Assembly (NCBI GenBank): GCA_021292105.1
Contig: CM037864.1
Coordinates: 8,174,635 to 8,238,634, forward strand
DNA from: Anadara kagoshimensis
Lineage: Eukaryota > Mollusca > Bivalvia > Arcoida > Arcidae
Reading direction: 5' to 3'
Length of the DNA: 64,000 nucleotides
Positions within the stretch are counted from its first letter, which is position 1, and each line of letters opens with the position of its first letter. A model generated the notes under the pieces. It saw only the letters and a list, made by a program, of their open reading frames with translations. It was not told where the DNA came from and searched no databases. A program made the position numbers and the translations under genes. Positions 1-64,000 of the stretch are shown here, piece after piece.

Positions 1-59
1 ACTTCGACATAAAACACCATTACTCCATCTTCTACCTTCTTGACTGCTGAGATTAAATT

Positions 60-405
60 TGTTGAGTTAAGTGAATAATGTTTTTAACGCCCCAGTCAAG
101 AAAATTTCATTTATATCGAGACGTCGCCAGCGAAGGGCGATGATGAAGAAAATTTGCCTGTGCCTTGCACTGATGGCATTATACAGCAGGGCTCTTTAGC
201 GTGCCAAGCCAACCCTGACACGGGACCTCGTTTATTTAAAGTTCCCATCCGAAAGAACCGTGACTTTCATTTGGTAATGCCGAGTGCTTGGCGAAAGAAC
301 AGTCACTATCAACTTTCAAGTCTTGGGTCAGAACCCGGCCGGGGATCGAACACACGACCTCCAATTTACGGAGCGAGTACTATACCAACTGAGCAATGGT
401 TAGAA
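60..405 (-). repeat. tRNA-derived SINE, near full length
   Basis: Read on the minus strand, a tRNA-like head (A-box region around 400-370, B-box-like ggatcgaacacacgacc complement near 345) is followed by a body ending in a gcgttaaa-type tail. The same order of blocks occurs on the + strand at 28008-28335 and 30598-30897, which confirms a dispersed family. It resembles the tRNA-headed SINEs common in bivalve genomes. The short reading frame through it is a by-product of the SINE body and not a gene. Confidence 0.8.
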
Positions 406-1654
406 ATTTGTTTTTTATTGAAGTATTAAACAGTTTTGGGTTTTTTAGTTATGTATTTAAAATATGATTTACAGATTGTAACTTGTTTGACAGCAATGTA
501 AGTCATACATATGTACTGAGTATTCTCCAAATAAACATTTCTCGTGGATGACATACTCGCCTATTATAACAATGTAATTATGTTCATTGTAGATTTATCT
601 TTTTCAATGTGGTAGATCTGTATGTTTTATGAAAATGTTCTGATATATGCCTCATAGTTAATTGACCATATCCATGCAACTACTTGGAAATCTAAAAAAA
701 AACTTAACATCTCCAGTTTGATTGGAGATATTCATTAAGTCGGACATTATACAATTTTTAATCAGCATAAATGCATTTTTACGGTTGGCAACCAAATGAA
801 CATAGCCTAGCTAAGTTAGGTTAAGTACAATTGTTATAAAGCTTAATACGTCGCTCTTTATGCCTTTCAATGTCAAGAATAACATAACATAACATAACAT
901 AACATAACATAACATGTATATCCAATGTACCATGGCATCATATTTCATGACAAAAATTAATTTTAAACTATAGACCTTTTAATTTGTCGGTTGCCGTAAA
1001 ATATTCACGAATTATATTTAAATCTCTCGTAATTAACCGTAAGCTTCTCGCGTTTTTAAGTAAGTGTCTTCGGTGACACAGTACACTTTAGCATAAGCTT
1101 ACGAATCAGTTCCTGTCTTCGCTGAGACAGATCTTGAATCTTTGTCAGTTGGTTTGTTGGGGGTCTGTGGTATTATCGGGTACTTTGGTTTCCTCCGCAT
1201 CCAAGAACTGACCGTCTGGATATAGTTGAAAGAACCTTGTCTTTGGGGCGTTAAGAATCATTATTCCATCACTTTCATGTTTAACATTGATTTTAGCATA
1301 TAAATGAGTTAATAGGTTCATGACTCGTCAAAGTATAAAGTGTATATCCTAAAACATTAGATAAAATCATTACATTATATGTGCTCTATGGCTTGCAAAT
1401 TACACACCTTTCCATTGAAGCCGCCATTTGCTAGACAGTTTATTCTGGTTCATTGTAGCACTTAACCAATGCGTCGCTAAAAGTCACAAAAATTGAAGGT
1501 ATCAAACAGAATAGTCAAATTCTTTGACACATAGAATGAGACAGAATCCATAAGTATTAATTTAATAGCTAATGTAATCACCTTGGGGAGTTTTAAATTA
1601 CTCTAAACTTTTCTTACTGTAAAACAGTTAAAGGTCATGGAGTACATACTCAGT
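406..1654. other. Non-coding, no gene seen
   Basis: AT-rich sequence with stops in all frames. It contains a pentanucleotide run of ataac at about 878-915. At about 1145-1265 there is a fragment resembling the 3' half of a second SINE family (shared words such as agaactgaccgtctggatata also occur near 42320). Nothing else is recognised. Confidence 0.5.
878..915. repeat. (ATAAC)n microsatellite
   Basis: About seven perfect copies of the pentamer ataac/aacat follow directly on one another. Confidence 0.9.
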
Positions 1655-2510
1655 GTGCATATTATGTCTTGGCCTCGAATTAGGTCCACAATGGCATGGA
1701 ATCCATGCAAAATGTGACGAGTCTTTTGGCCTCGAATTGAGTCCATGATTGTTTGAAGCCAATGCGTATTACGTGTTTAGATCTAGGTTTGACCTTGAAA
1801 TTAGTCAATAATTGCATGGAATCCATGAGAAATGTGAAGTGTGTCCGTAGTTCGAACGGTGTGTTTATACCTTGTTCTGACCTAGAATAAGGTCCATTAT
1901 TGCATGGGATGCATGCGTCATGTGAGTAGCATGCGAATACATTATCCTTATTTCGAATATGAACAATTACATAGAATCCACGCGTAATGTGAATCTGGCG
2001 TTGATACCTTGTCCTGGCTTTGAAACGGACAACAATAAATGGAATTAATGTTTATTGTGAGAATGGCTTTTATATTTTGTTGAAACCTGGACTCCACAAT
2101 TACATTGAAGCCATGCGTAGTGCGATAGGTGTGTTTTACCTTGTTCTGACCTCAAATTAAGTCCATATTTTCATGGAATTCATTTAAATTTTGAATGAAT
2201 GATGCGTGTATACCTTCTGACCCCGCATGAAGTCAATAATTGCTTGGAATCTGTTCGTTACGTTAATGTGGATTTTTGTTACCTTCTCCTGGCCTCGAAT
2301 AAGATAAATTATTTTTGGAATAATTGCGTTAAGTCAAAAAATGTGTTTATACCTTGCTCTGAGCTTAAATTAGGCGTAAAATACACGCGTAATGTGAATT
2401 CGTTGTTCTTATCGTGTGTTGACCTCGAAGTAAGTCGATAATGGTACCAGTTTATACCGTGTTTTGAGACCTCGACGTAAGTCGATAATGGTACCGGTGT
2501 ATTTTAAATA
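1655..2510. repeat. Degenerate tandem repeat, about 90-100 bp unit
   Basis: The phrases 'cctcgaattaggtccacaat', 'catggaatccatgcg', 'aatgtgaa' and 'ataccttgttctgacct' recur in the same order about eight times with much divergence. The array is old, non-coding and of unknown origin. Confidence 0.7.
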
Positions 2511-3044
2511 TACCTTTTATCTGATTACTCATCTGTTTCTTCCAGTTTATTGATTTCTTAGCTTTAAGGAACTATCAACTTACGTGTGCTGCATATTGCA
2601 TTGCAATTTTATAAGGCCTGTCTTAGTGCAACACTTTATACAGTCAATGACTACATCATTTGTCTGTATTAACACTTCAGTCCCCCTGTCTGTACACGTT
2701 CGTGATTTTCACTAAATTTTGTTTATGTACCATTCATTTGTGTTTTTCGGCATTGCCTACTGTTTATTATATATTTATAATGGGTTCAAGTTTTGATATT
2801 ATATATTATACCAGTTTTAATTTTACAACAATAGACAGTCGTTTCGGAACACAATTCCTCATCTGTAGAATTGTGAAATTAAAAATGGTTCCATGATGTT
2901 GAAAACATACCCAACGGGTCTGAATAATGTTACGTTGCCTTATGATATTCCATTTTTGTTATCACAGTGGACGGTTTAGGAAGCAATTTGTAAATGATCT
3001 AGCTTGAACATTTTTATCAACTCTACCGTATATGTACATATTTT
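2511..3044. other. Non-coding, with a minus-strand dispersed repeat at 2805-2880
   Basis: At 2805-2880 the complement of the 'gaggaattgtattccgaaacgacc' family occurs (compare 25960-26010 and 57005-57060). The rest is AT-rich sequence with no recognised content. Confidence 0.5.
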
Positions 3045-3185
3045 CAAAAGTTTTATCACTGAGCTAGCGAAAAGGATTCGAAACTTAGATGCCGAGTGAC
3101 CGACAGATCCATAGCTAGCGGTAAAAAGCTACCACTGATTCATCACCATGGTGTTAAACTTTCGACAAAACTGTGCTGTAAATAA
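3045..3185. repeat. Degraded copy of MITE family A
   Basis: This stretch carries 'ccgagtgaccga' and ends in 'gtgttaaactttcgacaaaactgtgctgta', the right end of the family defined at 3738-3953. The left end is eroded. Confidence 0.6.
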
Positions 3186-3369
3186 AATCTGTACTTTTCG
3201 CTTCGCTCGCTTGGAGGCGTTATCGATAAAAGATTACGAGTATCTGGTTACATGACGCATGTCCTATGATCATACATAAAACTTTTACAAAATGTTAACC
3301 AAAGGGAATATTACATGTCATAATGAGAGCTTATTTATTCTAATTGCCAATCGATGACCGATTCAAACC

Positions 3370-3590
3370 AATGTAGGTGGCGCTTTTTATCTCTTCCGGT
3401 AGGCGTTTATTTACCTTCTAATTCCGAGAGTCATAAAATACATGAAAGAATTATAACATGTTTTTGGATATAAATCTAATTTTCAAATATTAATAGTAGA
3501 TGGCGCGTTTTGACCACTTCTAGAAGGCTTTCACCAACTACTTTCGGGAATCATAAAAAGGCATGAAAGAATTATTAACATGCATATTCC
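3370..3590. repeat. Two-copy tandem repeat of about 115 bp
   Basis: Two copies share 'tggcgc', an 'ttcc/cttct-ggcgt/ggctt' segment, 'gtcataaaa-catgaaagaatta' and 'aacatg' in the same order. Confidence 0.6.
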
Positions 3591-3737
3591 TAAATGTTAT
3601 AATCATTATATGATATTTTACTATTCTTAAGTATGAAATTATTCGATTTTTATTTTCATATTTTATTAATTTATTACATTCCTCTTCAATTCAAATTACG
3701 TTTTAAAAAGTCTCTTATGAAACACGCCATTATATAC

Positions 3738-3953
3738 TACAGACCTGTCGAAAGTTTAACACTAAGCTAACGAATTATTGCAGTATCGACAGCTAATTAT
3801 AATCTCGGCCACTCGATAGCTATATATCTCGATAGCTGCTATCTATCTCTCGAAAGTTTTCGTCCTATATCTATCAGTAGCTCGATCAATCGGCAGCCGA
3901 GATCTATTTCTTTTCGTTAGCTCAATGTTAAACTTAGACAAGTCTTTACTGTA
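3738..3953. repeat. MITE family A, complete copy
   Basis: The left end reads tacagacctgtcgaaagttt and the right end contains the complementary gttaaacttagacaagtctt followed by tactgta. This gives terminal inverted repeats of about 30 bp around a 216-bp element with no coding capacity. The flanking ta suggests a TA target. Further copies lie at 4971, 5984, 16511, 32240, 36346 and 39911. Confidence 0.8.
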
Positions 3954-4050
3954 CATCTTGGATAATAGATTACCAAGTCGTCTTCTTAAAATCGATGCCT
4001 TGTAAAATGTTATGTAATCAATCGAACGAAGCAACTATATGCTAAAACGT

Positions 4051-4310
4051 TCAGATTCACCTGTGTGATTTGACTAGCACTATCAGTGGTTATAATCTCG
4101 GGTAAAGTTCATCTCAGTCACATCTGATCTCAGAGTACACTGGGTTACAGTTTGTTAATAAAATGATTTTGATCTTTTGTTCAGATTCACCTGTGAGATT
4201 TGACTAGCACTTTCAGCGGTTATAATCTCGGGTAAAGCTCATCTCAGTCACATCTGATCTCAGAGTACAATCATGAGATACAGTTTATTAATAAAACTAT
4301 TCTGAATTTC
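4051..4310. repeat. Two-copy tandem repeat, 130-bp unit
   Basis: 'tcagattcacctgtg' starts at 4051 and again at 4181, and the following roughly 100 bases agree closely, with only a few substitutions. Confidence 0.9.
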
Positions 4311-4469
4311 ATTATGCACCATTACACTAACAACGGATAATTCCATTTTCAATTTTGAATGGAATCTTTTATTTAATTGGTCATTGTTGAACCCTTAAAC
4401 ACATTTGGCTATAAATTACGATAACTATAATAGTTCCATTTTTACTGACTCTAAGAACGGCGTTTACAG

Positions 4470-4472
<3 letters not shown>

Positions 4473-4508
<36 letters not shown>

Positions 4509-4531
4509 AGAAAGAGAGAGAGAGAGAGAGA
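4473..4531. repeat. (CT)n-(GA)n palindromic microsatellite
   Basis: A run of ct switches to a run of ga, so the stretch can fold on itself. The Ser-Leu / Arg-Glu reading frames across it are artefacts of the repeat. Confidence 0.95.
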
Positions 4532-4970
4532 AACGAAGCGCCTCGAAATACAATGAACATATCCATTTTTTCAATTTGCTGAAGGTCAGTGTTTTTTTGA
4601 CACTCCAATTACGTCCACTACTCGTGTATTGCCTTACTAAAAGTAACTTACTCTCAAATGTAACACAAAACTCTTTACTCAAATTTCTTTGAAATTTATG
4701 ATGCTTTGTATAATAAGTATATTATACATGTATTTCACACGAAATTAAAAAACGTTTCTTGAAGGTCAAACGAAAACCACATTGCAAATTGATTGATCAG
4801 CGATGAAAAAGTCACGACTTTTGCCAACAAGGCTTAGTTATTAATCTCCGAGAGAGAATTTATTGTCTATAAGGTTTACAGACGTGTACATTTTATCATT
4901 TATTATCCACATATAAAATATATATTATTTGATGCTCTGTTTGATAAATATCGTATGTAGATACATACAA
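4532..4970. other. Non-coding, nothing recognised
   Basis: AT-rich spacer between a microsatellite and a MITE. No exon-like open frame with splice signals was found. Confidence 0.4.
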
Positions 4971-5131
4971 TACTGACCTGTTAGAAGTTTAACACTTAGT
5001 GCTAAATTTGGAGGTTTATTTAGGTCCCTCGTTAGCTATATTACAACAGCTTTACGGCAGTTGTTATCTACATCTCAGCAGGTTTACGGCCGCTAACTCT
5101 CCATATCTCAGCCAATCGGCAGCCGAACTGT

Positions 5132-5166
<35 letters not shown>

Positions 5167-5201
5167 TTAGCACAGTGTTAAACTTTTGACAGGTCTGTAC
5201 T
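4971..5201. repeat. MITE family A with internal poly(T)
   Basis: The left end is 'tactgacctgttagaagttt' and the right end 'gtgttaaacttttgacaggt'. A run of about 30 T at 5133-5165 sits inside the copy. Confidence 0.75.
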
Positions 5202-5384
5202 ATATGTTTGAAATAATCATCAAAGCAAACTTCTTGATTAATTTTTGGGAAAGAATTCATCAAATATACCCAATTAGCAAAATGGTGTCATTTGCCAAAG
5301 TAAAAAAGAAAACAGTTTCTTTAAAAATTGTACATTGAATAAAGTGCAACAATAGTGTTTGCCCTCGATTTTATGAAATGCGCC

Positions 5385-5895
5385 CAATTCCATTGAATAA
5401 AGTGGAACAATGGTGTTTTGCGCCCAATTCCATGGAATAAAGTGGAACAATGGTGTTTTGCGCCCAATTCCATGGAATAAAGTGGAACAATGGTGTTTTG
5501 CGCCCAATTCCATGGAATAAAGTGGAACAATGGTGTTTTGCGCCCAATTCCATGGAATAAAGTGGAACAATGGTGTTTTGCACTCTTCCATGGAATAAAG
5601 TGGAACAATGGTGTTTTGCGCCCAATTCCATGGAATAAAGTGGAACAATGGTGTTTTGCGCCCAATTCCATGGAATAAAGTGGAACAATGGTGTTTTGCA
5701 CCCTTCCATGGAATAAAGTGGAACAATGGTGTTTTGCGCCCAATTCCATGGAATAAAGTGGAACAATGGTGTTTTGCACCCTTCCATGGAATAAAGTGGA
5801 ACAATGGTGTTTTGCGCCCAATTCCATGGAATAAAGTGGAACAATGGTGTTTTGCACCCTTCCATGGAATAAAGTGGAACAATGGTGTTTTGTGC
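5385..5895. repeat. Minisatellite, mixed 40-bp and 38-bp units
   Basis: The unit consists of a constant part (ccatggaataaagtggaaca, then atggtgttttg) and a linker that is either cgcccaatt (40-bp unit) or cacccttcc/cactcttcc (38-bp unit). About 12-13 copies are nearly identical. The long frames on both strands (for example 5274-6005 minus) are produced by the repeat and are not genes. Confidence 0.95.
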
Positions 5896-5983
5896 CTTAT
5901 TCCATTTTTTAAATATTGAGGCGGTAGTAAGCTCTGGAATATTTGCAGAAATTGGAGAACCATTGGCTTTTTAAAAACAGCAC

Positions 5984-6203
5984 ATACCTGACGAAAGTTT
6001 AACACTTAGCTTACGAAATAGTGCTAAATCGGTAGCTAAGCTTTGTCCTACACTAGCTATATATCGGGCAGCTTGCCGGTATCTGCGCTCTATCTTTCGG
6101 AAATTTTCGGTCCTTAGCTATCCATATTTAGACCTCTCGGAAGCCTACCTTCGACGTCATTTCCTTTACTCAATGTTAATCTTTCCATAGGTCTGCACTG
6201 TAT
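5984..6203. repeat. MITE family A copy
   Basis: The left end 'acctgacgaaagtttaacac' and the right end 'caatgttaatctttccatag' plus 'gtctgcactgta' match the family ends with substitutions. Confidence 0.7.
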
Positions 6204-6786
6204 TATTACCATTACGTGTGATTATGTTTTTTTAATTATTTTGTCATGTTGTTTATTGGTTGCTATGACAATGTCTTAACACATGCTTTTAGCTAGAAAT
6301 TCTTATTATCTATTATATAACAAATCAAAACTTAAACAAACAGTTTGCGAAACAAACATTTGGGGGAAAAAAAGAAAAAGAAAAAGCAGAAATTAAATTG
6401 CACGTCGTTAAGTTTTGATTTATTGCAAGTGTGAGTTTAGAGAATCTTTGATAAATGACATTCTTATTGAGAGTTCTCCATATTCTTGACAGTTGATGAA
6501 CCTCGTAGGCCTCTAGAAATTATTTAAATCATCCAGAAGCCAAGTTATCTTCCTCGTTCAATAAAACCACAGCCATATATCATCGAACTGTCTATATCAA
6601 ATGAGATTAAAATGCAGAATTAAAAAATCCAACAAATATTTATTTTTTCCCAATATTTTTGCCTTTTTATAAATAATCTGTGGCCAAATATGTTTCTTTT
6701 TTTTTGTGTGTGTGCCTCTTTCTTAGTTGTTTATTTCATTAAAGTGTATTGTTGCATGGGTTTGTTATTATCCCCCCCCCCCCGGC
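6204..6786. other. Non-coding, nothing recognised
   Basis: AT-rich sequence with a poly(C) run at about 6772-6784. There is no supported gene. Confidence 0.4.
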
Positions 6787-7010
6787 GCGCAAACTAATTA
6801 GAGGAGGGTATATAGGAATCACCATGTCTGTCTGTCTGTCAGTGTAAAATCGTGTCCGGGCCATATCTCAGAATTCCTTTGGACGACTGTCATAAAACTT
6901 GACATGATTAATCTTCATGGTCAAAAGGTGTGTCATGACCTTGAACTAAGATCATATCGGAATGGTCAAGGTCACGAGAAAACATTAAATGTTTGGGTGG
7001 GGTGGTTTTT
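6787..7010 (+). repeat. Dispersed repeat family E (ctgt-rich)
   Basis: The order 'gcaaacta', 'gggtatataggaatcaccat', (gtct)n, 'gtgtaaaatcgtgtccgggc', 'catatctca', 'cgactgtcataaaactt', 'aaggtcacgagaaaacatt' recurs at 35075-35300, 35625-35830, 46003-46245 (minus) and 63470-63665. It has no coding capacity. The superfamily is not recognised. Confidence 0.75.
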
Positions 7011-7583
7011 GGCTCTACAGAGTCATCTGTAGTCATAACTACTTTGAGTTAATACATGTTTTTCAGAACAAAAATATTTTTTATATAGAATTATTTTCAT
7101 CTTGTTCGACAATAGAGCGAGTAAAATAAATTTATGTCTTTAATAGAAACACCATGAACATTGGAAAAAACATTAAATCATTTTTCCAAAGATATTAACT
7201 GCATTCCAAGGGCTTTTCTTAGCTTTATGTGCCATAATGCCGACATCAATAACTAAAATCAACAAGCTACACTAATTATTTCCGAAACTTGAAGGACGGT
7301 TGACGGTTAATATGTCATAGAGTCGGGGTATTCCGAAGAGTACATGACGTCACAATTTTCATAAATCGCTTTGACTTTTTTCAACTGTTTCATTACTCAA
7401 ATTTACATTAATCTGTATATCTAATGATTTATTATAACGTTTTAAATATTGTTGTCAAAAACTCATTTCATTTTGTATTATTTTTTTAATTTGAGGTCTC
7501 CAGGTTAAGCAAGTATGACTAAGTTTGCTAGTATATTTAGTCCATGTAAATATTTAGTCACATGCAAAGTCTGTCTTTACTGA
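7011..7583. other. Non-coding, nothing recognised
   Basis: AT-rich single-copy-looking sequence. No open frame bounded by splice sites was supported. Confidence 0.4.
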
Positions 7584-7764
7584 TACAGTCCAACCTGCCT
7601 TAAAGGCCACCTCTTTATAAGGGCCACCTGCTTATAAAGCCCAGTAGAATTGTATCCAAATTGTTCTTTATTATATAATTTGAACCTGTATATGAAGGCC
7701 ACCTGCCCATAAAGAACATTTTACTAGTTCCCTTAGGTTGCCTTTATAGACAGGTTTAATTGTA
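7584..7764. repeat. MITE family C copy
   Basis: The left end tacagtccaacctgccttaa and the right end cctttatagacaggtttaat plus tgta are inverted repeats. The interior contains 'ggccacctgcttataaag'. Further copies are at 19854-20035, 33501-33671 and about 40573-40722. Confidence 0.8.
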
Positions 7765-8259
7765 TATGTAAAGATAGATTGTATAACAGTTGCCTTTCAA
7801 CAAAAATGATTTCTTTGAAACAGAGTTTACAAATTAAGATGTCCTTTTGATCATTCGAAATTCGATATTCACGCGTGTCTTCGGAATAATACCACCGTGT
7901 AAGTGAATCATGATCGCGCAATACATCAAAACCATTTCAGGTAAACAATGCCTAATATCAAATTATCTGAAGCCTTTTGGTAGCCATCCTGTTTACACAT
8001 ATCAATTCAAGGAATGATTTAAGTCTATGTGTCTTTTAATACTGATTGAAATATCATGATAATCTGTAGAATGTTTGTCTTAATTGTCTTAAAATAAAGC
8101 AAGTAAATATAAACAGTATAGATGAAACAGTGATTCTCAAGACTTAATTAGATACAACCTAGTGCAAGCATGATATCAAAAAAACCGTTGTACTTTTGAC
8201 GAAAAGGTTAGTTGAGGGTGCATTTATTAAAATGACATATTTTCCCATAATAAACTTAT
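7765..8259. other. Non-coding, nothing recognised
   Basis: AT-rich spacer. A 62-codon minus-strand frame here has no recognisable motif and no gene context. Confidence 0.4.
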
Positions 8260-8700
8260 CAAATGCTGTCTTTTAATTTATTATATAAATATTTTAAATA
8301 AAATTATCAAATACTGACTCTTTTTGTATATTTATTTATTTGTTTATTAATTTATTTATTTGACATAAAACCTCTACCAAATACTGGCTCTTTTTGTGCA
8401 TTTATTTATTTATTTATCTATCTTATATCCTTACATAAAAAATTAAATAAACATATCAAAAACTATCTCTATTATTTTTTAAATATTACTCAATACAATT
8501 ATCAAATACTAGCTCTTTTTATGCATTTTATTTATTTATATGTTTATTTAATTTTTTTCGTTTTTTTAATCATCTGACAAAGGTATCCTTGAAAAACTTC
8601 TCAGCTAATGACAATTTTAGCACATTTACAATTTATTTATTTATCAACAATCTTACATAATATTATCCTTCAATAAACTTATCAATCTCAGCGTCTTTTT
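8260..8700. repeat. Degenerate AT-rich tandem repeat
   Basis: 'ttatcaaatactgactctttttgtatatttatttattt' or variants recur about every 110-130 bp, four or five times. Confidence 0.65.
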
Positions 8701-9889
8701 ATGCAACATTGTCTCGGAGAGACAAATTAGAGTCGTACCTTATTATTATTGTACCGTGTGTAAGAATCCCAGGAGTATACCATGTCACCTATCGCATCAG
8801 TCGATGACTCAAGGTTACTTTACTCCACTGTGATGCGGTAATATCGTAATGAAAGGAAGTGATTACAATCAAGTTCATATCAATGTTTACCTAGAAACCA
8901 TAATGAAAACTGCTGATGTAAAGTGTGTCAAGTTTGACCTGGCCATTTGACCTTTAATTTGAATACTCAAACAGAGATACTCGATGTGTAACTTGGGGGT
9001 TACATGTTGATATATAAAATTAGATGAAAGTAATACTTGGTATCGGGTGTTTATGCTAATAAAACATGCCGTCTTCCCTTACTCACACAGTCTATTAGTC
9101 CAATTTAGTATTTAAATTAAAGGTCAAACGGCCAGGTCAAACTTGACGCACTACACAGAATGCACTGTATACCTAAGCTTAATACAGTATCACGCTGTGT
9201 GCATATCGAATTTAATCACTGTCTCATTGACATAAGAATTTCAATTTCTGGATGTAATACAGTGTTTAGTTAGTACTTCATTTGTGTGCACATCAGATTC
9301 AATCATTACATCATCAACAGAAGTGTTTCAAGATCTGGATTTTATTTGTGGATTCGCTTGGACTGAGCGATTATGCCGTTTTCACGTTGTTTCTCCCGTG
9401 GTCATTTCATCATGTACAGAATTCAAGGATTAGTGCGAAATGCATTTCCAGATGCAAGTCATTTGTGTCGTGTAGATTCGCAAATGGAACTATTTGGCAG
9501 GTGATTTTCTTTTAACTCTGCTGATATTTTTTCGCCAGCAACATTAACAGGTAATAAATAGATAATTTATTATGTTTTCTGCTAAAAATGTTTTTATGCT
9601 TCATGCAAACATGCACCCGGCATACCAGTGACAAAGTTTTGATCAACTTTTACACATACATGTCCTTGGATATGTGAACGTATTTTTCTTGTTTAAATGA
9701 ATATTGAAGCGTAAAAATCATAATGCAAAATCGATTTTAATTTTATTGTAAATAATAGACTTTTTTTAAATATTAATGAATTTCGTTGTCATGCGTTAAT
9801 TTTGAATAACTCGTTTTACACAGAAATATTGATGCATCATCCCGTTTCGATGGTATGTGTGTATGTCCACAACATTGTTCTCGTAGTTT
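8701..9889. other. Non-coding, nothing recognised
   Basis: Two divergent segments share 'ggtcaaacggccaggtcaaacttga' / 'tcaagtttgacctggccatttgacctt' as an inverted pair near 8930 and 9120. No gene is supported, and the 77-codon frame at 9282 lacks any recognisable domain. Confidence 0.4.
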
Positions 9890-10250
9890 ATATGATTACC
9901 CTTTCGGAGTACCCGGCCTCACTTCCCTGGTAGAGTTTCACGTTTTCAAGTTTTACGTAATTTGCCAGTTTTCACTTTGCGTTTAGGACTGTGATTTGGA
10001 CGTGGGTTGTTGTATTTGTTGTTAATTGTGAAAGTGTTTAATTTTATATAATTTTGTTTTAGCCACACAAGAAATACTTTTGATGTTTTCTTTTCTGTTT
10101 TTTGTAATGATCGTTTCCATTCAAACAGATTGACTTTTTTCATGATAACACTCGGCCTCACTTTCCTTGTGGGGGTTCACGTGTTAAGCTTTTGTCAGTT
10201 TCTCCTTTGATTTGGGAATTGTTATTCTAACATTGTCCGGTATGTTTGTG
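9890..10250 (+). repeat. Dispersed repeat family G, two partial copies
   Basis: 'cggagtacccggcctcacttccctggtagagtttcacgt' near 9905 and 'ctcggcctcactttccttgtgggggttcacgtgtt' near 10150 match the family defined at 24460-24760. Each is followed by 'gattgtgatttggacatgg'-like sequence. Confidence 0.75.
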
Positions 10251-10482
10251 TTTGATTTTGATCTTATAGCCCCTTTTTTCATTGGTTTTTTTTTTCTTTC
10301 TTCAAAATATGCGAATAATCAATGTTATATTCCTATATATGCTTACAGCTTACGGTAATAAAACTGAATTGAATTGAACTCAATAATTTATTAAAATGTG
10401 GTTTTGTTGAACTGGATCCCATTGATTATCCTTTTTGTAAACTTCCTCGAAAACTTAGCTATGTTGATTTGTTTAAAGTATT

Positions 10483-10592
10483 GTCATGTGCTGTTTTTGA
10501 ATATCTATTAAAATAATGCATTCAAAAACAGCACATGACAACTCTGTTTTTGAATGCATTATTTTAATAGAAATTCAAAAACAGTACATGAC
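10483..10592. repeat. Foldback hairpin repeat
   Basis: 'gtcatgtgctgtttttgaat' is followed by its inverted copy 'attcaaaaacagcacatgac', then by a second inverted pair. It forms a three- or four-arm self-complementary structure. The same cassette lies at 21633-21717 and 22412-22496. Confidence 0.85.
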
Positions 10593-10649
10593 AGTATTGC
10601 TTTAAGTGGATTTCGTAAAATTAATGTTGGTCTTTCAATTTTTCTCATT

Positions 10650-10905
10650 TTAACATCTTAGCAGTATATGACTTTCCACAATTTTGGTCCTAGCACTACT
10701 GATGAGGAATCTCATTCCGAAATAGCGCACGGCATAGTGCTATAAATTAACACTGGTATATGTCACTTAGTTAGATTTGATGAAATAAATTTTGGGTTTT
10801 CTCATTTTAGCATCTTAAAAATATTTGGATTTCTACAATTTTGGGTTGAAAACTACTGTTTTGAAAATTTTGTTCCGAAACGACTGCTTAGTGCAACAAA
10901 ACTAA
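10650..10905 (+). repeat. Dispersed repeat family F, two tandem copies
   Basis: Both copies hold 'ctcattttaacatctta', 'tttggtc/tttgggt' and then 'gaggaatctcattccgaaat' or 'gaaaattttgttccgaaacgac' followed by 'tagtgc'. The family recurs at 25855, 51470, 52390, 55600 and 56840. Confidence 0.7.
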
Positions 10906-11249
10906 AACAGATTAAGTAATAATAAACCTACAGAATTGGGTTACATATAAACAGTTTGATTACTACTTGTCCAACAGCCGGCGGGACTATTTAACAGCCA
11001 TTTGTCATCCTAAAGATGCAGAGATTAGTAATCGCTTGTGTAAAAAGCTGCATTATATAATTATGTATTGATTGATGTTGTTGATTCGTCTTTGTTCTTC
11101 AGAGTTGCATGAAGGACTTAGTCTACCATGATTTTTTCGTCCTTGATGCTTAATGGATGAACCAATACGCATTTGTCTATTTTTTAAAACATAAAAAACA
11201 AACATACAAATCCATATCCACATTACAATCTCACAGTAAAGAAAACCCA

Positions 11250-11455
11250 AAGTTCCATGTTCCTTTCGCTCCTAATTTTGATTACACATGTGGCATTAGT
11301 GGCTACCTAAACAGTAGGTACATTTACTCTTCCGGAGCACCTGGCCTCAATTCCCTGGTGGAAGTTCACGTGGTTACCTAAATTTGGCAGTTTCAAAGTT
11401 TTTGTTTTGCATTTTGATTGTGATTTGGACATGAATTGGTATGTTTGTTTTTATT
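11250..11455 (+). repeat. Dispersed repeat family G copy
   Basis: Contains 'gttccatgttcctttcgctc', 'gattacacatgtggcattag', 'ccggagcacctggcctcaat' and 'ggtggaagttcacgtggtta', in the family order. Confidence 0.8.
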
Positions 11456-11837
11456 AGAATATAAATAAACGGCGACGATTTAAAATTTTAATAGTCTCTA
11501 GATCTAGATCTAAAAGAATATTGGGAATGATTGCAGACTAAACTTAGACTTGGTTTTATCATAACCAGAGCCAATCCAATGCAGCAACAAACAATCAAAG
11601 TGTTGACTCATACTATAGATGATTTGTTAATAGCAGTTCTGCTAAATAATTAACTTCATCAAAGTATAATTACATCTACAAGAAGTTGATAGCCTGTTAT
11701 GATACGTTTGCTTTATATCGCAGTGGAAGTTTTAGCATGCACGAATACAATTTTGAACATGTTAGTAGTTATCTTTACACCTTTGGACTTATTGAATTTT
11801 ATCTTGCTTTAAATTCTTAAAGTTCGGAGTTTCATAA

Positions 11838-11989
11838 ATAGAGGATCTTAGACGAGTGAGGGTTTAATATGAAATTTATTAAACGAGTTTAATAATTAAA
11901 TATGCCACGAGCCTTGGCGAGTGGCATATTTATTTATTGAACGAGTTTAATAAATTTCATATTAAACCCTCACGAGTCTAAGATTCTAT
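11838..11989. repeat. Near-perfect 150-bp palindrome
   Basis: The left half 'gatcttagacgagtgagggt' ... 'gaaatttattaaacgagttt' and the right half are reverse complements with only a few mismatches around a centre near 11914 ('gccacgagccttggcgagtggc'). Transcribed, it would form one long hairpin. It looks like a foldback-type MITE with almost no loop. Confidence 0.9.
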
Positions 11990-13388
11990 ATATCACATAA
12001 CTCAAAATACCGAGACACAATGACATGTACATGTTATTTGATGCCATATAGAAACAGCTGATTTCTATCTAGGTCAGACAAATCACCTCCAAATTAACTG
12101 CGCAAGTAAGAATATAGTTCCATTTAGTTATAGTAAAGGTAAAGTAATTCCGTAAAATAATAAAGACAAAATCAGTATGTAAGTTCAAATTATGTTATAT
12201 TTTTTCGAATCCATCAAAATTACTTTTCAAAGAATTGGAAAGCCTTCAAAAGTCTAAAAATAAACAACAGACTGACACAGTTTTTATATGACGTCATTAG
12301 GCGCCACCACTACGTAAATGATGTCACTGTTGTGTTCCACATATCATTACATCACAGAATGTAGCAAACCTTTTGGGAATTTTTTCTTTGATTATACCAA
12401 TTCCTTCTCCGTCTACTTTTACGGTATCCCCAACATCAAATGCAGTCATTTTGGCCTGACGTAGTAAAAGTTGTAAAAAAAAAAAGAAGTACATAAATGG
12501 CGTCGGAATATTTTCTCACGCTTTAACCAATGAGAAGCGCGAGAACTGATTACGTCACAATCAAGTGATATTACATGGGTACCTGTGTAATACGAAAAAT
12601 ATTACACCGTTTTATTCCATCAATAAACAGGAGAGTTGTGTGATATTAAGTGATCCCAATATGATGTCTTGTTTTGTTTGATTTAGTTGTTTGTGATGTT
12701 CGAGGTTGGTTGTTCCCAAATACACATTTCCTCAGTTAGAAATTATATTATTTCAGTAGTTCTATATCAATGTCAATTATGACATTTGCAGCCGGTCAAT
12801 GGAACAACCAATAATAAGAATGTCATACGTGTAGTCATAAGCAAGCACATTGTAAAATGAACCAAGCTTCATAGCTTATTTACACGTCATTGGCCACAAA
12901 AATTAATATTTAACAATATTATTGCAACTGTTAATAAAGGAAAACATGTCTCAGCTAGAGTATACACTTGAGACACAAATATAGCCGTACCCAGAAGGAC
13001 AGAGGAAAGGACGAATACTAAATTTGGTATGTGATACATCGTCTTACGTTGGTGTATATTTGTGTCAAGTTTGATCAAAAATTCACCCATAGATATTGAA
13101 GATATGAATCGGACACAATATTAGGATGGGCGGTCAGAAGGACAAACCATGAACCCTAAACTTCGATTGCGGAATTGTATAATTAACCACCCCAAAAAAC
13201 AAGATATATGGGGAGCGGTCACCGACACAAACGCACCAAGATAAAGAAATAACCGCCATGGACATTGCATGTATACGTATCGAAAAAAAACATGGATAAT
13301 CTCTATTCAATTTTATCACTGTTTTCTTTACTTTCAGGAGAGATTTACTCATTGACATATTGAATGTTTCACACGTGTAACTTGTTAG
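11990..13388. promoter_or_regulatory. Region upstream of the channel gene; promoter not located
   Basis: This 1.4 kb lies immediately 5' of the proposed first exon and should include the promoter and 5' UTR if exon 1 is right. A perfect TGACGTCA (CRE-like) lies at 12290-12297, but the same octamer occurs elsewhere in the window, so it carries little weight. No convincing TATA box or initiator was identified. Apart from a hydrophobic 67-codon minus-strand frame judged to be chance, no coding sequence is seen. Confidence 0.25.
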
Positions 13389-13439
13389 ATGTTTCCCAAT
13401 ATCGGGGGTATACGCAGCCATTCGGCGCATGGATCGGGA

Positions 13440-13478
13440 ATGCCAAAAAGTGCCAGGCGTAAAGACAGTGCAATAAGG
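13440..13478 (+). CDS. HVCN1-like: Proton channel exon 1 (N-terminus, tentative)
   Basis: The exon encodes MPKSARRKDSAIR and ends at a strong donor, AAGG|GTGAGT, in phase 0, which is what exon 2 requires. The Met at 13440 has G at -3. An in-frame upstream ATG at 13389, directly after a TAG, would add 17 residues but has T at both -3 and +4. A third ATG at 13429 in another frame opens a 15-codon uORF. The short basic Ser/Arg-rich peptide fits the cytosolic N-terminus of the family but has no diagnostic motif. The assignment rests on donor, phase and an open frame only, so another exon in the 6.6-kb gap remains possible. Confidence 0.5.
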
Positions 13479-16400
13479 GTGAGTATTTAAACATTGTGCT
13501 TTGATTGTATTCGGTTTATTGTTGAGCTAGAGGTCATAAATGTATACATTACAAATGCATTGACTTATTTGAATCTCTTTGGAACCATTGCGTTAATTTT
13601 TCGATGACAGCAGTGTGTCACGCGCTCTGTGATAAAGCGATACGTCAGTAAATATCTTCAGCCAATCCGCTTTCGATGTACATCGAATGGCGGAGGAATA
13701 CATACCACCAAGGAACTACTTATTCATTCATAATTTCCTACGGGTTCATTCATAAATCTATCCGTCGACTACAGGGACGCTCTTTACTAGCGGTAACAAA
13801 CGTAGAAATTTGTCATACTGCACCAATTTAAAAAAATAATTTGAAAATAAAAAACAATAATAAAAACCAATATTTGTTGTCTTTTCATTTCAAAATAATT
13901 TTTAATGATTTATGACCATTTTCCATTGCCTGTAAAGATACAGCGCAGTGAAATAATTAGTGAGTCCGAGGTCACCACATTTAAATTATGAACAACTGTT
14001 TGTTATTCGACTAAATTATTATATTCATAGTAATATCTTACCAAACAGATTATTGTTTAGTGAAAAAAGGAGAAATAGAATTTAATTTTCAAAAGTGTTT
14101 TACTGAACTATATTTTATGATCGCCAAGCAACGAAACAAATAAATATGGCTGTTCTCTTTATATGGTTCTACAATAAGAGTTATCTCGCTTTAAGTGTTT
14201 CCAACCACATTAATACACCGACTTTGAAGTTTCGAAAAATACCTATTTGTGGGTAAAAATAATGTAAATATAATAATAAGGGTTGAATTTCACTTTGAAT
14301 GCTGTCATCGAGGTATGACTACATCAGCTCACGTTCAAAGTTTACATGAATCGCTGGTGAGGGTAAAGTTTTCGCTTATTTGACGCTAAAGAAATAACCG
14401 CGAAAATATTACCCAAGCGAAAATGTCTACCATACAGGTTTATGTATCATATATATAAAATATACATCCACTGATATTGGCTACGTGAAAGTTATATTCA
14501 CGCAAAATGCCAGATTTCAGAAATCGCGAAATATTCACCAAAGGAAAAAAAACCCTTTACAGTGACTGATTCCTTTAGAAGGGAAGTTTGGTCAGTACAA
14601 TTGATTCTTTGAGAAGGGAGTACTTACGCGTACTATTGGTAGTCTGAAAAGTCTGGTAGATCTATGTACTTATATCCACGTTTATATTTTCTGCTTCCTT
14701 GCTTCACTTTTCAAGACAAAATGGCCAATGACTATCACTTGCTGGCATTCAATATTCTCCATTACTTTTTGTATAATATGGGTAACAATTATTAAGTTAA
14801 AGCGTCTAAGTGGAATCAAGGAAATCGTAATCAAACTACCAATTTGATTTACTAGAAATCCTTACGGCATTATTGACACTGTCAATAAACATTCGTTTAA
14901 GAATGGGCTTATTAAAGGCCCCCTATAGCATTATTAACACTGTAAAGATGAGGTTGAGAATAAGCTTACTCGGGCCCCTTATAACATAATTGACATATAA
15001 AATAAAACTACTCCGAGAATGAATTTACTTAAGCTTCTTCCGGCATAATTGACACGTCCATAAAACTACTGTTGGAATGATCTTATTCGGAAATGACAAG
15101 GTCATTAAACCAATGTTGGAATGAGCTGTAGGGATGTTTTGGTGTCTAATATCTCATGTTTCAGCTTTAGGATCCTTGGCATTTGAAATAGTCTAAATCA
15201 CTTATTTATAATTTATCTTTCAAGAAAAATCAAAACAAAAACATGTTTTTCAGCAATTTGTTAGTTTTTATGGTACTGATCGTCTTATTTATGGAGTGCA
15301 AATTTTGACTTTGCGTAAAACACCACAACCCAACTGCACTCTCAGTTCGGTACTTTAAATATGTATATTATGCCTGCAGTTTGTTTGTGTTAAGGAGGCT
15401 TTTAGGAGGAAAACGTTAAGTAAATTAGTAAAATTGTTTATTTAATTATCTTTCTTGGCAAGTGGTTTTCAGTGACCAATTTCATAGTTATTGAAGATGA
15501 TCACCTCAATTAAAACTGGAGATTGTAAAATATTATAATACATACATGTAAAATTTTTAATGACGCCGCTGTGATCTGTCAAATATTTTAAGGATGTTGT
15601 ATACCTTGGCTTGTGAAGACCCTCAAAACGTTTAATTACCGTCATCCCAATATTGTTGGTAAGTGTGATGTCGCAGTTTTCAAAATTACCCTGGATATAT
15701 TTGACGTCCCATAGTCCCATGCTTCAGCTCAAATCATTCCCTCACGATTTTCAATGGTGGGTGTAGCTAGCTAAACACTAGGTACATACCCTTCCTGAGC
15801 AACCGGTCTCACTGTCCTTGTGAAGGTCCTCATGTTTAACCTAATTCGCCAGCTTCAAAGTTTTTCACTTTACTTTTGTATCTTGGTTTGAATATGAATC
15901 GGTATGCAATTGCAACAGGATAGAAAAAAGAGGTAATATTGTACAGGTCCAGCGTTCAATTTAATTTATAACCTGATGGCCTGAATCATATATGAACATT
16001 GACTTTCAAAATGCATTATGTATTTAGTTGCATCTCTATATGTCATTGAATAATTCTTTAACTGCATACTGCTATATTCCATTACATGTATCTCATGGGA
16101 GTCTAGCTGTTTTAGAGCCGTTAATCCGCGACAAGCGTCTCATATTCTGCAGTTTCAACGTTCGTTTATATTGTCGGATTTCAATAATGCATTGTGTTGG
16201 GTGTTTAGGTGTCTCGTCAATATGTCACTAATGGCTTAATGTCGTTCATTTCTTTAATATAATATTACATCACACATTACATATTTATTGCGTTTCAGTT
16301 GCTCTATTCTGTCTTTGGGGTGCTGAAGCGAGTCCCCTGCTGTTCTGGCTTATAAATTATGCCTACGTGGCGTTGTGTGTTTATATACAAATACTGTTGC

Positions 16401-17895
16401 CATGACATTTATCCATTGTTTATTTTTTCTTAAATTATACATTCAGATTCGACAAATAACAACAAGATATCAAGTGCTACATTTGAACGTCAATATCTAT
16501 ATTCAGAACAGACAGACCTGTCAAAAGTTTAACACCAAGCTAACGGATTACTGCAGAATCGACAGTTCATCTCAAATACTCGTTAGCTATATCTCGCCAG
16601 CTTTTCGGCAGCTGTTATCTATTCTTAGACCACTAGCTATCCATATCGCGGCCACTTGATCTAGGCAGCCACACTTTGTCGGCAGCTGTTCTCCATTCTT
16701 AGGTCACTCAGTTATCTATATCTCGGCCACTAGACAGTCTTACTTTGACTCTTTTTCGTTAACTTATACCTGTACTGTATTTTTTAAAATGAAATATAAA
16801 TTGTCAAGTCTATGTAAACAAACGTTCGTGGTAATGTGGTATGGTGTATATTGCAGCATATCATATGATTTTATTTCAATATTTACTCGCTACGGTATAA
16901 CGGCGGCAATCAGACAAATTCCATGAAATAAATCTTATTTTGTAGATTTAATATTACACATGACAACCTTGACAGACTCGATTTTAACTTGAAATGTGTG
17001 CATTCCTCAAAAACCTTTTATATTACAAGGAAAACTAAAACATGGAATAATGGCGGGTATCCCAAAAGAAAGAGGGTCATGTTTCTGCGTATTGCTGCAT
17101 TTCTTTGTCTTCTTGCTTCTCCATTTTTTTTCTAAAAGCGTGTCTGAGATGATTTGTGATTTGTCAGATATTTTCGAAACTTCATTTGAGGAAAAGTTTT
17201 CCATTGCTTTGCTCTTTGCAGCTCTGATATACGAGTAAAAGGAAAAAAACTAAACTTGAATTTAATCGAATTTAGTCAAAGTCATAAAAATCGGTAAAGG
17301 TATTATCCTCGCTATTCTACTTCTGACCTTTTCATGAAATTATGAATTACTACTACAACTTAATTGTACTATTTCATAGAAAAAATCAAAAGTAACACCA
17401 GACAAAACTGTACCAATTTATATTTTGGTTTTAAAACATGTTGCCCTTGAATTCGTGTTTTTGTAGCCGTTTAAACTAATAATTAAATAACGGATGTGGA
17501 TGATGATAACATACCAATAAAACCATTTCTTCTTACTGTAAAAACCATTTTAAACTTAAAAAACGTTCATGGTGTGAAGAAAAACGATTGTAAAACAATT
17601 ACTAACACCTAGTTTCTATGATCAGGTAGGATTGTTTCTGGGTTAATTTTTTATGAAATAGCAGAAAAAGAGAAAAAGATTAGTGTTTAGATATGCTTTT
17701 AATATGCAAGTTGCATTAAGTTCTTTAATTGTTATTGCAGTTATGGTTATTTTGTGGCGGTTAAATGCTGATAATATTTTTGATAAATATTTTGACTTAT
17801 AGATACCAATAAGCAACCGCAATTAACACCACGTGTTATTATATTGCTGTGTACACCAATTATTTGTTTATTTATTTATTTAATATCCACTGTTC

Positions 17896-17959
<64 letters not shown>

Positions 17960-20185
17960 GACAATGCACTCAAAACGTAATTGATGTTTTAGATACCCAA
18001 ATATTTGTGTAAAACTTCAATTTCAATAAAGTATTAAACAAAGTTACAACAGACCCGATTTAAATGTTTTCCTTCATTTGAACCGAAAAAAATTATCTTT
18101 TTCTTAAGCGGCAATCAAGACAAAAACTACTTCCGGAACAACTAGTTGTCAAGTGAACCAGTCAAGTTGCTAGGGAATAATTTTGTTGTATATTGTTTTG
18201 ACAATGGGTATTGTGAAATATATAATTCTTTCATTGATTTGGAAAAATTGTTAAAGTTTTACTCATGGATAAAATTGAATTTTTGTAAAACTTAACATTT
18301 ACTTCATTTGATGTTTAACATTTTTCACGTAAGAGCATTCGTCTCGATTTGACAGTATTGTTTTCGATCTTTTTTTGCATATATGATTCTGTAGGGAGTA
18401 ATTCTTGATCTGCGTGTATACTCGTCTGTACTTCAAACGCATTGTTTCAAACTTAAGATTTGCCTCATTAGATGTTAAAATTTGCGTTAGATTCGAATGC
18501 CTTCTTTGCAATACGCTGCATTGCTGAAGATCTAGGCGTTTTCCAGAAATATGCCCTTTGGGAGGAGACCGAGAACCATTTCATCGTCTGCATACTTTCT
18601 GAAAATCAAGGTTTTAGTACTTTAAACGCCTGATTGAGTATTGTTTGAACAATTTGATGACAGTCTTCTGTCACAAGTACAAGAAATATGCCCATAGAGA
18701 GGAGACAACAGAGGCGTCCAACCCTTGGTACAATTCGTTTAACGTTTGTGCTTCAAACGCCTGCTTGAGTAATGTTAGGGTAATTTTGCTGACAGTCATC
18801 TTTCGCAAGGACAAGAAATATGTCCCTGGAGAAGTTAAAATAGAGAATGTTAAACCCATTTAGTTTGGCTGTATAGTCCATCCTTGGTCTCCATATTCGA
18901 ATAAAGTTAAGGTTTTCAGTTTTTTTTGTACTTCAACTTCAAACGCCTGATTGAGTATTGTTTGTACAGCTAAACTTTAGAAATTTTAGAAATTGGTAGT
19001 AAAATGGCTAAGATTGCGTAAGAAATACACACCAAGACGTATAATGTTGTTAAGTTATTGCGAAATTTCCTGGGGTTAATTGAGAAAACGTGAAAACCAA
19101 TTTAACTGCCAAAACAAATTATCTTCTTTGTTGTTTGAAAATATGATTAAATTCAACTACAAAATGTTTTCTGAAAACGTTCATTCATAATTTCTATCTT
19201 TGGTAATTAAAGATGAAATTTATCGGCAATTTTGAAATTACATTTTCCCCAAAGGATTTAAAGATAATTTCAAGTTTAATCTTCTAAACCAAAACACTGC
19301 AATAAATAAACGAATTCAAATTTTAACGGCTTTTCTCTATCCTTTTGAAGGGCGTGTTACATTATGGCAATGAATGTATACATTCATCAGATATAATGAC
19401 TGTTATTTGACCTAAACTAATAAATTTGAGAGAGGGAGAGACAGAATTAATGGTATTTTACGACACAGTCAAAATTCTTTCACTTTGGAGGCAGTCAGCT
19501 CTAGAAATGTGGGGGGGAACCAGAGTGCCCGGAAAACACTTACGTACCATCATGTGCAAACTGACAAACTTTCTCACACTAGGATCTGCCTGATGGGGGA
19601 ACCGAACCTACGCGGTGAGAGATGATAACGTGACCTGTAAGTTCACGCAGGTAAGCTCACACTTTGGACGATTCGGCGACGGAGGGCCGAGAGAAGGGGG
19701 GGGGGTTGATAACAATTTTGATTGTTTATAAAACTAGCTTACTATTGTTATTTGTAGTGATGAATTTCTTGCAGTCTTTTATTAACAAACAAAAATCCAA
19801 ATTTGCTTTGTTTTATGGAGATCGCTTATTCATGGAACTAGTCGATTTGTTAATACAGTCAAACCCGTCTATAAAGACCACCGAAGAGTACAAATAAAAT
19901 TGGCCTTTATGAGCAGTTGGTTATTATATACAGGTTAAATAGCATGAATAACTAGAAATTGGAGTAAATTTTACTGCCCTTTAGCACCAGGTGGCCCTAA
20001 TGTAGAGGTGTTTTTCATTAAGGCAGGTTTGATTATAAAACATTTTTCTTTCATTATGTATTTCAGACTTTAGTGGCAGAGACGTTAGTTTTAGCAAAAA
20101 CTCACGGTTACGTGGAAAAAATAGAAAGTGAATTAGAAGAGGAACTTCAACAAGATTTTGACAAACCACAAGAAAGATTGGGAAG

Positions 20186-20235
<50 letters not shown>

Positions 20236-23200
20236 GGTGTCGTAAAATTGTAGAATTCAGCAAAATCATGAAAAGTGAGAGGTTACATAAAAATTAAAAA
20301 TTTATTAACATTTAATAGAACAATGAATTTAAGATGATGTTAATTTTAAGTTGGAAAAAGCGTACATTTGAGATTCAAAATTGTATTTGATTTTTTCTTA
20401 ATTTCATGAAGTAGCATCACCCTGGTTAAAGCTAGTTATCGACCTTTGGGCCTTTTGATTGACAATAAAAGATTCTTACTGCCCTTTGTAAGCGAACGCC
20501 TTACGAACCAAGGTGTTGAGTGGCACTCTGTTTTTTTATGCCACCAACGTATTTATTAAAACTCCCATAATCTAACTTTATGCATGTTCTATGGCTTTTT
20601 AGTTTCGTTTATTCAACTTTAATTTTATCCCGGTATCCAACTTCAAGTTTAGAAAAATTCATTTTCAACATTTCACTTTCTTATTTTTGAAGGAAAATGA
20701 TGTTTTTATAAGTGACATAACAAAATTATTTTTTCTATTTTTTTCCCATAAAATTGCATATTATGCCAGTGTTTATTTACATCATTAGACGGCCGTTTCA
20801 AATACAATTCCCCGGACCCAGACCAAAAGTGATGTTTTATAAGTAATAAATAAACTGATGTTATATGAAAAAAACAAAAGAAAATAAAAAATTAAACTTT
20901 TTTTCATTTTTGAGGAAAAAAATAAGCACATGCATATATGTTGTAGAAGTAACACAAGGATCCTTCACGGTACAATTCTACCAAACCTTCTCTCATAAAT
21001 ATTCATTCGTACATTTGAAACATTTGAAATTGACAAGTGATAACGATTTTAGAAAAATTGTATCAAATGTTAGAGATATGATTTGAACTAAGACGTAGTA
21101 GACCACTTCAAATTTCTGTCTAGATTACCAATGTGTACAATTTATGGTGCATGCAAATCGGCTTGTCGTTAGCACCATGATTTTACTGCAGTGAACTAAG
21201 GTGCCAGCAAACCACTTCCGATTCGTGTCTAGATTATCAACATTTACCATTTTCGTGCAGCAAAATCGGCTTGCCTTAAGCACCATGATTTTATACTTTA
21301 GTGCGATAAGCTACTAAGACAATACTTTTAATCTTATAACCAAGATCTATGAGCAGAGATTTTTCCGAACAAAAAAAACCAATGGTTCTTGAAAAGTGAA
21401 AGATCTGTCTAATAAGGGTTCGAAGTTGATCAGTGTCACTCTGTTCTGTAAGCTTCCAAAATATTTATTCAAAATCCATAATTGAATCATACTCAACGGA
21501 TTTGCAAAATTTAGCTTCTTTAACTTTAATTTTATTTTCGCTTTTCCACTTCAAGTTTAGATATTCCAATTTCGAATTGAATTTTTTTGAAGAAGAAGAA
21601 GAAGAAGAAGAAGAAATATGTCTTATAAGTATGTCATGTGCTGTTTTTGAATTTCTAATAAAATAATGCATTCAAAAACAGCACATGAAAATAATGCATT
21701 CAAAAACAGCACATGACAACTATAACAAGAACATGTAAAATTCTTTATTTTTTAAAAAAAAAGTATTATATATTGATATGTCATAAATGTAACACAAGGA
21801 TCTTTCACGGTAAAATTCTACCAAAGCTACTCACATAAATCTTGATTTATACATTTGAAATGTCAGTCAGTAAACTTGATAAATGGGAAAGTGATAACGA
21901 TTTAAGAAAAATGGTATCAAATGTTACAGATATGATTTGAACTAAGGCGTAGTAGACCACTTCAAATTTCTGTCTAGATTATCAATGTGTACAATTTATA
22001 TTGCATGCAAATCACCATGATTTCACTGCAGTGAACTAAGGTGCCAGCAAACCACTTCCTTTAGCACCATGATTTTATACTTTAGTACGATAAGTTACTA
22101 AGACAATACTTTTAATCTTATAACTAAGAATTATAGGCAGAGATTTTTCCGAGTAGAAAAATCAATCGTGCTTGAAAAATGAAAGATCTGCCTAATAAGG
22201 GATTCGAAGTTTATCAGTGGCACTCTGCTCTGTAAGCTTCCAAAATATTTATTTAAAATCCATAATTCAATCATACTCAACGGATTTGCAAAATTTAGCT
22301 TCTTTAACTTTAATTTTATTTTCGCTTTTCCACTTCAAGTTTAGATATTCCAATTTCGAATTGAATTTTTTTTGAAGAAGAAGAAAAAGAAAAAATATGT
22401 CTTATAAGTATGTCATGTGCTGTTTTTGAATTTCTAATAAAATAATGCATTCAAAAACAGCACATGAAAATAATGCATTCAAAAACAGCACATGACAACT
22501 ATAACAAGAACATGTAAAATTCTTTATTTTTTAAAAAAAAAAGTATTATATATTGATATGTCATAAATGTAACACAAGGATCTTTCACGGTAAAATTCTA
22601 CCAAAGCTACTCACATAAATCTTGATTCATACATTTGAAATGTCAGTCAGTAAACTTGATAAATGGGAAAGTGATAACGATTTAAGAAAAATGGTATCAA
22701 ATGTTACAGATATGATTTGAACTAAGGCGTAGTAGACCACTTCAAATTTCTGTCTAGATTACCAATGTTTACAATTTATGGTGCATGCAAATCGGCTTGT
22801 CGTTAGCACCATGATTTTACTGCAGTGAACTAAGGAGCCAGCAAACCACTTCCGATTCGTGTCTAGATTATCAACATTTACCATTTTAGTGCAGCAAAAT
22901 CGGCTTGCCTTTAGCACCATGATTTTATACTTTAGTGCGATGAGTTACTAAGACAATACTTTTATTCGTATAACCAAGATCTATAAGCAGAGATTTTTCC
23001 GAACAGAAAAAAACCAATTGTTCTTGAAAAGTTAAAGATCTGCCCAATAAGGGATTCGAATTTGATCACTTGCACTCTGTTCTGAAAGCCTCCAAAATAT
23101 TTATTTAAAACCCATAATACAATCATATAAACGGATTTCCTAAATTTAGCTTATCCAACTTTAATTTTTTTTTCACTTTTCAACTTCAAGTTTAGATATT

Positions 23201-23287
23201 CCATTTTTCCATTTTCAAAATTCAATATTTTTTTATTTTTTTAAGAAGAAAATTTATGTCTTATAGTACGACACGAAAATTTAAAAT

Positions 23288-23331
<44 letters not shown>

Positions 23332-26300
23332 GGAATATATATTGATATGTTTAAAAGTAACACAAGGATCCTTTACGGTGAAATTCTACCAAAGCTACTC
23401 ACATAAATCTTAATTCATACATTTGAAATGTCAGGCAGTAAACTTGATAAATGGGAAAGTGACGACGATTTTAGTATTATCCTATCAAATGTTAGAGTTA
23501 TGATTTGAACTAAGATGCAGTAGACCACTTCAGATTCATGTCTAAATTATCAACATGTGCAGTTTATAGTGCATAAAAATCGGCTTGTCGTTAGCACCAT
23601 GGCTTTACTGCAGTGCAATGACTTCATACAGATATGATTTGAACTAAGGTGCCAGCAAAGTACTTGCGATTCGTGTCTAGGTTATCAAAATGTAAGATTT
23701 TATAGTTCAGCAAAATCGGCTTGCGTTTAGCACCATTATTTTATACTGTATTGCGATAAGTTAATTAGACACTACTTTAATTCTTATAACCAAGAGCTAT
23801 AAGCCGAGATTTTTCCGAACAGAAAACCCAATTGTTCTTGAAAAGCGAAAGATCTGCCCAATAAAGGATTCGGAGTTGATCACTGGCACTCTGTTCTGTA
23901 AGCCTCCAAAATATTTGTTTAAAACCCATAATACAACAATATTAACGGATTTCCTAAATTTAGCTTATTCAACTTTTTTTCACTTTTCAACTTCAAGTTT
24001 AGATATTTCATTTTTCCATTTTCAAAATTCAACATTTTTTTATTTTTTGAAGAAGAAAATTTATGTCTTATAGTACGACACGAAAATTTAAAATTCTTTA
24101 CGGTAAAATTCTACCAAACCTTTCCTCATAAATCTTTATTTGTATATTTGAAATGTCAGCCAGTAAAATTGATAAATGGGAAAGTGATAACGATTTTAGT
24201 ATACTTCTATCAAATGTTACAGATAGGATTTGAACTAGGTTGCAGTAGACCACTTCAGATTCATGTCTAGATTATCAATAAATACAGTTTTATATTTTAA
24301 CAAATTCGGCTTGCCTTTAGCACCACGATTTTATACTGCAGTGCAATAAATTCATAAAACAATACTTATAACCAAAAGATTTATAAGCAAATAGTCTTTG
24401 GAAAACAAAATAGGACTCGAACCTAGGCTTTGAGTGGTACTCTGTTCTGTTAGCCTAGGCTTATCAAGGCCCTCAACAAAGTTTTATGGCCGTCATCACA
24501 GTACTGTTGATAAGTTTGATGTCTCTGTGTCCAGGATTGCCTTGGATATATTTGACGTCTAATAGTTCCATGTTCCTTTCACACAATTTTGATTACACAC
24601 GTGGCGGATGTAGCTAGCTTAACAGGAGGTGCTTACCCTTCCAGAGCACCCGGCCTCACTTCCCTGGTGGAAGTTCACGTGTCTAACCTAACTTGTCAGT
24701 TCCAAAGGTTTTGCTTTGCTTCTGGATTGTGATTCGGAAATGGATTAGTATGTTTGTTTTTTATCTTTATAACACTCGACTATCGAAGTATTAAGTTCAA
24801 CTTCTCCAACTTTAATTTTATGTCATGTTTAATTCCAACATTTTGTTTTGTCAATTTCCTGGTTTTTCTTGCTGAAACAAAACGGGTTTTTTATTTTAAA
24901 GAAAATAAATGACACAATAAAATGAAACTTTATCTTTTCATCTTCGAAGAAAACGTGGTTGTTTTATTTATACGTTATATAGCAGTGTCAAAGAAAATTA
25001 AATGTATTTTTAATTTTTGAATCAAAATGGATAATACATTAATAATAAAAAACAAACATACTTATCCATGTCCGAATCACAATCCAGAAGCAAAGTGAAA
25101 ACTTTGGAACTGACAAGTTAGGTTAGACACGTTAACTTCCACTAGGGAAGTGGGGCCGGGTGCTTCGGAAGGGTAAGCACCTCCTGTTTAGCTAGCTACA
25201 ACCGCCACGTGTAATAATAAATTAATAAATTGTAAAAGTTATACAAGGATTTTTCAAAGCACAACTCTATCAAATCTACTTACATATATTTGAAATGCCA
25301 GCCAGTAAACTTGATAAATGGGAAAGTGTTAACGATTTTAGTATAATTCTATCAAATGTTATAGATATGATTTGAACTAAGGTGCGGTAGACCACTTCAG
25401 ATTCATGTCTAGATTATCAATACGTACAATTTTAAAGCACGTTTTGTCCTGAGAAACATGATTTTATACTGCGATGAAATGAAAAGACGATACTATTAAC
25501 AATATTTATAAGCAGAGATTTGTAAAATGAAAAAAAATATTCCTTGACATACAAAAGATCTGCGCCAAAAGCGAACTCGAACCCAGGTGTTGAGTGGCAC
25601 TCTTCTCTGTTAGACTTTAAATAGGAACGTGATAACGATTGTAGTATAATTCTATCAGATTTGAACTAAGGTGCAGTAGAGCACTTCAGATTCATGTCTA
25701 TTATCAAAAAGTACATCTATTTCAAATTTTATTTCTTTTCTTACATTCATACAGTACTGATCTGCCCAAAAATAAACGCTTTGTCGGACGACAAAAACAA
25801 TTTTAAGTTTTCTCAGCGATCACAACCGCGTCTCTAGTTAAAATCTGAAAATTTTAAAAACAATGGTATACTACTTCTGCCTCATGCAAATTATTTTCTT
25901 GTTAAATTTGGTTAACTATATTATTTTTCAATTCCTTGAAAAACATTGGTCCAAGCACTTGAGGAATTGTATTCCGAAACGATCGTCTAGTGCTGTAAAA
26001 TTAACATTTGTATAGCATTGAATTCAATTAAACGGGTATCTTCTTGATAACCAACGGACGGTTGTTTGCCAAATAGTCTTGGTTGTAGAACGTTCTTGAC
26101 TCTCCAGCTTTGTGTTAATTTTTTTTTTTTTTGACAGACCTGTATTTTACATCACTGTATATACATTTTCTTATCTTAATGATGCACCGACATTGATCTA
26201 CGAGTTATCTAAAGTTCAACATGTTCTGAAGTTCAGCATTTTGAGATGGTGTATTTTCGTTGATTTTACGTATCTTCATCTTAGAAGTATTTTCATTTTG

Positions 26301-29300
26301 ATAGTTTCAAGGTTTTGAATCAGGATTGTGATTTAGACATGGATGGTTGTGTTTGTTCTTGATTTATTTTTGTTTTTATTTATCTTAATGTTGGGAGTAA
26401 CTTCATCACATTTTCTAATCTCTTCAAGATTTTTGGGAGTTTTTGAGGTTTTTGAATTCTGTATGTGGTTTAGAGATTGGCCGTTGTGTTTGTTTTTGAT
26501 TTATTCAAGGACTACTTTATCTTGATGTTTAGTTTAATTGGTTAGGATGCACAGAAACTAGGGTAAACCTCTGTCAGGGGAACCTAGATTTATTATTAGT
26601 AGATCAGACTCTTTTGAATGTTTATAAAGCAATGCATTCAAAAGTATCACATAGCTATATCGAACAAAAGGAGTAATAGAAAAGTTTCGCATAAGGTTAC
26701 CGATTATTTGCACGCGGTCAAAATGAAGTTGGTACTGTACCATTGGCCCATTCTTAAACAGATGCATTTTGCATGAAAAACAAGGAGTTAATTTAGCTAT
26801 TTTTTGAAAAATAAATCTTATAATTTATATGGCTTTCTGACACATTTAATACGTGGTAGGGGTAACTGGCTAACTAAACCAGAGCAGCTTACCTTTCCGA
26901 GCACCCGGTCTCACTTCCCTGGTGGAAGTTAACGTGTTGGACTTTTACTTTACTTTAGGATTCTGATTTGGACATGAATTGTTGTTTTTTTTATTTCTAT
27001 TTTATTTATTTGTTTTTTATTTTTTTTTTTTTTTTTTTTTTATTTTTTTTTTTTTTGACGTGTGATTGTATAATCAATTTTAATTATTGAATCATTGTCC
27101 ATAAATACTGTTAGTGTAATTATTTAGGACGGATCAATTAATACGTGGTCAACGTGATAATTTGGTTCACAAAATCCCAGATGAGTACGAAGAAGATAGC
27201 AAGATTTTACAGCTTGGAGTTTTAACTGTAACGATTATATCTAGAGTAGTAGTAATTAACAGATTGGAATTTTAACGTTAACGAACAGATTAACAGAATT
27301 TAATAGTTTGAAATTTTAACGTTAATAAACAAAGTAACAGTATTTAACAGATAGTAATGTTAACGGTGACGAATAAAATGTCGGTTCGGTAATTAACAGA
27401 TTATATTTTTAACTGAAACGAACACAGTAGTAATATGTTACAAAATACGATTTTAACTGTAACAAACCGGCATTTTCGTTGCAAAGTACCCTATGGAATG
27501 GAGCTTAACACGTGATAAATTAAATTAAATCTTTAAATGATGAATAACTGTTTCAGTATTTAACAGAATGGGAATTTAATGAAAACGAACAAATGATATT
27601 CATTGATGTCAAGTAACACATAAAGAGTGTTTAAAGACATAACAAAACCAATTAAAATTCTTTAATTGATAAATAGAACGCTTCCAACATTTCTTATTCG
27701 ATACAAATGCGTTTATAATGTAGAAAATTAAATTTTAACAAAGCGAGTGTTGGGGTATGTCAATGTGAAGACTTTCATAAATTGTCGAGATAATTTGAAA
27801 TAATTTAGAATTATCTACTTAAAATCTCATTACAAACAGTCCCCTGTGATCAATCCAAAACAAATTATTTTTAAAATGTGCTTGGGGTAGACGTATTTGT
27901 TGGAACGAATTGGGATGTGTAAATTTGATAAAAGCCGACGGAAGTACAACTTCAAAGGTCGATGAATAAGCTGTCTTTTAAAACCCTGAGGTCCATGACG
28001 TAGTGGCCACTGTGGTAGCTCAATTGGTAGAGTACTTGCTCCGTAAGTGGGAGGTCGTGGGTTCGAACCCTAACCGGGTCTGAATCAAGACTTGAAAGTG
28101 GATAATGACTGTTCTTTCGACAAACACTCGGCATAACGAAATGAAAGTCGGATGGAAACTTAAAATAAACGTGGTATCGTGTCACGGTAGGCTTGGCACG
28201 ATAAAAAAAACCCTGCTTTATAATGCCATAAGCGCAACGCACAGGCAAAATTTCTGCACCTTCGCCTATAGCTGGCGATGTCTCGATATAAGTGAAATAT
28301 TCTTGATTGGACGTTAAACACCATTACTGAACTTAACTCCTTGACGTAGAGACATGTTTTAGTATCAGTATTTTACAGAATTTGATTTTCAACGAAAAAA
28401 ACGAAATATCTGAATATTATGTTATGATCTACGATCAAATCAAGGTTCCAGACACTAATTAAAAATTTGGTGATGCGTTAACTAAGTGTGATGTCAAATA
28501 TACACTGTATCGAATTTTCCATTCCAAACGGTTTATCCGCTGTATTTGGTTAATTTCGTTTGAAATGTCAAGGGTAAAAAAAACTGAATCAATCATAATT
28601 AAAATTGTTATGATTTCTTATCATGAAAGAGCTTTGATTTTGAGATGGTGGTCAGATTACAGTCTATTATTTACTAGTTTTTTTCTTAACATCTAAATGT
28701 CTAATTGTTGGACTCAGTGCCCAAAGTGGCCTTTAGTTCGGCAGTCCTAGTTAATCACTCTGTTTAATATTCGTTTTCCTAACATATAAGTGTCGGATTA
28801 TTGACGGTGGCTGGGTGGTAAAAGTGCGGGCTTAAGGACCACAAAGCCTCTCGGTTCGACAAATCCAAATTACAAAAAAATCACTTGTTGAAGGTCGATT
28901 TGCTCTGTCAAGACACCCCGCTTTCTTCCATCATCTCAGAACTGACAACCTAGATATGAGTGGGAAAATATTGACTATCACGTAAAACACTGCTATTCAT
29001 ACATTTAGATTATTGAATCACTGTTTTGTCAAAAAGTCTTATTTTCAAAATGTGCTTGTTAAATTATCATAACAAAGTTGTACATAATTTGAAACGATTA
29101 AAGCATTGCAAAAAGTACTTGAAACACCACAGTGACCACCCGAAGTCATTAGTTCTAATTATGTTTATAATGTCTTGTTTTCTTTATATCTCTTTATTAT
29201 TCTTTGTTATGGCATGTTGTTGGTTGTTTCTGTTATTGACTTGTACATGTACATGTATATTATAATATCAAATAAAAATTCATGAATTACTATCAGACCG

Positions 29301-32300
29301 GGTCTGTTTGTGACAGTGAATAACGCGGACCTGTTGCGCATATGACGTAAAACGTCACCAAGGACATCACTTCCGATGTAAACATCGTCAATTTCGCCAT
29401 GTAAAATCCCCATAGCGCCAATATTTTCCTTTCTACAGAAATACTTTATGACAGTTGCGGATGCGCATACAGATTTTCAGTCACGACTAGGCACACGTAA
29501 ATCAATATTATCAATTTTTATTTAGATTTATTTGATTTTCTATGGAAAAAATGCGTAATTCACTGTCACAAAAAAAAACGGATTTGAACCTAGGTCACGC
29601 ATTAGGTCTGTGACAGAACATCTGGATTTCCAAAACTAAGTATTTTGAAAAAGATAGTGTAAATTTGTGATAGAATCTTACTCTGTAATCATCAGCCCAC
29701 TTCGAACATATACTATTTGATTGTTTTAATTATTGGTCTGTACCAATTGCTCTTGAAACAATTGCATATCGATCTAGGATCTGCAGCATGCCGTCTTCAG
29801 ATAATCCGATTGATTTATCAATTCATTTAGCTGTCTGATCCATCTCTAAGATACCACTGACTTTTCTGTATATCCGCTGTTTGCTGCCTCTAATACTTTT
29901 TGACATTTTAAGATACCGTCAATGGCAAAATCTCTCTATCTCTCTGTTAGACGTCCTGAAGTTTTATGACCTCGAGATATCCAGATTAAATGCTATCTGC
30001 TTTCCATTACAAATAGCACTGTATTTTATGTGAAGACGTCTGGTTATGTCGGTTTAGCGCTGGACGTTTACTAAAAGATTGCAGTTCACCAAATGAGACT
30101 TGACGTCCAGATAAAAGGGTTGTCAGTTCAAAACCTGTGAGGACATGTAGTGACCTTATGATAATATATTTCATTTACATTTCTTCTGACATACCCGGAG
30201 TTGGAAAATAATTGGAGTCTCTAAAATTGTTTTTGGTGAACTGCAATCTACAACTGGTCCCGACTTCATACTTACTTGAAATGTGCTTATACCCACTTTC
30301 AAACAGAGCCAAATCAGGGCTACTAGTGATTTAACTGACAAAAACGCGACATTGGTTTTTTTTTCTCATAACGGGAAAAAACGTAGAAAACAAGCAATGA
30401 ATCTATGACCTTATTATTTATTGCTTTATGCCACTTTCAATCTTGAATATTTTCCACTTTATATATCTACACAGCTTGTCATTTATGTCTCTATCAGATA
30501 ACGTGACTATTTCTACATATCAAACAAATATATAGAAGAAAGTCTCCTAGAAAATGAAGTATTTCTGTTTCTTTTTCTTCTTTGCATTATGTAGACAATT
30601 GCGGTAGCTTAGTTGGTAGAGTGCTCGCTCCGTAAGTGGGAGACCGTGGGTTCGATCCCCGGCCGGGTCTGACCGAAGACTTGAAAGTGGGTAGTGACTG
30701 TTCCTCGCCAAGCACTCGGCATCATGATACGAAGGTCCCGTGACACGGTTGGCTTGGCACGATAAAGAACCCTGCTGTAAAATGCCATCAGCGCAACGCA
30801 CATGCAAAGTTTTTGTACCTTCGCCTATTGCTGGCGACACCTCGATATCAGTGAAATATTATTGACCGGGACGTTAATCACCATTACTCAACTTAACTCT
30901 TGGGATTAGTTTCTTTTTAAGAAAAACCTGTTGTGTGCAGAAGAAAATTATCAGAATTTTGTAAATTCACTATTGAATATAAATATATAAGATTACCAGA
31001 CAACTTTATCCGAGACATTTTTGTTACGTTGCAGTGATTGAAAGTGTCATATACCACTTTTTAATTGGTTTTTATGATTAAATTCATAATGTGATATAAC
31101 TTTCTAAACATTATTCCCTGAGGGAAAATCCATTTCCAAATGACAATATGAAATAACCTTTCACTTTCTTTGAAATGGAGGTGAAAGTGAAAGGAACAAT
31201 GTAGTAGATTTCTAAATTAAGTGTCTTAATAAAGGGTGTAAAACCGAAATGTTGACCAAGAGCTAATTTTTTATTGTCATTTCATAATGTGGTATATGAC
31301 AGATTTATTTTTGAGAATTGGTATAACGATTTACCGGATATTTTCGAAAGAAAAAAATATTTGGAACATCTACATGAATATCCAGTTACATTGTACAGAG
31401 TACATGTTTGGTGGTTGTTTGAACAATACGTTAAGTTATTGTTAAGGTTTTAAGTTTTTTATTACAAATTACAAATTTGAGGTCCCCAATTTGTCATTAA
31501 CAAAAAATCAAAAACAAACATACTAATCCATGTCCTAATCACAACCCAGAAGCAAAGTAAAAACTTTGGAACTGACAAGTTAGGTTAGAAACGTGAACTT
31601 CCACCAGGGAAGTGATACCGGGAGCTCCGGAAGGGTAAATTATTTCATTTATGCTGATCTTAGAATAACCATCATGTCATTTTGTTGAATGGATTCCCTA
31701 TGTTTTGCACGCAAAGTTAGTTTGGTCATGTTCTCGTTTACACTTTGACTTAAACTGATGGTCATCATTTGGGATAACGGTCGTAAAATGTATCAAGTGA
31801 TGAACGAATGATTTTAAAAGGTTCTCATGATGCATGTATTTTTCTCACAGAACCGAGACATCAAAGTCCATTTCCTGATGTATATCTGCTTGCTATCACG
31901 TGTTTCTGGATGCCAAATTATAAACAAACACGGATATTGATTCAAAGCTCTTGTTATCAATGTCCATTTGGGTAACTAGGACTCATTATCTAAGCTTGAA
32001 TAGCACAACAACCGTAGTTTCGTATCAGAGAAACAAGAGTTTGATATTATCGATAAAATAATTTTTTCCTCACAACAGCTACATCATTTTAGGCCCTTAA
32101 AGTAATTACCACTAATGATTGATGTTTTACCGGCGTGGCTGTTACGGTAGATTTTTTTTGTAAGTAAAATCTCAAATTGCTCGGAAAGATTAATATCCAA
32201 TTCACAGACACTTGTTTCAGTAGTTACTTTACCAATACATACAGTATAGACCTGCCGAAAGTTTAACAGTAAGCTAACGTATTGGTGGAGAATCGACATC

Positions 32301-35300
32301 TCGACCTTTTTATATCGCCAGCTTATCTACGATACAGGCCTGTCGAAAGTTAAACAATTAGAGCCGAATCGGCAGCTATCTCTGCCTCTCCTTAGCTATA
32401 TATTAACAGCTTTTCTGCTGTTGCTCTATATATATCTCACCACTTTGCGGCCAATAGTTATCCATATCTCGACATCCGAACGTCAGCTCCTTTTCCCTAG
32501 CTTAGTGTTAAACTTTTCGATAGGTCTGTGCTGGATGTCTCTGCAGTTTTTCAGTCACTCACTACACTCGGCTTCCTTAGGTCAGTGTTAAAGTTTCATC
32601 AAGTCTGAACTGTATATTGGTACTATTTCTGATAAAACTCTATTCTGTCAGTGCAGTTTTTCGTTCGCTTACTATTATTATCTCGGTTACTCGTCAGGCG
32701 ACCTTCGACTCCTTTCCTTTAGTCAGTGTTAAACTTTCGACAGGTCTGAACTGCATATTGGTAATATACATCTATTTCTGATAAAACACAATTCTGTCAG
32801 TGCAGCTTTAAATTTAGTTCACTGTATATTATTGTCTTGGTCACTCGGTAGCCGAGCTCTGGCTCCTTTTCCTAAGTTTAGTGTTAAACTTTCAACAGGT
32901 CTGTACTGAATGTCTCTGCGGCTTTGCAGTCCCTAACTACATATGTTGCTGTCACTCGACAGCCAAACTTCAGCTCCTTAGATCAGTGTTAAATATTGTC
33001 AGGTCTTTACTGTTAAATGTATATCGGTACTATACATCTATTTCTGATGAAACACTGCTCTGTCGGTGCAGCTTTTTGTTCCCTAGCTACACATGTTGCT
33101 GTCATTCGGCAGTCGAGCTTCAGATCCTTACCTTAGCTCAGTGTTAAACTTTCGACAGGTCTGTACTGTATGTCTCTGCAGTTGTTCGGTCACTAGCTAC
33201 ACATGTCGCGGTCACTCGGCAGCCGAGTTTCAGATCCTTACCTTAGCTCAGTGTTAAATTTTCGACAGGTCTGTACTGTATGTCTCTGCAGCTGTTCGGT
33301 CACTAGCTACACATGTCGCTGTCACTCGGCAGTCGAGCTTCGGATCCTTTTCCTTAGCTCAGTGTTAAACTTTCGACAGGTCTGTACTGTATGTCTCTGC
33401 AGCTGTTCGGTCACTAGCTACACATGTCGCGGTCACTCGGCAGTCGAGCTTCGGCTCCTTTTCTTGGTTCAGTGTTAAATATTCGTCAAGTCTGTACTGT
33501 ACTGTCAAACCCGCCATAAATGTCACCTCTATATAAGGGTCACTTGCTTATAAAGGTCAGAATATACATGTGTATGTATCAATTGTTCTTTTTTCATATT
33601 ATTTGAACCTACCCATTAAGGCCTCTTTTACTGGTTCCCTCGGGTGTCCTTTATAGATAGGTTTGGCTGTATATACTTACTATTCATCAATTTCTGATAA
33701 AACACTATTCTGTCGGTTCAGCTTTAAATTTCGTTCACTGGTTAGTGTTTTCTCGGTCACTCAGCAGCCGAGTTTCGACTCAATCCTTAGCTCAGTGTTA
33801 AACTTTCGACAGGTCTGTATTGTATGTCTAAGCAGCATTTCGGCCACTAGCTACACATGTCGCGGTCACTCGGCAGCCGAACCTCGGATTGCTTCCCAAG
33901 TTCAGTGTTAAACTTTCGACAGGTCTGTATTGTATGTCACTGCAGCTGTTCGGTCACTAGCTACAAATGTCGCTGTCACTCGGCAGTCGAGCTTCGGATT
34001 GTTTCCCCAGTTCATAGTTTAACTTTCGTCAGGTCTGTACTCTATGTATGGATGGATCTGATTAAACACCATTCACAGACAGTAGTTACAATTGTTTTCA
34101 GAGGAATGCTGTTGTAACTAATATAAATTGTGCCGTTTTATATATAATTTGTATATTGTTAATATAGCCTGAATGAATTATTTATATTACTTCCAAATCT
34201 AAAGATTTTTATATGTAATGGGAAATATGCGTACATATGCGTGAAATATGCATGCGTTAAGTTTAACCACTTTGCCTCCAATACCATAAATGAACGCGCG
34301 AGTATGTGAAAGATGACATAGTTTAAAAGAAATATGCTATTTTCTTAATGTTCTGATGTTCCATCCTAAAATGAAACGCCTCTGTGCCATCATTTTTGCA
34401 GTGCGCTCAGGACAAGGTGCGGGTTTTTTTTTTTTTGGCACATCACACTTACTTGTACACTAACATGGGACATTCGTTTAAATGTCTCTTATGAATGACC
34501 CGTCAAGCTGACCAGTGTTTGGCAAAAGACCAGTCACTCGCTATTTCAAAGTCTTGTTTAGACCCCGATTTTCTTAATCTGAGGTGACTGCAGTGGTTAA
34601 TATTTGTGAAAGGTGTTTATGAAAAAGTACCGACTTATTCTATACTTCTATCTTGGTTTCTCTTAATACTCTCAAGTACATGGTTTCAATATTTCACTTA
34701 ACATCACGTACGAGACAACCTCATATGCTTTAGAACAGTAACAGATGGAGATTCTATCGAATTGATGAGTAAAGTGAAGCGATTGTGATAGATAACCAAT
34801 GTACAATGTACGCTATCTTGTACAAATAGAGAAATTACACATCCAAATTACTCGTCTAATGGACATTGGTTGTACGGATCAGACAAAAATGAGTATAAAA
34901 TTTTATCAATAAAAGCTTCGTGCTTTAGTCCCATCGATGTTTCGTGTGTTGAATTTGTAGACAATTAACTTTGCTCAAAGTGTGTCACACACACACGTAA
35001 TTAAAATCTATAAAATTTCAGATTCCATATGCGTTAAAAAATTACAAAAGTTTTCATATTAACCCCAGAAACTTAGTTTGAGGGGTATATAGAAATTACC
35101 TTGTTTCTTCGTCTATCTATCTGTCTATCTGTCTGTCTGTCTGTCAATAAATCTGTTTATCCCGCTTGTCCGTATAAAATTGTGTCCTGACCATAACTTT
35201 CAAATCTATTAAATGGATTTGAATACAGTTTTGAACAAATACAAACCAACATAAAACGCTTACAGTGACAATTTTAATTTTGGTGTCCAAATTCCGTGTC

Positions 35301-38300
35301 CGCTCCTTGACTTCCCCATCGATAGATAGCTGATGTACCACGAATGCTATCTTGTTCAGGTGAGATATTACGTATAGGAATGTCTCTTCAAATGGACATT
35401 GGTTGTAGGGATCAGACAAAAAAAGCATAAAATGTTATCAATGAAAGCTTCGTGCTTCAGTCTCCTCGATGTCTCGCGTGTTGAATTTGCAGATAATAAC
35501 CTTTGCTCGATATGTTTCACAAACACACGCGCGCGCTTAATCAAAAGACTAGTCTCATCAAAATTTCAAAGATGCCATATGCGTTTAAAAATTGAAAGGC
35601 ATTTTATTTTAACCCTGCAAACACAGTTTGAGGGGGTACACAGGAACCACAGTGTTTTTTCTATTTGTTCGTCCGTCTTTCAGTCCTTCTACCCTATCTG
35701 CCCTTGTAAGATTGTCGGCTCCGTAACTTTCACATTTATGGATGGATTGTTATCCAACTTGGAACAAATAGCAACATGAAACGACGTGTTGGAGGTCAAA
35801 ATTTATTTCGGTGTCCAAATGTCGTATTCACTTCATAACTTCACATCTATGAATGTATTTTCAATATAAAGTCAAAATGTCAAAATGTCAACATAGCAGC
35901 ATGCTATAGGCGAAGGTGCAGAAATTTTCCCTGCGTGTTGCTTTGATGGCATTATACAGCAGCGTTCTTTATCGTGTCACGCTTCCCTTGACACGAGACA
36001 TCGTTTATTTCAAGTTCCAATCCTAAAGAATCGTGACATTCATTTCGTGATGCCGAGTTTTTAGCAAAAGAACAGTCAATACCCAGTTTCAAGTCTTGGG
36101 CCAGACCCGGTCGGGGTTTGAACTCACTACCTTCTTCTTCTTATGAGAAATAATACCAGTTACTTTTTCTGTGTCAAGTACTTTTATCACTTCGGTCCAC
36201 TTTTTGACCTAGCAATCATCCAGACAGTCTTTTTTCTCAAGATGTAAAAGCTACAATGTAAATCAAACTCAAGTACTGATATTTTAGACAAACAAGTTAG
36301 ATATTTACCGAATAATAATTTATATTTTACAACCTTGTTGTAAATACAGTACAGACCTGTCGAAAGTTTACCACTAAGCTAAGGAATTGATGCTGAATTA
36401 GCAGCGTTTCTCGACTCTTCGTTACCAATATGTGATAGATTTTCGGCTACCGCTGGGCGCATAACATTTGAGCGAATACATGTATTAAAAAACTCATGGT
36501 GGACATTTGAGTGACGACTTTAGTGGACATTTGAGCGACAGATTTTAAACATGGCATGTATTTTATGATGAACATTTGAGCGACAGCTTAAATCTACTTT
36601 CTGCTACAGTATGAAGGGTAGAGAGAGAAAAGGCTGAATTGCTATATGTCAGCTTTTTGGTCACTATACACCCATATTTTTGCTAGCTACTCGAGAGCCG
36701 AGTTTTGGCACATTTTTGTTAGCTTTTGACATGTACTATATACATGCACTGCAGAAACACAATCATTTCAAAATCTGCCAATATTTCATTGATATAGTTC
36801 ATAATGATAATTTTTAGATAATAATGATAAATTTCTATGATTTATTATTTTACAGTAGGATAATAAATAATGAACATGACAAAAACGTTACGATTTATAA
36901 ACACAGACCGATATTACAAAATCAGGCTGATGCGGAAGTAATAAAGATGACATTAATAGTGCATTCTTGTTCACGTTTTTTTTTCTTTAAAACTATTTTT
37001 ATAGACTCATGCTTAATTATGGGAGAGTCGTGCCAGGGTTTGGACCCGTGGTTTCACGCTCTTAAAACATAATAGTTGTTTATGTTTTCTTCATAAAGAA
37101 ATCTGTATGATTAATTGGATGGTGTTCAACGTCGCATCACTGAGATATTCGCGATAAGACAGTTTTTCTAAAAAACTCTTAACACCAAAGCCCATGTAGT
37201 ACGTGAGTAAATTTAGTGCTAATACTATCGATTTTAGTTTAATAACTGATATTACAAAATCAGGCTTACAAGGAAGTCGTAAATGTGACTTTAATGGTGC
37301 ATTGTGGGTATATTTGTAGTTATTTTGTTGGTTGCGCCCAGAACCTTGAAAAATCACCATTTGTGACGTGTGTCTGAATCAAGGCTGTTGGTTTTGCTCA
37401 ATTCATATTGCATGCATGATATATCCTTGAGGAAGATATTCTCTGTCCAGTAAGCTGATAAACAAATTACGCATGAGCAGAAATACAGGGAGATAACTCT
37501 CTGATAGACTGGTGTCCCATCAAAGATGGATCGTCTTATATTCTTAGTCGCTAGACACCATTGAAACGGAAATATATACTGTCTTAAAGTACTCATAGTG
37601 TCGTAGGTTCTGTGTTCCATTATGCAGCGATTTGGACATATTATATTGACTATAAAGTGTAATTGTGTCCCCAGATTCCTAAGACAAAATCGATTAACTA
37701 CCGAAGATTAGCACATGATACATCTATATTAGTGAATTGTTATCGATATCCAGACTAAGACAGAAGTTTGCTGTACAAATACGCCAAAATAAAGATCAAT
37801 GTTTATAATATAAACGAAAGCATTTAGCGGTTTCTTGGAAACTACGGAAGCTCCTAATGACCAATGATAATTAAAAACATGTGTTTGAAAACTATGAATG
37901 CCCTTAATGGCCAACTATGTTGAATGATGAACGAAAACTACGGAAGCCCTTTGTGGTCAGTAATTAGAAATTTAATAATTCATTGGTTTCTTGAAAACTA
38001 CGGAAGTCCTTAACGGCAAAGGGTAATAAATAATAGGTTTTGCGGAAGCTCTTAATGGCTAATGATAATAAAATTTGGTTTGAAAACTACGGAAGCTCTT
38101 TTTGGACATTGATTAGAAATAAAATAATTCAGATTTCCTGAAATATGTTCCATTATTATGGTCAATGATCAGTAATAGAATAATTCATGGGTTTCTTGAA
38201 AACTACGGAAACCCTTTATTGCCACTGGTTATAAATAGAAAAAAACATGGGTTTCATGTTTTCCCAATATTATGGTCAATGATTATAAATAAAACAGTTC

Positions 38301-41300
38301 ATGGATTTCTTAAAATTTGGTTAGCCCTATATTTAAAATTACACGCTGAAATCGACGGCTGTCTATCCATTAGTAATTCAAATAAATCACGTGCATACTC
38401 CATGTTCAAATCAAAACCCCCAAAAGAAAAGCAAAAACTTTGAAAACAGCCAAATTTAGAAAACACTTGAACCTACACCAGAAAGACGAAAACTGGTGCT
38501 CTAGGAGGGTAAGCACATTCTGATTTGCTCTATACCAGCCACGTGTTAACTAGTATGCTAAATTTCCAGGTTTCTTTGCCATAAATTTACTACAATTCAA
38601 TCATTTTTTAACTTGCGATTTCCCTTTACTTAAATATGGCAAATTAAAAGCTTTTATAATTTTGTAAATTGTTAAGATATTAAGAAATCTAAGATGTCAT
38701 TATAAAAAATATAATTTCACTTATGACATCTGTTTTTGTTTTATTTTTGACAAAAATATTTATTCATAGTTTCAAAACAAGCTTGCTTAATTTAATTTTG
38801 AAAAATCTTAGCTAAGGAATGATTGTGAAACCGGGTCCTATATCTGTAGACCCTATTATATCCGCTTTACTATAGCCATGGTTCCGCAATCATCTATATC
38901 AAATCTTTAGGATACTGCTATTGATAATGTTGTTTCATCCAATTTTAGCATCAGATTTCTAACATTGTTTAGCATTGTAAAAAAAATCATTTTCACAATG
39001 ATCCCTGATTACGCAGGCAAAATATTTTCCTAATTATATTATTTTTGTTATGTTACAGTTTTGTGCTATAGGCGGCAAACAACACTAACCTGTCCGCTTG
39101 ACCTTTCGTTAGAAGTATTCATATTCATATGATCCATCCAATACATGGGTAGTGGTTGAATTTGAAGTTAATACGTAAATAATGCACCCTTCCAATGATG
39201 TAGACGAAACCTGTGTTCCCTAATACATTAATGGATTGGTCCATAATAAATATTTAAATCAAAGGTCAGAAAGACAGGTCAATATTGTTTGCCTATACAT
39301 GTAATGTACACTGATTAGTAAAAAAAATTACAACTAGATATTCGATGGTTTTCGATTCTGAAGGAAAACAATTTTACGGATGATTTAAGAGTATTTTAGA
39401 GTTTTTTACGCCACTTACAGAAAACGTGTAAAAAGTGTTACAAACAATGAGAGTAGCTAGAAGTATATTTGATTGTTTGAACAGACTTTAATCCAAGTGT
39501 GAATAATTAGTGTAGACACCATTACACAGCATTACATAAAACTGTTTGCATCAACTGTTCCATTCATAAGGTTAGACAACGTGGTGTCATTTACATTAAC
39601 CCACCACGCCTACCAAACAGTTTCAATACGTAATGAGATTTGACAGTCACTTGGTTTGGGTAGTATCGAGAGACGCAAACAAGACGCTATATAAAAACAA
39701 GCATTATGAATCAATTTCAGAATGGATTATTTCGCTGTTTTCGCTAAAACGCTGTTTATACATTTTTTGTCATCAGGCGAAATAAAATTATGGAAGGTCA
39801 ATCAAACAAACCGAAAACTTTGTGGTGCAACGGCAAATGAATTTAAAACAAGAAATTTACAAATATAAAATACAATATACAGTCAAGATTGAATGTTATT
39901 TAGAACTTCAGTACAGACCTGTCGAAAGTTTAACACTTAGCTTACACGGATAAAACCTCGGCTGTCGAGTGACCGAGATATGGATAGCTAGTGGTCTGAA
40001 GACTGTAAGATAGATAGCAGCTGTCAACAAGCTGACGTATTTTAGGTAACTACTGTAGGAACCATTGTGTTTGTGACAGTGAAATACTCTTTATAGCCAT
40101 AGAAGAACAAATAAATTTGAATAGAGATTAAAATTTTTTACTTAGTCATAACAGGAAATCTGTATGCGCATCCGCGATTGTCATTAAGTATGTCTGTAGA
40201 AAGGAAAATGTTGGCGGTATGGGGATTTTACATTACGAAAATACCGGAAGTGATGTCCTTGGTGACGTTTTACGTCATATGCGCAACAGAATCCGCCATT
40301 TGCCTGGTTTTTCAACATGTTAAATCCCAATAGCGCCAAAGTTTTAACCTGTGCAGATATATTCTGGGCTCACCGCGGATGGGCATACAGATTTCCTGTT
40401 ACGACTAGGTACAAGTAAGTGAAAAATACCAATCTTTATCCAAATTCATTTGTTGTTCTATGGATATGAAGAGTGTTTCACTGTCATAAACACAATGGTT
40501 CCTACAGTAGGGGATGAGTTGAGCTGTCGATTCGTTAGTTCAGTGTTAAACTTTAGACAGGACTTTACTGTATATAAGGACCACATGTTTTTAAAAACCA
40601 GTTAAGTTTTATTCCAATTAATATTTTTTATCCTATTTGAATCTGTATATAATGACCACCTGCCCATAAAGGTCATTGTTACTGCTTCTCTTAGGTGATC
40701 TTTAAAGACAGGCTTGACTGTAATTTGATTTGGCAAAAATTTCCTGGTTTGGTTGCGAAGAAAATTTATTTTTTATAGTAATTTATCTTTTTTTATCCTA
40801 TTTTGATCTGTTTATAACGACCACCTGCCCATAAAGGTCATTGTTACTGCTCCTCTTAGGCGACCTTCAAAGACAGGCTTGACTGTAATTTGATTTGGCA
40901 AATATTGCTTGGTTTGGTTGCGAAGCAAATTATATTTCGGTAATTTATTTTTAAATACATACTATTTTACTAGACTGCACTCCCCTTTTCTTTAATTGAG
41001 ACGAAATAATTAATGATCTGTTGAAAGTGGTTTAGTTTTGTACTGACATACTTAAAACTGTACTCTTTTATCCTAAATTTCATCGTAATAGATAAATGAT
41101 CACACTATTCATCAGATTACGTAAGCTAAAATCTAAACTTTAATTTGTGCTTGATGAGCGATCGACTAACGTCTGAAGCTTTAAACTGTATCTAATGACT
41201 GATTTTAAATTGAAGAAAGATTTTTAAATCGTGATAATTATCATGGAAACAAGTTAATTAGAACATAATGAGTCGTTACATGAAAGATAAGGAAATGCCA

Positions 41301-44300
41301 TCATGACGTCATTAAGATTGTGGGCGTGCCTTATCGATAATGCTTGGAATGTTAGTTTTTGAAAAATCAATAAAATTATGCAAACATTTCAGCTTGACAA
41401 ATTGAGCTAATCTATTCAAACAAAAACATACATGACTATGCCTAAATTACAATTCTAAAAGCAAAGTGAAAGACAATGCCTTTTAAAAATCCATTGAAAT
41501 TGAATTTGCAAATTTAGCTGTGTGAAACACATTGGCACACAGTAAAACTTTTACTTTAATGAAATAAAAGGGGTGATCTATATATGTGTTAGATTTTTGT
41601 GAAAGAATGACCCTTCCAAAGCGCCGGCTAACAAATGACATAACTTCTCGCAGCCTTTAGTACGCGACGAGAATACAATTAATTTGACAATTTATTGAAA
41701 ATAATTTGAAGTGGTAACAAGAATTCCTTAGGTACACCCGCAGAAGAACGTATACATGTGTTGTATCGCTGAGGTATCAAACCATAATCGAAAAAACATA
41801 ATGTTTAAGACCGCCAGTCAAAGCCTTGTGATTTTTGATGCTCTACCATTCCAGAAAGTACCGTCTCAATGTTAAGAGGAATAATATGGTATTATTCATT
41901 ATACTCATTTTTAAAACCAACTATCAATCCAAATATCTGTCATCCTCAGATGTAATTTTAATCTATAGCAGTTTCATCTCACATTATCTATTTCTGTTTA
42001 TATTCATTTATCTTTCACAGGTGGCGAAGGAAAGGATTTGAAGTTTTCAAAAGCAAATATTGTTTATTAGCAGTTGTCGTCCTTTGTATCACAGATTGTG
42101 CGCTAGTGTTAGGGGAGCTTACTCTAGATTTACACAAAGTTAAAGGTAAAGTATTTTGACATTAATATCTTAAATAAATAATTATGATGATTAAACATCC
42201 CTGTATTTTTTTATTTGAAGACAGTTTAATCACTGAAAAGCGTGAGAAAATTAGAAATCGTCGCTTACTGAAGGTCGGTACTTTTCTCTCGACAGTCCAG
42301 TCTGCTCCATCAACCCAGAACTGACCGCCTGGATATAATTGACAAACATGACATTGGTGTTAAACACCCTCTACCCCACTCATACACCAATCATAATTAC
42401 CATTTGATGATCGAGAGATATAAATATTGTTTTTGGCCAATTGGTAAAAATATATATTCAAGAAAGAAGGTTTTGAAAATATTTATTCATCAAATATTCG
42501 AATTACACAAGATGCATATGAAATGACGTGATGCTCTTCTAAAAGAGGTTACTTCAGAAGAGACTTTTAAAAAGCGATGTCCCGTGTCACGGCAGGACTA
42601 AAGAATCCTCAATGCACATTGCCCTAAGCGCACTGCAAAAGTCGGATTTTCTGCCACTTCATTCATAGCTGATGACGTCTCGATATAAGTGAAATATTCT
42701 TGACGGGGGCGTAAAACCCAAATCAATCAATGAACCAACCAATCTTCTGAAGAAATTTAAAAAACCCGTTGGTATTTTTTATTGTAGTGACATTGGATGA
42801 TACAGAAAAATTAACCAACTCAACAGAAGCTTTCTTAAGTAAAATGAGACATTTATATAAAAATCTAGAGGGTAAACAACCCCAGGAGTTATATGACTTA
42901 ATATTAGCAGCAACAATAGTTTGGAACAATACAGAACAAGTGACGAGTTATGTGAGTGATAAAAACAATAAATCGAATACCAGACATAGGAGAACATTAG
43001 ATAAGTCAACCGGAAGTACAATGACAGACAATAATTCCCAGGGTTCAATACAAGAGGATGCATTTATTGAAGAATCTCATTTAAATAAGCATTCCATTCA
43101 AGAGGATATAGCTCACGCTTTTCATCTTGCTAGTATCGCAATTCTTGGAATAATAGTGTTTGAGGTGAGTATGGCAGATTTTGATAAAAATTTTATATGG
43201 CGTTCCATTAGCAAAACGGGGCCCAAGAGCAATCCCATCGTTATGCAGGAAACAGCATTACAATTTGCAATACAGAATCGCACGGAATTTTATGGTCCGG
43301 TTTTCTACGCTTCTAATGTTTTAAAGAAAGAAGAACTATACATGTTGATTGCACTTTTAATTATTATTGTGCTCCAAGGGCCCTTTTTGCATATGGATGG
43401 TAATATGTGCATATTAGATTTCTATAAGAACAAAATACGTTTTAAGGTATTTTTAATATTTGCATTATAGAATAAGCAATAACTGGATATTAGATAAGTG
43501 GAATATTGAGAGCTCTTAGGAAAAGGTCATCCACATATTACATTTCAAGGTAGTAATCATCAAAAACAAACATACTTATCAATGTCCGAATCTCAATCTA
43601 GAGGCAAAGTAAAAACTAAAAAGTTAGGTTAGACACGTGAAGTGCCACCAGGAAAGTGAGACCGGATGCTCCGGAAGGTTAAGAACCTCCTGTTTTGCTA
43701 GTAACACCCGTCACGTCTGTAATCAAAATTGTGTGAAAGTAACATGAAATTATGGGACGTCAAAAATATCTAGGGCAATCCTGGACACAGAGACATCAGA
43801 CCTATTAAATACTGTGATGACAAACATAAAACCTTTAATTAATTTCTTATAAAAGATTTTAACTTTTTTATCAATTTTGTGCTGATACAATATTTTTATT
43901 CTGTGACTAGAACAAGGTTTGCCGAATTGAATACAGGCATAAATAAAAACAGTATATGGTGTGAAAATAAAACATAACAACAATGGTGTTTAATCAAAAC
44001 CTGTTTTGTACTCTGTCGGGGCACCTGACCTTACTTCCCTATTGGAAGTTCACATATTGAACTAAAATAACCAGTTTTTGTTTTGCTTTGGGATTGTAAT
44101 TTAGACATGATTTGTTATGATTGTGTTTAATCATAGTGAAGTGGCGTTCTTCGATGTTTTGGTGTACTTCAAACTTGTTTTTTATACACAGTTCGGCTTA
44201 CTTTAGATACATTGCGTTGGCGGTCATACTTCATAACCAGCTGTTTTGATCTTTTGCTTTACTATACGACAAACATGGATCTAATTGAATAATTTGTGTA

Positions 44301-47300
44301 AAATTTAATATAAAGATTCTTAACTACTTTGTTGTCAAGTACTATATCTTATATGATTAATGTGTTATTTGTGCTATTAATTTTCTACAAAAACCTAACC
44401 TAATATTTGAAGTAAGACCACTTGCACTTTCCTTTGAACAAATATTGCCTATTACAATTTCATCTCCATATATTGCTGATCCTGTTGTAGATGTAGATAA
44501 AAAATACTAGTAAATTATTGTACCACAAACATAAGATACAATAATACAATAAAAATATCCACAATACACAATTAAAAGCAAATATATCATTCTATGTTAA
44601 AAACACAATCCCAACGCAAAGTAAAAAGTTCCCCAAAGGAAATGAGACCGAGTGCTCTGAAAGGATAAACACCTAGTGCTAGCTACATAATACACGTGTG
44701 AAATGTACTTAAGAATGAAAGGAGCATGGAGCTAAAGGACGTTAAAAAGATCCAGGGTAATTTTGGATACATAGGCACAAAAAGAGTAACAATGTGAAAA
44801 ACATACAAAATGGCGTTTTATCAAAATCTGGTCTGTCAGGTCACTATCATTCAGTGATTTTTTTCTGGATGTTTTACGTCCTGTATGTTTTTTTTATATA
44901 CAGTTCGAAGTAGTTCAGCTATGATTCACTTGCGTCGTATTTCTATCCCCGCTGTAGATCTTTCGCTTATCTATACGACAAATATGGATCTAATTTAATA
45001 ATTTGTGTAAAATTAATATAAGAGATTCTTAACTTTTGTTGTCAAGTACCATATCTCATATGATTGATGTGTTGTTTGTGCTATTAATTTTCTATAAAGA
45101 AAACCGAACCTAATATTAAGAGTACAGTTCATTTGCACTTTTCTTTTGAACTGTAATTTCCAATTACATTCCTTATTTTATTTTAAAGATCTCGTTATGG
45201 ACACACATGACATATGGCTTTTTTTTAAATTTTATCATTCAGTGAAAATACACCATTTTTTAAATGTATTGAATAATAAAATTTCTAAAAATAATCGTTT
45301 ATGACATGCATGAAAATAACTTAGAGTAACAACAATATATAAGACCTTAGACGATAAGAACTATTCACAAAACATAAAAAATAAATAAATGAGAGAGAAG
45401 TCAAACATGAGTCATGGTTAGCATGGTCAGTCGTAAGGTCATCAGTAAGATTTTTTTCATTGATATAATGGTTGTTTCTCAGATAGATTGATGTCTGGTC
45501 TGTCAAATAACACTATCTAGTTGATGTTTGGGGCAAATTGGTTATTATTTACTGTGACTGAAGGAATGGCAGGGTTTTGTGGGAATATTTATGCTGGAAA
45601 GATTTGTGTAAACAATTGATTTAGACTTTGAAGAAAGGATTAACGGGTTTTTTTACGAATAGTTCCAATGGAAAGATTTGCGTAAACATTTTTTTTTCAT
45701 TTCTATCATTAGTAGATTTGTTTAATAAACAATGTTTTGACAATAAGACATGTCATTGGTCATTGTGTGGTAAATTAGCCATATTTAACTGTTTTAGGTG
45801 TTTTAAATTTGTAAAAACGTGTAAATTGTTTTGACATTCGATATTTATAGAAACTATTGGTTTAAGCAAGTTGTATCAGCCCTTATAAAAGCATTTTAAC
45901 AACACCATGTGGTACAATTCTGTCATTACCAGTATATCCCTAGTCTGTCAGGTAGTCTATATTTATTGGTGTCAGCATTAATACCTAGAACTGTCTCTTG
46001 AGAGCAAAATACCCTCCTCGCCCCAACATTTAATGTGTTCTCACGACCTTTACTTTTACGAAAAGACTTTGGTACAAGGTCATGACACACCTATGGACCA
46101 TGGAAATTATCTATGTGAAGTTTTATGACAGTCATCCAAAGCAGCTATGAGATATGGCCCGGACACGATTTTACACGGACAGACGGACAGACAGATATGG
46201 TGATTCCTATATACCCCCTCAAACTAGTTTGCAGAGGTATAATTATATCATTTTATATCATTTTTTTGTTGCTTCTTTGCTGTTTATTTTCATTCTAAAT
46301 CAATAAATTTCGAGCTACAAAAGACGGAACGTAGATTCACAAGACGTAAATGAGTATAGAATCAGAGTCAAACAATTAATTGCCCAGAGCTGGACATTCT
46401 GTTAAAGTGTTATTCGCGTATGAAACGTAATAATACGCAAATTCCATTGATATTGAGAAAATATTTTCTGGTCTGTCAAAATCATATTTAGGTGTTGTTT
46501 GCTACAGAATGACAGAATATCCCATTTCTGAAGAAATCATTTTAGAAATGTTGCCTTATTAATAAAAAAACAAACAAACATACCAATCCATGTCTGTCAA
46601 CTATTTTCATTTACTATTATAGTAGGTTTGTTTACTATATTCACAAAAGTGTTGTGACAGGTTGATATATTATATTTTAGTTCCCTCTTTGATAAATAAA
46701 TAAATCTTACTGATAGATTTCCAAATGTGCATACATTGAGACGGCTTATTTGTATGTCTGTATTTTTGTTTTGCCTTTTTCTCGTTGTTCGCTGGCATGC
46801 GTTTCCCGGTCTTCATTCGTTGTTCCTGGAACGATAAAATACGCTTCTAAGATATAGATATTGATAAATATTGATAAAATAAGAGTCAATGTCCTGAACA
46901 AGTCACTCTTGAGATCGTCTTTATATAACGGCTTGCTAGAAAATAAATTAAAGTCTGGTCTGTCAAATAGCAATTCTGTAATGTTTGCTGGAAGATTGTT
47001 ATTTAAACTCTGATTGAAGGAATGTGTGTATATCCAATCCCATTTACTATTATGTTAAGACAATTCTAGAACATTTGGGTTATTAATTTGTCAAAATCTT
47101 GTTTTTTGTTTACTACTATCGTTTGTTTACAAACAAGGTCTTTTGTTTAAGTAAGTGTTGCGATAAATTTAATGTCATATTTGTTTATTTTAGTGTTGTG
47201 ATGAATTTGATATTAAAGTGCGTTGTTTGGTAAAAACGTGATGTGGTAAATGTTTGCATTCAAAAAGTTATTAAACCACACGACTGAATTTAATTTAGTC

Positions 47301-50300
47301 CATCTTTAGAATAATCATTATAAGTCTGGATTTCTGTTCCCTGTCAAAACCACAATCCAAAAGCAAAGTAAAAACTTTGAAAACTGGTAATTTGCAAATT
47401 TTCTCAGGTGAAACGAAGTGCTCCGGAAGGGTAAGCACCTGTCTGGAAACCTGCACGTGCCATTTATGTAATTAAAATCTATACTACTTTGAGATGTTAA
47501 TTATATTCAGGATAATTGAATACAGAAACAGCATACTTATCAACAATATTGTGATAACATCCAAGATAAATTTTGCGGGTCTTGATAAGCCGAGGCTTGC
47601 AATATTCCTTAGTCAGCAATAAAATTGTAAATAGCTTGTTTTGTTGTATAAAGTTCCCGTTGCGGAACAAAATTTACCGTAGCATGTCAGTTCCATTGTT
47701 TAGGTTTTCAAAAAGCACTAATACCAAACATATATATAATATATATTTCAATATCGAAAGTTAGTGATTTTATAATCAGTGATCTCAATACCTCTTATGA
47801 ATGTTTTATTTTAATGTTAATCTTGTTTTATTTCAATTATTTTTCTTTGATAATTAGTTCTTTCGCGCCAATGGTTGCTTTCTCTTTTTCTATATATATA
47901 ATTTTTTAAAAGCTACGATAAATAATTGTACAAGAAAGGAATCGTCAGAGAGATAGATTAAGAGTCACCATGCCGTGATGTGTCCAAAACAAGTCACTGT
48001 TAAGGTCGTCTATAGGGTCTTCTCATTGATATAAGGCTAACCTCGAAGATAAATTGATGTCTGGCCTGTCAAGTACCAATATCTGTGATGTTTGCTATAC
48101 GATTGCTGTTTGAACTGTGACTGACAGAGTGACAGGATACTGAATGCAATATCTAATCATTCTAAAGAAGGCGATTGTTTATACATGTTTTTGTGTAATT
48201 TAGTGTTTTGTTTTCAATAACAAAGTGGCTTTGTTAGAGTATCGGGTCTCAGTAATTTAATATCTTTGGATCTAAGTTTAACTCTCTATTATGAACCATT
48301 TTTTGTTACTGATATTATTTTTCGATGAAATGTTAAGTGTAAATATTCCCATAACTGCGCAGGAAACGTAATAATGCTAAAATTTTACTGATAGTCCCAA
48401 TTCATATTTTCAATGTAATCTGTTGAATTTGGTATTTTTGGAAAATCATCATTTGTTACAAGAACGCTTGCCTGATTGTTGATATAAGGATTGACGCTTG
48501 TTTTTAGTCGTTCATCAATATATGAACTATAAAGGAAGGTTTCGGCAAATCAACATTAAAAACAAACGTATTCAGTGTTTTGTATAGTAAAATAATATTT
48601 ACAAAAAAAATATGAAATGACAGAACAAGAATCCCACATGGGTCGTAGTCAAAGGATGATCACCGCTAAGGTTATCTAAAGGTCATTTATTGACATAAAG
48701 AATTATATAGAAGATAAATTAGTGTCTGGCTTGTCAAATGACAATATTTAATGTTGTTTGCTATAATATTGCTACTCCTACTGTGATTGAAGAGAATGTT
48801 AAAGAACTTAAAATTTTTATTAATGATTCTTGAAAAATAACGCTAATATATCAAATCCATGTTCTAGCCAGACAGGAGGTGCCTTCCCTTCCCGTCTCAG
48901 TTGAAATTCGCGTGTTTAACCTGATTTTCCAGGTTTCTTAGATTTTTACGTTGCTTTTGGAATTGACAAGGTATCATCTCTGTGTTTGATTTTGTTTACT
49001 TTCTTGTATCATAATTGTTTACAAAATAACAATGACGTTCTTTTTATTTACAAGAGTGCTTTTTTTACTTTAGTATTATTTTGTTAAATGATGTGTTTGA
49101 GATATTTATTGATTTTTTATTTTTATTTTTTTTCTTATCATGATTTTTGCCATAAACAACAATAAATATTGAAACTTGGAATAAGATGTTCGACATCAAA
49201 AACAAACGAAACTGATTCATGTCCAAATCACTTTTCAAAAGAATCAAAATAAAAGTTTTTTAAAAATTTAGCAAAATAATTTAAACACGCAAAGTCAGTG
49301 AGGCCGGGTGCTTCGAAAGGGTACCGTGGCGACGTGTGTAGTCAAAATCGAGAAATAAAAAGACCATGGAACTATGCGGTTATGGGATATATGATAATTT
49401 AGGAAATAGAGACATCATACTATTCAACAATATTATGATAACGTTCACATCCCTATATTTATTTATAAGTGATCTGCTTTGTTGTAGTGGAAACTATCCC
49501 TACAATAGCGTATTAAGAGAAAATAATAACATTTGAGTTAAAATGTTTAAACAATAAAAATCGCAGTAACCGCAACCCAAACCATAATGAACATGGCCTT
49601 AACTGTATAACCATGAGATATGTGGTTATTTTGTGTCATTTTAGAACACGTCTGCACTTCTGTAGAACTGTTGAGATTACAATCTAAATACTTGACAGAA
49701 ACATGACCATATGTCACATCGAGGATATCAATTTTTGCTTCCTGTTTCTCTTGTATGTTTTAATATAATACAAAGTAAGTTTTACCGAATGCCATTATAA
49801 CTAAGTTGATTACCTCTGAATATTTGATTTTATCTCTTGTTTTGATAGCACAGTGTGATATGATATGATGTCAAGATGCTCAGTATTGTGGTAGAAAGAC
49901 GTATCATGATATGATACGATATGATATGATATATAAATGATCTAACATTACTTAGAAAGATGTATGATGATTTGAAATGATATAATATGAAAATATGTGT
50001 CACCCCTATCTAAATGTGTAGATGCTCCCATTTTTGTTGCAAGATTTATGGTGACATGTGATATTAAATGATATCATATGATATTATATGGAATAATATA
50101 CAGGCTTAAATCTATCTAAATAGGGCAATAAAACGGTCGATAAACTTCTGAAATCACAATTTTTAGTTCATCCAATTTTAGGAATCCATATATTTCATCA
50201 CTTACTTGATATTCAAAGCAGTAACCTAGGTAACCTTTCTGAATACATTATTTGACATACTTTCTTATCTTTTAAACAATTTATCAAAAAACGAAACTTA

Positions 50301-53300
50301 AAACAAAACCAATATAAATAATTTACAAATATCCAACATTGACAAACGATATATCACTGGAAAATAGTTAATAAAAAGGCTCAAATATTATTGATTTAGT
50401 CTAATGACATGAGGAATGTATCACAATCGTGAGTTTCTGAGTGTCACATTTTTATGTACTAAAGATAATATTTCAGGTTGTTTTGACTGTTGTTTTACAA
50501 AGTTTGCATAAAATGTTTCATTTAGAGTTTGAACAGCAATCATATAACAAATATCAATAAATATTTGACACACATAAAATTAAATTATATTTAAAAAAGG
50601 TATGACAAAGCAATCCTTATATCAATAGTATGACCACTATATGTGACATTAAACTAGACTTGTTCTGAACGATAACTGTTCGGTTCTTTTCTACGATTAT
50701 ATAATTCTTGAGTGTAGCTGAACATAATCAAAGCTCAGCGTCTCAAAAGCACAACAAAATTTATTTGCCATATATGTATTCATGATTTAACTTTATTTCA
50801 AATAACAATATTGAGTAAATATATTCGAAAGGCGCATATTACAGATTTTAGTTCTTTTTTACCAGTGGTAACAGTGCATGTTACCTTATCGCAGTTGATC
50901 TGATGTATATATAACCAATTTCACGATTAACAAGACATGACTGTATAACCTGTGTAAGTTGAATGTTAATGTGTCAGTTTCTCCAGTTTCTCTATGTACT
51001 TTTGTTTGTCTTGTGAGATAAGTTTCTCTGTACTTGACAGAAACATGGCAACATGTCACATCGAAGATATCAATGTCTACTTCTTGTTTCTGTTGTTATA
51101 CAATGTATGTTTTATCGGAGGTCACACAAAATCAGTACTATGTTTCAAACACTATTATCCAAAACAAAAAAAAACTAATCAGTATCAAAATGACAATTCC
51201 AAGACCAAGTGAAAAAATGGAAAACGGTCCATGTAAAAATCACCAAAGGAAAAGTAAAAACCTGACAAATTAAGTTATACTCATCAGGAAAGTAAGGAAG
51301 GTGTTCCGGAGAAGATTGAACCTCCTGTTAAGTATCAAAAAGTATAAATAAATGTTCTAGTACTTGTTTGCAAAATGCTTGCTTATATGATATATCAAAA
51401 ACAACTAAGCTTTGCTTAATCCTTCAAAGTTTTGACTGAGATGGATTTGGTAAAATACAATTTGTGCTTCTATTTTTCTCATTTTAACATCAAAACAATA
51501 TTTGGATTTCAACAATTTTTGTTCGAGCTCTACTGATATGGAATTTTATTTCTAAACGACCGTCTAGCTAGAAATTAATTAAAAATTAAAACAGGTTTTG
51601 CAAAATACCACATCATTTTTAAAAATCCATTTTGATTCTGATTCAAAAATTCAAACAATCAAATTTTAGGAACTTGGATGTATGCCGTTATGATATGATA
51701 AAATTCAACATGCAGATTGAAGTTTATCTTACAGGCCATAAATGATACATGCATTTCTAAGAAAGCATTTATTTGCATGTCATCTATTGCAGCATAACCA
51801 ATGCCTTGATTGCAGATATTCAATCACATATTTGACATCAAAAACAGTAACCCGAGCAATCTTTTATAATATATCATCTGCCATCCAAACTCATCTTTCA
51901 TACAATTTATCAAAAACGAAATTTGAAGCCAAACCAATACATGGATATATATAATTCATTTGTAAATATATATATCAAAATGATAAACGATAACACAACA
52001 TGAAAAATATCCAAGTTCAATCAACTTTAACAATATTCATCAAGAATTATATGTTACAATTTTCCAGTACTCTCTAGTGCAAAAGACTGTTTTATATTTT
52101 AAAACAGTTCATATTTTTAAATAAGACTTTGAACAGAAACTGACATTGTGCATTAAACATTTCTAATAAAATTGTACAATTAGAAAAAACGGTTTGATTA
52201 AATCCTCTTTGGCAACCATGACATTTGATATTAAATTTTAGAAACCAAATATTGAAAACTCTCTATGATATTTAAAAATTCGTCATTATATGAGTGAACT
52301 CTCTGCCCTAGGTTGTTTCCGAGGATATCACAAATCGGAAATATACTGGGTTTTTTTTTAATAATTTCGTGCTAGTTAAAAATTGAAAAAAAGTTCAACA
52401 ATTATAATATACTCTCTCAAGCAAGGTACAAATATAATTCCTTGGCTCAATTTGGTTAAATATATTTTGGTCCTTTGGATGTTTTTCCAACCCCTTAAAC
52501 TTATTTTAGTTTCACAGTTTTGTCTAAGCAGTTTTGATGAGGAATTGTATTCCGAAACGACCGCCTAGTGCTGTAAAATTAACACTTATATGATATGTAA
52601 TACATGTATATAGTTTTAACTAGATATAGGCACTTCAAAAGTCTTTATGATTGTCATCTCATTATCAAAACTTATCTTGGCTCATAGTTCCGTAGTTTAA
52701 TTTTCGATTGTGTCACCATTGGCGAGTAAAACTATTTAAAAAGGACGTCCTTACTTCCGGAGCACCCGGCCTCACTTCCCTGATAGAGGTGCATGTGTTT
52801 TTATTTGTTAGCCAGTTTGCATAGTTTTTAATTTGCTTTTGGGATTGCCTAGTGCTGTAAAATTAACACTGCTATGATATGTAATACATGTATATAGTTT
52901 TATCTAGATATAGGCACTTCAAAAGTCTTTATGATTGTCATCTCATTATCAAAACTTATCTTGGCTCATAGTTCCGTAGTTTAATTTTCGATTGTGTCAC
53001 CATTGGCGAGTAAAACTATTTAAAAAGGACGTCCTTACTTCCGGAGCACCCGGCCTCACTTCCCTGATAGAGGTGCATGTGTTTTTATTTGTTAGCCAGT
53101 TTGCATAGTTTTTAATTTGCTTTTGGGATTGCGATTTAAACATGGATCGGTATGGTTGTGTCTTATTGAGTTATAAATCATGTATTTGATTTTCACAAAA
53201 AGTTATCGGTCATCCTTCCATGCCTTCAAATTCTTTAAGACAAGGAAAATTTAGTATGTCTTTTATATATTTCAGACACTGTTGAAGGCATTGTGTGCTG

Positions 53301-56300
53301 GCTGTGCATTTTTCCATCGAAGACTAGAGGTATGATGAAAAAAATTCATTCATTTTCATTTAAATTAACATTGATGTGATTTGTTAATGCAATCGCTTAT
53401 GGAGATTGAAAATAAGTTGTTTTTTTAATTATTTGGTGTACCATTCAGCTTATTATGCAAGAAAGTACTTCCATATTACGGTTTTATTGGAGATGTCTAT
53501 CCAGATTGTCACGCTGTGTGTTTATACGTGCTTTAAGATAAAAAGGTAAAAACGCTTATCGATATTTGCGAAAAGACTGAAAGTAATTGCCTAATGAAAC
53601 ATATGTGACAAATTCACAAGTTCTTGAGTACAAATCAAAACGCGGCTAAATCACCACGGTTTATTGATCTAATGACGATGCATATTACAGATTATTTGCA
53701 ACGGACATTGAACATTTAAGAAATGATTTTAGCCCAAATACTTCATGAATGTAAATACTTTTATGGTATTTATTTATTTATTTATTTATTTATTTTCAGG
53801 TTTTCGATGCATTTATAGTCATAGTGTCTTTTGTTGTAGACACAACATTATTGATAGTTTTACCAACATATAATACCAGAGATTTTGTTTTTATTTTGGC
53901 ATTTTTGTTGCCATGGAGAGTAATACGGGTGGTTGATAGTAAGTATAGAATGAACAACTATTTTGATTTCAGTGTATATAAATTATACTTAAAAAAGACC
54001 ATCATATCTTAAGTTGTGTAAAGGCTTACGATACTTGCTGCAACATAGTATCGAAAGTTTTCTCAAAATGAATATCATATGATTTTTTTATTATTTAACA
54101 CAAGATACCAAACCAAATATAAGCTGTTCTTAATGATATATTTTACAAAATCTTTCCTCAAAAATGTTGTTATCTATCCCGATAGCCGAGAGGCGCAAAC
54201 GTTGTTTTGCGTATCGTAGCTCCTCTAACCGCTTAGATTCAATTTCTACTCGGTAAGTGTTAATTTTTTTTAGTTTGCTTGCTGCTAGATGTCGGTGGTT
54301 TACATTCGCAACCTAGGCACCATCCCAAAATGTACTGTTTCGATACAAGTAAAAGAGTATCGACGTAAAACACTATTATTCCACAAAATTGCATTTCTTA
54401 TAAACCCAAGTAATAAAGAGGATATACTAACCTGTGAACGAGTTAATAAATTCCGTTTCCTTATTAGCATTTATTATGTATTAGAAAATAGAAACGAAAT
54501 ATGAAAATCCATGAAAATTACATCATAAAATTTGACATTCAATATCAAAATACAAACGATTGATTAATCTTCACATCTTACATTAAATATGAACATTGTT
54601 TTTTATAACTTTAAGAAGAGCTACGCTATAATTAGGAAAATACGTGCTTTTTCTTTGTTTTAAGTAAGTCTTTGTCGTTTACAGGCTTGGTGGTAGCAGT
54701 AAAAGACCACGAACATTTCCGTTTAAAACTTGTATATAGCAGGAAAAAGAAAGTACAGAATACTTTACGTGATACAGAAGTCAGACTTCAAATATTTAAG
54801 GTAATACATTTAGACGGGAAGTGCTGACCCTTCCGGGGCATCCGGCTTCGGCTCTATGGTGAAAGTTCACTTTGTTAACAATTTGCCAGTTTTTTTTTAA
54901 TTTTTACTTTTTCTTTTTGCATTGTGGGTAAGACACTTATCAGTTTGTTTGTGTTTGATGGAACATCTGATTATCAGATTTTTAACAAGAACATTGGGTT
55001 CAAGTACATTGTTCAAAATAAAGAAGAACTTATTCTCTACAATGTACGTGAATCTTAGTGTCAACTTTAGCATTCATCGTAAGCATTAAATGTAAGCGTC
55101 TTTTAAAAGAAAAAGCTATGGGCTGTTAAAACGTTGTATAAGTAAATTTGATATACGTGTGTCCTTCTGCCAAACACTTTCTTATTATACTCTCTTACAC
55201 TTAGCGTTGAGACTAAATGTTTAGGGTTCTCAATTGCCGTATTTGGCGTCTACTTGATCTATGAGTATATATTAAAACATAATTAAAAGAACGTGTCATT
55301 TTAGTTTTAAAGCCGAAAAACTGGTGCCAGTTGTTCGAAGCTTGATTAGTTTAATCAATTGATTAGTCAAAATTTGAATTTTGTTACAGTTCACATATAC
55401 TGTGAATATAATGGTGAAATTATCGAAAATGAATAAAATTCCATCAAACTAAAGCACATTGTCAGAAAACTATCAGTTTCATTCTGAGATGTTGATTTTT
55501 ATCGATGTCTTTAGTTTTTGTTAATCCTTGATTAAACTTATCAAGCTTAGAAAAAACTGTGTCCTGGTGTCCCGTATACTATTGTCTAAATTTCCTGCTA
55601 GTTACAATTTAAAAATATTCAAACTAAGGTATACTCCCTCATGCAAAGTATTTCCTTAGCTATATTTTGGTCCTTTGGGTTTCTTTTCAAAATCTTGAAT
55701 AAAGTTTTGGCGCCTAATTTTGGTCCAAGCTCGGCTGATGAGGATTTGTATTCCTAAACGACCTTCTAATGCTGTAAAAATAAAACTGGTTTAATATGTT
55801 ATTGTAATCAAAAATAAACATACTAAACCATGTACGAAACACAATCCAGAAGCAAAGTACAAACTGACAAATTAACTATTTTATGGGGACCTCCAAATTT
55901 TGGGTAGGATCTGCATGGATGTTCTTCGACGTTCTTAAAACAACTCTCATTTCTTTAACTCATGTTAGTTGCACTGTTGGTAAATGAATCAAAAGATGAA
56001 AAATAAACAAATAAAGATCTCACACAGAAAGAACATTTTATTAATTTAATTTCCCCATTAATGATTCGAATGGGCTATTTTTTTTAATGCTAAATGATTT
56101 TTAATCCCCACCTAGTGTCAATAAATCCATTTTGACGGTGTTCAATTTCAGAATTAATTTATCTTTTGATTAAGGATTCTTCACACATAAAATCATATCT
56201 ATTTACAAATATTATTTGAGAGCTATTGAATGTATTGTCAATCTAACTTTATTTTCATGTTATTGTTGAATGCTGTATGTTTGCCAGAATGCTAACTGAT

Positions 56301-59300
56301 TGGATTCCCAACAATGGCGCTATCCGACAATGACAAACAAACAATCATTTACTGTTTTTCGTGGTATTAGTGGAATTGCTTTATAGCCTGTGTAACAATA
56401 AATCAAATAATTGTTTATTCTACACATTATTGTAAAATCAATGAAAATTCAGAAATTTCAGACAATTTAACAGAAAATTTGGATAACCTCATCTATAGCT
56501 TTTCAATTACAGTATCAATGCAACGCTCTGAAGAGACTGTGTTTGTCAGAGGGTCTGGATGAGTGGAAAATCGACCAATGTGTTAAAGCAGAACAAAAAT
56601 TCCAGCGTGAGTATCAACATCATCTTGTAGATCGAAAATATTCCACTTACGCAAGACTAGAAAATAACACATCTATAAAAAGATCATATTTCGCCGATTT
56701 AATACTCCTAGAAGGAGGTATTTTTAACATAAAAATTTACCCAAATTACCAAAACCTAAAATTATTGATGAAATGAACTCACAGCCTCTTATCAAATATA
56801 AATAATGATGTAAACATAGGTGTGATTTTTATCCCCAGGTAAAATTCTTTTTCAAGTTAAAATTTGAAATTTCTCAAAAACTGAGGTATACTCTCTCATG
56901 CAAAGTATTTCCTAAGCTAAATTTGGTAAAATATATTTTGGTCCTTTGGGTAGCTTTTCAACATCCTCAAAATGATTTTGGTTTCATAATTTTGGTCCAA
57001 GCACTACTGATGAGGAATTGTATTCCGAAACGGCCGTCTAGTGCGTTAAAATTAAAACTGGTATGTAATTATATAACTTATAAATACGAACAGTGTGTAT
57101 CTGTATTTCCTTCGAGTACGTATGCAATGGTTTGTAACACATGTATTTTATCTAGGACTTTATTTTTTTAGGAATAAAATATATTTTTATTCATAATTAT
57201 CAAATTTCAGATGTTTCAAAAGGTTAGGGTTTATTTTAAACGGTATTTAGGGCTTTTTGCCATTGTGTCATAATGAAAATTCATACCTCTAGGGCAAAAA
57301 AGAGCATTTGCCTAAAATGGTCTCGTTTGAATTGTATATACCTTAACAGTGTGGTCAAAATGGTGTCAAAATCGTCATTTTGGTCCACATGTCTCTTAAA
57401 ACCAGTAGGTCACCATATGTCGTTCTTTCTCGTTTCTTTAGCAATGGAGTAGGTCACCAACTTCTATTTTAGAGATCGTAACTAGATCAAGACAGTACAT
57501 TAAAATTATGGCCAATTAACCTTCTTTCTCACCACTGTATTTGCACTTAAATTGTCCTGATAACTGCATGTTTACTTGCAATATAACTATCACAATCTCC
57601 CAATCACTGCTCTTAGTATTGATTGGAAGGACATTTTTACACACAATCTTAATGAAGGATCAAAATCCGTTTATACTAATGGATGTATCTGGATTATCGA
57701 TAGTATTCTTTACATAAGATACAAAGTTGTATTTTAGCAATGAAGAGATTAAAATCGGTTACTCAGCCAGTTGTATCTGAGCAACATGTCAATTTACGGA
57801 GGGCTCCAAATGAGGGAGAGCATTTTGTCAAAAAATTTTGTTTTTTGCATCCGTATATAACATATTCATATTTGTCACATGGCAATTCTTGCAGCCCCTA
57901 TTTTTAGTAAGTTTATCGATAAGTTTGTTGTATCTGAGGGACATGTCAATTTACGAGGGCTCCAAACAAGGGAGAAGATATTTTTGTAAAAACTTCTTGT
58001 GTTTTGTATCCGGAATAGCAAATTCACAATAGTCATATTACTAGTCTAGCAACTGCTATTATAGTCAGTTTGTTGTATCTGAGCGACATGTCAATTTACG
58101 AGGGGTTCAAATGAGGAGAAGATAGTTTCTGTCAACAATCTGGGGGGCAATGAAATTGAGTAATGGTGTTTTACGACTTTGTCAAGATTCTCGCATATAA
58201 TGAGGCAGTCAGATCAGACAAGTTTAGTCCTTTGACAAGCGAACTGAAAAACTGAAGCTAGGATCTGACAATGTGCAACAGGTGCCCCTTTTGGGGAGCG
58301 CGGTGAATTTGTAAGAGTGTAAGTGTTGTTGCGGAATAATAACCAGTATTGATTGGAATCCATCTAATCTATACTTAGAATAATTGTGTATGCACTTGTT
58401 TGCAATTTTTTGTATCGGGGTCACGCCAATGTAAGAAAGCTTAAAATGAGATACTCTGTGAAAAATTAAGAAAATATTTTATGTAGCAGAACCTGTTAAG
58501 TGGGTAGTAAAACTCTAATGATGACAAGCGTGATTTTTTATTACACAAGAACCATCGATGTGATACACAAAGACGTTTGAGCTACGTGATAGACCTTACT
58601 CATTATGCGGCAAAACGCTTTCCTCATAGTAAGCCAGCGGTCTTCTAACAAACGCATACTCCAGTTAAATAAATTTCTAAATGTCTTGTTTCTAAAAATC
58701 GATGAAATACTGAGTAAAGTCCAATATATTTAGTATCCTGTAACATGAGAGACAACTCTTATAAACCGTTGGGTCAATGGATTGAAAAATACAAACCTAA
58801 AAAACAACATTGTGCCTACATTACTGTAGGAACCACTCTGTTTGTGACAGTGAAATACTCTTCATATCCATAGAAAATCTAATAAATTTGAGCAAAGATT
58901 GATATTTTTCACTTAATTGTACCTAGTCGTAACAGGAAATCTGTATGCGCATCCGCGATTAGCCGAGAATATATCTGCACAGGGTAAAACGTTAACGCTA
59001 TTGGGATTTAACATGTTGAAAACCAGGCGAATGGCGGCTTCTGTTGCGCATATGACGTAAAACGTCAACAAGGACATCACTTCCGGTGTATACTTCACCA
59101 TTCTCGCCATGTAAAACCCCTATAACGCCAGCATTTCCTCTCTATAGACATTTTTTATATGACAATTGCGGATACGCATACAGATTTCCTGTTACGACTA
59201 GGTACAAGTAAGTGAAAAATATCAATCTTTATTCTTTATTTGTTTTTCTATGGATCTAAAGAGTAATTCACTGTCACAACAGAGTGGTTCCTTCAGTAGT

Positions 59301-60022
59301 GTTACATTTTCTACTTTTCCATTATTGCATTCAAATTTAGTTTTGAAATGCATTTTTCTGTTCGTGACATTTATACATGTATCATTACAAGACAAAATTA
59401 TTTGAAAAACTCTAAATGTGGCCAAATGCATAGTGAAAAGTTGAGCTATGAACAGCAAAACACTGTTCCTTTTCAAAGTTTATAGCTTTTCGATAACACT
59501 AATTTCCCATTGTTTTATTGGATTTTTATATTTCCGCATCGAAGAATGGGTGGGGGTTATACTGGTATTCTATCCTTCTGTCGGAAACAAAAATTCTCAC
59601 CAACAACTAAACACAGCTGTTTGAAATTATATGCGAGTTCAAAAAGAGGTCCAATGCCGTAAGTGCCGATTTCACGTCTGCCAGACATCTACTTCCTGTT
59701 TACCGACTTAGTTTACTTTTCGACATATACGGTTAATGGTTGAAGTTAAAAACAGGCGTATACTTATAGCTCCAATTTCTTGATTAAATTCTATGTGTAT
59801 TCGTTATATTTTTCAGCGAGCCTTGGTAAACGGAAATATCGGATGAAGTTAGACCAATCGACACTTTCCTTACCAAACCAGAAAGACAGCGGCCATTCAT
59901 CACCGAGAGCATCTTTGCCCTTCTTGGATTTCCATGGGTTACGGTTCTTGAATGGAAATTCGAAATACAACGAATCGAATGGAACGATAACGGATATTGA
60001 GGAAGAACACGAGAGAGGGTGA
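13440..60022 (+). CDS. HVCN1-like: Hv3-type voltage-gated proton channel (whole gene, 9 exons)
   Basis: Join: 13440-13478, 20067-20185, 42021-42145, 42788-43164, 53276-53329, 53800-53938, 54685-54800, 56513-56606, 59817-60022. The 422-residue product (numbered from the Met at 13440) should be a plasma- or endomembrane proton-conducting channel made of one voltage-sensor domain, probably dimeric through its C-terminal coiled coil. Landmarks, with human Hv1 equivalents: D78 (D112, selectivity), E85 (E119), D89 (D123), H207 (H140, zinc), E220 (E153), K224 (K157), D241 (D174), D252 (D185), W277 (W207), R278 (R208), R281 (R211). Departures: Leu275 replaces R205, Pro276 follows it, Asp284 replaces N214, there is no His in the S3-S4 loop, and the S1-S2 loop is about 100 residues longer than in human. 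All introns are GT-AG and junction phases agree (0,2,1,0,0,1,0,1). No stop or frameshift interrupts it, so it reads as an intact gene. Loss of the first S4 arginine matches the published Aplysia Hv3 paralogue. Confidence 0.88.
14860..15120. repeat. Degenerate tandem repeat, about 65-80 bp unit
   Basis: 'cggcattattgacactgtcaataaac', 'gagaatgggcttatt' and 'ggcccctta' recur four times in order. Confidence 0.65.
15590..15910 (+). repeat. Dispersed repeat family G, long copy
   Basis: It includes the 5' part ('gtgaagaccctcaaaacgtt', 'accctggatatatttgacgt') and the 3' part ('gagcaaccggtctcactgtc', 'gtgaaggtcctcatgtttaa'), as at 24460-24760. The 83-codon minus-strand frame across its 5' part comes from the repeat. 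Confidence 0.75.
16511..16779. repeat. MITE family A copy
   Basis: The left end is 'gacagacctgtcaaaagttt' and the right end 'cgttaacttatacctgtact' plus 'gta'. An internal segment ('cggcagctgttatctattct') is duplicated. Confidence 0.75.
17896..17959. repeat. (TCA)n-(TTA)n microsatellite
   Basis: About eleven tca/cat repeats pass directly into about eight att repeats. Confidence 0.95.
18590..18970. repeat. Degenerate tandem repeat, about 120-150 bp unit
   Basis: 'ttcaaacgcctgattgagtattgtttg' or variants occur near 18625, 18750 and 18940. The segments between the first two share 'tgacagtc-tctg/ttcgca-agtacaagaaatatg'. Confidence 0.7.
19440..19655 (-). repeat. SINE-like element
   Basis: On the minus strand a tRNA-like head with a B-box-like 'ggttcggttcccc' is seen, followed by a body ending in 'gtcgtaaaataccatta'. 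A related 3' part occurs at 58150-58220 ('taatggtgttttacgacttt'). Confidence 0.55.
19854..20035. repeat. MITE family C copy next to exon 2
   Basis: The left end is 'tacagtcaaacccgtctata' and the right end 'ttaaggcaggtttgatta'. It stops about 30 bases before the first base of exon 2, so the branch-point region of intron 1 lies in or beside it. Confidence 0.8.
20067..20185 (+). CDS. HVCN1-like: Proton channel exon 2 (cytosolic N-terminal helix)
   Basis: The exon reads from acceptor TTTCAG|ACT to donor GGAAG|GTACTC, encoding residues 14-52 plus two bases of codon 53. The peptide begins TLVAETLVLAKTHG and continues as an acidic, charge-rich helix (EKIESELEEELQQDF), ending ERLG-R. It leads straight into the basic stretch before S1, as the pre-S1 region does in Hv1. 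Support comes from the exact phase match (2) to exon 3, 21.8 kb downstream, where the two bases AG join G to give Arg53. The donor is followed at +4 by a long (CT)n run. Confidence 0.8.
20188..20232. repeat. (CT)n microsatellite directly after the exon 2 donor
   Basis: More than twenty ct repeats start two bases after the donor GT and end at 'ctctgttggtg'. Confidence 0.95.
21588..21616. repeat. (GAA)n microsatellite
   Basis: About nine gaa repeats lie inside one array unit. A shorter, decayed version is at about 22373-22395 in the next unit. Confidence 0.9.
21633..21717. repeat. Foldback hairpin inside the array
   Basis: 'gtcatgtgctgtttttgaat' is followed by two copies of its inverted form, 'attcaaaaacagcacatga'. 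It is the same cassette as at 10483-10592. Confidence 0.85.
22412..22496. repeat. Foldback hairpin inside the array, second copy
   Basis: Essentially identical to 21633-21717 and at the same relative position in the next unit, so it was copied along with the unit. Confidence 0.85.
23290..23326. repeat. Poly(T) tract
   Basis: An uninterrupted run of about 36 T inside an array unit. Confidence 0.9.
24460..25212. repeat. Family G element with inverted 160-bp terminal arms
   Basis: The + strand arm at about 24598-24760 ('cacgtggcggatgtagctag' to 'ttagtatgtttgtt') is matched by its reverse complement at 25048-25212 ('aacaaacatacttatccatg' to 'gctagctacaaccgccacgt'). The roughly 290-bp spacer is AT-rich and non-coding. 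Upstream (24460-24597) lies the extra 5' part of the family. It is the best candidate for the parental, foldback-type form of the many single-arm copies in the window. Confidence 0.75.
25855..26015 (+). repeat. Dispersed repeat family F copy
   Basis: Contains 'ggtatactacttctgcctcatgca', 'attggtccaagcac' and 'gaggaattgtattccgaaac', in the family order. Confidence 0.75.
26850..26990 (+). repeat. Dispersed repeat family G copy
   Basis: 'ccgagcacccggtctcactt' and 'ggtggaagttaacgtgttgg' match the family. Confidence 0.75.
27008..27056. repeat. Poly(T)-rich tract
   Basis: T runs broken only by single g or a bases, directly after the family G copy. Confidence 0.9.
27195..27600. repeat. Degenerate tandem repeat, about 50-65 bp unit
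   Basis: 'aacagattggaattttaacgttaacgaac' and decayed versions recur about seven times. Confidence 0.6.
28008..28335 (+). repeat. tRNA-derived SINE, full length
   Basis: The head 'gtggtagctcaattggtaga' (A box) and 'gtgggttcgaaccc' (B box) form a tRNA-like Pol III promoter. The body continues to 'gcgcaacgcac', 'gctggcgatgtctcgatata' and the tail 'gacgttaaacaccattact'. It matches 30598-30897 across its length. Confidence 0.88.
28795..28995 (+). repeat. Second SINE family copy
   Basis: A tRNA-like head ('ggtggctgggtggtaaaagt', 'cctctcggttcgac') leads to a body with 'tcagaactgacaacctagat' and a 'cgtaaaacactgct' tail. Related 3' ends lie at 1145-1265 and 42270-42385. Confidence 0.65.
29296..29575. 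repeat. Inverted-repeat element B, shortened copy
   Basis: 'gtttgtgacagtgaataac' at the left and 'gtaattcactgtcacaaa' at the right are inverted. The interior ('gcgcatatgacgtaaaacgt', 'gacatcacttccg') matches 58822-59300. Confidence 0.75.
30598..30897 (+). repeat. tRNA-derived SINE, full length
   Basis: The head is 'gcggtagcttagttggtaga' with B box 'gtgggttcgatccccggcc', then the same body and tail as 28008-28335. The A and B boxes are better preserved here, so this may be a younger copy. The minus-strand frames across it are not genes. Confidence 0.9.
31495..31640 (-). repeat. Dispersed repeat family G copy
   Basis: 'aaaaacaaacatactaatcc', 'aactgacaagttaggttaga' and 'acttccaccagggaagtgat' are the reverse complement of the family arm. 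Confidence 0.8.
32240..34060. repeat. MITE A cluster expanding into a 110-bp satellite
   Basis: A recognisable MITE A (left end near 32240, second left end near 32335, right end near 32540) is followed by tandem repeats of its right-end sequence: 'gtgttaaactttcgacaggt', 'ctgtactgtatgtctctgca', 'cggtcactagctacacatgt', 'cgcggtcactcggcag'. The landmark gtgttaaa lies at 33141, 33251, 33362 and 33472 (step 110-111), with older, less regular copies before and after. The open frames here (Val-Leu-Asn-Phe-Arg-Gln-Val repeats) are by-products. Confidence 0.9.
33501..33671. repeat. MITE family C inserted in the satellite
   Basis: 'actgtcaaacccgccataaa' at the left and 'ctttatagataggtttggct' plus 'gta' at the right interrupt the 110-bp array. 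Confidence 0.75.
35075..35300 (+). repeat. Dispersed repeat family E copy
   Basis: 'gaggggtatatagaaattac', (tctg)n, 'ataaaattgtgtcctgacca' and 'taactttca' occur in family order. Confidence 0.7.
35625..35830 (+). repeat. Dispersed repeat family E copy, tandem to the previous one
   Basis: 'gagggggtacacaggaacca' and the following blocks match 35075-35300. The preceding roughly 200 bp (around 35395-35600 and 34860-35050, 'gacattggttgtagggatca') is also duplicated, so a unit of about 540 bp is repeated. Confidence 0.75.
35895..36130 (-). repeat. tRNA-derived SINE, 5'-eroded copy
   Basis: The complement of the SINE body ('gatggcattatacagcag', 'atgccgag', 'tcttgggccagacccgg') is clear. The tRNA-like head is mostly lost. 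Confidence 0.8.
36346..36740. repeat. MITE family A copy, enlarged
   Basis: The left end is 'agtacagacctgtcgaaagt' and the right end 'gttagcttttgacatgtact'. The interior holds about 170 extra bases with a repeated 'ggacatttgagcgaca' motif. Confidence 0.7.
37840..38330. repeat. Degenerate tandem repeat, about 65-80 bp unit
   Basis: 'gaaaactacggaagcccttaatggccaatgat' and 'aataattcatgggtttctt' recur about seven times. Confidence 0.75.
38390..38540 (-). repeat. Dispersed repeat family G copy, diverged
   Basis: 'aaaagcaaaaactttgaaaa' and 'tctaggagggtaagcac' match the complement of the family arm. Confidence 0.6.
39911..40572. repeat. MITE family A interrupted by element B
   Basis: The left end 'gtacagacctgtcgaaagtt' and the right end 'cagtgttaaactttagacag' belong to one MITE A copy. 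Element B (40050-40511) sits between its two halves. Confidence 0.8.
40050..40511. repeat. Inverted-repeat element B, complete and nested
   Basis: The left end 'ctactgtaggaaccattgtg' followed by 'tttgtgacagtgaaa' and the right end 'tttcactgtcataaacacaa' followed by 'tggttcctacagtag' form inverted repeats of about 36 bp. A related full copy is at 58822-59300. Confidence 0.85.
40573..40930. repeat. MITE C fragment, tandemly duplicated
   Basis: 'gaccacctgcccataaaggtcattgttactgct' and 'aaagacaggcttgactgtaatttgatttggcaaa' occur twice, about 165 bp apart, as the right half of MITE C plus flank. Confidence 0.85.
40931..42020. other. Last part of intron 2, nothing recognised
   Basis: AT-rich, apart from a short family G-like fragment near 41420-41480. 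It leads into the exon 3 acceptor. Confidence 0.4.
42021..42145 (+). CDS. HVCN1-like: Proton channel exon 3 (transmembrane segment S1)
   Basis: Acceptor TTCACAG, donor AAAG|GTAAAG. It encodes residues 54-94 plus parts of 53 and 95. A basic start (WRRKGFEVFKSK) precedes S1 (about residues 66-90), whose core is LCITDCALVLGELTLDL. This is closely parallel to human Hv1 S1: D78 sits at the D112 position that sets proton selectivity, E85 at E119 and D89 at D123. The only candidate selectivity residue is therefore intact, which argues for proton conduction rather than a silent relative such as TMEM266. Confidence 0.9.
42146..42787 (+). other. Intron 3, 642 bp, with two SINE fragments
   Basis: Donor GTAAAG, acceptor TATTGTAG. 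A second-family SINE 3' end lies at about 42270-42385. A fragment of the first SINE family lies at about 42575-42740 ('cccgtgtcacggcaggac', 'tgacgtctcgatataagtga', 'cgggggcgtaaaaccc'). The latter ends about 50 bases before exon 4. Confidence 0.75.
42788..43164 (+). CDS. HVCN1-like: Proton channel exon 4 (long S1-S2 loop and most of S2)
   Basis: Acceptor TTGTAG|TG (phase 1), donor GAG|GTGAGT (phase 0), residues 95-220. About 110 residues form an extracellular S1-S2 loop, against roughly 15 in human Hv1. The loop has three N-glycosylation sequons (N105, N141, N176), a dibasic RHRR at 160-163 fitting the furin pattern, a predicted helix-rich first half and a duplicated SIQED (181-185 and 197-201). 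S2 starts near AHAFHLASIAILGIIVFE. H207 matches zinc-binding H140 of human Hv1, and E220 matches E153. A long loop here is known from some gastropod Hv channels. Translation past the donor continues open for about 100 codons in the intron, but that extension has no family similarity. Confidence 0.9.
43550..43830 (-). repeat. Dispersed repeat family G, long copy
   Basis: The complement of the whole family unit is present: 'aaaaacaaacatacttatca', 'gtgccaccaggaaagtgaga', 'gctccggaaggttaagaacc' and then 'aatcctggacacagagacat'. Confidence 0.8.
43985..45150. repeat. Direct duplication, unit about 0.7-0.8 kb, diverged
   Basis: 'tacgacaaacatggatctaattgaataatttgtgtaaaa' and 'gttgtcaagtactatatcttatatgattaatgtg' near 44270-44360 recur at about 44970-45075. 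Upstream, 'aatggtgtttaatcaaaacctg' (43983) matches 'aatggcgttttatcaaaatctg' (44812). A family G copy in each orientation (44010-44110 plus, 44590-44700 minus) lies within. Confidence 0.75.
46003..46245 (-). repeat. Dispersed repeat family E copy
   Basis: 'ggtcatgacacacctatgga', 'gacagtcatccaaa', 'gatatggcccggacacgatt' and 'ggtgattcctatataccccc' are the complement of 6787-7010. Confidence 0.85.
47335..47590 (-). repeat. Dispersed repeat family G copy
   Basis: 'aaaagcaaagtaaaaacttt' and 'gtgctccggaagggtaagca' match the complement of the family arm, and the 5' part follows to about 47590. Confidence 0.75.
48865..49460. repeat. Two family G copies in inverted orientation
   Basis: A + strand copy (48870-48985, 'caggaggtgccttcccttcc') faces a minus-strand copy (49215-49460, 'gaggccgggtgcttcgaaag') across about 230 AT-rich bases, the same arrangement as 24598-25212. 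Confidence 0.7.
49680..49800. repeat. Repeat pair with 51025-51130
   Basis: 'cttgacagaaacatgaccatatgtcacatcgaggatatcaat' is repeated with few changes at 51033. Confidence 0.8.
49855..50095. repeat. Interspersed (GATAT/GATATGATAT) repeats
   Basis: Many irregular copies of gatat, including 'gatatgatacgatatgatat' at 49908, are mixed with a roughly 80-bp partial repetition around 'agaaagatgtatgatgat'. Confidence 0.75.
51170..51310 (-). repeat. Dispersed repeat family G copy, diverged
   Basis: 'aatgacaattccaagaccaa', 'acctgacaaattaagttata' and 'aggtgttccggagaag' match the complement with many changes. Confidence 0.6.
51470..52590 (+). repeat. Two family F copies (51470-51600 and 52390-52590)
   Basis: 'tctcattttaacatcaaaac' with 'gaccgtctagc' marks the first. 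'atactctctcaagcaaggta', 'ttttggtcctttgg' and 'gaggaattgtattccgaaac' mark the second. The sequence between them is AT-rich with no recognised content. Confidence 0.7.
52563..53130. repeat. Young 284-bp tandem duplication
   Basis: The block 52563-52846 is repeated at 52847-53130. By eye I see three substitutions, two next to each other just after 'taacact' and one in 'agttttaactag' / 'agttttatctag'. Each copy contains the end of a family F repeat and a family G arm. Confidence 0.95.
53276..53329 (+). CDS. HVCN1-like: Proton channel exon 5 (end of S2 and S2-S3 linker)
   Basis: A 54-base exon, phase 0 on both sides, between acceptor TATTTCAG and donor GAG|GTATGA. It encodes TLLKALCAGCAFFHRRLE (221-238), closely parallel to the end of S2 and the S2-S3 turn of human Hv1. 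K224 sits at K157, and the FFH-basic-basic block matches the conserved linker. Three small or thiol residues (CAGC) replace a bulkier stretch. Because it is symmetric, skipping it would keep frame but remove the intracellular end of S2. Confidence 0.88.
53330..53799 (+). other. Intron 5, 470 bp
   Basis: Donor GTATGA, acceptor TATTTTCAG. A (tttat)/(ttta)n run at about 53768-53794 forms the pyrimidine tract directly before exon 6. The remainder shows nothing recognised. Confidence 0.8.
53800..53938 (+). CDS. HVCN1-like: Proton channel exon 6 (S3 and S4 voltage sensor)
   Basis: Acceptor TTTTCAG|GTT, donor GATA|GTAAGT (phase 1), residues 239-284. S3 reads VFDAFIVIVSFVVDTTLL, with D241 (D174) and D252 (D185). 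The S3-S4 loop is three residues longer than in human and has no histidine, so the second zinc ligand (H193) is missing. S4 reads FILAFLLPWRVIRVVD. The first gating arginine of the family motif is Leu275 (codon TTG), Pro276 follows, W277, R278 and R281 are kept, and N214 is replaced by D284. Only two S4 arginines remain, which should reduce gating charge. Aplysia Hv3, also missing R1, shows proton leak and weak voltage dependence. Confidence 0.92.
53939..54684 (+). other. Intron 6, 746 bp, with a SINE-like element
   Basis: Donor GTAAGT, acceptor TTTACAG. At about 54176-54385 a tRNA-like head ('ccgatagccgagaggcgcaa', 'ttagattcaatttc') is followed by a tail 'gtatcgacgtaaaacactatt'. Confidence 0.65.
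54685..54800 (+). CDS. HVCN1-like: Proton channel exon 7 (post-S4 and start of coiled coil)
   Basis: Acceptor TTTACAG|GC, donor AAG|GTAATA (phase 0), residues 285-323. The bases A+GC rebuild Ser285. LVVAVK matches the conserved S4 extension, with K291 at human K221. A heptad pattern then begins: L298, V301, K305, V308, L312, T315, L319 and F322 occupy alternating 3-4 spaced a/d positions. It continues into exon 8. In Hv1 this coiled coil makes the channel a dimer and couples the gating of its two pores. Confidence 0.88.
54801..56512 (+). other. Intron 7, 1.7 kb
   Basis: Donor GTAATA, acceptor AATTACAG. It contains family G arms at 54820-54960 (+) and 55805-55880 (-) and a family F copy at 55600-55795. 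The rest (about 54970-55590 and 55890-56510) shows nothing recognised. Confidence 0.7.
56513..56606 (+). CDS. HVCN1-like: Proton channel exon 8 (coiled coil continued)
   Basis: Acceptor AATTACAG|TAT, donor CAGC|GTGAGT (phase 1), residues 324-354 plus one base of 355. The peptide starts YQCNALKRLCLSEGLDEW. C326, L329 and C333 continue the a/d spacing from exon 7, so the coiled coil spans about residues 298-333. Two cysteines at core positions could form an inter-subunit disulphide, as has been proposed for C249 of human Hv1. The second half (KIDQCVKAEQKFQ) is charged. Family similarity is weak this far C-terminal, so support comes from the splice sites, phase and heptads. Confidence 0.8.
56840..57065 (+). 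repeat. Dispersed repeat family F copy
   Basis: 'ggtatactctctcatgcaaa', 'ttggtcctttgggt', 'tttggtccaagcactactga' and 'gaggaattgtattccgaaac' give the best-preserved full unit of the family. Confidence 0.8.
57760..58120. repeat. Tandem repeat, about 155-160 bp unit, three copies
   Basis: 'gttgtatctgagcgacatgtcaatttacgagggctccaaa' or variants occur near 57770, 57928 and 58073. Confidence 0.85.
58822..59300. repeat. Inverted-repeat element B, complete copy
   Basis: The left end 'tactgtaggaaccactctgt' and the right end 'acagagtggttccttcagta' are inverted. The interior has two opposed 'aacaggaaatctgtatgcgc' / 'gcatacagatttcctgtt' segments, so the whole element is close to self-complementary. The short minus-strand frames inside are not genes. 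Confidence 0.85.
59817..60022 (+). CDS. HVCN1-like: Proton channel exon 9 (C-terminal tail and stop)
   Basis: Acceptor TTTTTCAG|CG. C+CG rebuilds Pro355, and the frame ends at TGA 60020-60022, giving residues 355-422. The tail starts SLGKRKYRMKLDQSTLSLP and is rich in Ser, Asn, Lys and acidic residues, with possible basophilic kinase sites (RASL). No family domain is expected here, and I recognise none. Phase agreement and continuity to a stop shortly before a candidate poly(A) signal support it as the terminal exon. A further exon replacing it by alternative splicing cannot be excluded. Confidence 0.75.
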
Positions 60023-60450
60023 AAATCGAAATAGCAATGTTATTTAATTATAATTTCGTCCGTTTTTATTCACAGGGTTTTCATTTTTTAAATACGAAAC
60101 TGAGGCTATTGTACAGTATATTATTCCAAGATGGTGGACTCTAAATGGCGGTAAATGATCTTCTAAGGGCAACAGTTTATGATTGATTTCTTGATATTAA
60201 TAAGTACATTTGCTTGTTTGTTCAGATATTTCAAGTGCGCTGTATTCTCGATACCATTCTAGTTAAATGAAGCACTTTCCTATACCGACTTACATTGTGA
60301 AAGGAAGCGGAATATATCAAAGCAATGGAACTAGTCTATTGGTACTTACTACTCAAGCACTTTGGCATCATGTATTTGACGCCATTTGTAATCACGATCG
60401 CTTCTTACCTTAACAGCTGATTTCTGTGAAAATAAATTCATTCCTGGTAT
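60023..60450 (+). other. Probable 3' UTR of the proton channel
   Basis: The sequence after the stop is AT-rich, has no splice-bounded frame, and reaches the first AATAAA at 60431-60436. The end of the UTR is inferred from that hexamer only. Confidence 0.35.
60431..60436 (+). terminator. Candidate poly(A) signal AATAAA
   Basis: It is the first canonical hexamer after the stop codon, about 410 bases downstream. A gt-rich stretch (cgtgtgtgtta) follows near 60508. Later AATAAA copies (about 61236, 61367, 61623) are alternatives. Confidence 0.3.
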
Positions 60451-62800
60451 ATATTGCTGCAAATGAAGCCTGTAACGACGGAACACGTTATAGCAATCAA
60501 AACTTCCGTGTGTGTTATCGTAAAAACGCATCCGATAGTAAAGCAAAACAAAAAATACCAGATGCCAATGAAATGTTGAGATTTGTAAAAATTATAACTG
60601 GGTTTCATCAGCATACTGCGCTTTCAAGAAGGATATTAAACACAATTGTGTTTTTCCGAAAATTTGCGACATGAACATTTTCCAAACCAATCTGCACAAA
60701 TGTTCTGTGATATCGAGGTACACTGGCGAACCCGTTACAACAATGTAGTCATTATACATGAAACAATACATTATTTGTTAGCCATAGTTTATGCATTATG
60801 AAAATTAAGTGCAATACAAATTTTGATACTAGATATGGCTTACATTTGTCTTTCAAACATTTTGCAGTTTGTCTGATTCATGCTGAAAAATATGGACCCA
60901 GTAATGCCGCTATGCATTCGGGTTATTTTAAACAGCCAATTAAAACTGGTTTTACTTAAACGTTTTCTATCATTGCGCCATGAGTCTTGTAGTTTTCATA
61001 TCACAAAATGGAAGGCCTTTATGAATTTGTTAATTGGTAGACATTAGTCATTGTTACAGTTTGTCATTAGTTACGAAACAAAACTGATATTATTTTGCAG
61101 GATTTACAATTACGATTTTATGCTGTATGAACAATTATATTATTAATAAGCAATACTGAATGTGTTTGGTAAGTGTACGAAAGTATATTTTCCAACCAGG
61201 ACCTTATCCTTTGAAGGAGCAAAAACTGGAAAGCAATAAAACGAATGAGAGACGTTTCGCCGGCTATGCCCACAATGTTCCGACAAGGTCAGCATGCTTG
61301 ACTGGCGGCCAGTGTCGGAACATAATAGGCATGACCGGCGATACGCCAATTTAAAAGATGCTAGGGCAATAAAAATATTATCGTCTGTTTATCACTGCAT
61401 CGTGGTTTATAACAAACTTATTCCAATTGATTTCAACAAAATGCAACCACTTTATAATATAATACAGATGTACTGTATTTCCAATATGCACCACCGTTAA
61501 TCTGATGCAATTCTCATGTGTTTTAACTGAGAAAAATATTTTTTGATGTTGTTTTGTCCGTTTTTCTATGTGGATATGAGTGTGTTATAATTTATTTTTT
61601 CGTATTCAATAATTTTTGTGAATAATAAATTAATGATTCTTTATTTTTAGACCAAAAAGTGAGAGAATGAGGCTGGTCGCTGTATCAAGTGATCAAACGC
61701 GGTTTGGGTGTACTTACATCGCAAATTCCCGAAATTACGTCGTTTTAACGGAAAAAACGTAAATTGATATAATTCCATATCTAATGGGAATAATTGTTCC
61801 GCACAAACTATTGAGGATGTCACGTGATACAGCGGCGAACTCTATTGCAATTATGTGGCAACGTGACATGTATAAGTCAATGTGTTGATTCCATAAAGAG
61901 ATTATTTAATTCTTCTCTTTTCGTTCCCATTTGTCATATATGATTTTTCCACCTCATAACTCTTTTGATTTGCATAATTAGAAATGTCTGAAATTGGGTA
62001 AAAAAAACTAGGTTGCTGTAGCGACCATTGTTTTACGTAACAAACCAAAAGACAAACATCATTATTTGCAAAAAAAAATAGCGATTTTTTTTTTATTTTG
62101 CGCTAAAAGATGTTTCAACCTGCCAAATTGCTAAAGGTAAAGAGAGCTAGAGTTTAAGGAAATAAAACCATGGACAAATGCTTACGCCGTCTACAAATTC
62201 CGTCGACCTCTACGTAGGTATTTATTTTTGTTAAATCTATTTTTAGACTCCTCGAAACTGGTTCGTTGACATGTCAATTCGTTGTTCACGATATCTATGG
62301 AAACAACGACAATGGGGACATCTCGAAAATTATTGATTTCACGGTTGAAATCGCAAACCTTTTGCGCAAAAAAGTTTTTGAACACTGTAGATCAGTTATT
62401 TTTCGCGAGTAGAAAATTTAGCGTCAAGACCATCTTGGCTTTTTCACGAATATTTGAATTCGCGTTTGGAATCTTATTGAATACAACAAATGTATGCATC
62501 TGTGTGCTGGAAACGTTCGCGTGATATTTGAATTCGTGAATGGGATGGATCGCGAATTTACGCAAAAATAAATATCTCACAAAATAAAAGTGATCTACAG
62601 TATTCAGTTTCATTTGATCTATACATGCCATGCAGTTGATTGGTGTCTTTGTATTTGTAATTGTAATTCAATGTTTTATAAAAAGTTGATTATTTACACG
62701 TGTGGTGTTTGGATATTACTTTTAAGTTGTTTTACATCATTGCAATAAAAATTCAATTAGTTATACGTGTTTTTATATTGTCAAAACATTTTACAACAAA
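60451..62800. other. Downstream intergenic, nothing recognised
   Basis: AT-rich sequence with several open frames of 60-82 codons on both strands. None has a recognisable domain, a good start context or a consistent splice partner. Confidence 0.4.
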
Positions 62801-62804
62801 GATA

Positions 62805-63085
62805 GTTATCAAAAACAAACATATAAATCCATGTCCAAACCGCAATCCCAGAGCAAAGTAAACCTCGAATCCTTTTGTTTTCTTATGTTCTTCGTTGCAA
62901 TGGGAATTCACAAGAACCTTTTTTCAGCTATAAAATTGCTTTATTCCATTACATACCGGTCCTTGTCCAAATCACAATCACAACGGAAAGTAAAAACTTT
63001 GAAACTGAAGTTCCGACATAGGTATTACTTCTATTCTCAATTTCGTTCAGCTAAACTTCAGTTTCAAAGTTTTTACTTTCCTTTG
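62805..63085. repeat. Family G fragments with a perfect 28-bp hairpin
   Basis: Two minus-strand family G starts ('caaaaacaaacatataaatc', 'ccttgtccaaatcacaatca') are followed by arms 62985-63012 and 63054-63081, exact reverse complements separated by 41 bases. Confidence 0.85.
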
Positions 63086-63469
63086 TGGAGTGATAGGGTT
63101 TTACAAGGTTCTTCACTTATATACAGGTATTTGATTTTTAGGATGGCGGGGTACCGGATGATTACCGAACTGAATAAAAACCATTTAGACTAGAATCTGC
63201 ACGAGTTGCCATGGCATTTGATCCTATGGCACCGTGAGATTGAGCTTTAGGCCAATCTGTCAAGATACAAGCTCCTCTGTATTTCGGAAGCCAAAATGCA
63301 TTCATTTTCAGCCTCGAACAAGCACTAGACATCCAAGACTGTGAAATGGTTCTAAGGGAGGTAAGCGTAAGGATGTTACATATCAAACCAGAAATAAATG
63401 AAGTAAAAAGAAAGATTTAATCCACATGGTTAACATCATTCAATAACCCGCAAAAAAACAAAACGATTG
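63086..63469. other. Non-coding, nothing recognised
   Basis: No gene or named repeat can be supported. A 74-codon minus-strand frame has no recognisable features. Confidence 0.4.
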
Positions 63470-63665
63470 CATTATACCCCACGCAAACTAGTTTAAAAGA
63501 GTTATATAGTCACCATGTCTGTCTGTCCGTGTAAAATTGTGTCCGGGTCATATCTCATAATTGCTCCGGTCGACTGCCATAAAACTTCACATAATTAATT
63601 TTCATGGTTCCAAAGTGCACCATGACCTGAACCATATCGGAAAGGTCAAGGTGCAGGAAAACATT
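63470..63665 (+). repeat. Dispersed repeat family E copy
   Basis: 'acgcaaactagtttaaaaga', 'caccatgtctgtctgtccgt', 'gtgtccgggtcatatctcat' and 'ggaaaggtcaaggt' match 6787-7010. Confidence 0.85.
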
Positions 63666-64000
63666 AAAACCATTGTAACATTTAATGCAGAAATCAGCAT
63701 TCTTTAATTAACAACTTATTGTAGATCCGATGTGCCACACACGTCGTATCGGTATCTGATCTGCAATTTTAACGTGATTCATCTTTAAACACAAGCATTA
63801 TAAAAGTTGCACCGTTAAAATATATATATATATGTTTATATTTAAAACCTCAATGGGAAAATTGCGACAGGTCTTCTATCTATCAAATTATAAACAATTA
63901 GAGTTCAACAGGTCAGGCTCCCTGAATTGGTGACATCAGTTATAAGGAATTCGGGTGACAATAAACATCAGCATATCAACATTAACCGTAATTAAACTTT
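63666..64000. other. Non-coding end of window
   Basis: AT-rich with a short (at)n run at about 63821-63832. No gene is seen. Confidence 0.4.

Follow-up and report, generated by a model that had tools for sequence, protein, structure and literature searches.

A putative proton-leak channel of the HV3 class with an altered S4 motif and hydrophobic gasket in Anadara kagoshimensis

The window analysed here, a stretch of 64,000 nucleotides of the bivalve Anadara kagoshimensis, contains a gene that most probably (we put this at somewhat under four in five) encodes an HV3 channel which lacks the first gating arginine of S4 (R1), has an altered hydrophobic gasket, and would provide a selective proton leak at rest with weak voltage gating. 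The assignment to the HV3 class, the unconventional proton channels of molluscs, is supported by the sequence. According to a review, the class is recognised by the S4 motif xPWRxxR, by an S1-S2 loop of very large size and by large intracellular domains, and a bivalve species can have as many as eight members (PMC10377628). Loss of R1 and the proline in S4 are already a published hallmark of HV3 channels, and although one sentence of the same review has R1 changed to lysine, its motif and other passages have leucine (PMC10377628). The window gene belongs to this published class, and what it adds is the gasket pattern, a convertase-type site in the S1-S2 loop, and a paralogue that lacks the second arginine, R2.

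All exons of the gene model (Table 1) are open, with fitting phases and canonical splice sites, and the chain ends with a stop at 60022. Residues are numbered as in human Hv1, in agreement with the positions named in PMC10377628 and PMC11853527. Counted from its exon at 20067-20185 onwards, the predicted model would have 40 residues before the S1 exon and 138 after the Asp of the S4 exon. E153 and D174 are 21 residues apart, the same distance as in human Hv1 when counted from the sequences. The intron between the S2 exon and the S2-S3 linker exon is about 10 kb long (43165-53275) and carries, 5' of the linker exon, a tandem duplication of a 284-base unit (52563-53132, copies 98% matching); a minisatellite with about 13 copies of a 40-base unit lies at 5379-5905 of the window.

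Table 1. Exons and loop motif of the HV3 gene, with positions in the window.
Feature	Position	Strand	Remarks
N-terminal cytoplasmic exon, probable	20067..20185	+	TLVAETLVLAKTHGYVEKIESELEEELQQDFDKPQERLGR; predicted from open frame and splice sites; phase fits S1 exon
S1 exon	42021..42145	+	Cys (42085-42087) in place of gasket residue V109; Asp corresponding to D112 at 42094-42096
Exon of long extracellular S1-S2 loop and S2	42788..43164	+	Ile (43153-43155) in place of F150; H140 and E153 retained
R-H-R-R, furin-type consensus in extracellular loop	42982..42993	+	motif R-x-K/R-R
S2-S3 linker exon	53276..53329	+	TLLKALCAGCAFFHRRLE; K157 equivalent retained
S3-S4 exon	53800..53938	+	open; D174 and D185 kept; encodes VFDAFIVIVSFVVDTTLLIVLPTYNTRDFVFILAFLLPWRVIRVVD
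Exon 3' of S4	54685..54800	+	SLVVAVKDHEHFRLKLVYSRKKKVQNTLRDTEVRLQIFK; present in L021-L026
C-terminal cytoplasmic exon	56513..56606	+	YQCNALKRLCLSEGLDEWKIDQCVKAEQKFQ; phase fits
Last coding exon, probable	59817..60022	+	predicted; ends with TGA; acceptor and phase fit

The exons differ in how far they can be followed through the genome. The first and the last exon of the model match only themselves, the S1 exon has six other matches (one of them weak, E 1.04) and further counterparts in L027/L028 and L029/L030, no counterpart of the exon 3' of S4 was found in L027-L030, and for the C-terminal cytoplasmic exon the only matches are in L021 and L022 (E 4.75e-4). In the PDB, a hand-assembled piece of the gene of 270 aa, with one surplus Val at one junction, had its best match in 5oqk (voltage-gated hydrogen channel 1, E 3.6e-8), followed by 3wkv (E 3.7e-6). 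Pfam gave no Ion_trans match for the window gene, only a chance-level one to ArfGap (E 0.36), and Ion_trans did match the conventional channel L031 of the same genome (E 1e-13); NCBIfam had no match for the window gene, and for L031 two at chance level. For the window, neither a tRNA scan (bacterial code) nor Rfam at gathering scores gave a hit, and no relatives of the gene were found among viral contigs.

The S3-S4 exon is bordered by the canonical splice sites ttttcag and gtaagt, and its S4 stretch FILAFLLPWRVIRVVD occupies 53890-53937. When it is aligned with human Hv1 on the S4 tryptophan (TGG), R205 is replaced by Leu (TTG) and L206 by Pro (CCA), R208 (R2, AGA) and R211 (R3, CGG) are retained, and Asp (GAT) takes the place of N214. 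S4 therefore reads L-P-W-R-x-x-R-x-x-D, which, with Leu at R1, does not match the Hv family pattern RxWRxxR and does match the HV3 mark xPWRxxR including its proline. Codons and alignment thereby confirm the first-pass annotation, which had claimed loss of R1, a proline beside it and Asp for N214. The exon is beyond chance, because of the match to Hv1 in the PDB and because the same kind of exon is found at ten other loci of the genome. The annotation had also considered an alternative exon that restores R1; none was seen in the window among the matches listed for three genome queries (the HV3 exon, the human Hv1 S3-S4 stretch and the L027 exon), each of which had a single S3-S4 exon there among its listed matches.

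In the assembly (1.115 Gb in 36 contigs), where the best candidates were scored and locus counts are lower bounds, there are at least 11 S3-S4 exons of the HV3 kind, all on contig C8 and including that of the window gene, and at least one conventional Hv, L031 (C18:47577620-47578003). The 11 loci were assigned to seven gene types, namely the window gene, L021/L022, L023, L024, L025/L026, L027/L028 and L029/L030, counting L021, L026, L028 and L030 as second copies of L022, L025, L027 and L029 (78-98% identical in the printed DNA blocks). These four close pairs may be duplicates or unmerged haplotypes; compared by eye with L022, the loop exon of L021 has several single-base insertions. Upstream of the window exon, at distances of about 131 and 186 kb, are the S3-S4 exons of L023 and L024, respectively. 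L013 on contig C6 (E 3.72), one of the 12 matches of the HV3 exon, was dropped because it has no PWR motif, and from the 20 matches of the search that found L031 the rows of C18 and C8 were used, the remaining ones having E values of at least 0.109. The 14 matches of the L027 exon comprise the 11 HV3 loci, the conventional copy on C18 and two decayed copies of the S3-S4 exon, which have two stops each and lie beside L027 and L028 (C8:18857028-18857132 and C8:19517711-19517815).

All 11 loci on C8 have the proline before the S4 tryptophan and no arginine at R1, and xPWRxxR is complete in nine of them. The two that deviate are L021 and L022 (S3-S4 at C8:3857840-3857974 and C8:4815026-4815160), in which R2 is replaced by Gly (LPWGVIR, codon GGA in both copies). 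As R2 has been described in print as fully conserved, this type departs from that description and represents a natural test of the claimed indispensability of R2. The first-pass annotation had left open whether Pro and Asp are class traits or specific to this lineage. The proline is a class trait, being present at every locus and also described in PMC10377628, but the Asp is not, as it is found at one of the 11 loci and in one of the seven types, the window gene only. A literature search for N214D in connection with proton channels found no paper.

In a comparison of one sequence per type, D112, H140, D185, W207 and R211 are retained throughout the seven types, and R205, V109 and F150 are absent. 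The window gene itself retains D112, H140, E153, K157, D174, D185, W207, R2 and R3. Among the paralogues, D174 is replaced by Ala in L024 and by Gly in L026, and in L025 and L026 Ile stands in place of E153. The S1-S2 loop of the window gene has about 110 residues, with 112 before H140 as opposed to 15 in L031, both counted from a position after S1 that was chosen by eye in the case of L031. Histidine-rich S1-S2 loops occur in L023 (13 His), L027 (14) and L029 (12), where the histidines lie partly just before S2; these loops possibly serve metal or pH sensing.

For phylogeny, 117 hand-aligned core columns were used with one sequence per type, from the paralogues of this genome and human Hv1 only; one linker residue of L029/L030 was omitted, and S1 of L027/L028 is three residues short. 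Two unrooted maximum likelihood trees were computed, one under LG+G4 (1000 ultrafast bootstraps) and one under JTT+G4 (100 bootstraps). In both, the split between the seven HV3 types on one side and L031 and human Hv1 on the other has 100% support; within the HV3 set, support ranges from 39 to 100%. Within this sampling the window gene is thus placed outside the conventional channels, and together with LPWRxxR, the long S1-S2 loop and the retained D112, this split bears out the HV3 assignment made in the first-pass annotation.

No terminal branch in the HV3 set is longer than that of the window gene, which may have drifted in function. An alternative reading is that the gene is decaying and that its substitutions reflect relaxed drift in a partly redundant copy, with which the long branch, the private Asp at the place of N214, the intron of some 10 kb and the many paralogues would agree. 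Against it stand the open exons with their canonical splice sites and fitting phases, and the comparison with L023 over the four core segments, in which pN is 0.28 and pS 0.69; this reveals constraint, the strength of which is not readable because synonymous sites are near saturation, as is also seen with L022 and L025, where the corrected dS is infinite. Decay is therefore very improbable.

Another feature that may be relevant for a leak is the hydrophobic gasket, which consists of V109, F150, V178 and V179; leak has been reported for a more polar gasket and also for R205W (PMC11853527). In the order window gene, L021/L022, L023, L024, L025/L026, L027/L028, L029/L030, position 109 is C, N, N, N, N, S and A, and position 179 is I, V, M, C, M, T and T, while V178 is retained in all seven types. 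Position 150, the Phe of the S2 charge-transfer centre that is a feature of the Hv family and is described as conserved in HV channels (PMC10377628), is Ile in the window gene and Leu in the other six types and all ten other loci, and the S2 alignment is free of gaps between H140 and E153. Both V109 and F150 are retained in L031 and in human Hv1. Two of the four gasket residues are thus gone in all seven HV3 types, which is new as far as we could see; the available text of PMC10377628 has no mention of a loss of F150 across an HV3 set. Judged from these residues, the gasket changes are a possible second cause of the HV3 leak, and as the HV3 set lacks two gasket residues in addition to R1, the causes could be separated by mutants of R1, of the gasket and of both. 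The case is weaker for the window gene than for the types with Asn, because Cys and Ile are not strongly polar: Cys at position 109 is mildly polar, where the other six types have four Asn, one Ser and one Ala, and Ile at position 150 is still hydrophobic, so that the gasket may seal.

How the leak could arise can be outlined from these changes. The channel would consist of one voltage-sensor domain, in which D112 serves as selectivity filter and two gating arginines are left, and a cytoplasmic C-terminal part. Without R1 there would be no R1-D112 bar at rest, and with a smaller residue in place of the aromatic plug, the dry barrier between the two vestibules would be weaker. Loss of R1 and change of the gasket would act jointly, as two closed-state leak routes are then present together, and protons would pass selectively at rest while voltage would gate weakly. 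Such a channel would load acid or equilibrate protons rather than strictly extrude them. By adding an acidic group to the inner end of S4, the Asp might draw protons into the inner vestibule or form a pair with R3. It can also be considered that the protein is a non-conducting voltage sensor, like TMEM266 or as an HV3 paralogue without conduction, which senses voltage and passes no protons. Several conserved residues are altered together in the window gene, and among the paralogues one type has lost R2 and others D174 or E153, but the full set of nine retained residues named above, from D112 to R3, and the two significant PDB matches, 5oqk (voltage-gated hydrogen channel 1) and 3wkv, speak against such a sensor, as does AcHV3 of Aplysia californica, which has the same S4 motif and conducts (PMC10377628). 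A non-conducting sensor is thus quite improbable, and a conducting HV3 channel is the preferred reading.

The S1-S2 loop of this channel contains a furin-type consensus, R-x-K/R-R. Such a site, R-x-[KR]-R, is found in the loops of six of the seven types and ten of the 11 loci, as RHRR in the window gene and as RSKR, RKKR, RIKR, RQKR or RHKR in the paralogues; the loop of L024 has no such site and no Arg at all. The loops of L021 and L030 were read in part only, and some of the loop starts were chosen by eye. The site nearest to S2 ends 23-45 residues before H140. When the loops are shuffled, the motif arises in 0.2-8.1% of the trials for the six site-bearing types (1.0% for the window gene); the joint value of 2e-11 assumes independence, which is violated by paralogues, and the retention of the site amid loop divergence is therefore the better argument. 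On sequence grounds, furin-type cleavage may divide the channel into two chains. A further step would be to regard HV3 channels in general as convertase-processed two-chain channels, in which the filter in S1 is split from S2-S4 and which, with a gasket that is rebuilt (V109 to N/S/C/A, F150 to L/I) and in most types also more polar, would constitute a protease-licensed leak; this is a tentative idea and rather doubtful. Cleavage of the loop, if it takes place, would be an unusual route to the formation, and perhaps the activation, of a voltage-sensor channel. The review PMC10377628 contains no word beginning with furin, proteol or cleav, and a literature search on furin or convertases with proton channels or the S1-S2 loop gave nothing relevant by titles and the beginnings of abstracts.

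In the topology of Hv channels the S1-S2 loop faces the lumen, which is why RHRR was set aside as an RXR signal for ER retention. The loop of the window gene has four N-glycosylation sequons, which fit either a luminal or an outside loop. The protein might be an HV3 channel of intracellular membranes, across which protons would enter or leave acidic compartments, a plasma-membrane leak not being its task. Such a location would make sense in that a constant leak of the plasma membrane would presumably be costly, and several molluscan HV channels have motifs for intracellular localisation (PMC10377628), but on balance it is unlikely.

The closest known system is AcHV3, which has a closed-state H+ leak attributed to its altered S4 motif and a gating of about 60 mV per e-fold (PMC10377628). 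The proton leak proposed in the first-pass annotation is supported by this analogy (PMC10377628, PMC11853527), whereas its figure of three Hv genes for Aplysia is out of date, since seven putative ones are counted in the review (PMC10377628). AcHV3 and the window gene share LPWRxxR, with Leu at R1 followed by Pro, and a very large S1-S2 loop (PMC10377628, PMC11853527), and the window gene may differ in having Asp at the place of N214, AcHV3 being compared from its published description. TMEM266 (C15orf27), a non-conducting voltage sensor, has a related voltage-sensor domain and, as the review's account implies, lacks the selectivity-filter Asp that the window gene has, a comparison by description only. 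Human HVCN1 (PDB 5oqk) is 35% identical in the core alignment of 117 columns, gaps omitted, and unlike the window gene it has R1, V109, F150, N214 and a short loop. The conventional L031 has D112, H140, E153, D174, D185, W207, R2 and R3 in common with the window gene, and is unlike it in having R1, V109, F150 and N214, a short S1-S2 loop and the whole domain in one open frame.
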